Below, piece after piece: positions 1 through 64,000 of a stretch of DNA of 64,000 nt. Source of the DNA: Antitrichia curtipendula. Taxonomy: Eukaryota; Streptophyta; Bryopsida; Hypnales; Leucodontaceae. How positions within the stretch are numbered: the stretch's first letter is position 1; each line of letters begins with the position of its first letter. Made by a program: the position numbers and the translations under genes. The stretch lies in the NCBI GenBank assembly GCA_951230915.1, contig OX579640.1, positions 25,502,981 through 25,566,980 on the forward strand. Reading direction: 5' to 3'. The notes under the pieces were generated by a model that worked only from the letters and a program-made list of their open reading frames with translations, did not search any database and was not told the origin of the DNA.

Positions 1-1274
1 GACGACTTTTTTTCTCTCTCCCTGTTATAAACGACAGTTAGTTAAGAATAACTTTAATCAGCGCACTCGTTAATGAAACCCCACCGAAATCGATGAAACC
101 AGTCCTTTCAGTTCACACGATGTCGATTGAGAGGCGCCGGCGCCGCTGTTGTTGAGCTCCACGCGGGGAAGCAAGAGGAGTAACGCCGTGCCTGCAGGCG
201 TCATTTGTGAGACAGAGAGCAATAGGCCTAGGAGTACTGTGATCTAGGGTTTGCATCAGTCTTTTTTTTACTGGCGATATAGTGCCTAATAAGGAAATTA
301 ATTTTTATCAAGCGTCATCTGTTTACTATTAATTACTATAATAAAAACATAAGAATCCAAAGTATCCACTCACCAAATTACCTTCATAAAGTTTTCCTGC
401 CATGCCAGCAAGCATTGGCCCAACCTAACCTAGCCAAGATTTTTTTGTCACTTTCCATGCCCATGTATGATAGAAGCACCCATCACCAACAAGTACCCGG
501 TTGCCAACCACTAGGGGATATCAATTTTAGTACTCACTTCCATGATTAATTTTTGGGATGGTTATATCAATGCTCCAAAGTTGTGATGCCATATGTCCTT
601 AACTTTGGGTGTTCAAGTGAGTAGCAATTACTCTCATAGTGATCAGTTATGCATGATTCTACAGAGTAGAGATGGATTGAAGCCAACTTTTGGCTTCAAA
701 AATTCATAGTAAATTCAATTCAAGGAAAAAAATCACGAAATTTTGGCAATGCCCATCATTTCTATCTTCCTACAGGACTGTAAATTCACATTGCCTTCAA
801 CTGTTCCAGAACATATGCAGAATTGCTTAAGTGGTCGACAATGGGTGGTTCTACCATACTTAGTGAGAATATAAAGTACTAATGGTACTATCAAGAGGCT
901 TCTTAGTTGAGCCGCCAACCATTCAACTTCCTCATCTCTTCACCAAGTTGTGCTTCTTTAATGAATCGGATTTGCCTATTTTGCAAAATTTATTTTGAAA
1001 AGGTGCATCTATAAATTAACGGTTGGAGCTATTAGAGTTAGGCCGTTAGGGTCGCTTGGCTCAACTAGTGCAAGGAAGTCGTTGGTAGAGCAAGTGGCGT
1101 TGGATGGTTTGCCAAGGTGCATAGAACGATTTACATTGTAGCATGCACAATAAGGAGACTCCTTTACATAGTAAAAACTTCATGGTTGTTTGCAAGTTTT
1201 TGCTTCATTGGTGCAAAATTAGGACAAACCTTAGTTTGAATCAATTTGACACTATACCCTAAACCCACGTTTTA
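1..1274. other. Left flank with no recognisable gene
   Basis: This AT-rich sequence lies outside the large transposon. The only open frames are short, have no family signature, and look like chance frames. I see no tRNA, rRNA or tandem array in it. Confidence 0.5.
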
Positions 1275-1446
1275 GGTGACATTTTGTAATTTTTTTTTTA
1301 AAGATTTTAGGTGACGTCCAATGCAACAAATCCATGTTTTTATGTCAACAATATGTTCAACATAACATCAATGTTGATATAAAAACATGGGCTTGATGCA
1401 ATAGACGTCATCTTAAATCCATTTTTTTAAATTACAAAATGTCACC
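1275..1446. mobile_element. Small MITE with TA target duplication
   Basis: The element is 172 bp and its ends are mirror images: GGTGACATTTTGTAAT at the left and ATTACAAAATGTCACC at the right. A TA dinucleotide flanks each side (1273-1274 and 1447-1448). The inner part is also partly self-complementary, with 'catgttttta' facing 'taaaaacatg'. Terminal inverted repeats plus TA duplication fit a non-autonomous Tc1/mariner (Stowaway-like) element. It has no coding capacity. An internal 'tttaggtgacgtc' resembles the terminal repeat again. Confidence 0.7.
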
Positions 1447-1831
1447 TAAATTGCTATAAGAAACCTAGGAAGACTCAAGCAACTCGGTTTAGTGAGAATT
1501 GTTTTGAGATCAAATCATTCTTGTTGCTAGAAAGTTACAACTTATAACAAATACAAATGCTAGGCTAGTTCAAATATATAACAAATTTCATGGTTGAACA
1601 TAATCTTTAGCCAAATAATATATATGTCTGTTTGTTAGAAAATAATTAATTATCTAACCTTTTTTCATTCATAAGGGCAATATTATGCAAATCGTAAGCA
1701 ATATTTATATTTATATTTATTTTATTAATTTTAAATTCAAAATTTAAATTATTTAGGTTCAAATCTTGCATTTGGATAATATTTGAGTTATTTCAAACCG
1801 CTGCAATTGATTTAGGTTTGAATCATGTAGC

Positions 1832-1866
1832 ACTATAAACACAGAATTAGACATTTTTGCACTTGG
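1832..1866 (+). repeat. Left terminal inverted repeat of the large transposon
   Basis: It begins ACTATAAACACAGAATTAG and runs into a TTGCACTTGG subterminal motif, which is mirrored at once by CAAGTGCA. It pairs with 23671-23705. Confidence 0.75.
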
Positions 1867-2285
1867 TCAAGTGCACTCTTTTACGCACAATTGAAGGCTC
1901 ATAATCAACAACTTCTAAAAAAATTTGGTACCCCTCATTTTTCAAAATTGCATACTTTCAAGTCTACTATGTACTAATTTTTATGGATTTTTTTTACCTT
2001 TATATAATACCATAACATGATTTTAGTACATTTTTTTTGCCTATTGCACTTGCACAATAACCAAAAGTGTAGTCACTTACACAATTCCTCATAAAATTAA
2101 TAAAACACTTGAAAGAAGTTCTTGACCTCTTTTTTTTTATTCATTTACTGTATTGTATATAGAATATGCATAGCATAGTACACATACCAACACATTGTCT
2201 CATTCTCTAATACACACACATATAAACACGTTGTTCTTCTAAATATACCACTTTTATGTTTACGCACACTGCATCGAATATTTAT

Positions 2286-3811
2286 TTATGGCACTTCTTC
2301 TTCCGGTGTCTGAACCACTCGTATTGTTGACTGTATCTGCTCCTCCACTTCTGTTCCAATAGTTGAGTCTATGTTTGTTTCCAAGCATTGACCACTATTT
2401 AGAGATTGCAATAATGGAAATGTAGAATCTAATACCCATTCTGCCCTTGCATTTGCTGTTGGCGTCAATGTTCTCTCAGATATTGTAGGAGACATGGTTG
2501 TTGTTTCCAGAATTGAAGTGAACGGTTCATAGGTGTATCGTCCTTCTTCACCGATTCGCTTGTATCGAATGCGCTCCCTATCATAAAAATAACCGTCTTC
2601 ATCTTCAGTCAAGTTCGAGGACTCCAACATAGTGAATGCTGAGAATGCTGATGTAGGCTCCAGTGATGTTGCTGTACTTCTATTTCTTGCACCTGTTACA
2701 TCTGTGTGAACTTCTACACGTTGCAAAATAATTGGAACTGCTATGTGTCCAGAGGTAGAATCCAAAGTTCTACCCTCTATGTCACTAGGAACTACTGTTG
2801 TCACTTCTTCCAATGTTGCTGGAAAAAAAGACGTTGGTTGTAAGTTCTCTATGACCGGATAGTACTTGTATCGTCCTACTTCTCCTGTTCTCTGGTATTG
2901 TACGTTCTTCCCATCATAGAAAAATCCGTCTTCGCTTTGTATCAAACTCATGGAATCCAGTACTGTGAATGCTGACATAGGTTCCATTGATCTTGTTCCA
3001 CCTTCAATTATTCCAATGTTCACTTCAACCCCCTCTTCTTCTATGTTCTCCACATCCTCTACAACATTAGAAGGAATGAAATCGGGATCTACTTCCATCT
3101 CGTCCAATCCTTCTTGTGCTCTACGAGAGTTACCTACAGAATAGGTATCAGAGGAACCTAAACTTCGACCACCACTGGGTAATTTGTCTGAGTCCCAACG
3201 CATAGGATCATTATCCTCGTTGCTCGATAGAGATGCTGCCGAATCAATTGTTGTCTGCTTTCTCTTCTTCCTATTATTTTTGTGTTGTGTCATATGAAAT
3301 CTCTCGTCATGTTTAGTAGGACCAACATCTAGCACATTCTCTTCAACATTCAACTCTTGTTGCATTTGATGTTCTACAGACCTATCCACACTATTCACCA
3401 TCTCCATCTTGTCTCCATACATCAACCGTAAGGTGTTGTATACAAACTGCGTTCTAGATGATGCACCTTCCATGATAATGATGTCATTGCCTACAAAACC
3501 AAATTCCAAAAATGTAGGCACCGCCACCGTTATCCCCAATGTTACCAATCCCCAATTCGGTGGTAATAACATGTCCACGATCTTCTTCAGCTCCGACGGT
3601 GTCCTCTCAAACTTGTCTTCAACTCGTGGCACTATTTCTGTAGTCCATGAGTCTACAAACGTCACTTGCAAATTTTGAATGCTCCTCGGTAAGTTGTCCA
3701 CTGGTGAACACTCACTTGGACATTGCATGATGATTACTACATCCCCTACTGGTTGCACTTTCACTTCTCTTTGGTCACCATGACCAAGATCATGCATATA
3801 TACAGGAACTG
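2286..3811 (-). pseudogene. Unknown transposon protein, C-terminal part (downstream of the CACTA insertion)
   Basis: This block holds about 500 codons ending in TAA at 2286-2288. It is the 3' part of the left gene of the large transposon. I do not recognise the family. The first ~135 residues look globular, with hydrophobic strands such as GDVVIIMQCPSE and FVGNDIIIMEGA. A basic patch (KNNRKKRKQ) could be a nuclear localisation signal. The rest is acidic and low in order, except for two copies of a motif of about 25 residues: EDGFFYDGKNVQYQRTGEVG and EDGYFYDRERIRYKRIGEEG, each followed by RYxYxP. The methionine opening this frame is probably internal, because the reading frame continues across the inserted CACTA element at 3815-5287 into the upstream block. 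Confidence 0.6.
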
Positions 3812-3999
3812 TTTCACTACTAGAAAATCATGACCAGATCAACAGAAAATCAACAGTTCTTTGTTGATTTTTGTTGTTTTGGGCACTATAATGACCATTT
3901 GAACAGATTTTTGAATTTTTGTAAAAATCAACAGAAATGGACAACAGTTTTTTGTTGATTTGAGTAGTGCAATGACCAAATCAACAATTTTGTGTTGAA

Positions 4000-4400
4000 T
4001 TTGGAATTTTTTGGAATTTTATTGGAATCTTTTAGGAATCTTTTGGAATCTTTTAAAATCTTTTGGAAAACTTTTGGAGTTTTTAAAAATCTTTATTAGT
4101 ATTCTGGAAAAACACTTCAAAATATTAAAATAGCACCTTAAAACACCCAGAAAACACTTCAAAGTATTGAAACAGCACCTTAAAACACTCATAAAACTTT
4201 TCAAAATATTGAAACAGCACCTTATAACACCCCAAAAAACACTTCAAAATATGAAAACATCACCTTAAAACTCCCCCAAAACACTTCAAAATATTGAAAC
4301 AGCACCTTATAACACCCCAAAAAACACTTCAAAATACGAAAACAACACCTTAAAACTCCCCCAAAACACTTCAAAATATGAAAACAGCACTTTTAAAGAC
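4000..4400. repeat. Degenerate tandem repeat inside the CACTA element
   Basis: This stretch repeats a unit like AAAACACTTCAAAATATTGA followed by AACAGCACCTTAAAACAC, with a spacing near 60 bp, several times between about 4105 and 4390. The short frame that appears across it is repeat-driven and not a gene. Confidence 0.6.
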
Positions 4401-4566
4401 CAAAAAAACACTCAAAAAAATAAAAGTATTAATTTGTGAGTGAATAAGTAAAAGAAATTATGTCCAATAGACATGGAGATCCAACCATGTAGTGGTTGGA
4501 GCCTCTTGTTCTATGTAAAGTGAATTTTTTTTTCTTAACTTAAACATTCACAATTCGGAACTTCTT

Positions 4567-4925
4567 AAACTCAGCAGATTTTGACGGCCATTTCAGCATA
4601 GTAATTTAACATTTTTCAAAAAACTTTGAACTAAGAAAAGTTAGAGATTGAAGTTAACTTTCATTTCCAAAAAACGTTTTGTGATTTCAAGCCTCCAATC
4701 AAAAGTTATAGATAAAATTCAGAGAGAGGTAGGAGGGGACATTTTGTTTAACATTTTCAAACATCCTCTCTGAATTTTGTCTATAACTTTTGATTGGAGG
4801 CTTTAAATCACAAACCATTTTTTGGAGATGAAAGTTAACTTCAATCTCCAACTTTTTGTAGTTCAAAGTTTTTTGAAAAAAGTTCATTTACCATGCCGAA
4901 ATGACCGCCAAAGTCTGCTGAGTTT
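4567..4925. repeat. Fold-back (long inverted repeat) inside the CACTA element
   Basis: The left arm 4567-4728 is complementary to the right arm 4764-4925 at roughly 85-90% by eye, with a spacer of about 35 bp. Matching blocks include GCCTCCAATCAAAAGTTATA near 4692 and its complement near 4785, and AAACTCAGCAGA at the outer edge. A transcript would form a long hairpin. It is probably either a nested fold-back element or a part of the CACTA element that has been duplicated and inverted. Confidence 0.75.
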
Positions 4926-4983
4926 AAAAACACCAAACCATAAATGGATAAGTAAAAAAAAAAAATTCGAATTGTACATTAAG

Positions 4984-5158
4984 TTGTGAGGTAGTTTAGT
5001 GGTTGGAGCCTTGTGCCATTGGGCATGAGGTCTCCGGTTCGAAACCCATGGGCGACCGTGGGTCGAGCATGCGGCCACCCGAAAATTCTGGAAAATTTTT
5101 CTGCCCGAAATTTTCGGGCAGCCAAAAAAAAAAGTCTGGATTTAAAAAAAAAAAAAAA
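4984..5158 (+). mobile_element. tRNA-related SINE
   Basis: An A-box-like sequence, GTAGTTTAGTGGTTGGAGC (4991-5009), is followed 27 bp later by a B-box, GGTTCGAAACC (5036-5046). This is the arrangement of an RNA polymerase III promoter in a tRNA-derived SINE. The body then runs about 90 bp into A-rich tails at about 5127-5136 and 5144-5158. The cloverleaf is not closed, so it is not a functional tRNA. A partial copy of the head (AGTGGTTGGAGCC) also occurs near 4489. Confidence 0.6.
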
Positions 5159-5290
5159 TTTAATTTGACCAAATCAACAGAAAAAAATAACAGATTTCAG
5201 TTAGATTTTGTCCAGGACAACGCGACCGAAACAACAAAAGCGAACAACAGATTCCTGTTGTTTTGGACATAGTTTTTTCTACTAGTGTTT

Positions 5291-6559
5291 CCTTCTGAAA
5301 CGTCCATGTACCACGAATATACGTGCATCCTTCTGGCAATGCCATTTTCGATTTCAAGGGTTCATCAAAGTATAAGCCTGGGGGCAACAACAACACCGCG
5401 TTCCACCTTAAAATTGAAGACATCCACATTTGCAAATGTTGAAACACTTTGCCGTAGTCTTCATCTACCCAAGCCTTGTCTTCTCCTTCAGAACCTCCAC
5501 GCCTGCAATCAAAAATCCATAGACACGGTTTTCCCAACTCAACATATTCTTCTTCAAAGAAACCTCCCTTACATCTCACGTGTACTACATTTTGGTTCCC
5601 TTTATGTTGTATTGCAGAGAAAGCCACTTGCCATTCCCATCGAGCATTTGTCACGTCTTCAACATCCCGACTGAAGCCTGCATAGCCTTTGCGACCCGCT
5701 CGAATATCTTGCACGTGTTGTCATGTAAAGGCTGGAATAAGATGCTCATAAGTGCTCAATGCTGGAACTGTCTTTACAATGGGTGCACTCCACAATGTTT
5801 TTGATTCACTACCCAATGTTTCACCCATCAATGTCTTCCTTGTGCATCTCCGTACCTCCTTGCATCTACAGCAAAGAATTCATCCATAGAGGACGGATTG
5901 ACATCTCCAGCCTGCACTGTCAGGAATCGTATTTGATTTCTGACAACATCCTTCCGTTGCAAGCGATCCACTGCATATGCCACTGTACCTTTCGTAGGGT
6001 TTGAAGAGGTAGCATTGTTGAAGTAGTACCTTTGTGATTCTCGTCGGCCCTCCACAACATTCTTGGCAGCCATCTACTTTGCCATTCGTACATAATTCTG
6101 CTTCGACACTCTAGTCAATGGTCGCAACCAAGTATGAACCATTTGTTTTCGTTTGCCACTTCTATCCACTATGTCATCAACGTTTGTTGCCTTCGCCGTC
6201 TTCTTCCATTTGTTCTCATCCTGCTTGCTGAAGAATAATTTTCCTTCCTCGTAATCTTTACACACCTGCACAATCGACTCATATGCTTCTTCATCTTCAT
6301 TCCACGCATGCTGTGTGTAATCAATCATTTTTTTGGCTAGCGTCTTTAGTGTCATTTGCTTCGGCAGGTCTTTGCTCCAATGCAACGCGCTTGCAGCCAT
6401 TGTCAATGCTTTTGCTCTGTTCAAGTCATCAAATCGAGTTGCCACACTTGGACTCCCGCATGCTTTCCAAATGTCTCGGAGCTTCATGATATTCTCATAA
6501 TACGTTGTGATGAAGGTCCGATCAAACTCCCTTGCATTAATCTTCACTGAGGCTTCAAT
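5291..6559 (-). pseudogene. Unknown transposon protein, middle part, with stops and a frameshift
   Basis: This block continues the left gene. Reading on the minus strand, the frame leaves the N-terminal block through TAA at 6560-6562, runs 6559-6077, and meets TAG at 6074-6076. It continues in the same frame to about 5830, where it has to shift by one base to stay open. It then meets TGA at 5721-5723 and proceeds to the CACTA insertion. Protein-like stretches lie on both sides of each break (NAREFDRTFITTYYEN, VPALSTYEHLIPAFT, FSAIQHKGNQNVVHVRCKGG), so these are lesions in one ancestral frame, not gene boundaries. Each stop is one base from a sense codon, and the TGA fits CGA to TGA deamination. 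Function is unknown. Confidence 0.6.
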
Positions 6560-8320
6560 TTAAAACAAAGGATTGTTATATACCAAAAACTTGGCTTTCC
6601 GAGAAGCGAAGTTAAGATTATACTCTGCATCAGACATCTTCTTCTCTCGATTCTCTTGTTCAGCTCTTTTACAAGCAACAACAATATGTTGACCATCCAC
6701 TGGCTCCCAAATAATACTCTTCTCCAACCAAGGAATCCTTGCCATACTGGACTCTGCTACTGCAGTTCCTGGACGATGATGTAAAAAGGCTACTTCCATT
6801 TCACGTGTAGCACCGTCGCTACTGAAAGGTACCTCCACGACTTGCACCTCCCCATTGTCATTGATATCCTCATGAAGATATGCTAGAGGACGTAGAGTAA
6901 TTGCACTAACAGCATCTGCCTCTGATCCCCTTAGACAATCGTAAATCTCATTCACTTGTGTTTGCAATAAAATGCGGTGGTTCGTGTCAGCATTTGTGAC
7001 ATTCCGGATGTTGTCGATTTTGGCCTGGAATACCAAATTTTGTCCCCATATGTAGCCCGCTTTATATTCCGCCTCACTTGGAAAAACCACTGGTGGTCTA
7101 TTGGTACTACGAGCAAATACAGCTGAACGTGTTTGCTCCGCTTCCTCCTCAGAAATGTCCATATCGTCATCTGCATCTTCTTCGTCTTTTCCATCATTCC
7201 CTTGTACAGAAGGTCCTTCCATGGATACTCTTTGCTGGTTCCTTTGTGCTGTTGCACGAGTGCGGACGTTTCTCTGCTCACTTGTCAATACTTCAATCGA
7301 GGTACGGCTTCGAGTACTACGATTTGCAAGAATTTCACGACCTGATAATGGTGTAAAATATGTAGATCGCCCTCTACCTCTACTTCTTGATCCTACTAGT
7401 GGAGGTTCTGATCCGCTTCCAACTTCAGTGACTGTTCTTGGAAAGCTTCTTGCACCTTCCGAGCTATTTGTCGTGTGAGGTGCATGCTCCTCTTCAAAAG
7501 TTGTCCTATCAATGTCATGTGGTTCAGATCCCTCCACTCCAAATACCCTCTCCATAGTTTCTTGCACATGTGGAGCATTTGTAGGTACTACCACTTCTTC
7601 TTGCCCACCAGCATTGTTCATTGCAAAAGGAACGTCTTCAACTCCAGCTGCTGACAAAGAACCAAGCTCACGAACAGTTCTTTGTCTTCGTGATGCAACC
7701 CCCGCCTCCGCATGATCCGCAGTCCTTGCTTCCATACCCACACGTTTTTTGCTATGTTCTTGAACTGGAATCCAATTCACAACCAAAGGCGCAGCAAAAA
7801 TCCGATACACTTCGGATTCATCCTCAGGCTCCCTTGGAGGAGGTTGTTCTTGGTTGGTACTCGGATTACTCCTTCTCAATTCCTCATATTTTCTGTGCTC
7901 CATGTATATCTTCCTAGCTCGAAGTGCTTGTTCAGGTGTTAACTCCTTGAACTTCTTCATCATTGCATCCCTTGCCACCTTCAATTCCTTGGGCATGCTC
8001 TTCCAAAAGTCATCCAACGGTTTTAATCCCGTCATTCTAGGAATAGCTGCAAGGAACTCTGGAGGAACTGGTGCTAGCATAAGTTGCTTCTTCAATTTGT
8101 ATTTCACAAGGTCTTCACCAGTGTTAGTAACTGTGACATTGACCCCTGCATTAGCGGTACCTGCAAGGGCCATTATGATCCTAGTTCCAGATCCCAACGG
8201 TGACCATTGCCGATCTTCTTCAATTGCAAACTCTGTAATCTACAAATTGGGATTCCCAGTACCGTCCAATTCAATCCACCACCCGTGCTCCAACCAATTT
8301 GTAAGAACTTTCAGTGCCAT
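6560..8320 (-). pseudogene. Unknown transposon protein, N-terminal part, possible ParB-like motif
   Basis: The likely start is the ATG at 8318-8320 (MALKVLTNW...). The frame then crosses a TAG at 8240-8242 and stays open for more than 540 codons to TAA at 6560-6562. The first third is charged and predicted soluble. The middle is a long low-complexity acidic/serine region around 6.95-7.8 kb (for example EDADDDMDISEEEAEQ). The end carries EPVDGQHIVVACKRAE (coding strand near 6700), which recalls the DGxHR..A core of ParB/sulfiredoxin-fold proteins. I call that resemblance weak. The gene faces outward to the left terminal repeat, mirroring the transposase gene at the other end, so it is probably an accessory protein of the same transposon. 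Confidence 0.6.
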
Positions 8321-11300
8321 CCTGCGTTGTACAAGAACAAGTACCTACAATTTGTTACTCACATGCGTTTTTTTATTGTGAGACCTAGATGGAAGTACTA
8401 GGACATTATATTTATATCCTTAAAGTGCTTAAAATAATTTCACGTGCCATTGAAACAATACAAAACAAAAAGCGAAGAGCTCCAATAAATTGATTGCAAA
8501 ATGCCATATTGTACTCTGATACAATGCTTCTTAATGAACAAGATGTCAAATTGTACTACTGCCTAATTACACAAATGGTCTTGCATGATGCATTCTAGTG
8601 TCTCAAGTAATTCATATTCCTCTCAATTAATAAAATATGGAATATATAAACATTGATGATGTTCAATGCAATCAGAAATCACAAAATTTACCTACCACTA
8701 CTACTTTAAGTCGTACTTCTAAATAAACAAAGAGAAATTTAAAATAAAAAAAGAAAGAAAGGAAAAATTTAACTTCTAAAACTTCATGCACAAACACAAA
8801 GTACAAACAAGACATACAATTAAATAAAAGGAAAAACAGCAATGCTCCCTTTATCTATGTACGTTTTATGATCTTTGCAGAATTATTCACATCCATTTCA
8901 CAAAATCTTTACTCTCTCCTTCAATTGCATAGATACCTGTATTGTCATTTTCTTTAACATTAAAAGTTAGTTCTAAGTATTTCTAGTGTCTTCCTCAAAA
9001 ACATCTATAGATACTTTGTTTACTATGCACTGCTTGTATACAAGAAGAGCGTCCTGCAACTATGCATTACAAATACTTGTAAGAATTTCTACATTCAATT
9101 TAAAATATAAAAAAAAATTTAAAAACGTAGTGCAAACAAACTATGATAGTATTTACTACTCCCCCTCTTAGTTATTAAATAACCATAGACTAAGCAAATT
9201 CACTACAAGTAAAATTATCTTTACATTACCCTTTTGTGCTCAATGTTGAAAGAGAGTACCAAAATAATAATAATTATTTTTTCTTACTTTAATGACTACG
9301 AAAGAAACAAATTAGCATTACAACATCCCTTTCATAGTGGACACATGACACAACGTCATTGTCAATTATAAATGCAAATACTTCACAATTTCCTATAAAT
9401 TTTATTAAACAAGATTCATAGATCTTTGTGTTCTAAACATATGTCCTACAAGCCTTCAAAGACGTCTGTAACCATTCATTGAACAGTCCACTGAAATGTA
9501 TAAATATATGACATCCTCTGTTTAAAAAAGAATGCACAGCCATGATTGCATTTCACATTCTACTCTATCAAAAGTGAAACATTCTTCAAATCATAATAGG
9601 CAAAACAATAAATACATTTCTAATTGTAATTTGTTCATACATTGAATCTCATTCTTCCTTCATTTTCATGACATGTGTGCAAGAAATTCTATACTCTAAT
9701 ACAACCCACAACTCAAATGCACACATTATACATTGTATGCAGGTTTTTCTAGAATACATGTTAAGGGCAGAGGATTTATTTTCACCACACATCCAAAAAC
9801 AACATTTGTACGGATAAAAATAAATTTCCTTCGCTTCAATGATTGAAATTTAAAAAACTTATATTCTTGTACTACATTACAATATAACATGCTAAGAAAT
9901 GTTGAAAATTTGTTACCAATCAACAATTTAGTTGCAACTCCAATACAATTTTACTAAACTTCCAACAACAAATGAACAAAAACACACAAAAAACACCAAC
10001 ACGGTGCAAACTGATACCACAGAATATGATCAACTTTATGTTACTAGTTTCGGTTTTTTTTAGTTCAGAGTGCGGTTTCATGGGTTCCACTACATTTTAA
10101 TTTAAAAAAATTTGCAACTTGTGAAGACAGCATACATATTTATCTTTGTCCAACAATTGACTTTGCCAGAAGAGAATTAAATACTAACACACCTCCTTAA
10201 TGATTGAAGCAAAATGTATGTGAATAAAGACGTCACTGTTCTGCTACTTGAAGAATTCTGCAAAAATTGTAGACATCACCACTATTAAAAAAGATGTATT
10301 TCACATGAGGTTCTTTGTGAACAAAAAAACTACAGTTTCAACTTATGCCAAAAAAGAACCTTAAGTTCAATTTATAATAGTCTAAAAACATTAGCATATG
10401 TAAAACACTAAAGGAAGATTCACAGAAACAAATCAATACACAAGTGTTGCATTGTATCATTACTTCAACATTTGAACAACATACTTTTCTAAAATATTTT
10501 TCAAAAATCTCTTTTTGTTTGAACATTACTCATAAATTTAATTTGCATAAGTATTTTTCCCACGTTCCAATGAATTTAAAAGTGCCATGAAGTTTGTTTG
10601 GAAAAAAAATACCTTTGCGGATTTTTCAACAAAACAATGGTCCTTATTGTTCACAAAAATCTACAAATTCACTAGAAAACAACATGGTCAGTCCTTAATC
10701 ATTCAAAAAGAAATTTAAAAAAATAAAAAACCCAATCTTCACTGAACTTCATCATAAAATATAAAGCATGAGCTTCAAACAATTTTACTAAAGATTTACT
10801 TTTGTCCAACTTCATTTTCTTGTTTTAAAATGTTCTACTAATCAAACTTTAAACTATTGTTCATAAACTATGATATTTTGCTTCCAAGTAGCAATTGCAT
10901 TTGATCTTCACATACATAGGTACAAACAATATACACTACTCCATAAGACCATAACCCCTTAAATTTGCAAGGACTTTTCAAACCTATTCGGTCGTGGTAC
11001 AAATAGAACAAGAAGCCAACATGTTGATATATATATTTTTTTCCCTTAGAAGTGTATCTATAGAGATAAAAAGTTTTATTCCATAAATATATCACATAGG
11101 ATAACAAAGGTTTACAATACCACTTATGACCCAAAAAAAATTGCAATTTCAAAAGTGTTAAATAGTGTAACACTTATTTCATGGCTTTCATTTGTCTTCT
11201 CATAAGTCATAACCCAAAATAGTAGTCTCCATAAGAACACTATAATTTAAAAAATAATGTCAAAAAATCTAATCAGTTATTCACTTCTAACAACTCTATG

Positions 11301-12299
11301 CCCCTCAGTTCTCAAAATAATTTCAATGGAATTCTTTCTACAATATCTACCATATTGAAACCTCATTTCTAAGAGTCCTCCAAACTACAACCAATCTATA
11401 ATTCGAAGTACATCCTTACAAAAACTTTGTATGACAAAAACCATAATCAAACACTCTTTACTTAAAATATTTGATGCTAAACCTACACTAGAAAAGGATT
11501 TTCTTTTAAAAAGATACAACACTAAATATAATAAGTTATTACACTTCCTATACCTTCAAAGCTTAGCAAACACCAATGTATAGTGCCTCAAGCATTTTGG
11601 CATTAGAATATTACATATATATTTTTTGACATCGAGTTTGGCATACTATCAAATTCCAAGTATGAATTGAAATTACATAATTAAAACATCTTATCAATCC
11701 TAACTTCAAAGGCACACTTCCATAAGTTCCATGAATTCTTAACAGATATAATTTATTTTCTTTAATCTAGTGAACACTGTAATCCCTCCAAAAACAACAA
11801 AAGATAACGTAATAGGTGCCTGTAAATTATTTGAATGGTCCAAACAGAGAATCTTCATTTAATTTGAATACAATGTCTGTTATGGGGAATTAATTTTTTT
11901 TCTTTCAAAACTATCCCTCCGTACTGTATTTGCACTACTTGAGTAATATACTACAAATTTGAACTCATCAGTAATCATTAGAAGGAGAATGTACCTAACA
12001 TTTACTTTTTCCTTAATTTATACAATTCATCTTCTTTGCAACAAGGAAAAATAATTTATTTTTGAAGTATTCATAATATAAAATAGATGCATGTGTTCAC
12101 CAACAAGGCCCCCTTGTCCATATAACGTGCTGACATTGCATTTAATATATGTATTTTTTTTTTAATTTAAAAATTATTAAATATATACATATGTATTTAA
12201 AAAGATATAAATATTTTTATTTTTATTTATTATTTATTATTTATTTAAAATATATATATTTATAAAAAAAATAGTTTGGGATTACGCTTCTCTTTTGCT
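8321..12299. other. AT-rich interior of the large transposon, no gene seen
   Basis: These 4 kb are strongly AT-rich with many homopolymer runs. The short frames have no family signature and no sustained coding character. The segment lies upstream of the minus-strand gene and may hold its promoter, but I cannot point to a specific element. Confidence 0.5.
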
Positions 12300-12321
12300 G
12301 GGGTCCGCGGCCGCGGACCCC
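12300..12321. repeat. Perfect 22-bp GC palindrome
   Basis: GGGGTCCGCGG is followed directly by its reverse complement CCGCGGACCCC, giving a 22-bp palindrome in otherwise very AT-rich DNA. A related sequence (CCGCGGCCGCG) recurs at 15058-15068. The two bracket the GC-richer island at 12.3-15.1 kb. Confidence 0.9.
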
Positions 12322-12785
12322 TGAATGTTTCGGACTACCTTTTCAAATAGATTTTTTTATTAATTATATTCTAATAATTTTTGTTGCATATAGGGTAGAA
12401 TTAATCTTATCCGTGCATTCATATTGGTAAAAGCCTATCTAAAGGACTAAATGCCTTAGAAAGGTAATGAACATCTAATGCAAAAATTTAGGCAATGATA
12501 TAAATCAAATAAATAAAATTGTTCCTTAGCATAGGGATATTTTTGAAGCTCTGAATGGATCGTTTTCCTCAATGAGTTAGAACAATTTCTTATATCTTTC
12601 TCAAATACTTCCCAGCACTGAAGCAAGTGACTATGATTTACTTAGAGTAACAATCCTAAAATGTTATCTGAAACCTGTACATCTGTATTTTAACAAAACA
12701 AAATTTTGCAACCAAGGTCTTTCTGAATTTTAATATACAATAAGAGACTGTAATTGAAAGGTGCAATCCTAATTATATTACAGTC

Positions 12786-13389
12786 TTGAAGCATAATTGT
12801 CCTCAAATACTATTGAATGAAACTGAAAAAATATGCAAGCAAATTGCAAAACTAGAAAAAAAAAGGCTCACTCTAGCTCCTCTCTCGATGTCTACTAGTG
12901 CCTCTATTACTCAAAGTTCTGGTGCAGCTGCAAAAGATCACCAAATAAATTCAAAAAGCACTACTATTGAAAAGGAAAATGAGCTTCCAGGTCACGATTA
13001 ACAACCTCGAGAACCACCAAACACTTGATGTCAAGCCAATCGCAGTCGTTGCGCCCAATTAGCAGAAACAAAGCATATAGACAAGAATTCAACTGGCTTT
13101 CTCTTTTTCGAAATTACTGTGTAGAAGTCCAGCTTCTTGTCCTTCACAATATATCTGCAGAGTATTGTTTTCACTTTTTGAATTTAATACACTCTACAGT
13201 CGTCACTTTCGAGTAAAACTAGAAGCTAAGCCATCAGAATTGGTGGAATATGAGCTTAAAAAAAAATTCAAGAACATCAATTGCAAACAAGTACTTTTAC
13301 ACCTAAGAATAGCTATGAAGGCAAACGGTTGTAATTGCATGACTAGCTTGAATAGGACCAATGCACAGAGGAGGTTACTTAATTTTTAG
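12786..13389 (+). pseudogene. Possible coding remnant in the transposon interior
   Basis: Three short plus-strand frames in different phases follow each other: 12786-13001, 13025-13216 and 13165-13389. The last contains a lysine-rich stretch, EAKPSELVEYELKKKFKN, that could be an old exon. The phrase EAKPxxLVEY also ends the transposase protein (near 23.33 kb), which may be coincidence. I cannot name a family, and the frame changes argue against a working gene. Confidence 0.2.
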
Positions 13390-13518
13390 TCAGAATTTTA
13401 AGAAAAAATAATAATTTAGTACCTGCATTTAAAAAAATTGCCGCCAAAGAGAGGACTTACCCGACGTGACTTTGCTTGACCAGTTCTGATGTGCTTCCAC
13501 CTTGCAGCTTCAACCTTC

Positions 13519-13725
13519 CGCCAAGTAGCTCCAAAGTCCTTCTGCCAAAATAGCTTCCACGCCCTTCCGCCCAAATACCTTTGGACAGCTTCCACACCCT
13601 TCCGCCCAAGCACTTCCGAATAGTTTCCACACCCTTTCACCCAAGCAACTATAGACAACTTCCACGCCCTTCTGCCCAAACAACTCCGAATAGCTTCCAT
13701 GCCCTTCCGCCCAAGCAACTCCAAA
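13519..13725. repeat. 35-bp tandem array
   Basis: About six units of a 35-bp repeat with core CTTCCACGCCCTTCCGCCCA. The CTTCCA anchors at 13554, 13589, 13624, 13659 and 13694 are exactly 35 bp apart. The length is not a multiple of three, so the frames that read through it on the minus strand (KGVEAV..., AWAEGCG...) are repeat artefacts. Confidence 0.9.
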
Positions 13726-14383
13726 AACTACATTGCATAATAAAAGTTCAGATTCAATCAAATTCAATGCATTCAAAGTTCATTACAAAACAACACAAAA
13801 GGAGCTGAAAGGAGGGTGAAATTAAGGCAAATTTGAATTTCAAAATTAGAACTTTACTAGTTTGCACTATAATGTTGTTGCAAGTTCTGTTTTAATTGAC
13901 ATTGAATGAGGAATTTCAATGGGTCTTAACAACTCCCTCTTCCGATTCCTGTCTCCCTCTGCTTGCACCCAAAAAACTACACCTTGTCAGCAACTTCGAG
14001 ATGCTGAAAATTCGGAAAGCAAGGTGAACATCCACAAGGCCAGACAGGCTGTTGACCGGGAAATTTTTACAGTCAAACTGGGGCCTTCCAGCTGTGTTCT
14101 TCACTTTCTATTTTTAAATGAATGACTCATTTTGTGTAAACTAATTAAGACTAACAACAAAATCACTTGCTTGCAACGTATCGCTAAAGATACTTCTAGA
14201 TGAACAGTGACACTTAGCGGCATAACGAAACCCTACTTACGTACAAACTGCAAATGATACACTTATCGCCTAGAGTTTCCACTTCCGACGTAGTTTTAAC
14301 AAGAGCGTGCTTAAACTCTCACACCTGAAGTTCAGCAGTAGCAGTAGAGTAATAGAAGCCAGGAATAAGAAATGAAGACGAGA

Positions 14384-14612
14384 CATTTTAAGCACACAAG
14401 GTTTAGATAGGAAAGAGTAGCGTGACGAAACATTTTAAGCACACAAGGTTTAGATAGGAAAGAGTAGAGCGACAAAATATTTTCAGCACACAAGGTTTAG
14501 ATAGGAAAGAGTAGAGCGGCAAAACATTTTCAGCACACAAGGTTTAGATAGGAAAGAGTAGAGTGACGAAACATTTTAAGCACACAAGGTTCAGATAGGA
14601 AAGAGTAGACGA
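14384..14612. repeat. 47-bp tandem array
   Basis: Five near-identical 47-bp units with core AAGCACACAAGGTTTAGATA then GGAAAGAGTAG. Unit anchors are at 14384, 14431, 14478, 14525 and 14572. Each unit contains GGTTTAG, a near match to the plant telomere repeat. The array lies in the GC-richer island of the transposon interior. Confidence 0.9.
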
Positions 14613-17600
14613 TGTTTACGTAGGAAATAGCACGGTGGAAATATCGCTTGCACACAACGCAACGACAGACAGAATATTGCTCGCATGCAACGACGCATAA
14701 CAACAAGCAAGTAGCTCAAGGTGTCCGCAGTGGAGAAGAAAAAAAATCGTTAAACAAAGAAGATGTAGGCACGGCCGACTAAGAGAACGGAAGATAGTAA
14801 GGTTAGCGACCACACTCTTGCACACGAAGAAAGGGATCAAACTCAAATAAAACAACAAGACAACGGTAGGGAGAACAAGAGGCACTCATCACAACTTGAA
14901 GGAGTGACGAAGGACTGAAGCGGCAACGAGAGACTGCAACGGCGAGGATAGACTGCAAAACTTGGCAATGTCAGAGGACTGGAGAACTCTACTTCGGCAA
15001 GGCTGGAGAGAGGTTGCAAAAGTCTTCAGCGGTGGAGTCTTTGCATGTCGACGGGTTCCGCGGCCGCGCACCTTCCCTATTCAAACTTTCCAGGTAATAG
15101 TCGTTTCCTTTACCCTAAAAGCTAGGAACGTTAGAATAAAATGCATTCATCGAACATGTAATTAAAAACTAATTATTCTTTGTGCAATGAATGTAGAAGA
15201 AGGTGGATCTGTCTTCTGAAGTGAGTTATAAAGCTATAGTGAAAATCAACCTAAAGCATGAAATTGACAATTCATGAAATAAAAATAAAAATTTACTAAA
15301 TGGAAAATTATTTTTGAAACCATATGTTCATTAAATTTGTAGGTTTTGAGTTTTAGAGCTCATCCGGATGATTAGATTCATGAATGCTATAACCAGTTTA
15401 TATAAATTTATTTTGGAAGGATAATTATAATATTTTTTTCAAAATTTTATTGCAAGCAAAGTATCATCATATTCTCAATGGAACATGTTGGAATGAATTT
15501 CAAATCATGTTCACAAGGCACGGTGATTTTTGGAAGTTTGGCAGTTGTTCACATGGATGGCGTATTTTTTTTATTCAATTCTGAACTAGAGTCAATGTAA
15601 TTTCAATGTAGTCAAATATTTGACATAATTGCACATTTTTATTTATTTTTTAAGTTTACTCTAGTAACACCTAATCAAACCAATAGGTAGTACAAAAATT
15701 TAATAAGTTATGTTCATAAATTAAGATGACTTTCATCCAAGCCGTAAAAAGAGAAATAATAACATTAATTCTTTTGTCATTAAGAAATTGGATGTAATAG
15801 CGTTTACTGTTTTAAGTCCATAAATTCCTTCAAAGGACTCCAAGGATTTTGGATATGCTCATGTCATTTGCATTTTGGACATGATGTCTTCAAATTTTGT
15901 TGGAAGAGATAGAATCACATTAGATTTTTTGGAATATATTTTTTACTTCAATCAGCGCTTATGAACTAAATTTATGCCATTAGGTGTCAAAAAATCAACT
16001 CAAGGGGGAAACCGCAAGAATTATAAAAGGAAGAATACTTAATTTTTTAATTATTTTCCTTGAAGATTAATGTTTGTTAATTATTTAAAGCTTGTATTCA
16101 ACCTTTTTGGACTAGTGATGTGAAAGTAATGAACAATCTCAGTTTTCGAGCAATCTATACATCTTCCTGTATTAATAACTTATATTCTTTATTAGTGAAT
16201 GCATTTTTTAGATTAAAAAAAAATTAGTAGGCAAGGTTAAGTTTATTTGCCTAAGTAATCTCACCACTGGAATTATTGTATTTCAATTCCAACTGAGAGC
16301 TATGAACGATTTAGTTATCCCTTAACTCTGGAACTTTTTTATTTGTAACAATTTTTGTATGATTGAAAATTTAGTGTTTTTATGTTGATATTGTTTTCCT
16401 AGATTTTGAATTCAATTTTTCAACAAAAAGAATTTGAACATAAAAAACAACAGTGCAAACACTATTAGTTAAAAAGATTTGAAGCCACTGAAATTAGTTA
16501 CCGAAAAATTTAAAACAAATTTTTACTTCTCTATAAATGCAAATATCTTGCAATGTACGCGGTATAAGTTCTTGAAATTTATTCCATGCTTTCTTATACA
16601 ATGTAGTACTACATCCTATAGTTATATTTTAAAAATAGTTTTAAAAAATTTTGCTCTATTCAATAGAAATGGTAATTTTGAGTGGTTCTAGATGCCAAAA
16701 AATCCTTTGGACTTCAAGAGTTATTGGATAACCACTTAACTATTGTATTTAGTGATGAATAACAAAAATTTACCCATTTATCACCAAATTTTGTGTTTCA
16801 TATTATAAAAGATGACACGAGCATAAATAAATGTGGAATGAATAGGGAGCTATTTCTATAAAACTTCCAAACAAAAATAGTACGTTGAAGGTACATAATG
16901 TTTTTGAAAAAGTAAATGGCAGAGAAGATCATACTAATAAAACTTGTGCTATAAAATTAAGAAATTAATTTTTCTAAATAGTACTTGAAGAATTTTAATC
17001 CTTAAAAGACCAGAGCCACTATTTTGTTAAAAACGAATGAAAATTATAATTTGTACTACGTTCTTAGAAGTGAAAAAAGGAAAAAAAATCCTAGCAATGT
17101 AGGATAGGATCTTCCGCTTTAGTTCTTTCAGATCATATTGTTAAAATTGTACACAGTTCAAACATTTTGATTGGAAGACAGTGGTATTTGTAGTTGGTAT
17201 TTAATTTTTTCATGAACAGTAGTTGTCTATTTCAAATGTCTTTGACTAGCAGTTGTAGAATTATTTTGCACTTTGTCTTTAGAATTTGATTTTTTGTGTA
17301 TTGGAGAATTGACTAGAAAATTTAGGAGTATACATTAAAGAAAAAATTATTGTCTTTCATTCTTCAAAGGATTGTGAAGTAGAAGTAGGTCTAAAATTGA
17401 AAGTCGAACTAAATTATTAGTAGCTTTGAAATTGAATTCAAGCAAAATACTCCCAGTGGTGAGATAGTTTAAACAATAAAATTTATCCTTCAAAGAGGAA
17501 GGGATATTTTTTTTCAGAGGACTGCATTTAAATTATTTTTATAAGTTATTTTGTGTAGAAGATGCAGACTTTGGTAGGAAAAAAATATTAATGAATATTT

Positions 17601-20211
17601 GTACATCAAGAATTGAAATGGAATGAACTGAAGCTTTACATGTAGAACAAAATATGATATGTAAGAAACAAGAACTTGAGAATTAGATTTTGAAGAATGT
17701 TGATTCTTTATTTCTATCCAATGAATTAAAAAGCATGTTATGCATGACATAGCTTTTGCTTGCTTGCAGCACGCCAACACCTCAAAGAAAAGTTGTATTA
17801 CCATGAAGTTAAGAAAGTTTTTGAACTTATGAGAGAGTTTTGGAAATGTTAATTACAAATTTAGGTCATAGGAAGTTGTCCAAAATTTGTACTTTACGCT
17901 AAGGGGACAATGGTACTTAAGGATTATCCCTATGAGGACCGTGTGTCCCCTCGAGTGACAATGTGGATTTGTTTAGGTTATTCTTTTTTTAATTTGTAAT
18001 TAGTTTATCTAAAACTTTCTAAAGATGTACAATATTGTAAGAGCTCTATGGATATATATTTTTAATTTCAATCAGTGACTTAAAGAAGAAGTTATGGTAC
18101 AAAGAGTCAAAAGTATATGTTAGATAGAGATGCCAAAAAAACATATTTTCAAACATGTTTTGCTCTTCATAGTATAAATGGTTATTTTCAATCTTACTAG
18201 ATGGAAATAAGACCTTATACCCTTAAAGATTAATAGAAGATGGCATTGAAATTGTAAAATTTACGAGGACCATGGGAATAATTTTTCCTTATAGATTTCT
18301 AAATTTGAGTAAAAAAAGTCTTCGTGAACTCAAGTACAAAGAACATACAGTGTGCTTTTCTACTATTTTTTCTAGAGTCGTTAGATTAGCAGTATAGGAG
18401 GTTATTCCAATGTGAATTTCAAACTAAAGTTTTGTATTTTCTAATACCGAAGCATTTGGATGACTACTTTTTGGTAGTTTTTTCTAACATTATTTTTGCA
18501 TAGACTTAGAAAAAAATAACTACTAATTCAAATTACTAATTCTGTGAAGATTGGATTGTCAATATGTCATTCCTATATATAATTTTGGAACTTGTAAGTG
18601 CTTTGTTTGTTTAAATGGACACTTGTATTGTATGAATTGCATATAGAATAATTTTGTGAAGGCTTAAAGGAAATTCAAATGTACATATAAAACAACCACT
18701 TCAAAAACAAAGTAGAGGGCGAAGAATATGAATTTTAATTTCTATATAAACATGGTTACCAAAGTTGAGTTCAGCCATAGGCATTGCATAGATCAATGAA
18801 TTTAAAATGTGAATCAACAAATTTTGATTTGGTATCTTTGAAATGGTGAATCGTTCAGTATATCAGACTTCAACGTTGATCATGAAGTGATTCTCGAATG
18901 TCTATACTAAATTGGCATTGCATCTTATCAAATTTATTTTTTTACAACCAGCATGATTTGAATTTTGAGTTCTACTTATATAGCATTCAATATACCGCTA
19001 CGGGAATATACAATGAGGGCTGATGGTGCTCTTATACACAGACGTGTCCAAAAGTTGTTGCTAGATTTAATGTATTACAGTATTAGTAATTGTAATGGAA
19101 GAGGTGTATTGAGGCTTATGGGAGTCATTTCTTCACCGTAGTGCACATTAATGGATTTCAAACTTGTCATGACAAAATTATTGAAAGTGAACACAAAGTA
19201 CTTGATTTATTGAACGACATGAATGTAAAGTGTATTTTTATTTCATAGAGAGTGCTCGGAAATTCATTTTTTTAGGTTGCATTGGGAAGTATGTCTTCAT
19301 CTTAGAAGGGATACATATTACAAAATGGAATTTTGAATGTGAATTGTTGTCAAAGTTGAAAAATTGGAGTAAATCCTTAAGAGCATTCTAGTACTGGTCG
19401 AAGTAGATGACTCACTACTGTATTTGAAAATATCCTGAACTAAGAGGAACTATACATGTTATGGAGAGTGTGTGTTAAAAGTTGTTGCATTTTCAATTAG
19501 TACAAAAAAAATAAGTTATTAATTTACATACAGAAGTTGTAATGGTAATGAAGCATAGTCATAGACTCCGGTCATATAAGAAGACTGTTAGAAGAACTGT
19601 AGTGTACTTAAGGAAAAAATGCATCATAGCAGTTGTCCACATAGTGGACATAACAATAAATAATTAGAGTGTAGAAGTGTAGATCTCACCAATATATGTA
19701 GAGATACACTTAGAATTTTTTTGAAAAATAATTGATCACAATGAAGAAAGAGAAAGAACAAAGGAGAACTCAATATTCAACTTAAAAGAACTCCATTACA
19801 TTTTCTTGATTATGAAGGTAGTGTAGGGTTCCGTGTACAGTATTTGCTGTCAGTTGGACTGTACAAAAGATATAGGTGGAAGGTACTTAACATATTGAAG
19901 CTTTGGAATTGGAGAACAATTTGTTGAAATTGCAATGCATTATGGAACTGTAACATTCAATATATCATTTTAAACTAATGCATCAATATAAAAATAAAGA
20001 CTACAGAGATTGATTGATTTTGATTTTAATTAATGTTGTTATAAGATATCATGTGGAATACTGTAAGCCATGGGATTGTATGTTCTTAAGAAAAATATCC
20101 CATTACTATTCTAATATGTTTTTGTTCATGTAGAAAAACAGTGAAAATGGTAAATGCTAAAGAAAGTGAGTGCCTGTAGCGGAAGAGCAAATGTGCTGAA
20201 CACCTTGCAAA
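14613..20211. other. Transposon interior without a recognisable gene
   Basis: The first 450 bp complete the GC-richer island and end at a GC palindrome (CGCGGCCGCG, 15059-15068). From 15.1 kb the sequence is AT-rich with no long frame on either strand. The last few hundred bases should include the promoter of the transposase gene. I found no convincing TATA arrangement that decides a start. Confidence 0.45.
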
Positions 20212-23200
20212 ATGGCAACAGAGGCGTTTGGTAGTCCAGTGGGATTTGTAGCACAAGTGACAGCGACAGTTGCAACAGAACGAAGAAATGTAGGGGAAAG
20301 ACTTGCGTGTGTAGTTTGTAGAAGGCTTTTCCCACAAGCAAGATGTACACCTATTTTTGCAGTGTCAGGGCTTGGAGGAAGCATGGTGCAACTTCTAGAA
20401 GAGAACGGTACCGTCGTGGGATTTGGTGTTGTGGACAATAATTTTATATGTGGTACTGAACTTCATGGAGTGAAATTACGTCCTTATGAAGTAGCAGTAA
20501 GGGTTACACATGCTATCAATGGAAGAAAGTGGGTAGGTGAAGTAGTAGGTGAATACCTAAGCGATTGTGTGGACGAGGTGATACGATGGCGTCGAACTTT
20601 ACTTTGTAGCCCATTACCCTCGGAGTTGAGAACCACAACATTGACAGCGGAGGGGAGATCCAATTTTACTTTCCCCTCTATTGTGGTACCAGTGTTTGAT
20701 TTTGATGATGGAGGAGAGAATACTAGCACTTCCGAGGTGACTCCATCTAGTCTTGCAGGAACGAGCACACCTGAAGGAAGCGTTCCTAGGACACAAGGAT
20801 CAGCAAGTGACAATGCCAATTTCAGAGTTTCGCATGGTATTCCTACGAATATAGGGCGTCGAAAATATTCAATGGCAAATCGGAGGACCAGAGTAAGAAA
20901 CCCAAGAGAAAGGGGGGAGTCTTTGAGTCAAAAAGTAACACTTGAAAGTGTGATGCATGTGAAGGAAAGTGGGTCATGTAAACGCAATTGTTTGCGAGAT
21001 GTGGATCCGAAGTACATATTGGATCAACGATACATGGCGTGGGGACAGAAGTATGATGCAAGAGCCACGTGGATAATGCAAATGCTCAATGCCTTCTACA
21101 CTCGTGTAGAAGGAAGTGCAAGAGATAAATATGTAACAAAATTGGATGGAAACGTTGTCTGCAATGCATGTTATGCGGCGGCAGTGGGTTACTTTCAAAG
21201 GCGTTTCAAGCAGCTGAAGACAATGCATAATGTATATGGCAGGGTGGCAGCTGTTCATGGTAACACTTGCCAAGCGAGGGAAAGTGCAAGAATGTCAGCA
21301 GCGAGAGAAAGTCTTCGAGTTTTTGTGACTGAGGCAGGATGTCAACAACCTCATCGATCAATACGGAGGAAAATGGATAATGCAGTGGTACCATTGATCT
21401 TGCTGCCTATGAATACCACTAAATTAGACGTGTTCTGTTATGTGAATGAGGAAGTGAAGAAACTAGTGGATGGGTCTGAATTGTCAATGAGTTCATTTCA
21501 TCGACTTTGGAGGAAAGAGTTTCCACATGTGCAAATCCCTCCATTCTCTTGATTCTCGAAGTGATATCATTGTTGGGAGTATAAATGTGGAATGGAGTCC
21601 ACCACCAACGCAGCAGCAAATGTGAAGATAAAGGAATTGTACATGGTACACATTCAAATTCAAATGGAAGAAAGGCGAGATTATTGGTTGTTCAAGAGAT
21701 CTGCGATGATCACTCCAGACTTTTTTATGTGTTTAATTGTAGATGGTATGGATCAAAATACTACCATGATTCCAAGGATGAGGCAGACAGTGAAGAACAT
21801 CGAATCTCGATTTGTGAAGACACATTTGTGCGGTGTATTGGTACATGGCATTGGTTTGTATGCAGGCGTGTGGATAGATGCTCATCACAAACATGATAGC
21901 AATCAAGTCATAACGTCAGTGATGAACGTGATACGCAACGTGAAGCGGAGGAAAGGAGTATTGCCACCAACGTTGAGGATTCAAGCAGATAACACTACAA
22001 GAGAGAACAAAAACATCTACATGTTTGCTATGTGTGCTGCTCTTGTTGGACTTGGTTTCTTTAAGGAAGTGCATCTTTGTTTTTTGATAGTAGGCCACAC
22101 CCATGAGGACATTGATCAAAAATTCAGTGTCATTTCCAACGTATTGAAGAGGAAAGACAAAGATACATTGGAGGAGATGTTACAGCTAGTAGAGAAAGGG
22201 ACTACATATACGGAATCGTTTGTGAGTGCTCGCAAGTTAGAGCATGTCCGAGATTGGAAGGCATTCATCACACCGCATTTGTTACGAGGAGGGGATACCT
22301 TGACAAGCATAACATTTCCGCACCACATGAGGTTTTACATAGAAAATGGATTGGTCCGTATACAACACAAGCATTTCAGCTCAGATGAATGGGGTTTAAC
22401 AAGAGGTCATTTGTGCATGAATTCCTTGCCAAGCACGGCAGAACGACCAAAGCTTGCAGAGGTGTATGCAGCTGATCAAAGAGAACTGAAAGCACTGGAC
22501 GATTTTGTTGCATACAAAGAGAAGCTTGTACAAAGAGGCATAAATCCAGAGAAGAACTTTGAAGCCGCGCAAAAGACAAGGCAGTTCAAAGAGTACTTGT
22601 CAGATTTTCCACAGTCGAATAGAGAAGGCTTTTGTGATTTACCATTTTGGCCAAGCGATGTAACAAGTGAAAACGAAGATGGCAATATTGTAACAGATGT
22701 TGAAGAAGAAGGTATAAATTCAAGTGCATCAGTAGATGTGGATAGAAACATGACAGAGAGTGCAACGGTGGACATGATTATGACAACTATGCCTAATCCA
22801 GAGAGGAGGGGGTATTTTGGACCCCGTAAAGATAGGCCTCTACAAGAAGCATTAAGGAGAGTGATTGGAGGGAAGAACAGAGGTGGAAGAAATGAACTTG
22901 TACAAGAAATACCGCAAGGTGGAAGTGAAGATCCTTTTCCTCCTTTCAATCCGGAGGATGACATTGTTGTAGGCCAATTTGTGGCTCTTACTGTAGAGTT
23001 GAGGGAAGTAAGAGTAGGGATACCATTTTATGTGGGTAAGGTGCTGGAGTTTGGACATGGAAGGTGGGCATCCAAGATGAAGGTTTTGTGGTATTGGCCA
23101 AGTATGAGACTTGGAATGCAAGAAGACGCAAGAAGCAATAGAATCAGATACACGAACTGCATGGAAGCTAAGTGGGAACCATCTGGAGAGCGGTTGGCGT

Positions 23201-23418
23201 GGATTGAAAAGGAAGCCACCATTTACTCATGGATGGATAACCCACTGAGAGGAAGAAGTGGTCAAGTCATAAGCTCGAAGCTTACAGTGCACGGTGTGCA
23301 AACTGAGGAAAAAATATGCATTCCGCTAGAGGCCAAACCGCACCTTGTAGAGTACATGGCGATGCAAATGGAAGACCTAGATGACGAGCGTCTGCGAATT
23401 GATTTGGATATGCATTAG
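20212..23418 (+). pseudogene. DUF7869-type transposase-like protein, two internal stop codons
   Basis: Two open frames, 20212-21552 and 21592-23418, are in the same phase and form one protein of about 1,068 codons interrupted by TGA at 21550-21552 and TGA at 21562-21564. Just before the break is HRLWRKEFPHVQIPPFS. After it come the remains of a Cys-rich motif (HCWEYKCG) and then the RNase H-like core: DGMDQ (Asp codon 21742), LRIQADN, and VGHTHEDIDQ. These fit a DDE/D-type catalytic triad as in DUF7869 proteins found in many eukaryotic repeats. The N-terminus has a CVVC pair. Near the C-terminus a module (VGQFVAL..PFYVGKVLE..KVLWYWP) resembles a small chromatin-reader-like beta barrel. The first TGA could be a deaminated CGA. 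The gene ends 290 bp before the right terminal repeat. I regard it as the dead transposase of the large element. Confidence 0.7.
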
Positions 23419-23670
23419 AGTCTTAGTGCCATGTGTTAATGTAGTGTACTTACAACCTTGTAATTGTAGGCTTTTTTATGCATTTGAAAGTGGAGTGAAA
23501 ATTGTACAAGGTTTTATATGAAAAAATATAGAAAATAAAGTACTACAAGTATTTTTTGGGACAATTTTTTGGACAAAGAGTGAATAATATATTTGATTTT
23601 TTAACCCCTGCAAGATTTTTGAAAATGTCTTTTTTCAATCGCAAAAGTCCCAAGTGCAATCCAACACCCT

Positions 23671-23706
23671 CTAAGTGCAAGAATGTCTAATTCTTTGTTT
23701 ATAGTT
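23671..23706 (-). repeat. Right terminal inverted repeat of the large transposon
   Basis: Read on the minus strand it is ACTATAAACAAAGAATTAG..., matching the left end with two differences in 33 bases. A second AAGTGC-type subterminal motif lies at about 23651-23658. Confidence 0.75.
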
Positions 23707-23919
23707 ATATTTTAATTGCTAAATAAATGTGTTGCAATATACTTCTTTAGGTGAAAAGAACTCATAAAAAATTTACCTTCCAAAATTATAGAGATTCATA
23801 CATCAACAAAACACAAAATCATCCCCCTATACATCGCAGTTACAGGAATGCAGCGCATTCCGGGATACACCGGTACACCTTTTTACACACGCGGTACACC
23901 GGTGTACCTTTCCCTTTGG

Positions 23920-24120
23920 GAATGCACGTCGGAGCTCGGAAATACACCCTGACCGCGTGCGTGCGAGCTGGTACAGACCTGTCTCCTGCTGCAGGTGGAA
24001 TGCACGTCGAACTCAGAGATACACCCTGACCGCGCGCGTGCGAGTTGGTGCAGACATGTCCTTGTGCAGGCAATTTGCACTCATTGAACTCTGCGGTACA
24101 CCCTGCTTGCGCGCCTCTCT
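23920..24120. repeat. 78-bp repeat with ACACC/GGTGT palindrome
   Basis: AATGCACGTC recurs at 23921 and 23999 (78 bp apart), followed in both copies by ATACACCCTGACCGCG and GTGCGAG. A third, eroded copy follows to about 24115. Immediately upstream is the palindrome ACACCGGTGT (23896-23905). No gene is seen here. Confidence 0.75.
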
Positions 24121-24203
24121 TAAACAACAGACCTGACTCCTTTAGCGTTGCTGGACTTTAGGCCGCCCTGCAACACGCCAAGGAGGGTGGAATGCGCCAT
24201 AGA

Positions 24204-24672
24204 GCAAGGCCATTTCAGTTTTGGGTTGGATTTTGGATTTGGAGGGCTTCGGATTTTGGGTCACTTGCAACAGAGAAGGAAGGGGTGCGGTTTAGGGTGG
24301 GTATCGGCAGTTCATCCCGATATGGGGGTTGAGGGTGTTGGGTCAGCAGGTGTGGAGGTAGCAAGGCCATTTCGGTTTTGGGTTGGGTTTTGGATTTTGA
24401 GGGCTTTGGATTTTGGGTCACTTGCAACAGAGAAGGAAGGGGTGCGAGTTAGGGTGGGTGTCGGCAGTTCACCCCGATATGGGGGTTGAGGGTGTTGGGT
24501 CAGCAGGTGTGGAGGTAGCAAGGCCATTTCGGTTTTGGGTTGGGTTTTGGATCTTGAGGGCTTAGGATTTTGGGTCACTTGCAACAAAGAGTGAAGGGGT
24601 TCAGTTTAGGGGAGGTATCGGCAGTTCACTCCGATATGGGGGTTTAGGGTGTCGGGTCAGCAGGTGTGGTCC
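24204..24672. repeat. 157-bp tandem repeat, three copies
   Basis: GCAAGGCCATTTC starts each unit at 24204, 24361 and 24518. The units contain GGTTTTGGGTTGG and CCGATATGGGGGTT; the first and third also carry a TTTAGGG or TTTAGGGG unit. The frames reading through the array on both strands are periodic artefacts. Confidence 0.9.
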
Positions 24673-25026
24673 GAAATGGGTGACTGTACGAACTAAAGTT
24701 GCAGTTCAGGTTAAACTTCAGGTTCTAGTTGCGGATTTCATTTTTTGATGTTTTTGTGAGGTGGGCTTCCGTGGGGTTTAGGATTTGGGGTGCGGTTTTA
24801 GAGATATAGCAACTTTGACTTTAGGCACGGGAGGTTTGACTTTGCGGTTGTGACTTCGTTTTAAAGAATGAAAAGGCGAGAATTAGCTTTTTGGATTGGG
24901 CTTGACGAGAGCTACCCGAAACTGTGTTCAACTTCTAAAAATAGTAACTTTGATTTTGGGGTTTAGGATTGGATGGGGAGCATGTCGAAGTCACGTGGAA
25001 GGCAATATATTTTAGGGGTTGGGTTT

Positions 25027-25555
25027 AGGCATGGTTAGGCCTTCTTGTGGGGGTGCTAACATGACGTGGCACTTGTACATTGGACACTGTATGCAAAACA
25101 TATGGACGGATGAAGTGTTTTTTTTTCAAACTTCATCCGTCCATTGCCGCTGAATTTGACGTTGGAATTTTAAGCACAAGACACTTTTGGGGTTGTGGGG
25201 TCTAAAGCATCTACAACGTGGTGCTTTTCATTTTTGCCAAAAATAGAAATTGAAAAGTGCCATTTGATGAAGGGGCACGTTTAGACTTTTGTATAAATAA
25301 GGAAGATTGAAATCCAAAGGCATGGGGTCCTAGGTCTTCTTTGCGGGAGTCCGAAATGATGTGGCACTTGGCGATCGGACATTCAATGCAAAAGATACGA
25401 GGGGATGAAGTTTGGTTGGGTCAAACTTCATCCGTCCATTGCCGCTGAATTTGACGTTGGGTTTTCAAGTACAATATACTTTTGGAATGCGGCGAAAAGC
25501 ATCTCCAAGGTGGTGCTTTCAATTTTTGCCATGAAGAATTCTCATGGAAATTGAA
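25027..25555. repeat. Direct duplication, offset about 305 bp
   Basis: CTTCATCCGTCCATTGCCGC occurs at 25131 and 25436, inside two related blocks that share GACGTGGCACTTG-like, GAATTTGACGTTGG and GTGGTGCTTT sequences. Each copy has an internal hairpin formed by GATGAAG and CTTCATC; in the first copy the stem is the 12-bp GGACGGATGAAG. The origin is unknown. Confidence 0.7.
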
Positions 25556-26156
25556 TGAATTTTTTTTTTTAAAAACACCTACAAGTTGTAAACGTTTGAA
25601 GTGCTTGAAATCCATGAAAAAATTAGTAACATGCAAGTGTGTCCTTGATGTTGTGGCGATTGAAGCAGTTTAGGGTAGTGAACACCTATTTGCTTGGGAA
25701 GTAATGCGGTGCATTTTGGTGGACAAACAATGGTCGGTTTAGAAATGGAATCGTCGTTGAAATGAAGCTCGGCCCTTTTGGGGCCTTTTAAAAAAGGTCT
25801 TTAGGGGATTGGGCTAATGATTTACGTATGGTTCTGGGTTTAGCCATTTTCAGGTTTAGGGGACGGTTTAGCGGTGCGCTTTGAAACGAGGTGCAAGGAG
25901 AATCAGCCTGGACCGTAAAAAATGGCTACCCACGACGGTTCCTAAATCCGTTTTGTGGGAAATCAATTAGAGCTTCAAATTAGAAAGGGGCAAATTTATA
26001 TTCATCCTCCAGTGGTGCTAGACAGTGGATTGAACGATTTTAAGAAGATGACTCCAATAAGATTGTCAATGGGGTGTCGACGATCATGGCGAGTGAAGAT
26101 GGCAGTTTAGGCGACGCTATCATTTTCAAAGCGCGACGGGGCAGTGCGAGTGACTT
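25556..26156. other. Intergenic stretch with scattered TTTAGG units
   Basis: No gene is seen. Several TTTAGG or TTTAGGG units occur (for example around 25670 and 25858). Otherwise the sequence is unremarkable. Confidence 0.4.
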
Positions 26157-26311
26157 TTCCTAAACCCTACGGAGCGGAGCGAGTAGGGTTTAGGCCTGTC
26201 GCGGAGTGCCGATAGGCACGTAGCTACAGTCCTCCGTAGGGTTTGCTGGAGGGGGACTGAGGGTTGATGGGCCAAGTTCTTTGGGTTTTATTTTGTTTTG
26301 TAACATTACAA
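26157..26311 (+). repeat. Direct repeat copy 1 with telomere-motif hairpin
   Basis: About 155 bp, repeated at 29512-29669 with close identity. It opens with CCTAAACCCTAC, a 12-base loop, and then GTAGGGTTTAGG, a perfect 12-bp stem built from the plant telomere sequence. It continues through TAGCTACAGTCCTCCGTAGG and ends in TTTTGTAACATTACAACA. It could be one of a pair of short terminal repeats. Confidence 0.8.
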
Positions 26312-26439
26312 CAGGGTTTAGGGAGAGAAATGAAAAACCACCGCACTGTTCAGGGGGCTTTAAGGAGAAGAAGGGTGAGCGAGGTCTAGGGGTCAGCAGG
26401 TGTCCCAAATTAGAAAATGAGGTATGTCGATGTCAGGTG

Positions 26440-28880
26440 CTGGGATGTATCGAGATCGGGGGCATCGAGATCTCGATATCGACGGTCTCGAGATCTCGCG
26501 GTTTTTAGGATGCACCACAAATTGACTTATTCAAAGGATTAAATACAGATCGGGAATTATTACAAGGGTTTAAACACAGATCGGGGTGACGATCATGGCG
26601 GGGACAAGAGGCGGTTTAGGCGACGGTGTCGTTTTCAAGGTCCAAAGGGGGGTAGTGCCAACGACTTGCGCGGTGTCTTCACTATTGCGCAGTTGAGGTC
26701 TTCGGTTTAGGGTGGCTTCGGGGGTGTATTTCGGTTGTTGGAAGAGATTCTTGATTTTAATGTAGATGGTCGATGAGACCGGATTTTTTAGCGGCTTCAG
26801 ATCACAGGAGCTCTCTTGGAAGTAAGCGGTTAGGATTTCGGGTCGTTTCACCCTGCTCCGTAGGGTGGTACAAAAATTTCCCGGGCTGCTATGGTTTAGG
26901 GAGAAGACGCCACATGAGTCATTGGCATTGCCACCATTGGCCAATCTAGTCACTTGCATAGCCACCCTCACCACCCTAAACCCGTAGATCAATGGGGTCC
27001 AGAGCTTGGCGCCGGAAGACTGAAACAATCTCGGGCTTGAAGAAGAGCCTAGAGGGCGCCATTATTTGCGTCGAAGGTGAAATCACACCAAACAATTCTA
27101 CGTTGCAATAGTTCTTCATTTTTGGGGTCGTTATAATTGAGGGAATAATGTAAAGAGATGTCGGTATTGCCATGTGACCGGTTTAGGCTCCAGTATAAAC
27201 ATAGTTAGCAAGTCGGTTTCACCCCATTTTTTACTGTTGGTGCTATTGGAACAAACACTTTATTAGTTTGCCGATGGTATGGCCAAATGATTTCTTGTAG
27301 GTATTGCAGGAGAATTGTCCAGCAAATGTTCACTACGACCCAGGAGTGGGAAGCATGTCGGCGGCACGGCCGAATGCTTGTTTCCATAAGTTGTGGATTT
27401 CAGGGTTTACTTTTCCTACTCATGATGTTGCATATATACTTCTGCGGTTTGGGGTATCCTAATATCATCCCTGAAATTGAGAATGGATTTGGCAATGCTC
27501 CGCACTTATCATCTGTAATCGATAGATGTTAGGTGCCTTAGCTTTCAGCATGCAAGGAGTATGTATGGGTTTAGGGCATCCCATTGTGTTAAATGATTTG
27601 GATTGTTGTTGTGCACTCCGAGCAACTATGAATGTGAAAACTCTGGAGCTCATCACTGCCGTGCACCTACCTATAGATCACAATTAGGTGTTATGATATC
27701 TTGATTTCGATGTCGACGGCATCGATATCTCAATATCGACGGCATCAATATCTTGAGGCATTTTGGATTTTGATGTCGGTTTAGAGATATATCGAGTTGA
27801 TGATAACAACATCTCGATTTTGATGTGGCAGGCATCGATATCGAAATCAAGAGTTCAGGTTGCTGAGATATCGACTGAGTGATATCAAAGATTGAAAACA
27901 TACCGGTTTAGGGTGATAGGGTTGAGGACACATATGAGGTCCGTGGGATGCTTGGGAACAGAGGTCTTTGAAGAAACAATGGCAAGAAATGGCTCTCCAA
28001 GGGTCCGGTGGTAGTACTTCATATGGTCGGGGACCGGAATTGATGGAGGCAATGGAGATGTTGAAGAGTGGGTCGCGCTCGTAGTATGTAGATTAGGACT
28101 TTCCCTACAAATATTGTGTGTTTCTAAAGGGTTATTGTACTCCCTGAACTGTAATCGGGCCATTTTGGGGATGAAGTGCATGCTCATTTTTGGCTTAGTT
28201 GTGAGTAAAGAAATTATAAAAGCAAATGATTCCCGGATCCACTGTAAACACTTGCATGGGCAACGCTTGATTCTCATGGACACGCTCAATTACCAAGTGT
28301 GGTTCGTGCAAGGGTTTAGGCTGGACCTAGGAATGGTGTTATAGGTAGTTTCCTTGCTCAAGTGTAGGCCAAAGTCCTAGTGGAAATGGCACAAGAAAGA
28401 TCTACTTTCTGGGATAAAACATCCCAGGACTCTTGTTTTATATGAATTTCAAAATTTATATGAAGTAGAAAATTCGATATACTGACGTCAATTGTTGGAT
28501 TATTTCAAGATCGATTTTGTTGTCGTGGCACATTGACATCTGGATATTGGTAGCATCCATATTCATATTGGTAGCATCGAGATATCGATATCTACTCCAT
28601 TTTAGTCTTTCGACATTTGTTATAACAACAAGTGAATGTACTCTTCATGAAAAGTTGCACACTAGGGGTTATAGATTGTGTGGATTTATTGATGTAGGCT
28701 TCTGAACAAAGATATCTCGATGTCCGGATATGTGTTTAATCTTTTTAGGGTCTCTCCATAATTCAGGACCAAAAACACCTCGAGATATGATTGCTCTCAA
28801 TATTCAGATATCGATGCATTCGACATTGAAATTGAGATATCGACGTAACCGATCTCGATATATCCCAGCCACTGACATCG
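26440..28880. repeat. Dispersed GATATC/ATCGATATC-rich clusters
   Basis: Short self-complementary motifs (ATCGATATC, GATATCGA, CGAGATCTCG) cluster at 26449-26510, 27694-27890, 28537-28590 and 28710-28870. A phrase meaning roughly 'GGCATCGATATCTCGATATCGAC' recurs in variants. Unrelated sequence separates the clusters. No gene is visible between 26.3 and 29.5 kb. Confidence 0.65.
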
Positions 28881-29511
28881 GGGTATCTAATTTTCTAATT
28901 CATGGTCAACTTAGAAATTTGGTATCTTTTTGGTTTCAATTGGAACGTTGCCGCCTCTAAACCGCCGCATTCTTCTCTGTAGAAAGATTAAATGTAAACA
29001 CATAGGATTCCTTGACATTGACACTTCGAGAAGAAGCAATTCTACAAATAGTGCTGCCAAGAAACCCCCTTCTCCATTCTGCACTTCCTTTGTTTTGTTT
29101 GCTTTGTTTACAATTGAGATATCTGGAAACATGCTTTCAAAGGTCATAGGGTTGAGGGTACAAGAAGAAAACTTCATACAAGGAAGAATGTGACGATTTT
29201 GGGGTGAACACGTTCCCATTGACAACAAAAAAGGATAATGGATTCTGAATCAGTTGAATTAGAAGAGTACACTGCTGAATCGACGACCTCAGCGAAGGTG
29301 CCCAAAGAATCACTGGGTGCCCCCCTCGGCCCTAAGTCCCAAGCAGGTTCACAATTTTGCCTCAACAGCCCAACCCAAAAAACTTTTGACCCCGCTCGAA
29401 GTCCGATGCTCTGTCTGGCCCGCAGTCCGATGCCCAGCCCGCCCGAAGTCCAATGTCCAGCCCGAAGAAAAAACAAGCTCGGTAAGAGAACCCCACGCAC
29501 AAGATGAACTC

Positions 29512-29669
29512 TTCCTAAACCCTACGGAGCGGAGCGAGTAGGGTTTAGGCTTGTCGCGGAGCGCGGATAGGCGCGTAGCTACAGTCCTCCGTAGGGTTCG
29601 CTGGAGGGGGAATACAGGGTTGATGGGCCGAGTTCTTTGGATTTTATTTTGTTTTGTAACATTACAACA
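29512..29669 (+). repeat. Direct repeat copy 2 with telomere-motif hairpin
   Basis: This is the second copy of the 26157-26311 repeat, 3,355 bp downstream and in the same orientation. The 12-bp CCTAAACCCTAC/GTAGGGTTTAGG stem and the TTTTGTAACATTACAACA tail are retained. A few substitutions and a 3-bp length difference separate the copies. Confidence 0.8.
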
Positions 29670-30159
29670 TTGAGAGGAAGAGAAATGAAAAAAAAAGCCT
29701 CTTGCTCATCCATCACAAAAGAGAACCCCGCAAGAAGAAGCTACCGAATTAAAACTGCACAAAAAGCGGAGAGGGGTGGTGAAGGTACGTCAGCCCCCGC
29801 CTCTCCCTACAACAGGAGTGGACAACGAATTACTCAAACGGAAGACGAGAAACATGACAACCGAGGAGAAGAATCAAAAGAAAACCAAGAAGAGTCACAG
29901 AATTACGCCGCTTGGTTAGATTCTGTGTACATTCTATTGTACTGGATGCACTAACTTTGTACGCCGGTTTAGGGCTGGAACATTTACAAAACTGAAATGT
30001 GGCTTCAAAGTTTGTCCAACTTGATAAAAAGCCACAACCAAAAAAATATTGTCGTGAGATTATGTACTATTTTAGTACGCACTAAAAATTGTGGCTTCCA
30101 CAAATGCATTTCAATTCACAATGCTGCCACAGACACTGGAAACTCACAATGCTACCACT

Positions 30160-30692
30160 TCAAAGAAGACGTCTTGGTGTAGAAGGGCGAGCGGGGATGT
30201 CGATCTTGAAAACGGATGGACCCACTAACCTGAATTGTATGCGCTCACCCTCACAAACTTTGTAGTGTTCTGTGAAGCGTTTGAAGCCATTCATGAACTT
30301 CACTTGTCGATGGTTGTTGCTGTAACATACCGCCACAGACACTGGAAACTGCAACTGCTCTCCAATAAGAGTGAGCACAGCCCCCTCCCGATACTCCAAT
30401 CCATAGTCCCGCACGAACCATGCAGGCACCGTCTGCAAAAGCACGCAAGTCAGTTAATATAAAAAAAATCTCCTAAAAATCTCCTACTTAATTTTCATGC
30501 ACATACCACACGGCGAGGTCAACTTACCAACGCAGTGAAGGAAGTTTTCTTCATGATCTTCTCAAAACTGGGGTATTCTTCCACTTCCCATGTTTCACTC
30601 CCCAAGCACTCCCCATGTTGCGCTTCCTCAGTGCGCTCCACTTTTGGTTTCAGTGGACGTGGTCTTCTAGTTGCATACTTCATCCTCGCCAT
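30160..30692 (-). CDS. B3-domain DNA-binding protein, two exons
   Basis: Exon 1 is 30692-30528, intron 30527-30433 (95 bp, donor TTG|GTAAGT, acceptor TTTTGCAG|AC), and exon 2 is 30432-30160, ending in TGA. Splicing joins PSFEKIMKKTSFTAL to TVPAWFVRDYGLE in frame, giving about 145 residues. The joined sequence follows the plant B3 fold from its first strand (PSFEKIM) through VPAWFVRDYGL, GAVLTLI, FMNGFKRFTEH and GERIQFRLVG to FKIDI. B3 proteins are plant transcription factors that bind DNA in the nucleus. This one is little more than the domain, with a basic N-terminal lead (RRPRPLKPK). The ATG at 30692 is the first in frame, with an in-frame ATG three codons later. Neighbours are repeats, so it may be a lone or captured copy. 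The frame and both splice sites are intact. Confidence 0.8.
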
Positions 30693-30699
30693 TTCGGAA

Positions 30700-31859
30700 G
30701 AGAACGAGACAAACTCTATGCAAGATGTGTGCAAAAATGTGCAAAAATGTGCAAGAATTGAGCATGCTGTAAGCCCTGGGGCTGCAATGAATAGTGTTCA
30801 AAGTGTACATACTGTAAAACCGCCTTTGACCACTACATTTTGGACAAATGTCATGAGATTTCAAGTATCCTACTTGTACTATACATTGAACGGGACAAAT
30901 GTCATGAGTAATCCACTTGAAACGACTTCTTAGACAATTTTGACATCATGTGAATCCAACGACCAGAAAAAACCGCAAGTTAGTTCAAAGTGAGCCGCTG
31001 GATTTGGGAAAAAACCCGGTTGGGATTTGAAGCCGGCTACATCATACAATACTTGCATGTATCGGTCTTTTTATTAAAAACATAAATTGGAAACCTGTGT
31101 TCTCAATTTGGAGGCTTCCATTGCAACTAAATCCTAAACCCTAAGTTTTGTTTTTGTTCTAAGCCATTTATTCAATCTGATTATAGTTTTTCAAAGAACA
31201 TGTGTGCTCAAAATGAGGCATTCTTGTTTCAATTAATGTTCTGTTCATTTAAAAGAAAATATTTTCATTTTATATGGCTCAAGTTTAGGGGTTTCATGAG
31301 AATAAATATACTTATTCTTATTTTCATGTATACAGTTCAATATTCAATTCATTGTTGTTTTTCTATGGTTCATGGTTCAGTATTTCCATTGTAAGAATCA
31401 GAATAACCAATCTCAATTGAATTTCCTCTTTCATAATCTCCAAAAATCTACTTTTGTTTTGGTATTGTTGGGGATTCAAGGAAAAAAATGGAGAAATGCA
31501 ATTAAAAGGAGTACTTTGCACCCCTCCCTCCTTTCCCTTTTATCTATAAAAATTTCAATTGAATTTGTCCCAAATTAAAGTAGAGGTGAAGGACATTAAA
31601 ATAAGTTTAGAACATGACATAGAGCATAGAGGACTCAAGTGTCTCATTATCCAATTTCATGTGTACAATTAGCCATGTTTGACCTCAGGGCTTCTTATAT
31701 TAGTTTATATATATAATTGGGGAGTCTAATGGTCATGGAAAATTAATTCAAAGGTCACCCAATTATATCTTTTAGTTACATCAAATGATCTTAAACAAGT
31801 TCAATTGACCTAGGCCGCTAATTGGACATATATGCATATTCTTTTTTTATGAGTACTCC
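30700..31859. other. Intergenic, no gene seen
   Basis: AT-rich sequence upstream of the B3 gene. It presumably contains that gene's promoter, but no element can be assigned with confidence. Short frames have no signature. Confidence 0.4.
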
Positions 31860-32460
31860 CTATAGGAAGAAGGCACGGGAATGCAGTGCATTCTGTGTAT
31901 TTCGTTACACCTTTTAACAAAGGGCTTACACAGTGTAAGATTTCCTTTGAGAATGCAGATCGACCTCCGAGAATGAAGGGGATTATAGGCCTATCTTGAC
32001 TGATTTTTCCTCCTCTTTCCAACGGGACTACTCTCAAGGTCTAATTCTTTACCGATTGAAAGTTATGGCCCTTTTTAGGTCGCAATTTTCTTTGCTGGCA
32101 GCAACTTTGGCGACCCAAATCTCATGCAATTCTTGCCCAATGCAAGAAATTTCAAGTTGGGTTCGGACCGATTTCGTCTCTTCTTTCTAGCGGTAGTGAT
32201 CTCGAAGGCTCAGTTTCAACCAATCGAAAATGAGAGGGGATTGAAGGTGGAGGTTTTCATGGGTTGCGGCAACTTCGGCAACTCGTTTGGCATCCATTTC
32301 TGTTCAATGTGATAAATTAGGGGGCGGGTCTTTACTGATTTCTCCTCTTCTTTCCAACAACGTAAATTACGCCTTCTAATTCCTCCACAATAAAAAATTG
32401 TGCCTATTTTTGGGTTTAGGGGTGTCGCGGCAACCATCCACCTAGGGTTGACAGCCTTAT
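31860..32460 (+). repeat. Copies of the ~170-bp family (short array)
   Basis: The phrases CTTTCCAAC, TCTAATTC and GATTGAAAGTTATGGCCC followed by TTTTTAGG are the same as those in the array at 42.4-43.56 kb. Both loci begin with a similar GAATGCA(G/C)..TGCATTC lead-in (31880 and 42400). Two to three eroded units are present. Confidence 0.7.
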
Positions 32461-32479
32461 TTCTTTGGGTTTTAGCAAA

Positions 32480-32900
32480 ATAAAAAATAAACTAAAAACA
32501 CCGGTGCACTCTTACACCATTACACCTTGTCATATCGGGGAGCTACATGACAACGAGGGGGTGTTGTAAATTCAGGTGTAATGGGTGGACACTGGTACAA
32601 TTCGGACCTTCGTTGGCCGGGGAGGTACACCCTTAGAAAGGTGTACGGGAGTGCACAGGGTCAACAAACCTACACCATTCCACTGCTAGGTGAGGATTTT
32701 ACACCAATGCGTGAAGTGTAATGGTGTACAGTTGCAGTGAAGGTGCACTCCTTAACACTCATGTACACCCTTCCACAAGTGTACCTCCTTGGAGCAAGAA
32801 GGTGTAAGGCGGTAGTAGGGTTTAGGGTAAGGATATAACACGGACTCAAGTGTAATGGGTAAACACCAGTACACCATCACACCTCATAACTTTTGACCGC
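32480..32900. repeat. Dispersed TACACC/GGTGTA motifs
   Basis: Many copies of TTACACC, TACACCATTACACC and ACACCGGTG occur without a strict period. They are the same words that make up the 57-bp array at 43.9-45.3 kb. No coding sequence is seen. Confidence 0.6.
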
Positions 32901-33769
32901 ACAATTAAAAAGTTATCGTATGACATGTGATTTTCATTGTTTGGTGGGCAGCTCAAAAAATTCTTAGGAAATCATTTTTAAGAAAATTGAAAATTTGAAA
33001 CCAATTTTATAGATCTATATATGCAACTTTAGGTCTGGAATTATTCCGTTTTGATTTATGATATCAAAATTATGAAGTGTTCTAGTTTGCAGGCAGTTGT
33101 GCATTTCCTACTCTAAAATAAACTTTGAAGTCCTTTATTTAATTCAGTTCAGGGTATTTTTGAAAAAAAATAAAAACATTGGGTGTAGATAGATTATTAC
33201 AACATTATCACCATTGGGATTGGCATTTTTCAATCCTATAATTAAATTCTTAACAATTTGGTGTTTGGAATCATTCTCTATTTTTTTCTACTTACTTTTT
33301 TTGTCCTATATGTTGTACAATTCCAAATGATCTAAACATTTTCAAGCATATGGCCAACTTGACTTCAAAAATGAATCCAAAGAGTAACCACCATTTCGGA
33401 CATTTTTGCATACAAATCAAATGTGACCTTGTGAAGTGCGGCTGCTCGGTTTTTTGTAGGGACAAAAAAAAGGCTTTGGCTCAATTTAAACACTAATATC
33501 TTGCAATCTACATGGTGGAAAATTCTGAAATTTTTTCCACACCTTTTCAAACCGGTTTACCACAAGATCCTACGGTTGCATGTGTCCAAAAATGTCTTTT
33601 TTCTGAAATTTGGTACTTGTATTTGAAATGGCAGTTTAGGAGCGGTTTAGGAGGGTACATAGTCAAAAACCTTTGGGGGTTATTGTGGAATAACAAGCGG
33701 GGTTTAGGCCATGAATTAATCTCCCAATACAAGTGAAAAAAATCAAATAAATGTAACTAAAATGGTCAC

Positions 33770-34625
33770 TGGGAGATCTACCAATAGAATGGGGAATAAA
33801 AGAGCCATGGGCTTAGAAGGGCCATCCAATCGGGAGATCCGCCAATTAAAAGGAGAAAAATGAGCACAGGTGAGGGGAAAAGGCTCATTCCATCGGGAGA
33901 TCCGCCAATAGAAAGGAGGATAATGAGCATAGGTGAGGGCATCCCATCGGGAGATCCATGGATAGAAAGGAGAAAAATGAGTATAGGAGGGGAAGAAGGC
34001 TCATCCCATCGGGAGATCCGCAGATAGAAAGGAGAAATATGAGCATAGGTGGGGGAAGATGGCTCATCCCATCGGGAGATCCGCCGATAGAAAGGAGAAT
34101 AATGAGCACAGGGGAGAGAGAAGGCTCATCCCATCGGGAGATCCGCCGATAGAAAGGAGAATAATGAGCACAGGGGGGGGGAGAAGGCTCATCCCATCGG
34201 GAGATCCGCCGATAGAAAGGAGAATAATGAGCACAGGTGAGGGGAGAAGGCACATCCAATCGGGAGATTCGCCGATAGAAAGGAGAAAAATGAGCACAGG
34301 TGGGGGAGAAAGCTCATCCCATCGGGAGATCCGCCGATAGAAAGGAGAATAATGAGCACAGGTGGGGGAAGAAGGCTCATCCCATCGGGAGATCCACGGA
34401 TAGAAAGGAAAAAAATGAGCACAGGGGGGAGAGAAGGCTCATCCCATCGGGAGATCCGCCGATAGAAAGGAGAATAATGAGCACAGGGGGGGGAGAAGGC
34501 TCATCCCATCGGGAGATCCGCCGATAGAAAGGAGAAAAATGAGCACAGGTGGGGGGAGAAGGCACATCCCATCGGGAGATCCGTCGATAGAAAGGAGAAA
34601 ATGAGCACGGGTGGGGGAAGGAGAA
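33770..34625. repeat. 62-63-bp minisatellite, about 13-14 units
   Basis: The unit carries CATCGGGAGATCCGCCGATA then GAAAGGAGAATAATGAGCAC and a G-rich tract of variable length. Anchors at 33945, 34007, 34070, 34132 and 34195 show a 62-63-bp step. Overlapping frames on both strands (SIGGSPDGMS..., RREIRR...) come from the repeat and are not genes. Confidence 0.95.
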
Positions 34626-34959
34626 AGGCTTCTAGAAAATGGCGTCCGAATCAACAAAAGATGAACATTTTCTTATTGATTTGAATACAGCATTGACTGC
34701 TTTCACATATAGATGTGAAATATGTAGATGTTGATGAAGAACGCATCATATTTTTGTTGATTTGGGTGTGACATATTGGTTGGCAAATGGAACTAATTTT
34801 TATTGATCCAAGAACATATCAATCTCACTTGGGTATCAAACAAGGCTTCTCCAGATATCAAACCGGTCATCCTTAAGTATCAAACATGATCATACGCAAA
34901 GTCTGTCTTCTGTTGTTAGGTACTTTGCATTTCAAGATTACGCCATCTTTGATTCTTGC

Positions 34960-37900
34960 AGAATTGCAGCGGCAGCGAGAGGAGCTTGAAAAAAAATTTG
35001 GTTGCAAACAGCGGACGCCGGTAACCATGGCGTGCAACAAAGGTGAGTTTAGGTTGGTTCAGACTCTTCTATTGGGTTTTTAGGGTTCCCGTGAATTTAT
35101 TCCCGAATATTTGGAGTTGCAAGACTATGGGTTGGTGAAAATGCGACATGGGAATATTTTCTAGCATTGGATTCCTTGAAACCCGTTTCAAAGCTCTTTC
35201 TTCCGAATAGGAAACCAAAACCACCGCCTTCACCAGTGACTTGAATTGCACATCGGCTGTTTGGTCATCTTCACGCTCTATGCTTTTGTTTTGCAATTTG
35301 CCCACTCTCTGCTTTTGTTCCGTGTCTTCTGATGAAATTTTCTTTTGTTTCTAATAGAGGGGCAAGTAAGAAAGCCGCCTCTTCGGTATGACGCTTATGT
35401 GCAAGTTCGTGGAAGGTTGAGGATCGTTTCCATTATTTGCTTCTACCAATTGTATCATTTTATTTTTGGAGTTTTTATTGGAAGAATTTATGGAGATATT
35501 GAAAGTTGAGCCCTAGCTGAATGAAATCTGATTTCGACATTCATGGTTTAGGCAATAGATATTGTCTTTTGCCAATTGCATTACTTGATCCGGTTTGGAA
35601 ACATGGGGCACAGTATGGAACAAAGATTTCCGTGATAAATTCATTCAAGGGAATCTGATTCATTGAGAGATCATACCTCCTTAGCAGTAGTCACAACGAG
35701 GTTATTGTTTTTTCATTTTAAAATTTTCATCGAGAGTTTAGGTTATTGATCACTTGGTGAATGTTGGATTGAAATCAGGTTTTGGCATTTATATGGTTCT
35801 AGGATTTATCGATTTCAGGGTTTCCATTGCTTCATCCGAGTTCCGTGGATTTTAGAATTCAGGGTCTCGTCTTTTTGTGTGATTGAGGGCGATGGACCGA
35901 TTTCATCTTTGTTTTTAATCCATCGTTTCGTCATGGGGTTTGGGATGCGCAGGACTACATTAATTGGAGGTTTAGGGAAGTGCGTAGACTCGGGGTGCTT
36001 TTTTCCACATGATTATTTCTGGTGCTTCTCATCTTGTGTCATTAGGATGTCTGCAGTTTTAGGATTATCTGTGTCCCCACACGCTGTATTGGAGGAAACA
36101 ACCATGTATGGCGGACTCGCAGTGGAGCCGGATTCCAATCACATCAGTGTGCAACCTAGGGTGACGTTTTCTATCGACGATGGCCGAACGATGCAGTTGT
36201 TGAAGCTAGGAGCAAATCACGATCAGCCGGATCTTCATTAGATGGTGCTTGAGCAACTGCCCGCTATTCAGGAGCCTTTCTCTTTTGTCTTTGTAGTTGG
36301 TCCTTACCGCGGGTAGTATTTTTGCCGCTTGGTTTTTCATTACAATTAGTACATGATCTATGCTCCTCTTCTATGTCCCCTCCTTGTTAAGGGTTCGTGC
36401 AATGACTCTATTCATAGTATGGGGATTGGATATTCATTTTGTTATCTACGGTCCTATAAAATGAATTTGGAGACATATCCATGAGTACTGGCCTATTGGT
36501 TGGATTCATGGTTTGTTAAATTTGGAATATTAATTGCTATATAAATTGTACTCCGTATTCAGCAAAGGCGGAACCCTAAAGTGATGATTGCCACTTCATT
36601 TGAGAATCATCGTATCAAAAATGAATACTGAAAGTAATTTAACAGGCATCCCTTCCATTTTAGCAGCTTGTTATAGACTCTACCTTGGTTTGCTCATGTT
36701 GTGTTCTTTCATACTAATCTTCTTGGTTGGGAACGATACAACAGAAAGTTTTTCCTACTCAACACGCTGCTCAACTCCACTCGAGGATTCACTGTTGCTG
36801 CTGTACCACATCTCGAGATACGGGGAGTATGGATCTGAATGGTGCCCGGGGAGAAGATGACCGGTCAAGATGGTTCACGAATTGGGTTGGAGAATACTTA
36901 AGGCTTTTATAGCGAGGGTGCGACTCAATCATACGATGCCTGCATCTTTGCTATTGCGACTCTCGTGAGCTCTCATCTGATCTATAGTATATTTCAAACC
37001 ATTGGTGAGTAGGCAACTTCTTTTCATAGATTTAGGGCTTAAACCTCGGCCTATCTATCTGTAATCAAATTTTTAGCATTTCTATGGATGTTGGAGTTCA
37101 GTGCACGTTACTTAGCAAAACTTGATTATTCGTCGTGATTGGTGTAATGATATCTAGTTGTTAGGGTTGGGGCATCTCAACAGTTGGTCTCGAATGTCTT
37201 GCTGAGTAGAGTACTTGCAAACTTAAAAAATATTTTCCGAGCTCTAACTCCCATGGATATCAGCATTTAGTGCCCTCAATCGCCAGCTTCATGTCTCACG
37301 TTGTTGCCGTTGTGTCGCACCTACTTTATTGAGTTTTAGGATCTTGCATGCCGCAAGGTATAGACCTTGAAATCAAGCCTCTTCCTCTATCCTTTTGGGT
37401 TCAGTTATGGTATGACGGCCGTTTCAATGGCAACCTAGTCTACCCAATTTGATATTGGTATGCTTCCTAGCTTCCTAGTTTCCTAAGTGCAGCAATTGAG
37501 ACAATGCACAATAGCGTCATGACTACTGCAATATTCGAATCAATTTCTTTGCTTGCAATTTTTTTACATATTTTGTTGCTATTTTGGTTGCAAGAGATGC
37601 ACAATTCATGAGTGCTCTAGCTGATTTAGCTAAACAAGCACAAGTGTTTCATCTTCAAAATTGGCTTTACACTGCGGAGACTTCATCTGGTTCGCAAACC
37701 TCTCTCTTTGGATCTCTTGTAGCCATGATGTATTAGGGTGAGACGATGAACTCGCGTTCTATTCTATATATCAGAAACATCCATCTGGTAGACGAAAAGC
37801 TAATGCTGTCTTTTGTGAAGTAAAATTTTCTATGCAATTTCCATGCACTTCTTTGCGTGTCACTGATGAGCATCGGTTTCATGTACAGATTAGTAGCAAT

Positions 37901-40900
37901 TCTCTTCACCATCAAACATGAATCCCTTTCTCCTCCTGAAGACTCTTGACTTTCCTCCGCTCACTTGGGTGGTCCTAAGGGTTTGATATGGAGATTTCTG
38001 CACATAGTCCTATGGATCATCTTCAGAAATATTTACAGGCTCATGCCCATAGTGGAGACCAAACCATAAATACCCTTTTCACCCAGGGAATTACCTGCCA
38101 AACTATGCAGACACCAACTGATTTGAATAAACTTCAAGAAGAGGAACCGGTTGTTGATTTCATGCTAGTTTGTTGTTCTATTGAATGCAAATGGTAAATG
38201 GGTTTCAGATTGTTCTGCAAATTGCCGATTTAATGAGCCAATGTTGTGTAGACCATGATTCACAACGGTATTCAGAACGGCTGGTAATGTTGCTTGTGCT
38301 ATGAGTCTTCAGGTGGGGGACAATGGCTTAGCGGCGGACACGGAACTCTATTCATACCTACATCCAAATTATCTAGCAAATGCCGACTGTTAGTCTTTGC
38401 AAAGCTGAAAGCCAAAGGTGGTTTCAATGGGAAAACTCTAGTTGGAGTCTTGCCCCTACTTGTGCACTACATTAATGAAGATTTTCCCTTGAATGCTTAG
38501 CGTAAATTGCAATGTGTTTTAATAGAGATTGTGATCAACGGAGCTTTTTCTGGTGGAGCCCAGTATTTCCAAATGGCCATGCAGAACCCCATGTTGCCAT
38601 GTAGAACGAGAGGCAAAGCAGGAGATGCTGCTCTTGCAAAGCTTGAGCAAAATGAATCTTTAAATTTGTTGGTCTCCACTGCTTTTACAGTTTTACTGCC
38701 AAGGACCTTGAAGATATTATGTCTTCTGCAGGTAAATTTCAGACGGTTAATGAGCCATCTGCATGTTGATTCATGTGCATGTTCCAAACATAGCCTCCAA
38801 CGCGCTCATAGTCTCATTCTTCTGTTTTTTACAACAATTGTCGCGAAAACGGAGATTAAGATAGGAAGCGCTGAGTAATGTCATTCCCTGACTTGGCGTC
38901 TTCTTCCTTATGAATTTTGAGATGTACTCTATCACTTGCTTGCTAACCGTGTTTTTTTTCTTATATTTGAATAATTAAGGCAGCAATCTTTCAATATATA
39001 GAGCTGTCCCTTGTTATTTGTTCCGGTCTCATCATATTGCAATCGGACGAGTTCTGCATTCGTTTTAGGTCAAATTGGGTCGATTGCCAATGCATGTCGG
39101 GAATGGAATGCAAGAATTCTATTGCAATTATCAAGATGCCATAGGTTTTCCGAGTTTACTCTTAAGAGCTTTAGGTAGTATTATACAATGAATCCTTGCT
39201 TATTTGTTTAATTAGGAGAAATTTTTTAATGGCACGTATTTTGTCATCATGTTTCAAATTTTGGGGTACTCACGGCTTTGCTATGACATAGGTGTGTCCC
39301 TACATGCGACTCCAAGCCTCTAAGTTCTTCAGTTATTGGGTTTTCTTCCCGGAAGCTCCAAATCTCTCACGTGTTGGATGGAACTCTCCAGTTTGCTATT
39401 GGGATTGTTTGAAGGTTGGAGCTTGACACCGAGGTGCAACCATAGGCTACGTTGGGAAGCATGGCATGGAAGCGCTGAAACGCTATACGTATAGCGGAAT
39501 CAATAATTTATATCTGGCCAATGGGTCTTCCAACCATTCCGGCGGTTTTGTGTCCTTTTCTTTCCAATGTGGATGTCGTAAGTGTCGACAGGAGATCATT
39601 GTTCAGATTTTTAGTAGTTCTGGACATTTGTTGGATTTGGATGTTTGTAGTGGTTTCCGGGCTATGGTTTGGGTTAGAAGGTGGATCTTCAGTTTGCTCT
39701 AGCCACCTTTTATGACTCTTATCATTGTTTTGATGGCTCTAGATTTGACTTCATGTGCAATTCTTCAATGCCAACATGGTACATTTCTGTTTTTTTAATG
39801 TTTTGCTAGGATAATGCAACAATTGGATTTCAATTTGAACAGCAATGGATAAAAGATGCACAAAAGGAATGCTCTAGCCATCTTTTGACATATAGCATGC
39901 TGACTTTGCACTTGTTATTACTATGTGGATATGACAAATTACTTTCATTGGATTTGGATTCATCTGCTCTTCGTATTTCTTGAGCTATGTCTGCCCTTAC
40001 CTCCCTTGACACTCGATGAATTTCCGTGTCATATAGAAAGAGACTTGAAGGATTTGTAGGTATAATTTGAATGAGGTTCGAGGCTTAGGACTTCCTTATG
40101 AGAACCCTGAAGTAAATTGGCGGACCTCAGAAACTTACTTGGATTCTCCCGGTCCTTGGTGGGTGTACTTTGCAAACGGCATCCTGCTTTTCCTTTACCG
40201 GGTCAAATTCTTCAAACAGTGACCTATCTGAGGTCCGTTTAACTAAAGAAATTTATGTAGAAACAAAATCATTCTACATTCTACTTGGTTTAAACAACTC
40301 GGAAGTCCATTTTTGATTTTTAATTGCCGGCCGTTTGTTAGTACACCGGTGTTCCATAATTGTTACATGCTGATATGAATCTTTGGATTTTGATTTGTGT
40401 ACGTTGCTCTTTTTTGCCATGGGTCGTGGTACCGGCAGTGGATTAACAGCAATTAACAACCTTGCACAAGTAATAAATCAAATACTAACAAACCGTGAAT
40501 TTAATCCTACATTGTCTTAATAATGAGTCAATTATCTTGTTGTAATTTTATTGTATTTGATACCAAGTTGAGAGCAAATTCCCGTCTCCTTGAAATGGCT
40601 GCAATTTTGAAGTTGCAACGGTTGTTTGGGCTTGTCTTCAGATGGTTGAATCTCTTGGGTCCAAGAGTGTTGCAGCATTTGTTGATCTAGTGAGCATTTG
40701 GAATTTCTTGGGCAGGCCAGGCTCTGGGTATGACTTGAAGAACCTCTTAATTTGAAAGTCTTATAAAGAAAATGCTTAGGGTGTTACCTTTGCTCATAGC
40801 GTTGACATCCTCTCACAAATTATTGCATTTTTTGGACATATGCAACGGTGTAACGCCTCATGCCCTCGTGTGAATGCCTTTCTTAGTTGACGCTTTTTCT

Positions 40901-42200
40901 GGACTTGCATATACATTTCAGAGCACTAGATGAAGCAGTATGCAACTCCAAGGCTAGTTTTCCTTTTCCGCGTGCAAGCCGTGATGGCTTGTGCTCACCT
41001 TCTATTTGCATCTTCAGGTGTAATATCTGTGCAAGGTTGGAAAATGAATGATCTATGCGGTTGTGAATCCCTATTAGACATACCTATCATTTCATTTATC
41101 TCCATTGTACGTTAATCAGTTATCTTGTAATGTTTGGCCGGGACTTCTGATCAATGCCAGCAATGCTATGCCCGGCTTCCATTTTGATTGGATTGGCTCA
41201 TGGAACTCACTGAACATTCATGGTAGCTATGTCTTCTAAGCGGTTTTAGGATAAGACTTTCAAATTTTGGAGCTCTCTACAATACACTCAGGTTTGAGAC
41301 CTTCTACTATGTACATCTTGTAAGAGTGATCTGCAAATCTTGATCATATTCGTATTCAAGTGACAATTTCATTTCATAATAATTTGATATTAAAGTGATT
41401 TTCTTATATGATGCAAATAAATCTACGTACGTTCAAAGAATTTTGTTACGTGGTCGTATTGGAAGGTTGAAAGCACGAAAGGTTTGTAGGTCCGTTGCTA
41501 GACGGAACAAGCTTAGTTAGTTTCCTTTCTTTTATACTTCTAATCATACCGCCACATGCATTTGTTATCAAGACTTGCTTGTTTTACATAGCAACTCCAC
41601 TCAATGAAACGTTGAGTTCCTTTGAAACTTGATTCCCTTGATTGCGGCATCTTGGCTACTGTCGATTTGTATTTGCTCTTTGTAAAGCTTGCCGGCTATA
41701 TACAAGACCAACAAGTGGCTTCTCTTCTAACCACGGCAACAGCAAAAGGACAGGTTTTGTCAAGGCCTCAAAAGTGTGTTGGACCTCAATGTTTCAGGTC
41801 AGTATAAATTGCTTGCAATTGCTATTTCAGTCGGAGGGAGTCTTTTTTTTTATGAAGCTAGTTTATGGGATGATTTGCTTATGGAAGTCGGCCGTGCAAT
41901 TGATTCTTATACTGTCTGCTTGTGTATAGGTCAACGTTCTTGGTGATGGCAAGTGGATGTGGATGTGGGTGTCTGGCACTCCCTTGTTTGATTGCTTGCA
42001 CCCGGGAGGTCTACATGGATATGTACAAAGTGCAACAGGCCAAAGGCGTACTAGCAAAGGAAATTTCAAGTGAGCATACACCCTTAGTCACTCTCATGAA
42101 TCACGGCAAGAGGATGATGCTTCAATCACGTCCCCGGTATTGAAGCCTATCATCACCGTCATCCCGTGCAAAGTCGTATGGACAGCAAGTAGTAAGTGCT
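34960..42200 (+). other. Gene-poor stretch with possible scraps of a decayed intron-containing gene
   Basis: No complete gene is visible. A few segments look exon-like. 34962-35042 is bounded by TTCTTGCAG and AAAG|GTGAGT and could encode LQRQREELEKKFGCKQ. 36090-36241 has a coherent frame (YGGLAVEPDSNHISVQ). 38540-38730 changes frame in the middle of plausible protein (ALAKLEQNESLNLLV, then KDLEDIMSSAGKF). 41.93-42.14 kb has another frame. They may be unrelated, and I cannot name a product. Confidence 0.2.
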
Positions 42201-42399
42201 TCACTAGTGTGGGCATTTAACAACCAAGAGTTAACAATTTGTTGTTTGACACCGTTCAAGATAATAGAAATTGAGTAGTTTTTGGTTAGGTAGTGTCCGC
42301 GTCAACTTGACCGAGGCCACTCCAAGTTGTTATCCACTAAAGCAATTTTCCGTTCATTTTTTGTTAAATTGGTCATCAATTTTCTACTAGTGTATAGAT

Positions 42400-43560
42400 A
42401 GAATGCACGGGAATGTGCTGCATTCAGTATAAACTGTTATACCCGTTAACAAAGGAAGTACACACACGCAACTATCCTTTGTTAATCTGGATCGACTTCC
42501 TCTAATCTGGAGATTTTAGAGCCTAGCTTCACTGATTTTTTGTCTTCTTTCCAACGGTACCAGTTTCAAAGTCTAATTCATTATAGATCAAAAGTTATGG
42601 CCCCTTTTAGGCCGCAAATTTCAATGCGGGCTCATGGTTTGGAGACTCTTATCTCCATCAATTCTTGCCCGATTTGAGAAATTTCTGAGCCTATCTTGAC
42701 TGATTTTTTCTTCTCTTTCCAACGGTACAAGTCTTAATCCCTAAGCACCTCGGCGCCTCAAATATGGCTCTTCAACAATGAAGGACAAATAACTTTGACT
42801 ATTATAGTCTTTTCAATTATATGGTCAAAGGACGTGTACTTTTCCCTTAAGCTCCGAGCACGCTTCACCCTACCAATTAGTACGGTGAATTCATATAGAT
42901 ATCTTTTAAGTGATCATTACATAGGAAAGAGTTGAGAAGGGTCTCAATTTTAGCAAACACAGCTTGGGCGCTCAGGGATTAAGGTCTGATTCCTTGCCAA
43001 TCAAAAGTTAGAGGGGGTTGAAGGTCGCTCTTTTTGCGGGTCACAAGAACTTCAGCGACTCATATCTTCATCAACCATTGCCTTATTTGAGAAATTTTGT
43101 GTCTATCTTGATCGCTTTTTCCTCTTCTTTCCAATGGTATAAGTCTCGAGGTCTAATTCCTTGCCAATCAAAAATTATAACCCTTTTTAGGCCACGATTT
43201 AGGGTTTAGGGAGCTAGTTTGACAACCCCTATCTTCATGAGTTCTTTCCCAAATTGAGAAATTTTTGAATTTGTTTTGACTGATTTCTCCTCTTCTTTCC
43301 AACGGTACAAATTTCAAAGTCTAATTCGTTACCATTCAAAAGTTATGACTGTTTTTAGGCCATGGTTATCACTACAGATAGCCGGTTGGACAACTTGTAT
43401 CTCAAGCAGTTCTTGCCCGATTCGACAAATTTAGGTGTGCATCTTCACTGATTTCTCTTCCTCTGTCCAGTGGTATAAAGCGTGGCCTTGAATTCCTCGA
43501 TTGTCGAAAATGATTGCGAATTTAGAATTCTAGGGTTTCATGGCTTTAGGCAACTCGAGG
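42400..43560 (+). repeat. ~170-bp degenerate tandem array
   Basis: Units carry TCTTCTTTCCAACGGTAC, GTCTAATTC and CAAAAGTTATGGCC. CTTTCCA anchors lie near 42547, 42715, 43125 and 43295, at steps of about 170 bp or multiples of it. Unrelated sequence of about 200 bp (near 42.74-42.96 kb) interrupts it. The family also occurs at 31.9-32.5 kb. Confidence 0.75.
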
Positions 43561-43909
43561 GTTGAGGACCCCATTCCTTTTGGTTTTAGTGAAAGACACT
43601 GAAACTAGGAATACGGGGGCTCTTCCATTGATGAAAGGAAGCATCATTATCCCATTACACCTTATTTTGGGTTAAAAACCTTTGCTACACAAAGGTATAA
43701 GATGGATTCAAGTAAGGAGGGGGTGTAGGGAGTCAACACGGGTACACCATTCCACCCTTTTTTGTGCCATTACTTTTGATCGGTAAGGAATTAGACTTCA
43801 AGACTTGTACCACTGGCAAAAGGAAGAGAAATCAATCCGGATAGGTTCAAATACCCGGACATGTCCAAGTCCACTTTCCAAATACACCATCACACTCGTC
43901 GATCATGGG

Positions 43910-45280
43910 GAGTAACACCGGTGTAGCTTGACAACCAAGTACACCGGTACACTATCCCATCCCAAGAAGTTACATCGGTGTAGCCCGGCCTCCAAGGACA
44001 CCATTACATTGCCTTGTTCCAAAGAGCCACGCCGGCATAGCCCGGCCTCCGGGTACACCATTACGCTTTTTGATCCCATTGAAATATACTAACTAGTGTA
44101 ACCTAGCCCGTAGATACAACATTACACTTCTTGGTCCTAGGGACTTACACCACTATAGCCTAGCCTTTGAGTACACTGTTACACCGCCCCATTTCCAAAA
44201 GTTACACCGGTGTAGCTTGACCCCCGGGTTCACCATTACACTACCCTAAATCCGGCAAATTACACCGATGTAATCTAGTCCGTGGATACACCATTACGCT
44301 TCTCGGTCCTAGGGAGTTACACCAATACAGCCTCGCCTCCACGTACACCATTACATCGCCTCGTTTCAAAGAGTTACACCTGTGTAGCTGGACCCTCGAG
44401 TACACCATTACACTTCTCAATCCTAGCAAATTACACCGGTGTAACCTAGCCCGTGGATATGCCATCACGTTTCTTGGTCCTAGGGAGTTATGTCGATGTA
44501 TCCTAGCCTCCAGATACACCGTTACACCGTCCCCTCTCAAAGAGTTACACCGGTATAGCTTGACCCCTGGTACACCATTACACTTCTCGATCCCGGCGAA
44601 TTACACCGATGTAATCTAACCCATGGATACACCGTCACGGTTCTTGGTTCTAGGGAGTTACACCAATATAGCCTCGCCTTGAGGTACGCCGTTACATTGC
44701 CCTGTTTCAAAGAGTTACACCCGTGTAGCTTGATCCCCGAGTACACCATTACACTTCTCCATCCCAGCAAATTACACCAGTGTAATCTAGCCCGTGGATA
44801 CAGCGTCACGCTTCTTGGTCCTAGGGAGTTACGCCGATGTACCCTAGCCTCTAGATACACCGTTACATTGCCCCATCTCAAAGAGTTACACTTGTGTAGC
44901 TTGACCCTCGGGTACACCATTACACTTCTCGGTCCAAGAAAGTTATAACATTGTAGCTCGGCCCCTAGGTACACCATTGTAGTACCCCATCCCAAGAAGT
45001 TACGCCAGTGTAGCTCGGCCTTCGAGTACACCATTATGCTTCTTGATCTCCGGGAATTTCACCGGTGTAATTTGGCCTGTAGATACACCACACGCTTTTG
45101 GTCCTAAAGAGTTACACCAGTGTAGCCAGGCCTCCAAGTACACCTTCATGCTACCTTGTTTGAATGAATTACACTGGTGTACTTCAACCCTGGTGTACAC
45201 CATTACACTTATTGGTCCCATCGAATTACACCAAAGTAGCCCGGTCTATAGCTAAGTACACCATCACATTTTTCTAAAGT
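43910..45280. repeat. 57-bp satellite arranged as a 171-bp three-unit higher-order repeat
   Basis: Every unit of about 57 bp has a TTACACC..TGTA core, followed by TACACCATTACAC and a spacer. Units fall into three types told apart by their middle: GCCTCGCCTCC, GCTTGACCCC and TCTAGCCCGTGG. The types recur in fixed order, with first-type anchors at 44316, 44487, 44657 and 44828 (steps of 171, 170 and 171 bp). The core is the palindrome ACACCGGTGT in its best copies (for example 44204-44213). A 165-codon minus-strand frame across it (MVYPRARLHRCNS...) exists because 57 is divisible by three. I do not regard it as a gene. Confidence 0.95.
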
Positions 45281-45304
45281 ATAAGGTTTGTCCGGTAACA
45301 AGCA

Positions 45305-45910
45305 CGGTCCGGCCATCGAGAGATCTCTCGATAGAAATCATAAAAATGAAAGTAATGTAGCGAGAATGTTCATCGGGAGATCTCCCAATAGAAATAGATA
45401 ATTTTCAGCAACAAGCGGGTCATTGGTTCAAGGTCCCTCAACAGAAATGATGATAAAACCAAGAATAATGTTGCAAGAATGTTCATTGGGAGATCTGCCA
45501 ATAGAAATAAAATACATTCGGTAACAACCGTGGCTCAATCATCAAGAGACCTCCCGATGGAAACGACACAAGATAGCATACCGCGGCAAGAATGTTCATT
45601 GGGAGATCTCTAGATAGAAATTATACAATTGAGAGTAATAACATAGTAAAAATGTTCATCGGGAGAGCTCCCGGCAGAAATAAAAATAATTTGGTAACAA
45701 CCACGGCCCGGTCATTAAGAGATCTCCCAATAGAAATGATTCAAAAGCGATGTAATGCGACAAGAATGATCATCCGGAGATCTTCCAATAGAAATGATAC
45801 AAGGCACAATGCGGTGAGAATGTTCATTAGGAGTTCTCTTGATAGAAATCATAAAATTGAGAGTAACTTAGCAAAAATGTTCATTGGGAGAGCTCCTAAC
45901 GGAAATAGAA
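45305..45910. repeat. ~57-bp array with a palindromic core
   Basis: About eleven units, each with a version of CATCGGGAGATCTCCCAATA followed by GAAAT, at near 45314, 45371, 45486, 45541, 45597, 45658, 45714, 45771, 45825 and 45880. The best copies are perfect palindromes (ATCGAGAGATCTCTCGAT at 45315). The same core is the heart of the 62-63-bp array at 33.8-34.6 kb. Confidence 0.9.
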
Positions 45911-45944
45911 GAAGTTCAATAACAACCACCGTAGCGCAGCCTCC

Positions 45945-46575
45945 ACGTACATGGCCCCCCAAACTTCTAAAAACAAAAAAAACATAAAATGAATTGAATC
46001 CAAAAGAGAGGGCAAGCTTGGCCCCCTAAACTTCAAAAACAAAAAAAATATCAAACAAATTGAACCCAAAGGAGCGGGAGCTCGCTACAAACTTATAAAA
46101 AAAATATATAATATGAACGGAATCCAAAAGAGAGGGCAAGTTCGGCCCCCCAAAGCTTCTTAAAACAAAAGAAATATCAAATGAATTGAATCCAAAAGAG
46201 AGGGCAAGCTTGGTCCCCCAAACTTCTAAAAATAAAAGAAATTTAAAATCAATTGAACCCAAAAGAGAAGGCAAGCTTAGCCCCCTAAACTTCCGGACAC
46301 AAAAAAATATAAAATGAATTGAACCCAAAGGAGCGGGAGCTTGCTGGAACTTGTAGAATAAAATATATAAAATGAATTGAACACAAACATCTAAAAACAA
46401 AAAAATATAAGATGAATTGATTGCAAAAAAGAGGGCGAGCTTGGCTCTCCAAACTTCTAAAAGCAAAAAAAATATCAAATGAATTGAACCCAAAAGAGAG
46501 GACAAGATTGGCCCTCTAAACTTCTAAAAACAAAAGAAATATGAAATGAATTGAATCCAAAAGAGACAAAATAAG
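45945..46575. repeat. ~67-bp tandem array
   Basis: Units contain ATGAATTGAACCCAAAAGAG, GGCAAGCTTGGCCCCC and AACTTCTAAAAACAAAA. The GCAAGCTT-type anchors at 46137, 46204 and 46271, and again at 46435 and 46502, are 67 bp apart. The 159-codon minus-strand frame over it is repetitive and not a real gene. Confidence 0.9.
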
Positions 46576-46654
46576 ACAATGAACTCTTCAAGCAACCATC
46601 TAAGGTTGTGTTGCCTTTTTGAAGAAGTTGAACTCTTTCTCACTAGCAGCGCCA

Positions 46655-46790
46655 AGTCATGACTATCACGCTAATGCTCTACGGGGTTTGAACCCGGACC
46701 ATGTAGTCGTAATACTTGGTCCTTCTCCAACCAACCTCTAAACTCATGATTCGGTGACTCTCCACCACTACGCTTCACATTTATCACCCG
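46655..46790 (-). mobile_element. Possible tRNA-like (SINE) head
   Basis: On the minus strand, GCGTAGTGGTGG resembles an A box and GGTCCGGGTTCAAACCCC resembles a B box, about 65 bases apart. That spacing is long, and the arms do not fold into a complete cloverleaf. A degenerate SINE head is possible. I do not call a tRNA gene. Confidence 0.25.
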
Positions 46791-46870
46791 TACTCATCCA
46801 ACAACCTCAATCTTGGTTACTTTTATCTAGTTACTGGTACAAAAGTGTCTATTCTCGAAAGGGAAGAGTA

Positions 46871-47150
46871 TTTTTTTTTTTTTTTTATTGACACAAGTAA
46901 AGTGACCTATACCGCAATAAAAAAGGAAACAAGGACCCAGCCGCAAACGGCCCGGGGAGAGCAAAAAGACACAAACCAGACACGGGCACAATTACAGCTA
47001 AAACGCCAACAGGCAGGGCGTAAACCGCCCCGCCAAGGCGTAAGACACCTATGGCAGTTGGAAGACAAGGGCAGAGTAGTTTTGCATCAATGGCCCTTGA
47101 TCCAGTGGACACGAGCCCATTGTCATTATGAACGGACACTTTATTCATGC
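46871..47150 (-). mobile_element. 3' end of a LINE-like retroelement with poly(A) tail
   Basis: Read on the minus strand, a GC-rich segment (GGCGGGGCGGTTTACGCC..., GTGTCTGGTTTGTG...) ends in a short AT-rich stretch and 16 A residues (T run 46871-46886). This is the usual appearance of a 5'-truncated non-LTR retrotransposon tail. It has no reverse transcriptase, and I found no target-site duplication. The open frame across it is short and of doubtful meaning. Confidence 0.45.
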
Positions 47151-47501
47151 CGGCCTTTTATCCAAAAGACCAGAGTTTTTATCTATCTTTATCTATCTTG
47201 AACTCCTTCAAACAATTTTTGATAAATTGTAGGGATCACAATATTGAATTTGGCATTTAACCCAAGATACTTCATATTTTTGAGAAATCAATTTTGAAAA
47301 TTAGCGGCATGTCAATTTAATTTTAGTAGAGTCCTCCGTCTTTTTTTTAAACATCCAAAAATTGAAGCCAAATTTAAAATCTATTTTAGGACTGAAATAA
47401 AATAACTCGAAAAAAAAACTATTTTTTTTTTAAATAGAAAAAAAAACTATTTTTTTTTTAAATAGAAAAAAAAGGAAGAAAAAGATAAACAACATGTTGT
47501 T

Positions 47502-47951
47502 TTATTTTTTTAATTGACCACTGAAAAAATTCAAGAACACGTGAATTGGAAATTGGGCCTTAGAATCCAACTCGAGGGCTTTACATTGAGTAGGCCCGAA
47601 TGGAACAATTGCGGCCGGATTAAAGGCCGGATTGATGGTAAATCCAACCGGCCTTCCATCTGGCCCGAGGCTCGATACAAACCACCCCTTAGATCCCCAT
47701 CCTGCCCGACCGTGCACGGAGCAGTGCACGTAGCCGCCAGCCGACTTTGTATATTTATGGTTTAGGATGTAAGAACAAATTGCTGACCAATTGGGTCCAC
47801 GTATCCAAACCCATAATGTCAGGGCGTATCTTACTGTGGGAATTGGAAAAGATTGAAGGACAGAGAACAGTTCAGGCGACTCGTGTGCGTGAAGCTTTGG
47901 GGCCTCCATAGCGTCGTAAACATTCTTTGCCGGGCCGCTTGTGGCCGGCAT
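47502..47951 (-). CDS. Hypothetical open frame, 149 residues
   Basis: An uninterrupted frame starts with ATG at 47951 (MPATSGPAKNVYDAMEAPK) and ends at 47502 in an AT-rich tract. It is GC-richer than the DNA on either side, and its first half reads like protein. I recognise no domain. The C-terminal residues come from low-complexity sequence, so the true 3' end may be spliced or absent. It may be a captured fragment or a first exon. Confidence 0.25.
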   Translation of the reverse strand: MPATSGPAKNVYDAMEAPKLHAHESPELFSVLQSFPIPTVRYALTLWVWIRGPNWSAICSYILNHKYTKSAGGYVHCSVHGRAGWGSKGWFVSSLGPDGRPVGFTINPAFNPAAIVPFGPTQCKALELDSKAQFPIHVFLNFFSGQLKK

Positions 47952-49464
47952 CTTTGTTCCTTTCTCTCTACAATGAATTTCCTTTTGCTTACTTCAAAAA
48001 ATAAAAAATAAAAAATAAAAAAATTGCATCCACGTGCGCCTTGGAGTATTTGAAATTATGAATTCTAGGGAGTTTAGAAGTAAGCTTGCAATGCAACTAA
48101 ATCCAATTTTGGAATAACAGCAATGTTAATAAGGCAAGCCCAATCCAAATTACATTGCCCGTAGAGTCCCTTGGTGCGTGGTCTTCTAACCCGGATTCCT
48201 TCACCCTATGACCCGTAGAGTTTGTAAGCCTTCCATATTAGCTTTCAGTCTTCCGCGAGGGTATGGGTTTACCCCTAGTTTACATGTAGGTTTTTATCCA
48301 GCCTACAAAAGATCAGTAGTTGCTACCCAATCGCCTACGCCGAATAGCGAAATTAGGTTGTCCTTCACTAGTATCTTGATATGCCACACTGTTTAAAAAT
48401 CTATTGTTATTGTATAATTAAGAACTACCTTTAGATTAGTTGTAGGTTTAATTGGAACTTGTGGACTTCCACGTGCACACATAGAAGTATTTGTAGAAGG
48501 GTTTAGGATTGACTTTGATAGCTTGTATAGTAAGTTTCTCAAGATAAGGTAGCCTAATTGCAAAGCCAACCTAATTTCAGAGTTAAGGGTAGGATGGGCC
48601 TTCAAACCGGACTTGACTACCCGATTTATCCTCACCGTGTAGATTGTAAAATTTCAAGCAGATACACGAAGGCGGATACATCTAAAATCACACCCGAGGA
48701 AGTAACCTTCAAACGCCATCCATAGTTTGCATTCATTTCTAGAATGAGTTACGTACCTATTCCATTTGTAGTGAGTTGTCCGAAATTGCTATATGCAGTA
48801 TATTGCCTCTAAAGACATAGCTTGGTCCTTGAGGGATTAATAACTTTGGCATATTGTATAATCCAAATGCGGCGTTCTTTGGTGCATAGGAAAGTACCTT
48901 CACTTGCCCGCAACACTATATGAAAATCCGAATAGCCTAATCAACGGTAAATAGGCGCGGACCTACTAATTTGTGGCGCTTTTGGATGTGCCCACTTTAC
49001 GCATGTTTGGAAATGTTATTTATAAAAACGTTACTTTGGCATATAGTCTATGATGCAATAATAAGTAGGATAGGATGATGGCAAACAATAACATGTACGT
49101 ATACTTTCCCATCTTTTACATGTATGTCCCATTTTTTAAGAAACATAGCTTCCAACATGGCATCCAAATGACAGCAAGAATTCCAAGTCCATGTCCCCTT
49201 CCAAACTTGAAATTAGGGTCCATCGTGGCTCACACTCTGCATTTTTTTTTCTTCCCATAATGAAGACGGTTTTAGCATATCCTTGGTGACCTCACGGAAG
49301 CCATTGGTTTTGGTTTAGCAACCATTCACAACGTACACGGTATTTGGGATTGTCTCAAATCTTGTATTCGTCTAGGGTGGGCACGCCATATAAGGGAATA
49401 CATCGGGCACATCCAAACACTCTTCCCCCGCTCGTCCCCATCTCGAGTGTTAGCACGCGCCATC
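47952..49464. other. Intergenic, no gene seen
   Basis: Mixed-composition sequence with short frames only. TTTAGG units occur near 48500. Nothing else can be supported. Confidence 0.4.
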
Positions 49465-50394
49465 ATGAACAATATGGTTGGAGAGCATGCGGTCACTAGG
49501 GCCTTCCTTTCGGGTGAGGAGGTGATCTCTCTGGACGACAATTTCGGACCCTTTGAGCCGGTTCTAGAGTTGGAAGGGAAGATGGGGAATCCGGAAGCGA
49601 AGCATGGAACTGACGATTGCATTGGCGGTGAGCTTGTTCCGCATTGTCCAAATGGATTTGAATTCATAGAAGGGGCTAGCTCAATGGACCACATGTCTCC
49701 TCACGCGCATGCGTTCAATAGTGTCTTGTTGTTGGAAGAGAAGCATGATGAGAAGCTCTTATCTGTAGACAGTGTTTTTGGATCTTTTGAATCGGATATG
49801 TTGGTGGAGTTTCCGGAGGAGAAAGAGAACAACAACAAGTACAAAAACGGGCACCCGGTTCAACGTAAGATTGCGCCGTGCACCAAAGATGGGAAGCGTG
49901 CAGAGAATGCAACCACACGCAAGAGGCTTCGACTTCCTAAACCAATTGTGCTATCGCGGTCCAAAGGGAAGATGGACAACCAGGATGAGCATGGCATGAG
50001 GCGGCAAATTCAAGATGAATTAACTCCACGCTTCACGGATTGGAAGGGCGTAGGGGTTGCAACCAGGCCCTACAGCATGGGCATGGTGCAGGACGGCAAA
50101 GAAGTACGAATCGGCAACAAGCATCCAGCAGTGAAGCCCAAGCAAGAGTGCCATCAACCGTATGCATTTCCCTTGCATCCAAAGGTGACTCCATCAGATT
50201 ACAAACTGTCCTACACCAAACTTCTCCACCAAGGTCCTCCGGAGTGTAAGTCAAGGTACGGAAGGCAAGCCCGGCATATTCCGGGAGCATTTGGAAGTGC
50301 ACCATCCCCATGGACCTCCGGCACTTCCGGTGATGTTTGGAGTTCACATAGACCACCATTTGGATCGCAAGTGTTAAAGCCTTTTAATAGGTGA
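49465..50394 (+). CDS. Orphan protein of about 309 residues, unknown function
   Basis: The frame is open from ATG 49465 (MNNMVGEHAV) to TGA at 50392-50394, and its base composition is clearly more balanced than the flanks. It opens slightly upstream, but only with a GTG, so I use the first ATG. The N-terminal half is acidic and holds two related motifs, SLDDNFGPFEPVLELE and SVDSVFGSFESDMLVEF, which look like short binding or activation segments. A basic stretch, TTRKRLRLPKP, follows and could be a nuclear signal. The last third is rich in Pro, Ser, Gly and His and probably disordered. I do not recognise a family. It lies 3.1 kb upstream of the recombinase-helicase gene on the same strand and could be its cargo or a host gene. 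Confidence 0.45.
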   Translation: MNNMVGEHAVTRAFLSGEEVISLDDNFGPFEPVLELEGKMGNPEAKHGTDDCIGGELVPHCPNGFEFIEGASSMDHMSPHAHAFNSVLLLEEKHDEKLLSVDSVFGSFESDMLVEFPEEKENNNKYKNGHPVQRKIAPCTKDGKRAENATTRKRLRLPKPIVLSRSKGKMDNQDEHGMRRQIQDELTPRFTDWKGVGVATRPYSMGMVQDGKEVRIGNKHPAVKPKQECHQPYAFPLHPKVTPSDYKLSYTKLLHQGPPECKSRYGRQARHIPGAFGSAPSPWTSGTSGDVWSSHRPPFGSQVLKPFNR

Positions 50395-53300
50395 TGACTG
50401 AAGAAATTCTAAGTGAGGATGTTCAAAAGGTGCCAGGATAGTGTCCTAGGGTCCCTTCATGTTAGATAGGTACTTTGCATACAAAAGCTCTCGATTAGAC
50501 CATGGAGTCAATTTTTAGAAGGCCAAGGTTTAGCGTTTTGTTTTCGGTGACTTAGGTCACACCACCAATGACGTGCACAATATTGCACAATGGACACTTC
50601 TAGCCTTTTTTTTCCCCTCAAGTTTAATAAATAATCAAACTCCTATGCATGGGTATAAACATTTGCAAGGGCTACCATTTCATTCCTTTTGGCTAACAAC
50701 ATCATTTTGGATCTAGAAAAGCAATGCGTAGTCTTGGACATGGTTGCCAAATGTTCGTGTTAGTGAAGGGTGAGCCTCAACTAAGCTTCAAAAGCGAGTG
50801 ACATCCAGTAATTTCAATGGTGATTTAAAAGATGTGTCGTTAGTTTTTTGTTGGATAAAAATGGTAAAGTTGATGTTCAAAGCTATGTTTTGATCCATCG
50901 CGTAAAAAACAACACGCCGTACAATGCAAAAAGACTAGGCCAAGATTTAGAACCATCGGAGAGCCAAAGAGCCAAGGCGCAAAGCAAAAGCAATTGAGAA
51001 ATGAACAAGCGGCTACTGTGACCTTTCTCCTTTCAACTGATGTGGTTTCCGAGACAAGGAGCAACCACCAAGCACTATGATCATAGCTTGTCAAACTCAT
51101 ACCGCATAGATTTAAGCTAATGAGGTCCGGCTTTAGAGCTTTAGATGCACTCCATGCCTTTGTTTGGGGCGCCCATCTCCCGCATCAAGCAAAGGACTAT
51201 AATAGTGAACGCCAATGTCAAGAGCGCGTAGATCTTCATGGTTTAGTCGGCCATACTTTTTGTCCACTTCACCTATTTTTTTCAAATTGAATTAGAAGTC
51301 ACAGATGAAAAGCGAAGACATCAAAACTTGGCGTAAATTAGGGTTATCATTTACAACCACATGCAATGATTTTCAGTGACTCATTCTGTTTGTAATACGG
51401 GTAGGGAATTCTTAGTTCACTTTTGAGTATTTTTAAAGATGTGTATTCTATATTTTAATTTTGGTATTCACCACCCTTTTTCAAAACCAAACACTTCAAT
51501 TTCTCCATGGTTGTTTTTATTGCAAACGAGGGATTTGCTTTGACATATACAAGATTTAAAATAATTATCTTGAATAGGAGACGTAGGCGTGCACATCATG
51601 TCTATTCTCAAGAATAATGCAATAGTTTTTAGGGTATACCACTCATTGGAGGTTTATTTATGGTAATTTACAAATGGATATTTGTAACGAGAGAGGAAGC
51701 CAAGGATTGCATAACCGGTACTTTGTAAAAACAAGTATGCACGTATGAATATTTATATATGAGTATATAGTACACGGAAGCAATGCAAAGCCATAGATGC
51801 CACATAAATGATAAAAAAATTCTTTTAACTATGTAGAAGCCGGTAAGAGCAAGCAACCACCGGTGAAAGGATGCCTTGCAATATAGTCATACTAGGCGAC
51901 TCTTTACAACCATGGCCCTCTCTGTACGGTAGTAATCCGGTCCCCGTGCGGCATAGAGTGCCGGGCGGTCAACAAAGAAGGCCGGGAATCAAGAAAAAAC
52001 ATGAGGTCTAGGATTGAGGACCGACCGAGTCCAACTCCTATGTTTTCTTCTTTCTTTGAGCCCATCACATCGGGTTCTTCGTGCTCCTATCCCAATAAAA
52101 GGGTGAAAATACTTTTACTAGATCATAGGACATTTACATTTCACAATCTCGTACGCGCACTCTTAATGCTACCAGGCTCCATATTAAGTGTGGGGTACAC
52201 TTTCCAAGGGGGGGGCTAAGCACCATGATACTATTGGAATTGCGTCTTCATGATTATCCCCTTCTAGAAATGCTGTCATACACCCGGTGTAATGAGGCAA
52301 GTAGAGGTGTTTTATGGTTGTCAGGAATCCCAAGTCTGGCAAAGAGAAAGACCCATGTGCATCTTTGTGTACCATTGCCAGTCTTTATTCCTCCACTTGT
52401 GCACCTCCCTCGTCTATTGCACATTCTTCACCTTTAGAGGCCTTGCCATCTTTCACGTGTACTCTTCTAAGTCCTACGGTTCAACAAAGGATAGTAAAAG
52501 AGTGCACTTAGGAGTACAAGGAGTACCTCCTTTATTCGGGTGGAGGACCAGTTGTGGCAGTGGAGTGGACGGTGCAATTCTAAGGGAACAAGTGCTCGTC
52601 GATTTCCTAACAAACAACCAACATCACAACCAGGTTTGCATCAAGCGCGTGTGAATGATATAATTTTGTATTAACAAAAATGTCATAGTTGTTAATGGTG
52701 ATGAAAAACAGGGGTCATTCCATTGCCTATGTTGTAGGGATGCAAACCTGTTTTGTTGATGCTTCAAAATGTCATGCTTTGGTGTTTAACCCCGGTAGTG
52801 AAAGAATCCTTTTCATGAAAACATACCCGGTAGTGCAAAGAGGACATAGAAGACCAACTCCTTGTTGTCGTTTGTCCATTTTTTCAGTTGGAGTTGTTAT
52901 GTATTTGGGCTTCCTACTTTCCGAGGATGGTGGATTACAAGTTTTGATCCTCTCATCAATTAGATGAGTGAGTAGTTGAATAAATTATGAGTTGAAGAGA
53001 GCCTTTGGTTTTGGGTGTAGATGATGTCAAAAATTTCATATGAACCAACTTCAAGTATGCCACCAAAGCGTAGTCCAAGGTGCCATTGCTTTTTTCCAAT
53101 TTTCCCTTCATCTCCTACGCTCCATGTCACTTTGAACTGTAGGCCACAACCTCATGGGGATTGAGGATACAACATCTAGTGGCCGGTATTGCAAAGTCTT
53201 GTTCCTAGTCTACCATTATCCCGGGCGTGAAGTATAGGGCCATAACTCTCAACCAACTCATCAAGCAAGTGCTATCGATTCCCCGTGGGGGTTTTTTCTC

Positions 53301-53524
53301 ACCTTCTTGGCGCATTATTGTCTTCTTCTCAATCGTGATTTGACCATGCATACCATCAACATGATGTAAAATAGCATTATATTTGCTGAATCCATGAGTG
53401 TTGTGTGATGGGTACAAAACTTGAGTGAGTGCCCGCGGTAAGATTGTCATCAACGTAATGGCAGTGCTACATATTCTCTATTCATTTATATGGTCTTGAT
53501 GGTCAAACTCTCCACAATGGTCCG
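50395..53524. other. Intergenic between orphan frame and recombinase-helicase gene
   Basis: No convincing gene. The frames are under 130 codons, overlap on both strands, and have no signature. If the recombinase-helicase gene is a mobile element, its left end should lie in or before this stretch. I could not identify it, as such elements often lack terminal inverted repeats. Confidence 0.4.
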
Positions 53525-56500
53525 ATGTACCCATTCCTACTAATGCAAAATAAAACTCGTTTGGATGATAGAGTGGTTTTGAACAACGAGCCTCCATTCC
53601 AAACAAGCAAGAAAATGGCTTGGCAATGCAAGAAATGTGACGCACCACCATTCCCTACGGAGGGGAAGTTCAAGAATCATCGAAGGATCCATTCGCAACA
53701 ATGCATGGTGAAGTTCCCGGTAGAAGGCCTTGGGGAGCCGCTGGAAAGATGCATACAACGGGACCCAACAACAAACCTATTTGTTTGTACTCGTTGCTTG
53801 AGTTATAAGACCTTGAAAGCCGGAACTCTCCAACAGCATTGCAAAGTCTACAAGGGAGGAGAAGATTTCGATCCTATAATCCTACTGTCGGCAATCCATC
53901 CGCCCGGGCATCCAACTTTTCCAAAGAACAACGAGAGCAGGTCATACCTCTTCGAATTGGGATACTTTGTGAATGAAAAGCTCCACATAGCCATTTGTGT
54001 TGATTGCCTGTAATGGATCCAGGTTGGATCCATATGGACCCACACGTCACGTTGCCATCCAACCCGAGTGCGTAACCAAAGGAATGTAGACACGCAACGA
54101 TTGGCAATGGACATCCAACGCTTTCAACTCGATCAAGGCATGAACAAGCTCAAAGAATACTTGGAAGCTACCAGCACCTTAAAAGATCCTATCGAAGGCC
54201 TCTTGGTGGAGGATGGATACATGTGCACGCTGTGTACCTTTTACACAGCCAAACTTAGCACCTTCAAAAAACACGTCTTCAACCAGCACAAGGAAGTTAG
54301 CCATCCCATCGAACATTGTGGCAAGAGATGCTCCGTGCAAAGGCTTTCTTTAAGTCCACAAGGTAATAGTTGGTTTGGGGTGACCACACCTTTGTGTATC
54401 CCACAAGAGGAAGGCCCACACTGCCTCTTACATGATATTATTACAAAAGCAGCCATGGCACGGGAGGAAGAAGTCCTAGTGGCACCCTACAAGGATCTTA
54501 GGCAATTGCCTATGTTCATAAAGGTGCTACACTGGGATGTTTTTCTAGAAAAGTTGAAAATAGACGTAGCGATTTTGGCTCCACTGTTAACAGCTCAAGA
54601 ACCGGGGGACGTCCGTTTTTTTCCAAATCATCTACAGGAAGCGTGTACCTCGCTAATGACGGATTTTCAATCTACCCTTGCGGCCGCGGAAACCTTGCTG
54701 CGGAGGAAGGTTAGGTCTACAAATCCCACCAATATCTCTCCCAAACCCTTCTCAAGGTTGGAGCAATCGTGCCAAGACTATGTCAAAGAGTTGATACACC
54801 TCCTGCTTGTTTTGCTAAGAGCCCTCGACAATAAGAATGCGGAGGACAACACGGGAGACATCCGATGCATGTTGTTTCCGTTGGAGGAGAAAGTGCAACT
54901 TTCTTTACAACGCTTGTGGAATGGATTGCAAGAGGTGGGTGCAAGTGGACACTTCAGAGGGGATCAATTGGAACAGTCCAAATTGCATTGCGTAGAAGTT
55001 TTAGAAGCCTTGTTTTTCATAACACGGTCATCGCATGCCATCCCGGAGGCATCGCTGTTGGTTTTTAGATTTGTGATTTTTTCATCCGTACAACACCGCT
55101 GCGTATTGACACCTGATGATGTGACCCACCGCGTCTCGAGGATGATGTACTGGTGTCGTTCTCTTATACTACACAAGATTGTTCATCATCCGCTCAACCC
55201 ACAATATGACCCAGTCCAGGTGGAAGCGGAGTTCTTGTTATATGTTTGTGAAGACCAACGAATACCATTTGCAGCAATAATGGAGGTGAAGAGGCTTGTG
55301 AGGGCGGTCACAAAGAATGAGACTCCACTCCCTCAGGTTACATGGGTGGGAGATGCCCAACTCATAGACGGTGTTCATGTGGATATTGCGGACGTGTCAC
55401 GGCTTGTTCGTTGCTCCATCCGAGAACTTCACAAGGAATTAGAAGAGGGACTGCTATTGGGGATGCCCGAATACAATTTGAATAGAGATCGCATACTCCA
55501 CAACAAATTTGGGGGGCTCTTGCATGACAACCTCTCGGACTACAGGAATGGACACTGGTTCATTGGCAATAAGAACAATCTTTGTTTGGGATATACCCTC
55601 GACCTCATTCTACACATTGCTCGCACTCCAAGTTTACACAGCAGGTTCATTGACTCGGTGCAAGGAGAGGGTACCCAAGAAATCATATGGAAGAAGGATG
55701 CATTGAACAAATGGATGTGCCGGGTGGGAAAGTGGCTCCAAAAACTAATGACCATCATACACCTCATTGCAGGCCAACCGGCGCGTGGCGTGGAACTAAT
55801 TGCTTGCTCTACCCGCAACACACCAACTCAAATCCGCGACGTGTACCTTGTGGATGGTCTTGTCATGCTGTTGACCCTTTACGGGAAAGGAGACAGTATA
55901 CGTGGCAGCCAAGTACCCATCGCAAGGTTCCTTTGTAAGGACACCTCTTTTCTCTTGATAAACTATCTCACTTATGTGCGAGAAATGGAGATTGTAGCTT
56001 CGGGAGTCTTGTATGGCCCACCGGAAACAACCTTGTACAATCGCCTCTTGGCGGTCAAGGGAGGTCAGCCAATGTGTAGCCGCGACTTGTCCAATGGAAT
56101 TGCAAGTATCTTCTTGGAGCACCTGAACGTGTACGTGACTCTCAAACCTTGGCGACACATGGCCATCGCATGGATGCACAGGTTCCTAAAATACACAAGT
56201 GTGCTGGAGCTCATCGGCAATGGCGTTATGGACAGGCAAGCCGGCCATTCACAACGCGTGGCTAGTAATTGCTACGCTCGGTCAAACTTTGACCATCCTA
56301 GCATCGGACGTAACGAGTTCCAATTGTACAGGTGGGTATCCATGGAGTGGCATAGACTTTTAGGCCTCCGCACCGATGGAGTCCTTCCCAATGTGAATGC
56401 CATCATGCCAACAATTGGACGTCAAAGCCCAACGGATGAGGTAGGCCGGGAATTCGACCCGGGATTGAGGGTTGGACAATCCGAATTGGTGGCCACCGCA

Positions 56501-58446
56501 ACCACCAAAATCCACCATCATCACCACCACCATGAAGTCAAGGTGGTCCACTGCGAAGGGAACACGGGTATCGATCAGCTATCCTTCACTTGTTCCAAAG
56601 AAGTCCTGTTGGGATTGGCCGCATTAGGACACACCAAGTTCAAGAATCCACAGCAGGCCAAAGCCATGCACCGAATCTTGGAGCGTCGAGAAGATTTGTT
56701 GGTAGTGCTACCCACCGGAGGAGGCAAGACTCTATTGTTCCTCTTGCCTGCAGTGGTGGAACGTGGGCGTTATACCACCGTTGTCATCTGTCCATTTGTG
56801 GCGTTGAGAAACGAGATGGAGCATCGTGTGGCAGAGGCAAACCTTTCCATGCAAGTATACTCGGAACACACGCCCCTCAATGGAGTTGACATCCTGTTGG
56901 TATCCGTGGAGCACTACATGTTGCCAAATTTCCAAACTCACCTGGCATACCTATATGCACAAGATCAACTTGGAAGGATTGTTTTGGATGAGTGCCATGT
57001 GGCATTGAAAGACAACTCATGGCGTCCCGTACTACACGGCATTCAACACGTTCGAAAAGCACCCGTTCAACTCCTCCTCTTATCAGCGACGGTGCCTCCC
57101 AGCCTCGAGGATCCAATGAGGGACTTTTTCAATTCCCGGTTCTCCGTCCTCCGGAGTCCCACGACCCGTACCAACCTCAGGTACGAAGTGAGAAAAGTCC
57201 ACGGGGACCTAGGTGCAAGCCTATTGGCGGTCCTATCATCGGAACCGGTGACGCCAAAGTCCATCATCTTTAGTAGGGGGAAGGACGAAACACGAGAAAT
57301 GGCAGAAATGCTTTGTGCCCGTGGTCTCACCGCCGTGCACTACCACGCAGATTTAGACATGCAGGCTAGGAATGCGGCCCACAACGCGTGGACAAGAGGG
57401 GAAGCGGACATCATGGTGGCAACAGGAACATTCGGCATGGGCATCGACTTGCCTGGGGTTCGTCTGGTGGTGCACTTGAACGAGCCATACTCGATGATCC
57501 ATCTTGCCCAAGAGAGCGGCCGGGGAGGCCGTGATGGATCTTCCGGCAAACACATCATCTTATTGTCACGGTCCATGGGAGCGCAAACCGAGTTGGCGGA
57601 GTATCTTGACGGGACAAAGTGCCGACGTTGGGTGCTCCAAGAGTACATCGACGGTCGAGGATTGGATTGCTTTTCTTCCGGATCGGAACGATGCGACGTC
57701 TGTGAGTCTTTGCTCGGCCACGTCAAATCCAGCCTAACAACGGCCAAGCGGATGGAATCTTCTTCCACCAGCAAATCTAGTGAAAGTCGTTGGAACAAAA
57801 GTCAGTACATGGACTTTGCGTCCACCCCGGAGGATGGAGACACCTCGGGCACGCAAGGGGATTACAATCCGGCAGCAAAGAGGATTTGCATAGGGGATGC
57901 ATTGTTCTTTGAATCAGCCAAGGGGACCCAGGAAAGTCATTCGGATCTATTGTTGATGACATTGACCGTCACGCAATACCTTGCGGGAGTGAAAGACAAG
58001 TGCATCATTTGCACCATGGATGAACACGAGGTGCCGGACTACAAACACAAATTATTCCAGTGCCCACACTTGAAAGGTCTTTGTTTGAAGTGCTTGGGAA
58101 ATGACGGGCATCGAGGTAAGGAGTGCCCAAATAAGGTGCGCTTCGCGGTTTAGGGTGTTATGGATGCGGTTTGCCCAAAAAACTGGGTTCCGAAATAATG
58201 CACCCAGAGACATTCGAGGGGGGTTGCAAATCCAAGGGCAACGACAAGCTGATACCTGCTTGTTGGTACATGTGGAGGCATGCAGCGCGGTTTTACCAGG
58301 CATTTGTCGAGTCGGGTTGTCCACCAAATCTTGAGGATCCACAGTTTGCGGAGTGGCTTGCAGGCGAACACATGAAGTACAAGACAAACGTCCTTGCCTT
58401 GTTCATCTCCTACGTCAGAAACGAGGGACTGTTCATCTCGAAGTAG
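53525..58446 (+). pseudogene. Tyrosine recombinase-RecQ helicase fusion (telomere-linked helicase-like)
   Basis: One frame from ATG 53525 runs to TAA at 54011-54013, then stays open in the same phase to TAG at 58151-58153. A switch of phase near 58150 continues it to TAG at 58444-58446. Order: zinc-finger-like pairs (CKKCDAPPF...HRRIH, CTRCLSYKTL, CTLCTFYTA); a tyrosine-recombinase set (codons counted from 54068): Arg573 in PARGVEL, Lys607, Lys693-x-x-Arg696-His697 in KPWRH, His727 in GHS, and Tyr736 in NCYARS; a His-rich linker; then a RecQ core with LPTGGGKT (881-888), DECH (974-977), LSAT, and QESGRGGRDG (1148-1157). A RecQ-type zinc module (KCRRW...CDVC) and Cys/His knuckles follow, the last (CYGCGLP) in the shifted frame. 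Catalytic residues are intact. It resembles fungal telomere-linked RecQ proteins and probably served a Crypton-like mobile element. Confidence 0.8.
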
Positions 58447-58627
58447 AACACACCCACGTTTTTTTCCAATGGGTTTGGATTTAGGGTTTAGAAAATATAG
58501 CGTTGGCGACCTTGTCAACGGTGCCTCACGGATCCTAAAGAGCTCCCTTTACGCGAAATGTATTTGTCCGGCGTCGCAGATAGGACACTTGCCTCAATTT
58601 GTGTGGAATAGTCCGTAAGAGTAGGAT

Positions 58628-59014
58628 TCAGGCCTCGGGTGGAACATTGTGATGGGCATAGCCACTGTAATCCATGGAAGGGTAAAAAGAAGGGGGCTTA
58701 CGAGTTGAGCATCCAAGTTCTTTCGGCATTACTAGCGGAAAATGTTGAACATCAGGTAGGCAGGGTTCAAGGCGGATATTATCATTTGGAATTTCGGACA
58801 CGGAAATGGGGCAGAGAGGCACCGACTTGACTGGTCCTCCGGGCATGCCGGCATGGCAACCTACGGCAAAACTATTCCACTCGGTTGTGGCCACGGGTCC
58901 TACGGCCTCGCTTTCAAGAAGTTTTTTTTGTGTAGGGGCGTATTCAACCTGAGGGACTTCATTTGAGGGAGGCCAATTTCGAACATGCAGTTCTGAAGGA
59001 GACATGTTGTACAT
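58628..59014 (-). CDS. Hypothetical open frame, 128 residues
   Basis: An open minus-strand frame from the first ATG at 59014 (MYNMSPSELHVRNW) to 58628. It is Pro-rich, of balanced composition, and shares the GC level of the neighbouring helicase gene, unlike the AT-rich DNA further right. I recognise no family. It faces the 3' end of the helicase gene, so it could be a second gene of the same element or chance. Confidence 0.25.
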   Translation of the reverse strand: MYNMSPSELHVRNWPPSNEVPQVEYAPTQKKLLESEAVGPVATTEWNSFAVGCHAGMPGGPVKSVPLCPISVSEIPNDNIRLEPCLPDVQHFPLVMPKELGCSTRKPPSFYPSMDYSGYAHHNVPPEA

Positions 59015-59408
59015 GCCATTTTGAACATCTTGCAATTTTGAACACGCAACCGTTATACCTACTAGATTGTTGGCTTTGGACAATGGACAAATTGAGGTCT
59101 AAGAAACATTGCGGCAGTGATGTTCTTGGCCATGATTATTCAATTGTGTCCTTTGCACGCACTACCATCCCCTACTTTTTCATGGGCTTCAAGCCAAAAG
59201 TTCTATTTTGAGGCAACCTGGCACTCAATCGCCTTAAATAGGCTTGAGGATTCTAATGGAGTCAGATTTGTTGTAGACACTCCGGCGCATTGTTTTTTCA
59301 TTGAAATTGGCACGTAGGTGCTCTTCTTTGAAGTCTCTAATTGGCTATCGGCTGTGCAAGATGATCAACTTTGGGCAACATACACTCGGCGCTCATAGAT
59401 CAACGAGT

Positions 59409-59780
59409 TTACGCTCCAATCATTGCATTGCATCCTTCATTAGCTTGGTACCACTTGTACGTCAAACGGGCGGCACTATAGAAAAAAGAGCTTACGTCAA
59501 CAGGTCTAAAATGTGCGAAACATAGATACACAATCGAAATTAGAATGAAAACAATCCGGATACAAATAGGAATCCCAAGAAGTACTCGGCTCAGAAGGGC
59601 CAATCGTCCGTGATGAGCGACGCAATGAAAACCCGGTCGGTGTCCTTCAAAGTGAATTCGGGCCGGGTGCTTGCGCAAATCTTTGGCCAAACCATGGATC
59701 AACTTTTTCCACATGGAAGGGCCCATTGGAACGACTGCAAAATGCTCATCTTCGAGAAAGGTCAATATCTTCATCCACAT
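59409..59780 (-). CDS. Possible exon, minus strand
   Basis: The first 60 or so codons read like protein (MGPSMWKKLIHGLAKDLRK, FEGHRPGFHCVAHHGR). The remainder turns hydrophobic and less convincing, so the real exon may end near 59590. No family is recognised. It could belong with one of the neighbouring minus-strand frames in a spliced gene, but I see no compelling splice pair. Confidence 0.2.
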   Translation of the reverse strand: MWMKILTFLEDEHFAVVPMGPSMWKKLIHGLAKDLRKHPARIHFEGHRPGFHCVAHHGRLALLSRVLLGIPICIRIVFILISIVYLCFAHFRPVDVSSFFYSAARLTYKWYQANEGCNAMIGA

Positions 59781-59957
59781 TTTTTACTAACAAATTCAAC
59801 TGTAATATCCTTTGGTTTACCTATTCGAGCACGTGGTCCCAAAATTTAGATTCATTCCTGGCCACGTGCGTATAGTTACGTTGTATTCATGCTGCCAACT
59901 AAGGGCAACTACTTGTAATTGGCAAATATCTTCACCGGCGTAACTAAATCCTAAACC

Positions 59958-60266
59958 CTAAACCACCAAATAGTCAAAAGGCTCTTCCGCTTCGGCTCTT
60001 CGCATCTCGGCTTCATCATACAATATTTCTTCATATTCAGCCTTCCATGTTTCACAATCAAAACATCCGTGATAGAACCAAGAGATCGCAAACAAGTTGT
60101 TATTGTACGCATCGTCCATAGTCTCCGGCCAAAACGCTCGGGTGCTAAGAATACCTTGGTTGTAGTAGTACATGTAATCCATGTGGAGGAAAGCAAGGTG
60201 CTCCAAGTATTGATCATATGCCGCCTCTTCGGCCTCCCATGGATACGGGTCAACTTCTTCACTCAT
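59958..60266 (-). CDS. Small acidic Tyr/Trp-rich protein, 102 residues
   Basis: The frame begins at ATG 60264-60266 (MSEEVDPYPWEAEEAAYDQY) and stops at 59958. The product is strongly acidic, rich in aromatic residues, and probably soluble. No family is recognised. Just past the stop is a run of telomere-like sequence (CCTAAACCCTAAACC read on the plus strand, 59951-59965). The frame is open upstream of the ATG, so a 5' extension or an upstream exon is possible. Confidence 0.35.
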   Translation of the reverse strand: MSEEVDPYPWEAEEAAYDQYLEHLAFLHMDYMYYYNQGILSTRAFWPETMDDAYNNNLFAISWFYHGCFDCETWKAEYEEILYDEAEMRRAEAEEPFDYLVV

Positions 60267-60449
60267 GGGATTGGATACGCCCTTCCGACCCTTCCAACGC
60301 CAACAAACTTGAGAAAACAACCCCAGGGAAAAGAGGCTTCTACAAAATAGAAGCAAGTTAGTGCTAATATGAACCCCGGACCAGGACTATATAAAAGCCA
60401 ACAAACACGAAACGGTTGTTGCGTAGGATTACTGCGTATATCCACTTGG

Positions 60450-62189
60450 GGCCTATAAATTAGCGGCGGCGGCTTGCATGCAGCCTAAACCTTGGGATGA
60501 GGCTGTTGGTTCTAGCCTTCTACAAGGAGAACCCCCGAACGTTGTGGACCAACGTGATCGATTTCTACACGTCTAGCCCTTCGATTATTACATAATCGTA
60601 CCTCGCATTCTTCCTGTTTAGATTTCGATTTTTCTTCCTTTCATTATCTACATATGTTTCGCACGCACTTCATACAATAGATGTTTTATTGTACACTTGA
60701 ATGCGTGCATGTCTTTATTTATTTTATAAAATCGGAGAAGTTGTTTTCCTTAAAAATGATGTTGATATTGTCACTCTGCATTCTCTCATTCATTTAACAT
60801 TTTGAATGATGCACTTATTTTATATTATGTTGAATGCGTGGTAAAAGAAGTCCAAGCCTGAAGATTTAATTGAGATATGAAAATATGAACCTGGAAATCC
60901 TTATTTTTTGTCTAAGAATGAAATTTTTTGAATAAAAAAACCTCTTAAATGAAATGGGAAGGATAGTGGAAGGGGGTCACTGGACTATCTATAAAACATG
61001 CTTCGGATCCACCCAAAACCTTATGCGTAGCTATTACTGCAACTTGCATCTCATAATTATCAAATCTAAGTTCTTGCCCTTTCCCCGACGTCAAACACTC
61101 TCTTTGAAACCGATAGACCTCGCCTCCTCAGAATTCAGCCGTACAATCTCGCTTAAAAATCAGACCGCCTTTAAGAGCCCCTACGCTATACATTTAGAAG
61201 GGAATAAAACAAATCAGACAGATAAGCTCGACACTTGCAAGCCGCCTCACCAAATTCAATCCCGTATTATCTAAAAAAAAAAAGAATCCCACCGCCCGCT
61301 TGCGTTCTGTATCTAATGTTTGAATCTCCCAAGGAGAAAGAATAAAGATTCAAACGACGCGTACCTTCAAGAATGCTAAACATCTCTCTCAAGGTTTCAT
61401 ACTATAAATGTGCACGCTAACGTGCTCCCCAAGCTCAAATGCCGTCCAAACCCTAATAAATGCTCTTCCGCGCTCGGACCCCGGACGAAGTGGGCTAATT
61501 ATCTCACATACGTTGCCTCTTCAATCTGGCAAATGAACAAAATATCCTATGAAACATCTCACAAATCTCAACATGAAGCTGATTCACTTACATCACCGCC
61601 TGCACATGTGAAGTACGTCCCCTGTTAAAAAAAAAGCATTAGAGAGATTGGCTGGAGGAGAAATACATCTCCTTGCAATTGTACGCTTTACCTAGTTCAA
61701 AAATTGTTGCAAAAAGAAACACACGGAAACGACAAAAAATAATTCATGTGCACGCTTTGATTGCAGGCGCGATCCCGTCCATTTGCTTGGCCAAATTCCA
61801 CATCTGGAGCGAGATTTTCACGGTTTATCCTAATCCTCGAAAGTTGACCTTCTGATTTCTTTATCTATAAATTGAAATGAAATACTGATAAATGAATGCA
61901 TCTTCCTCAGCGGAGTCAGCATGCTCTTTCTCTTCTGTTGCTTGAAGACATAGAAAAAAAAATGTCGTCCCCAAAGCAATGTTAAAATACCGGCATGGCA
62001 CAGTTATTGACAATCGAAAAAAGATTTGTCAAGCTATCTATTGTAATTTCAAAGAAAAATATAAATACACATACAACTCATATAATTCTCAATGACGAGG
62101 AAGTATTAAAAAAAAAAAAAAATTTAATTAGTCGGTAGATACATAATCATAGAAAATTATAATAACATAAGGTACTGCAAAAACCTGAA
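60450..62189. other. Intergenic, no gene seen
   Basis: AT-rich sequence with short frames only. The last ~150 bp lie downstream of the oxygenase gene and should contain its 3' untranslated region. A 15-base A run occurs near 62108. Confidence 0.4.
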
Positions 62190-63290
62190 CTAAATCCCTC
62201 CTTTCTCCATGACAATCTGTTGCACTCCGCGTATTCTGTTGTTTGCCCCTTCAATACTGTTTTCTTCTTCTATAGTATTCCAGAGTCTAAAAACTAAACT
62301 GCGACTGATTTGAACTGAAGTACCCAATCGGGTAAATCCCTCTGAACTTTCAGATTTTGAAGACGCGTGAAAATCCTGCTTCCCCCTCCAAATTATTTCT
62401 ACAATACCATTGCACTCATTGAAATCGATGTTGATTTTGTAAGTGGGTATAAGAAATTCTCCACCCTTGCATTTAAAACCATCACTCACGGTAGCTAGAT
62501 CTCCGGTCTTCGCAATCAATGGAGTCCAAATTCCATAGGAATAAGAGTTATAATCTTTATCTTTATGAAATGCATTCGAAAAATCCTGAAAGGTATACGT
62601 CAAGTTACTGGCAAATACCTCTGTTATGGGCTCCAGATCAAGAAATTCGATCTGAGAGAAATCGGGAACTCCGGCTTCAATTGCTTCTTTGGATACCTTA
62701 CGAAAAAGTTCCGAAGCCATATCTTCAAACCGGGTCCGGTATACATTGCTGATCTCAGCCACTTTCTTTTCCTGAGCTTCTTGCCATCTCCGTAAAGCCG
62801 CTTTGGATTTTTGAACCGCGGGAACCGGTACATATCTTCCCAAGGAGAAATCTGCATCGTATCCTCCTCTCCAACCTAACGCGTACATCACGCCATCTCC
62901 ATTTTTGTGACTCGCATTTCCTTTGATCTCGTTACTCGTTTTTGACAGTTCCATCAATGTCTTCATAGATCTCGCTAGATCCTTTCGATCTTTCGCCGTC
63001 ATATCCTTGAAAGGAGAGAACCGTACCATAAGAACTATTTCTTTGGTTTCTCTATCTTGAACCGCAACTCTGCCGTGGTAAATTCGGGTATAATCTTCTG
63101 GAATTCTGTCCATGTGCTCTCCCTTGAAATTTTCAAGTTGTCGTTCTTTTTCATAAATAAAAACCGGATTGGTTCCTCCAATTTGGATTTTCGCGTCTTC
63201 AATGTTTTCTTCTTTTCGCCTCTTTCGAATTTCTTTCTCATAAACATCCTTCGAACCTTTCCCTCTAGAACCTCTTCTTCTCTTTCCCAT
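62190..63290 (-). CDS. TET/JBP-like 2-oxoglutarate/Fe(II)-dependent oxygenase
   Basis: The frame is intact, 366 residues from ATG 63288-63290 (MGKRRRGSRGKGSK). It extends a few codons further upstream, but that part looks like an intron end (TTTTTGGTAGCAG|GAG), so I choose this start. The basic N-terminus and KEIRKRRKEE suggest a nuclear protein. The C-terminal half has the double-stranded beta-helix signature: His242-Lys-Asp244 (FHKDKD), YGIWTPL, a GGEFLIP strand, GIVEIIW, distal His308 (DFHAS) and Arg321 (TRLGTS) for 2-oxoglutarate. This layout is that of TET/JBP-type nucleic-acid base oxygenases, which in fungi and algae are often carried by or near KDZ transposons. The likely substrate is 5-methylcytosine or a related base in DNA, by family only. 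No transposase adjoins it in the window. Confidence 0.7.
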   Translation of the reverse strand: MGKRRRGSRGKGSKDVYEKEIRKRRKEENIEDAKIQIGGTNPVFIYEKERQLENFKGEHMDRIPEDYTRIYHGRVAVQDRETKEIVLMVRFSPFKDMTAKDRKDLARSMKTLMELSKTSNEIKGNASHKNGDGVMYALGWRGGYDADFSLGRYVPVPAVQKSKAALRRWQEAQEKKVAEISNVYRTRFEDMASELFRKVSKEAIEAGVPDFSQIEFLDLEPITEVFASNLTYTFQDFSNAFHKDKDYNSYSYGIWTPLIAKTGDLATVSDGFKCKGGEFLIPTYKINIDFNECNGIVEIIWRGKQDFHASSKSESSEGFTRLGTSVQISRSLVFRLWNTIEEENSIEGANNRIRGVQQIVMEKGGI

Positions 63291-63352
63291 TTTATTAACT
63301 CCTGCTACCAAAAACAAAATAATATTAATCTGCTGAAAATTTCATCTTCAAT

Positions 63353-63967
63353 GAAATCTTTCATTTTCTTTTTTTATGAAGTTAAAATCCTTAAGAAGAA
63401 ATGAATTTGAAAAGTCAGCCCGGAACCTAATTGGTTCTAAGCGCCAAATCAGTTCAATCCATCGAGGATTCTAAACTTCAAAAAAAATAAAATGGACCCC
63501 TCCATAAATCCTATACATTTGAAACATAAAAACTTCAAACATTCCAATTTAAATAAGATTCAAGGTTTAGGTGAATTTGCATACCTTCTTAAAATTGTTC
63601 AAGTTCACAGGAACATCTTGAAAATCCTCCTTTGCAGACTGCAATATCCAAAACATAAATTTCAAAATGGTATTACGCTCGAATATAATTTAATATTCAC
63701 CCAAAACAACCAAACTATGAAAGAAATCTTTCATTTTTTTTCTTTTTTGAAGTTCGAGATTCCTCAAAAAGAAATGAATTCGAAATGTCAGCCCGGAACC
63801 TGATTGGTTCTAGGCGCCAATTCACTTCAATCCATCGAGAATTCTAAACTTCAAAAAAAATGAAAAATGAAATCAATCCTTTAACGGATTCCGTACGTTT
63901 GAAACATTAAAACTTGAAGCAATTGAATTGAAACAGGATTCAAAATTGTAACACATCCGCATACCTT
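63353..63967. repeat. Direct duplication upstream of the oxygenase gene, offset about 371 bp
   Basis: 63353-63592 and 63724-63967 share GAAATCTTTCATTTT, AGTCAGCCCGGAACCT, ATTGGTTCTA and ATCCATCGAG, and end in GCATACCTT. Read with the gene (minus strand), GCATACCTT gives AAG|GTATGC, a plausible donor site. The two copies could therefore be duplicated first exons or promoters. The 5' untranslated intron of the gene would end at about 63302. Confidence 0.65.
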
Positions 63968-64000
63968 TGTAAATCATATGACTTCCTCAAAGCATTCCCA

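Follow-up and report, generated by a model that had tools for sequence, protein, structure and literature searches.

A predicted tyrosine recombinase fused to a RecQ-type helicase, encoded in a large subtelomeric repeat unit of a genome with plant-type telomeres

Reports of telomere-linked RecQ genes in fungi go back to the 1990s, reportedly including a 1998 Ustilago paper, and have come without a clear function. In Starships the tyrosine recombinase (YR) captain, a DUF3435 protein, sits at the 5' edge of the element, and the helicase of the yeast Y' elements is not known to have a recombinase domain. The available text of one study has a table, covering nine Fusarium oxysporum genomes, of telomere-linked helicases (TLHs) at many chromosome ends (PMC12857005); that of another refers to repeats with OrsD and RecQ at the ends of Ustilago chromosomes and proposes that fungal telomere-linked helicase repeats act in telomere maintenance (PMC10532341). 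Most described Cryptons carry terminal direct repeats of 4-6 bp, and the word 'helicase' occurs 0 times in the accessible text of the paper concerned (PMC3212892). No recombinase is named for TLHs in the available portions of PMC4522978, PMC3627910, PMC10799480, PMC12857005 and PMC10532341. A literature search with most subscription journals, preprints and supplements outside its scope found nothing linking a tyrosine recombinase to telomere-linked helicases, which is weak evidence of novelty.

The DNA considered here, termed the window, is a stretch of 64 kb (C8:25502981-25566980) from an assembly of 400 Mb in 303 contigs. Positions 53525-58446 of its plus strand constitute one gene, broken twice in this copy, with the following features.

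53525..58446, + strand: YR-RecQ fusion gene, broken by a stop at 54011-54013 and a frame change near 58150; 29 siblings are open
53525..54292, + strand: C2H2-like and OrsD (DUF3505) zinc-finger region, from the Pfam OrsD match (aa 5-75) and a Cys/His pattern
55685..56302, + strand: predicted YR catalytic domain, aa 540-745, from models and conserved residues
55784 (R573), 55886 (K607), 56153 (R696), 56246 (H727) and 56273 (Y736), + strand: predicted YR catalytic residues
56645..57538, + strand: RecQ-type SF2 helicase (DEAD and Helicase_C), from Pfam and solved relatives

The open reading frames 53525-54013 and 54068-58153 lie in the same frame on either side of the in-frame stop, and the last ~95 C-terminal residues are read in another frame to about 58444. 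The protein is a fusion of OrsD/C2H2 fingers, a YR domain and a RecQ-type helicase. Within the 1361 residues of the long frame (54068-58153), Pfam matched OrsD in part (E 1.8e-6), DEAD (E 7e-18) and Helicase_C (E 5e-16). The closest solved relatives are RecQ helicases (E 3.7e-33), RecQ SF2 motifs are present and the Walker Lys is kept in 125 of 127 relatives, all of which bears out an earlier reading of the region, made from the sequence alone, as a RecQ-like helicase with its motifs. Pfam zinc-finger matches in the upstream frame were sub-threshold only. Among 34 family members searched at E up to 10, OrsD was found in 19 and DEAD in 33, the window member having been entered without these two parts. 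The interval between OrsD and the helicase of the window protein gave zero Pfam model matches, and no integrase model was found for this protein or among the 25 of 37 Pfam families listed for the 34 members. A run of 6-8 histidines, conserved in the window group (P0001-P0005 and the window), lies between recombinase and helicase.

The sequence-only reading had also placed a tyrosine recombinase ahead of the helicase, from the ordered residues R, K, KxxRH, GH and Y. Indeed, this region is predicted from models and alignments to have a YR fold, with the catalytic residues in order. A set of 127 relatives was assembled from all 8 of one search and the best 120 of 231 from another, one being common to both. 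By alignment count R573, K607, R696, H727 and Y736 are kept together in 121 of the 127 (individually in 123, 126, 124, 127 and 127, respectively), and the assignment, staked beforehand on the conservation of these five residues among homologues, thus survived. Over the 206 positions of aa 540-745, no more than 13 show the same residue in 31 or more of 32 relatives (31 of the 127 plus locus L005, described below; this set was also used for the trees), and all five catalytic residues are among the 13. The first Lys of the KxxRH motif fared less well, as K693, the box II position three residues before Arg II, is K in 1/127 relatives, S in 112/127 and H in 2/127; box II is known to vary among YR enzymes. 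The step from His to Tyr is YR-like at nine positions, but eight residues lie between the two rather than the nine originally counted. As a chance control, one relative was shuffled 2000 times, and the loose motif WR[HQN]...QxxH-8-Y appeared in one of the shuffles. A strict motif expression misses 31 of the 127 relatives and a GQPxR expression 41, whereas the alignment count recovers nearly all.

Structure prediction, which had been proposed for comparison with Cre-like folds, also favours a recombinase fold. When the window domain and a Fusarium relative were modelled with AlphaFold, both aligned best, by VIA alignment, with XerA, Cre and other YR enzymes, and the top structural matches of the window model are recombinases and protelomerases. 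In Foldseek the YR matches of the window model reached E values of only 0.04-0.12; for the Fusarium model YRs were absent from the best 50 of 242 matches, and the VIA second look alone ranked them first. Alignment by hhalign to a four-sequence YR profile (XerC, XerD, lambda Int and Cre) gave a probability of 0.2%, which is not significant, and the helicase and N-terminal control regions scored like the YR domain. In that alignment R573 and K607 fall on XerD residues known to be catalytic. The same YR domain is found in Fusarium, Colletotrichum and Botrytis relatives.

Sibling copies, which the sequence-only reading had called for, are plentiful: the genome holds at least 33 gene copies at 96-100% identity plus one at 51%. 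The 34 matches listed comprise the window copy, 32 at 96-99% and the 51% copy, which has six stops; 34 of 99 candidates were scored, so the copy number is a lower bound. Among the 32 close siblings, 29 have an open 1672-codon frame without stops, two contain stops and one is shortened. Flanks and selection were compared in the best-scoring 20 of the 33 siblings; 11 others and the two with stops were left out. Each of the 20 has an open frame, any two of them are 99.1-100% identical over 9.7 kb, some pairs fully so, and the window copy is 98.5-98.7% identical to the 20. Their segregating codons show 34 synonymous and 30 replacement changes where 3.48 replacements per synonymous change are expected (p 8e-8, assuming independent codons); the YR-RecQ protein is under purifying selection in these 20 copies. 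Within the 64-kb window tblastn found no sibling copy (best E 0.15). The 51% copy (C1:154966-158931, minus strand) lies near a young copy and is perhaps an older wave of the family in the genome.

The extent of the repeated DNA was followed with slices of the window searched against the genome; 40 candidates were scored for each, so counts are lower bounds and include the window. Three further features are needed here.

24000..37000, + strand: degenerate, strand-biased TTTAGGG-rich tract, spanning the left end of the unit
31859..64000, + strand: subtelomeric repeat unit with a sharp left (centromere-side) end at 31857-31860; the right end lies beyond the window
62193..63341, - strand: Tet-like 2OG-Fe(II) oxygenase gene (PF20515; Pfam E 3.6e-49)

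The slice at 1-2 kb is single-copy at full length. For 27.5-28.4 kb there were 7 copies at full length and 96-100% identity, another almost full and three more at 86-89%, located elsewhere than the gene copies. The slices at 35.1-36.0 and 38.9-39.8 kb gave 39 copies each and that at 62.3-63.2 kb gave 33, all at 96-100%; 26 of the 39 copies at 38.9 kb have the gene downstream, 25 of these at 14.4-15.2 kb. For the slice 31,200-32,100 there were 41 matches, namely the window, three to the left third only and 37 partial ones, of which 36 start at window 31,857-31,860 (query 658-661) and one at 31,840. The unit therefore has a sharp left end, within 4 bp in 36 of 37 matches, and the gene starts about 21.7 kb inside it. 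Since this end also occurs in short stacks, it might be the edge of a smaller repeat: at C6:16722-24035 three left ends lie exactly 3536 bp apart in a stack of terminal pieces near the contig end, and on C109 two lie 526 bp apart. On C1 a perfect telomere array stands 207 bp before one left end, and on C7 the unit gives way to telomere at about window 37,013, with its first 5 kb remaining. A right end was not found within the window; on C262 only a few of 20 samples have a match in the window, and two samples lying right of its two genes match each other over 224 bp.

The 20 siblings and the window are alike throughout the flanks compared, which reach 2.3 kb upstream of the gene and 2.5 kb downstream. 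Because the copies share all of this DNA, multiplication involved a unit of at least 32 kb rather than a gene-sized element. Terminal repeats near the gene are limited to short, chance-like pairs, and a Crypton-sized element was rejected, since the whole 9.7-9.9 kb compared is shared by the window and the 20 copies. The suggestion of a recombinase-driven mobile element is thereby reshaped, in that a large unit near chromosome ends multiplied and not a compact element, while integration driven by the protein, or through a circular intermediate, stays a hypothesis; the window copy is itself broken; similarly, the search for copy termini yielded the sharp left end but no gene-sized boundaries. 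The Tet-like oxygenase gene, whose product could act on methylated DNA, lies beside 32 of the 34 YR-RecQ copies at 8146-8236 bp. It is absent at C73 and at the 51% copy, and C291 has the oxygenase without a listed YR-RecQ gene.

The telomere repeat of this genome is the plant-type TTTAGGG, which agrees with the initial view of it as plant-like and is the basis for that label here. Contig ends were read for telomeres on C1 (both ends), C2, C5, C6 and C7 (left) and C8 (right). Five of these ends finish in TTTAGGG telomere, on the left in C1, C2, C5 and C7 and on the right in C8. C1 on its right side and C6 on its left have no telomere and break off within the repeat unit. Six long contigs carry 14 copies, among them the window copy and the 51% one, and each of these is placed 17-730 kb from a contig end; the subtelomeric enrichment that had been anticipated is therefore upheld as far as ends were checked. 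All 14 are transcribed toward the nearby contig end (chance p about 1e-4, for orientation alone and with neighbouring copies not independent), and in 14 of 14 matches on these contigs the left end of the unit is on the centromere side.

This locus resembles the fungal TLHs (S. pombe tlh1, Ustilago UTASa and Magnaporthe/Fusarium TLH, set beside it by description and not by sequence) in its RecQ-type helicase, with OrsD in the family or repeats, in being multicopy and in its location at chromosome ends, seen for all 14 copies on long contigs and for the probably fungal L005; it differs in its plant-type telomeres and in the size of its unit, at least 32 kb. With Cryptons it shares a eukaryotic element-borne tyrosine recombinase, but the RecQ helicase is fused, no short direct-repeat ends were found near the gene, and shared flanks of 2.3 and 2.5 kb within so large a unit do not describe a compact element. 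Like Starships it has a YR gene on a large cargo-bearing unit; unlike them, the YR gene is 21.7 kb inside rather than first at the 5' edge, the long-contig copies lie near ends and a RecQ helicase is fused. It matches the Y' elements as a helicase-encoding repeat near telomeres in fixed orientation, and differs from them by its recombinase domain.

Taken together, the domains, predicted fold, conserved residues, copy number, end location, polarity, left end and purifying selection are consistent with a large chromosome-end element of at least 32 kb whose YR-RecQ protein would help it to be added to chromosome ends or exchanged between them, a reading to which we give about even weight. Binding to the element's end or to telomere-like DNA would fall to the zinc fingers, and the recombinase, perhaps acting on the left end, would cut and rejoin via Tyr736 through a 3'-phosphotyrosine intermediate while the helicase opens DNA or moves the junction. 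The left end would then join centromere-side DNA with the remainder pointing to the telomere, and telomere loss would trim units from the right. It is likely that the recombinase spreads the unit.

A Y'-like repeat is a credible though less probable account, in which blocks spread by homologous recombination or break-induced replication and YR-RecQ is kept for end maintenance and not block movement. The large unit without gene-sized boundaries fits this account, as do the spacing of neighbouring copies on C5 and C6 (71-212 kb apart), the selection on the protein and the maintenance role put forward for fungal helicase repeats (PMC10532341, in its available part). However, a left end that varies by no more than 4 bp among 36 of 37 matches is more like an element end, and homologous exchange needs no conserved recombinase active site.

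It is improbable that the YR-fold domain is instead a type IB-topoisomerase-like nicking or DNA-binding module serving the helicase. Type IB topoisomerases share a similar R-K-R-H-Y site, box II has Ser (Lys in the window) in place of His, and Foldseek alone did not match the Fusarium model to YRs; against this, the best structural matches of the window model are recombinases and protelomerases, with no topoisomerase among the best 50, an absence that is not exclusion. An assembly artefact, with one or a few subtelomeres written repeatedly into small contigs, is a very improbable source of most of the copies, for although 20 of 34 copies are off the six long contigs (the 15 such contigs of known length being 48-294 kb), 14 are on long contigs, telomere repeats end C1, C2, C5 and C7 (left) and C8 (right), and the copies compared diverge by as much as 0.9% over 9.7 kb, some identical pairs apart.

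Beyond this genome, scans of IMG/VR and GTDB with the window protein returned zero relatives, and a YR-only scan of IMG/VR none. With query A3, IMG/VR gave 4 loci and GTDB the best 80 of 179; of these 4 and 80 loci L005 alone matched the whole protein, the rest being short helicase stretches. L005, filed as an Erythrobacter MAG contig, encodes an intact 1590-aa relative with all five catalytic residues, behind the end of an apparent second member (tandem pair at 1-9784). The relative is followed by 2.57 kb with G 1003 vs C 218 and TTAGGG 10 vs 0, and its polarity toward TTAGGG-rich DNA is that of the copies in the window's genome. L005 is probably a fungal subtelomere contaminating a bacterial bin. 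Best matches in a viral library, with E values no better than 0.0027, include phaeovirus proteins and phage integrases.

More tentatively, and with the chances leaning somewhat against it, these may represent a new class of giant eukaryotic mobile elements, in which the recombinase-helicase fusion targets chromosome ends, plant-like hosts and fungi are both included, the Tet-like oxygenase could counter silencing and the fungal telomere-linked RecQ genes are relatives. If true, the giant element would stand as a DNA-based equivalent to HeT-A and other telomere-adding retroelements, would tie subtelomere turnover to site-specific recombination and would place a telomere-associated element outside fungi. 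The conserved recombinase active site in a telomere-linked RecQ protein gives a testable reaction, and this genome offers dozens of copies, young and for the most part intact, that have one precise end.

In the TTTAGGG-rich tract at 24000-37000 there are 19 TTTAGGG vs 2 CCCTAAA (first-order Markov expectation 2.07, largest 7 in 200), and the top three 7-mers are rotations of the telomere unit. A search for a plant LTR primer site gave 0 matches. At 20200-23415 (plus strand) two adjoining frames, the second with DUF7869, are transposon-like, and 1261-1454 is a MITE-like dispersed repeat of about 190 bp, present on many contigs in both orientations.
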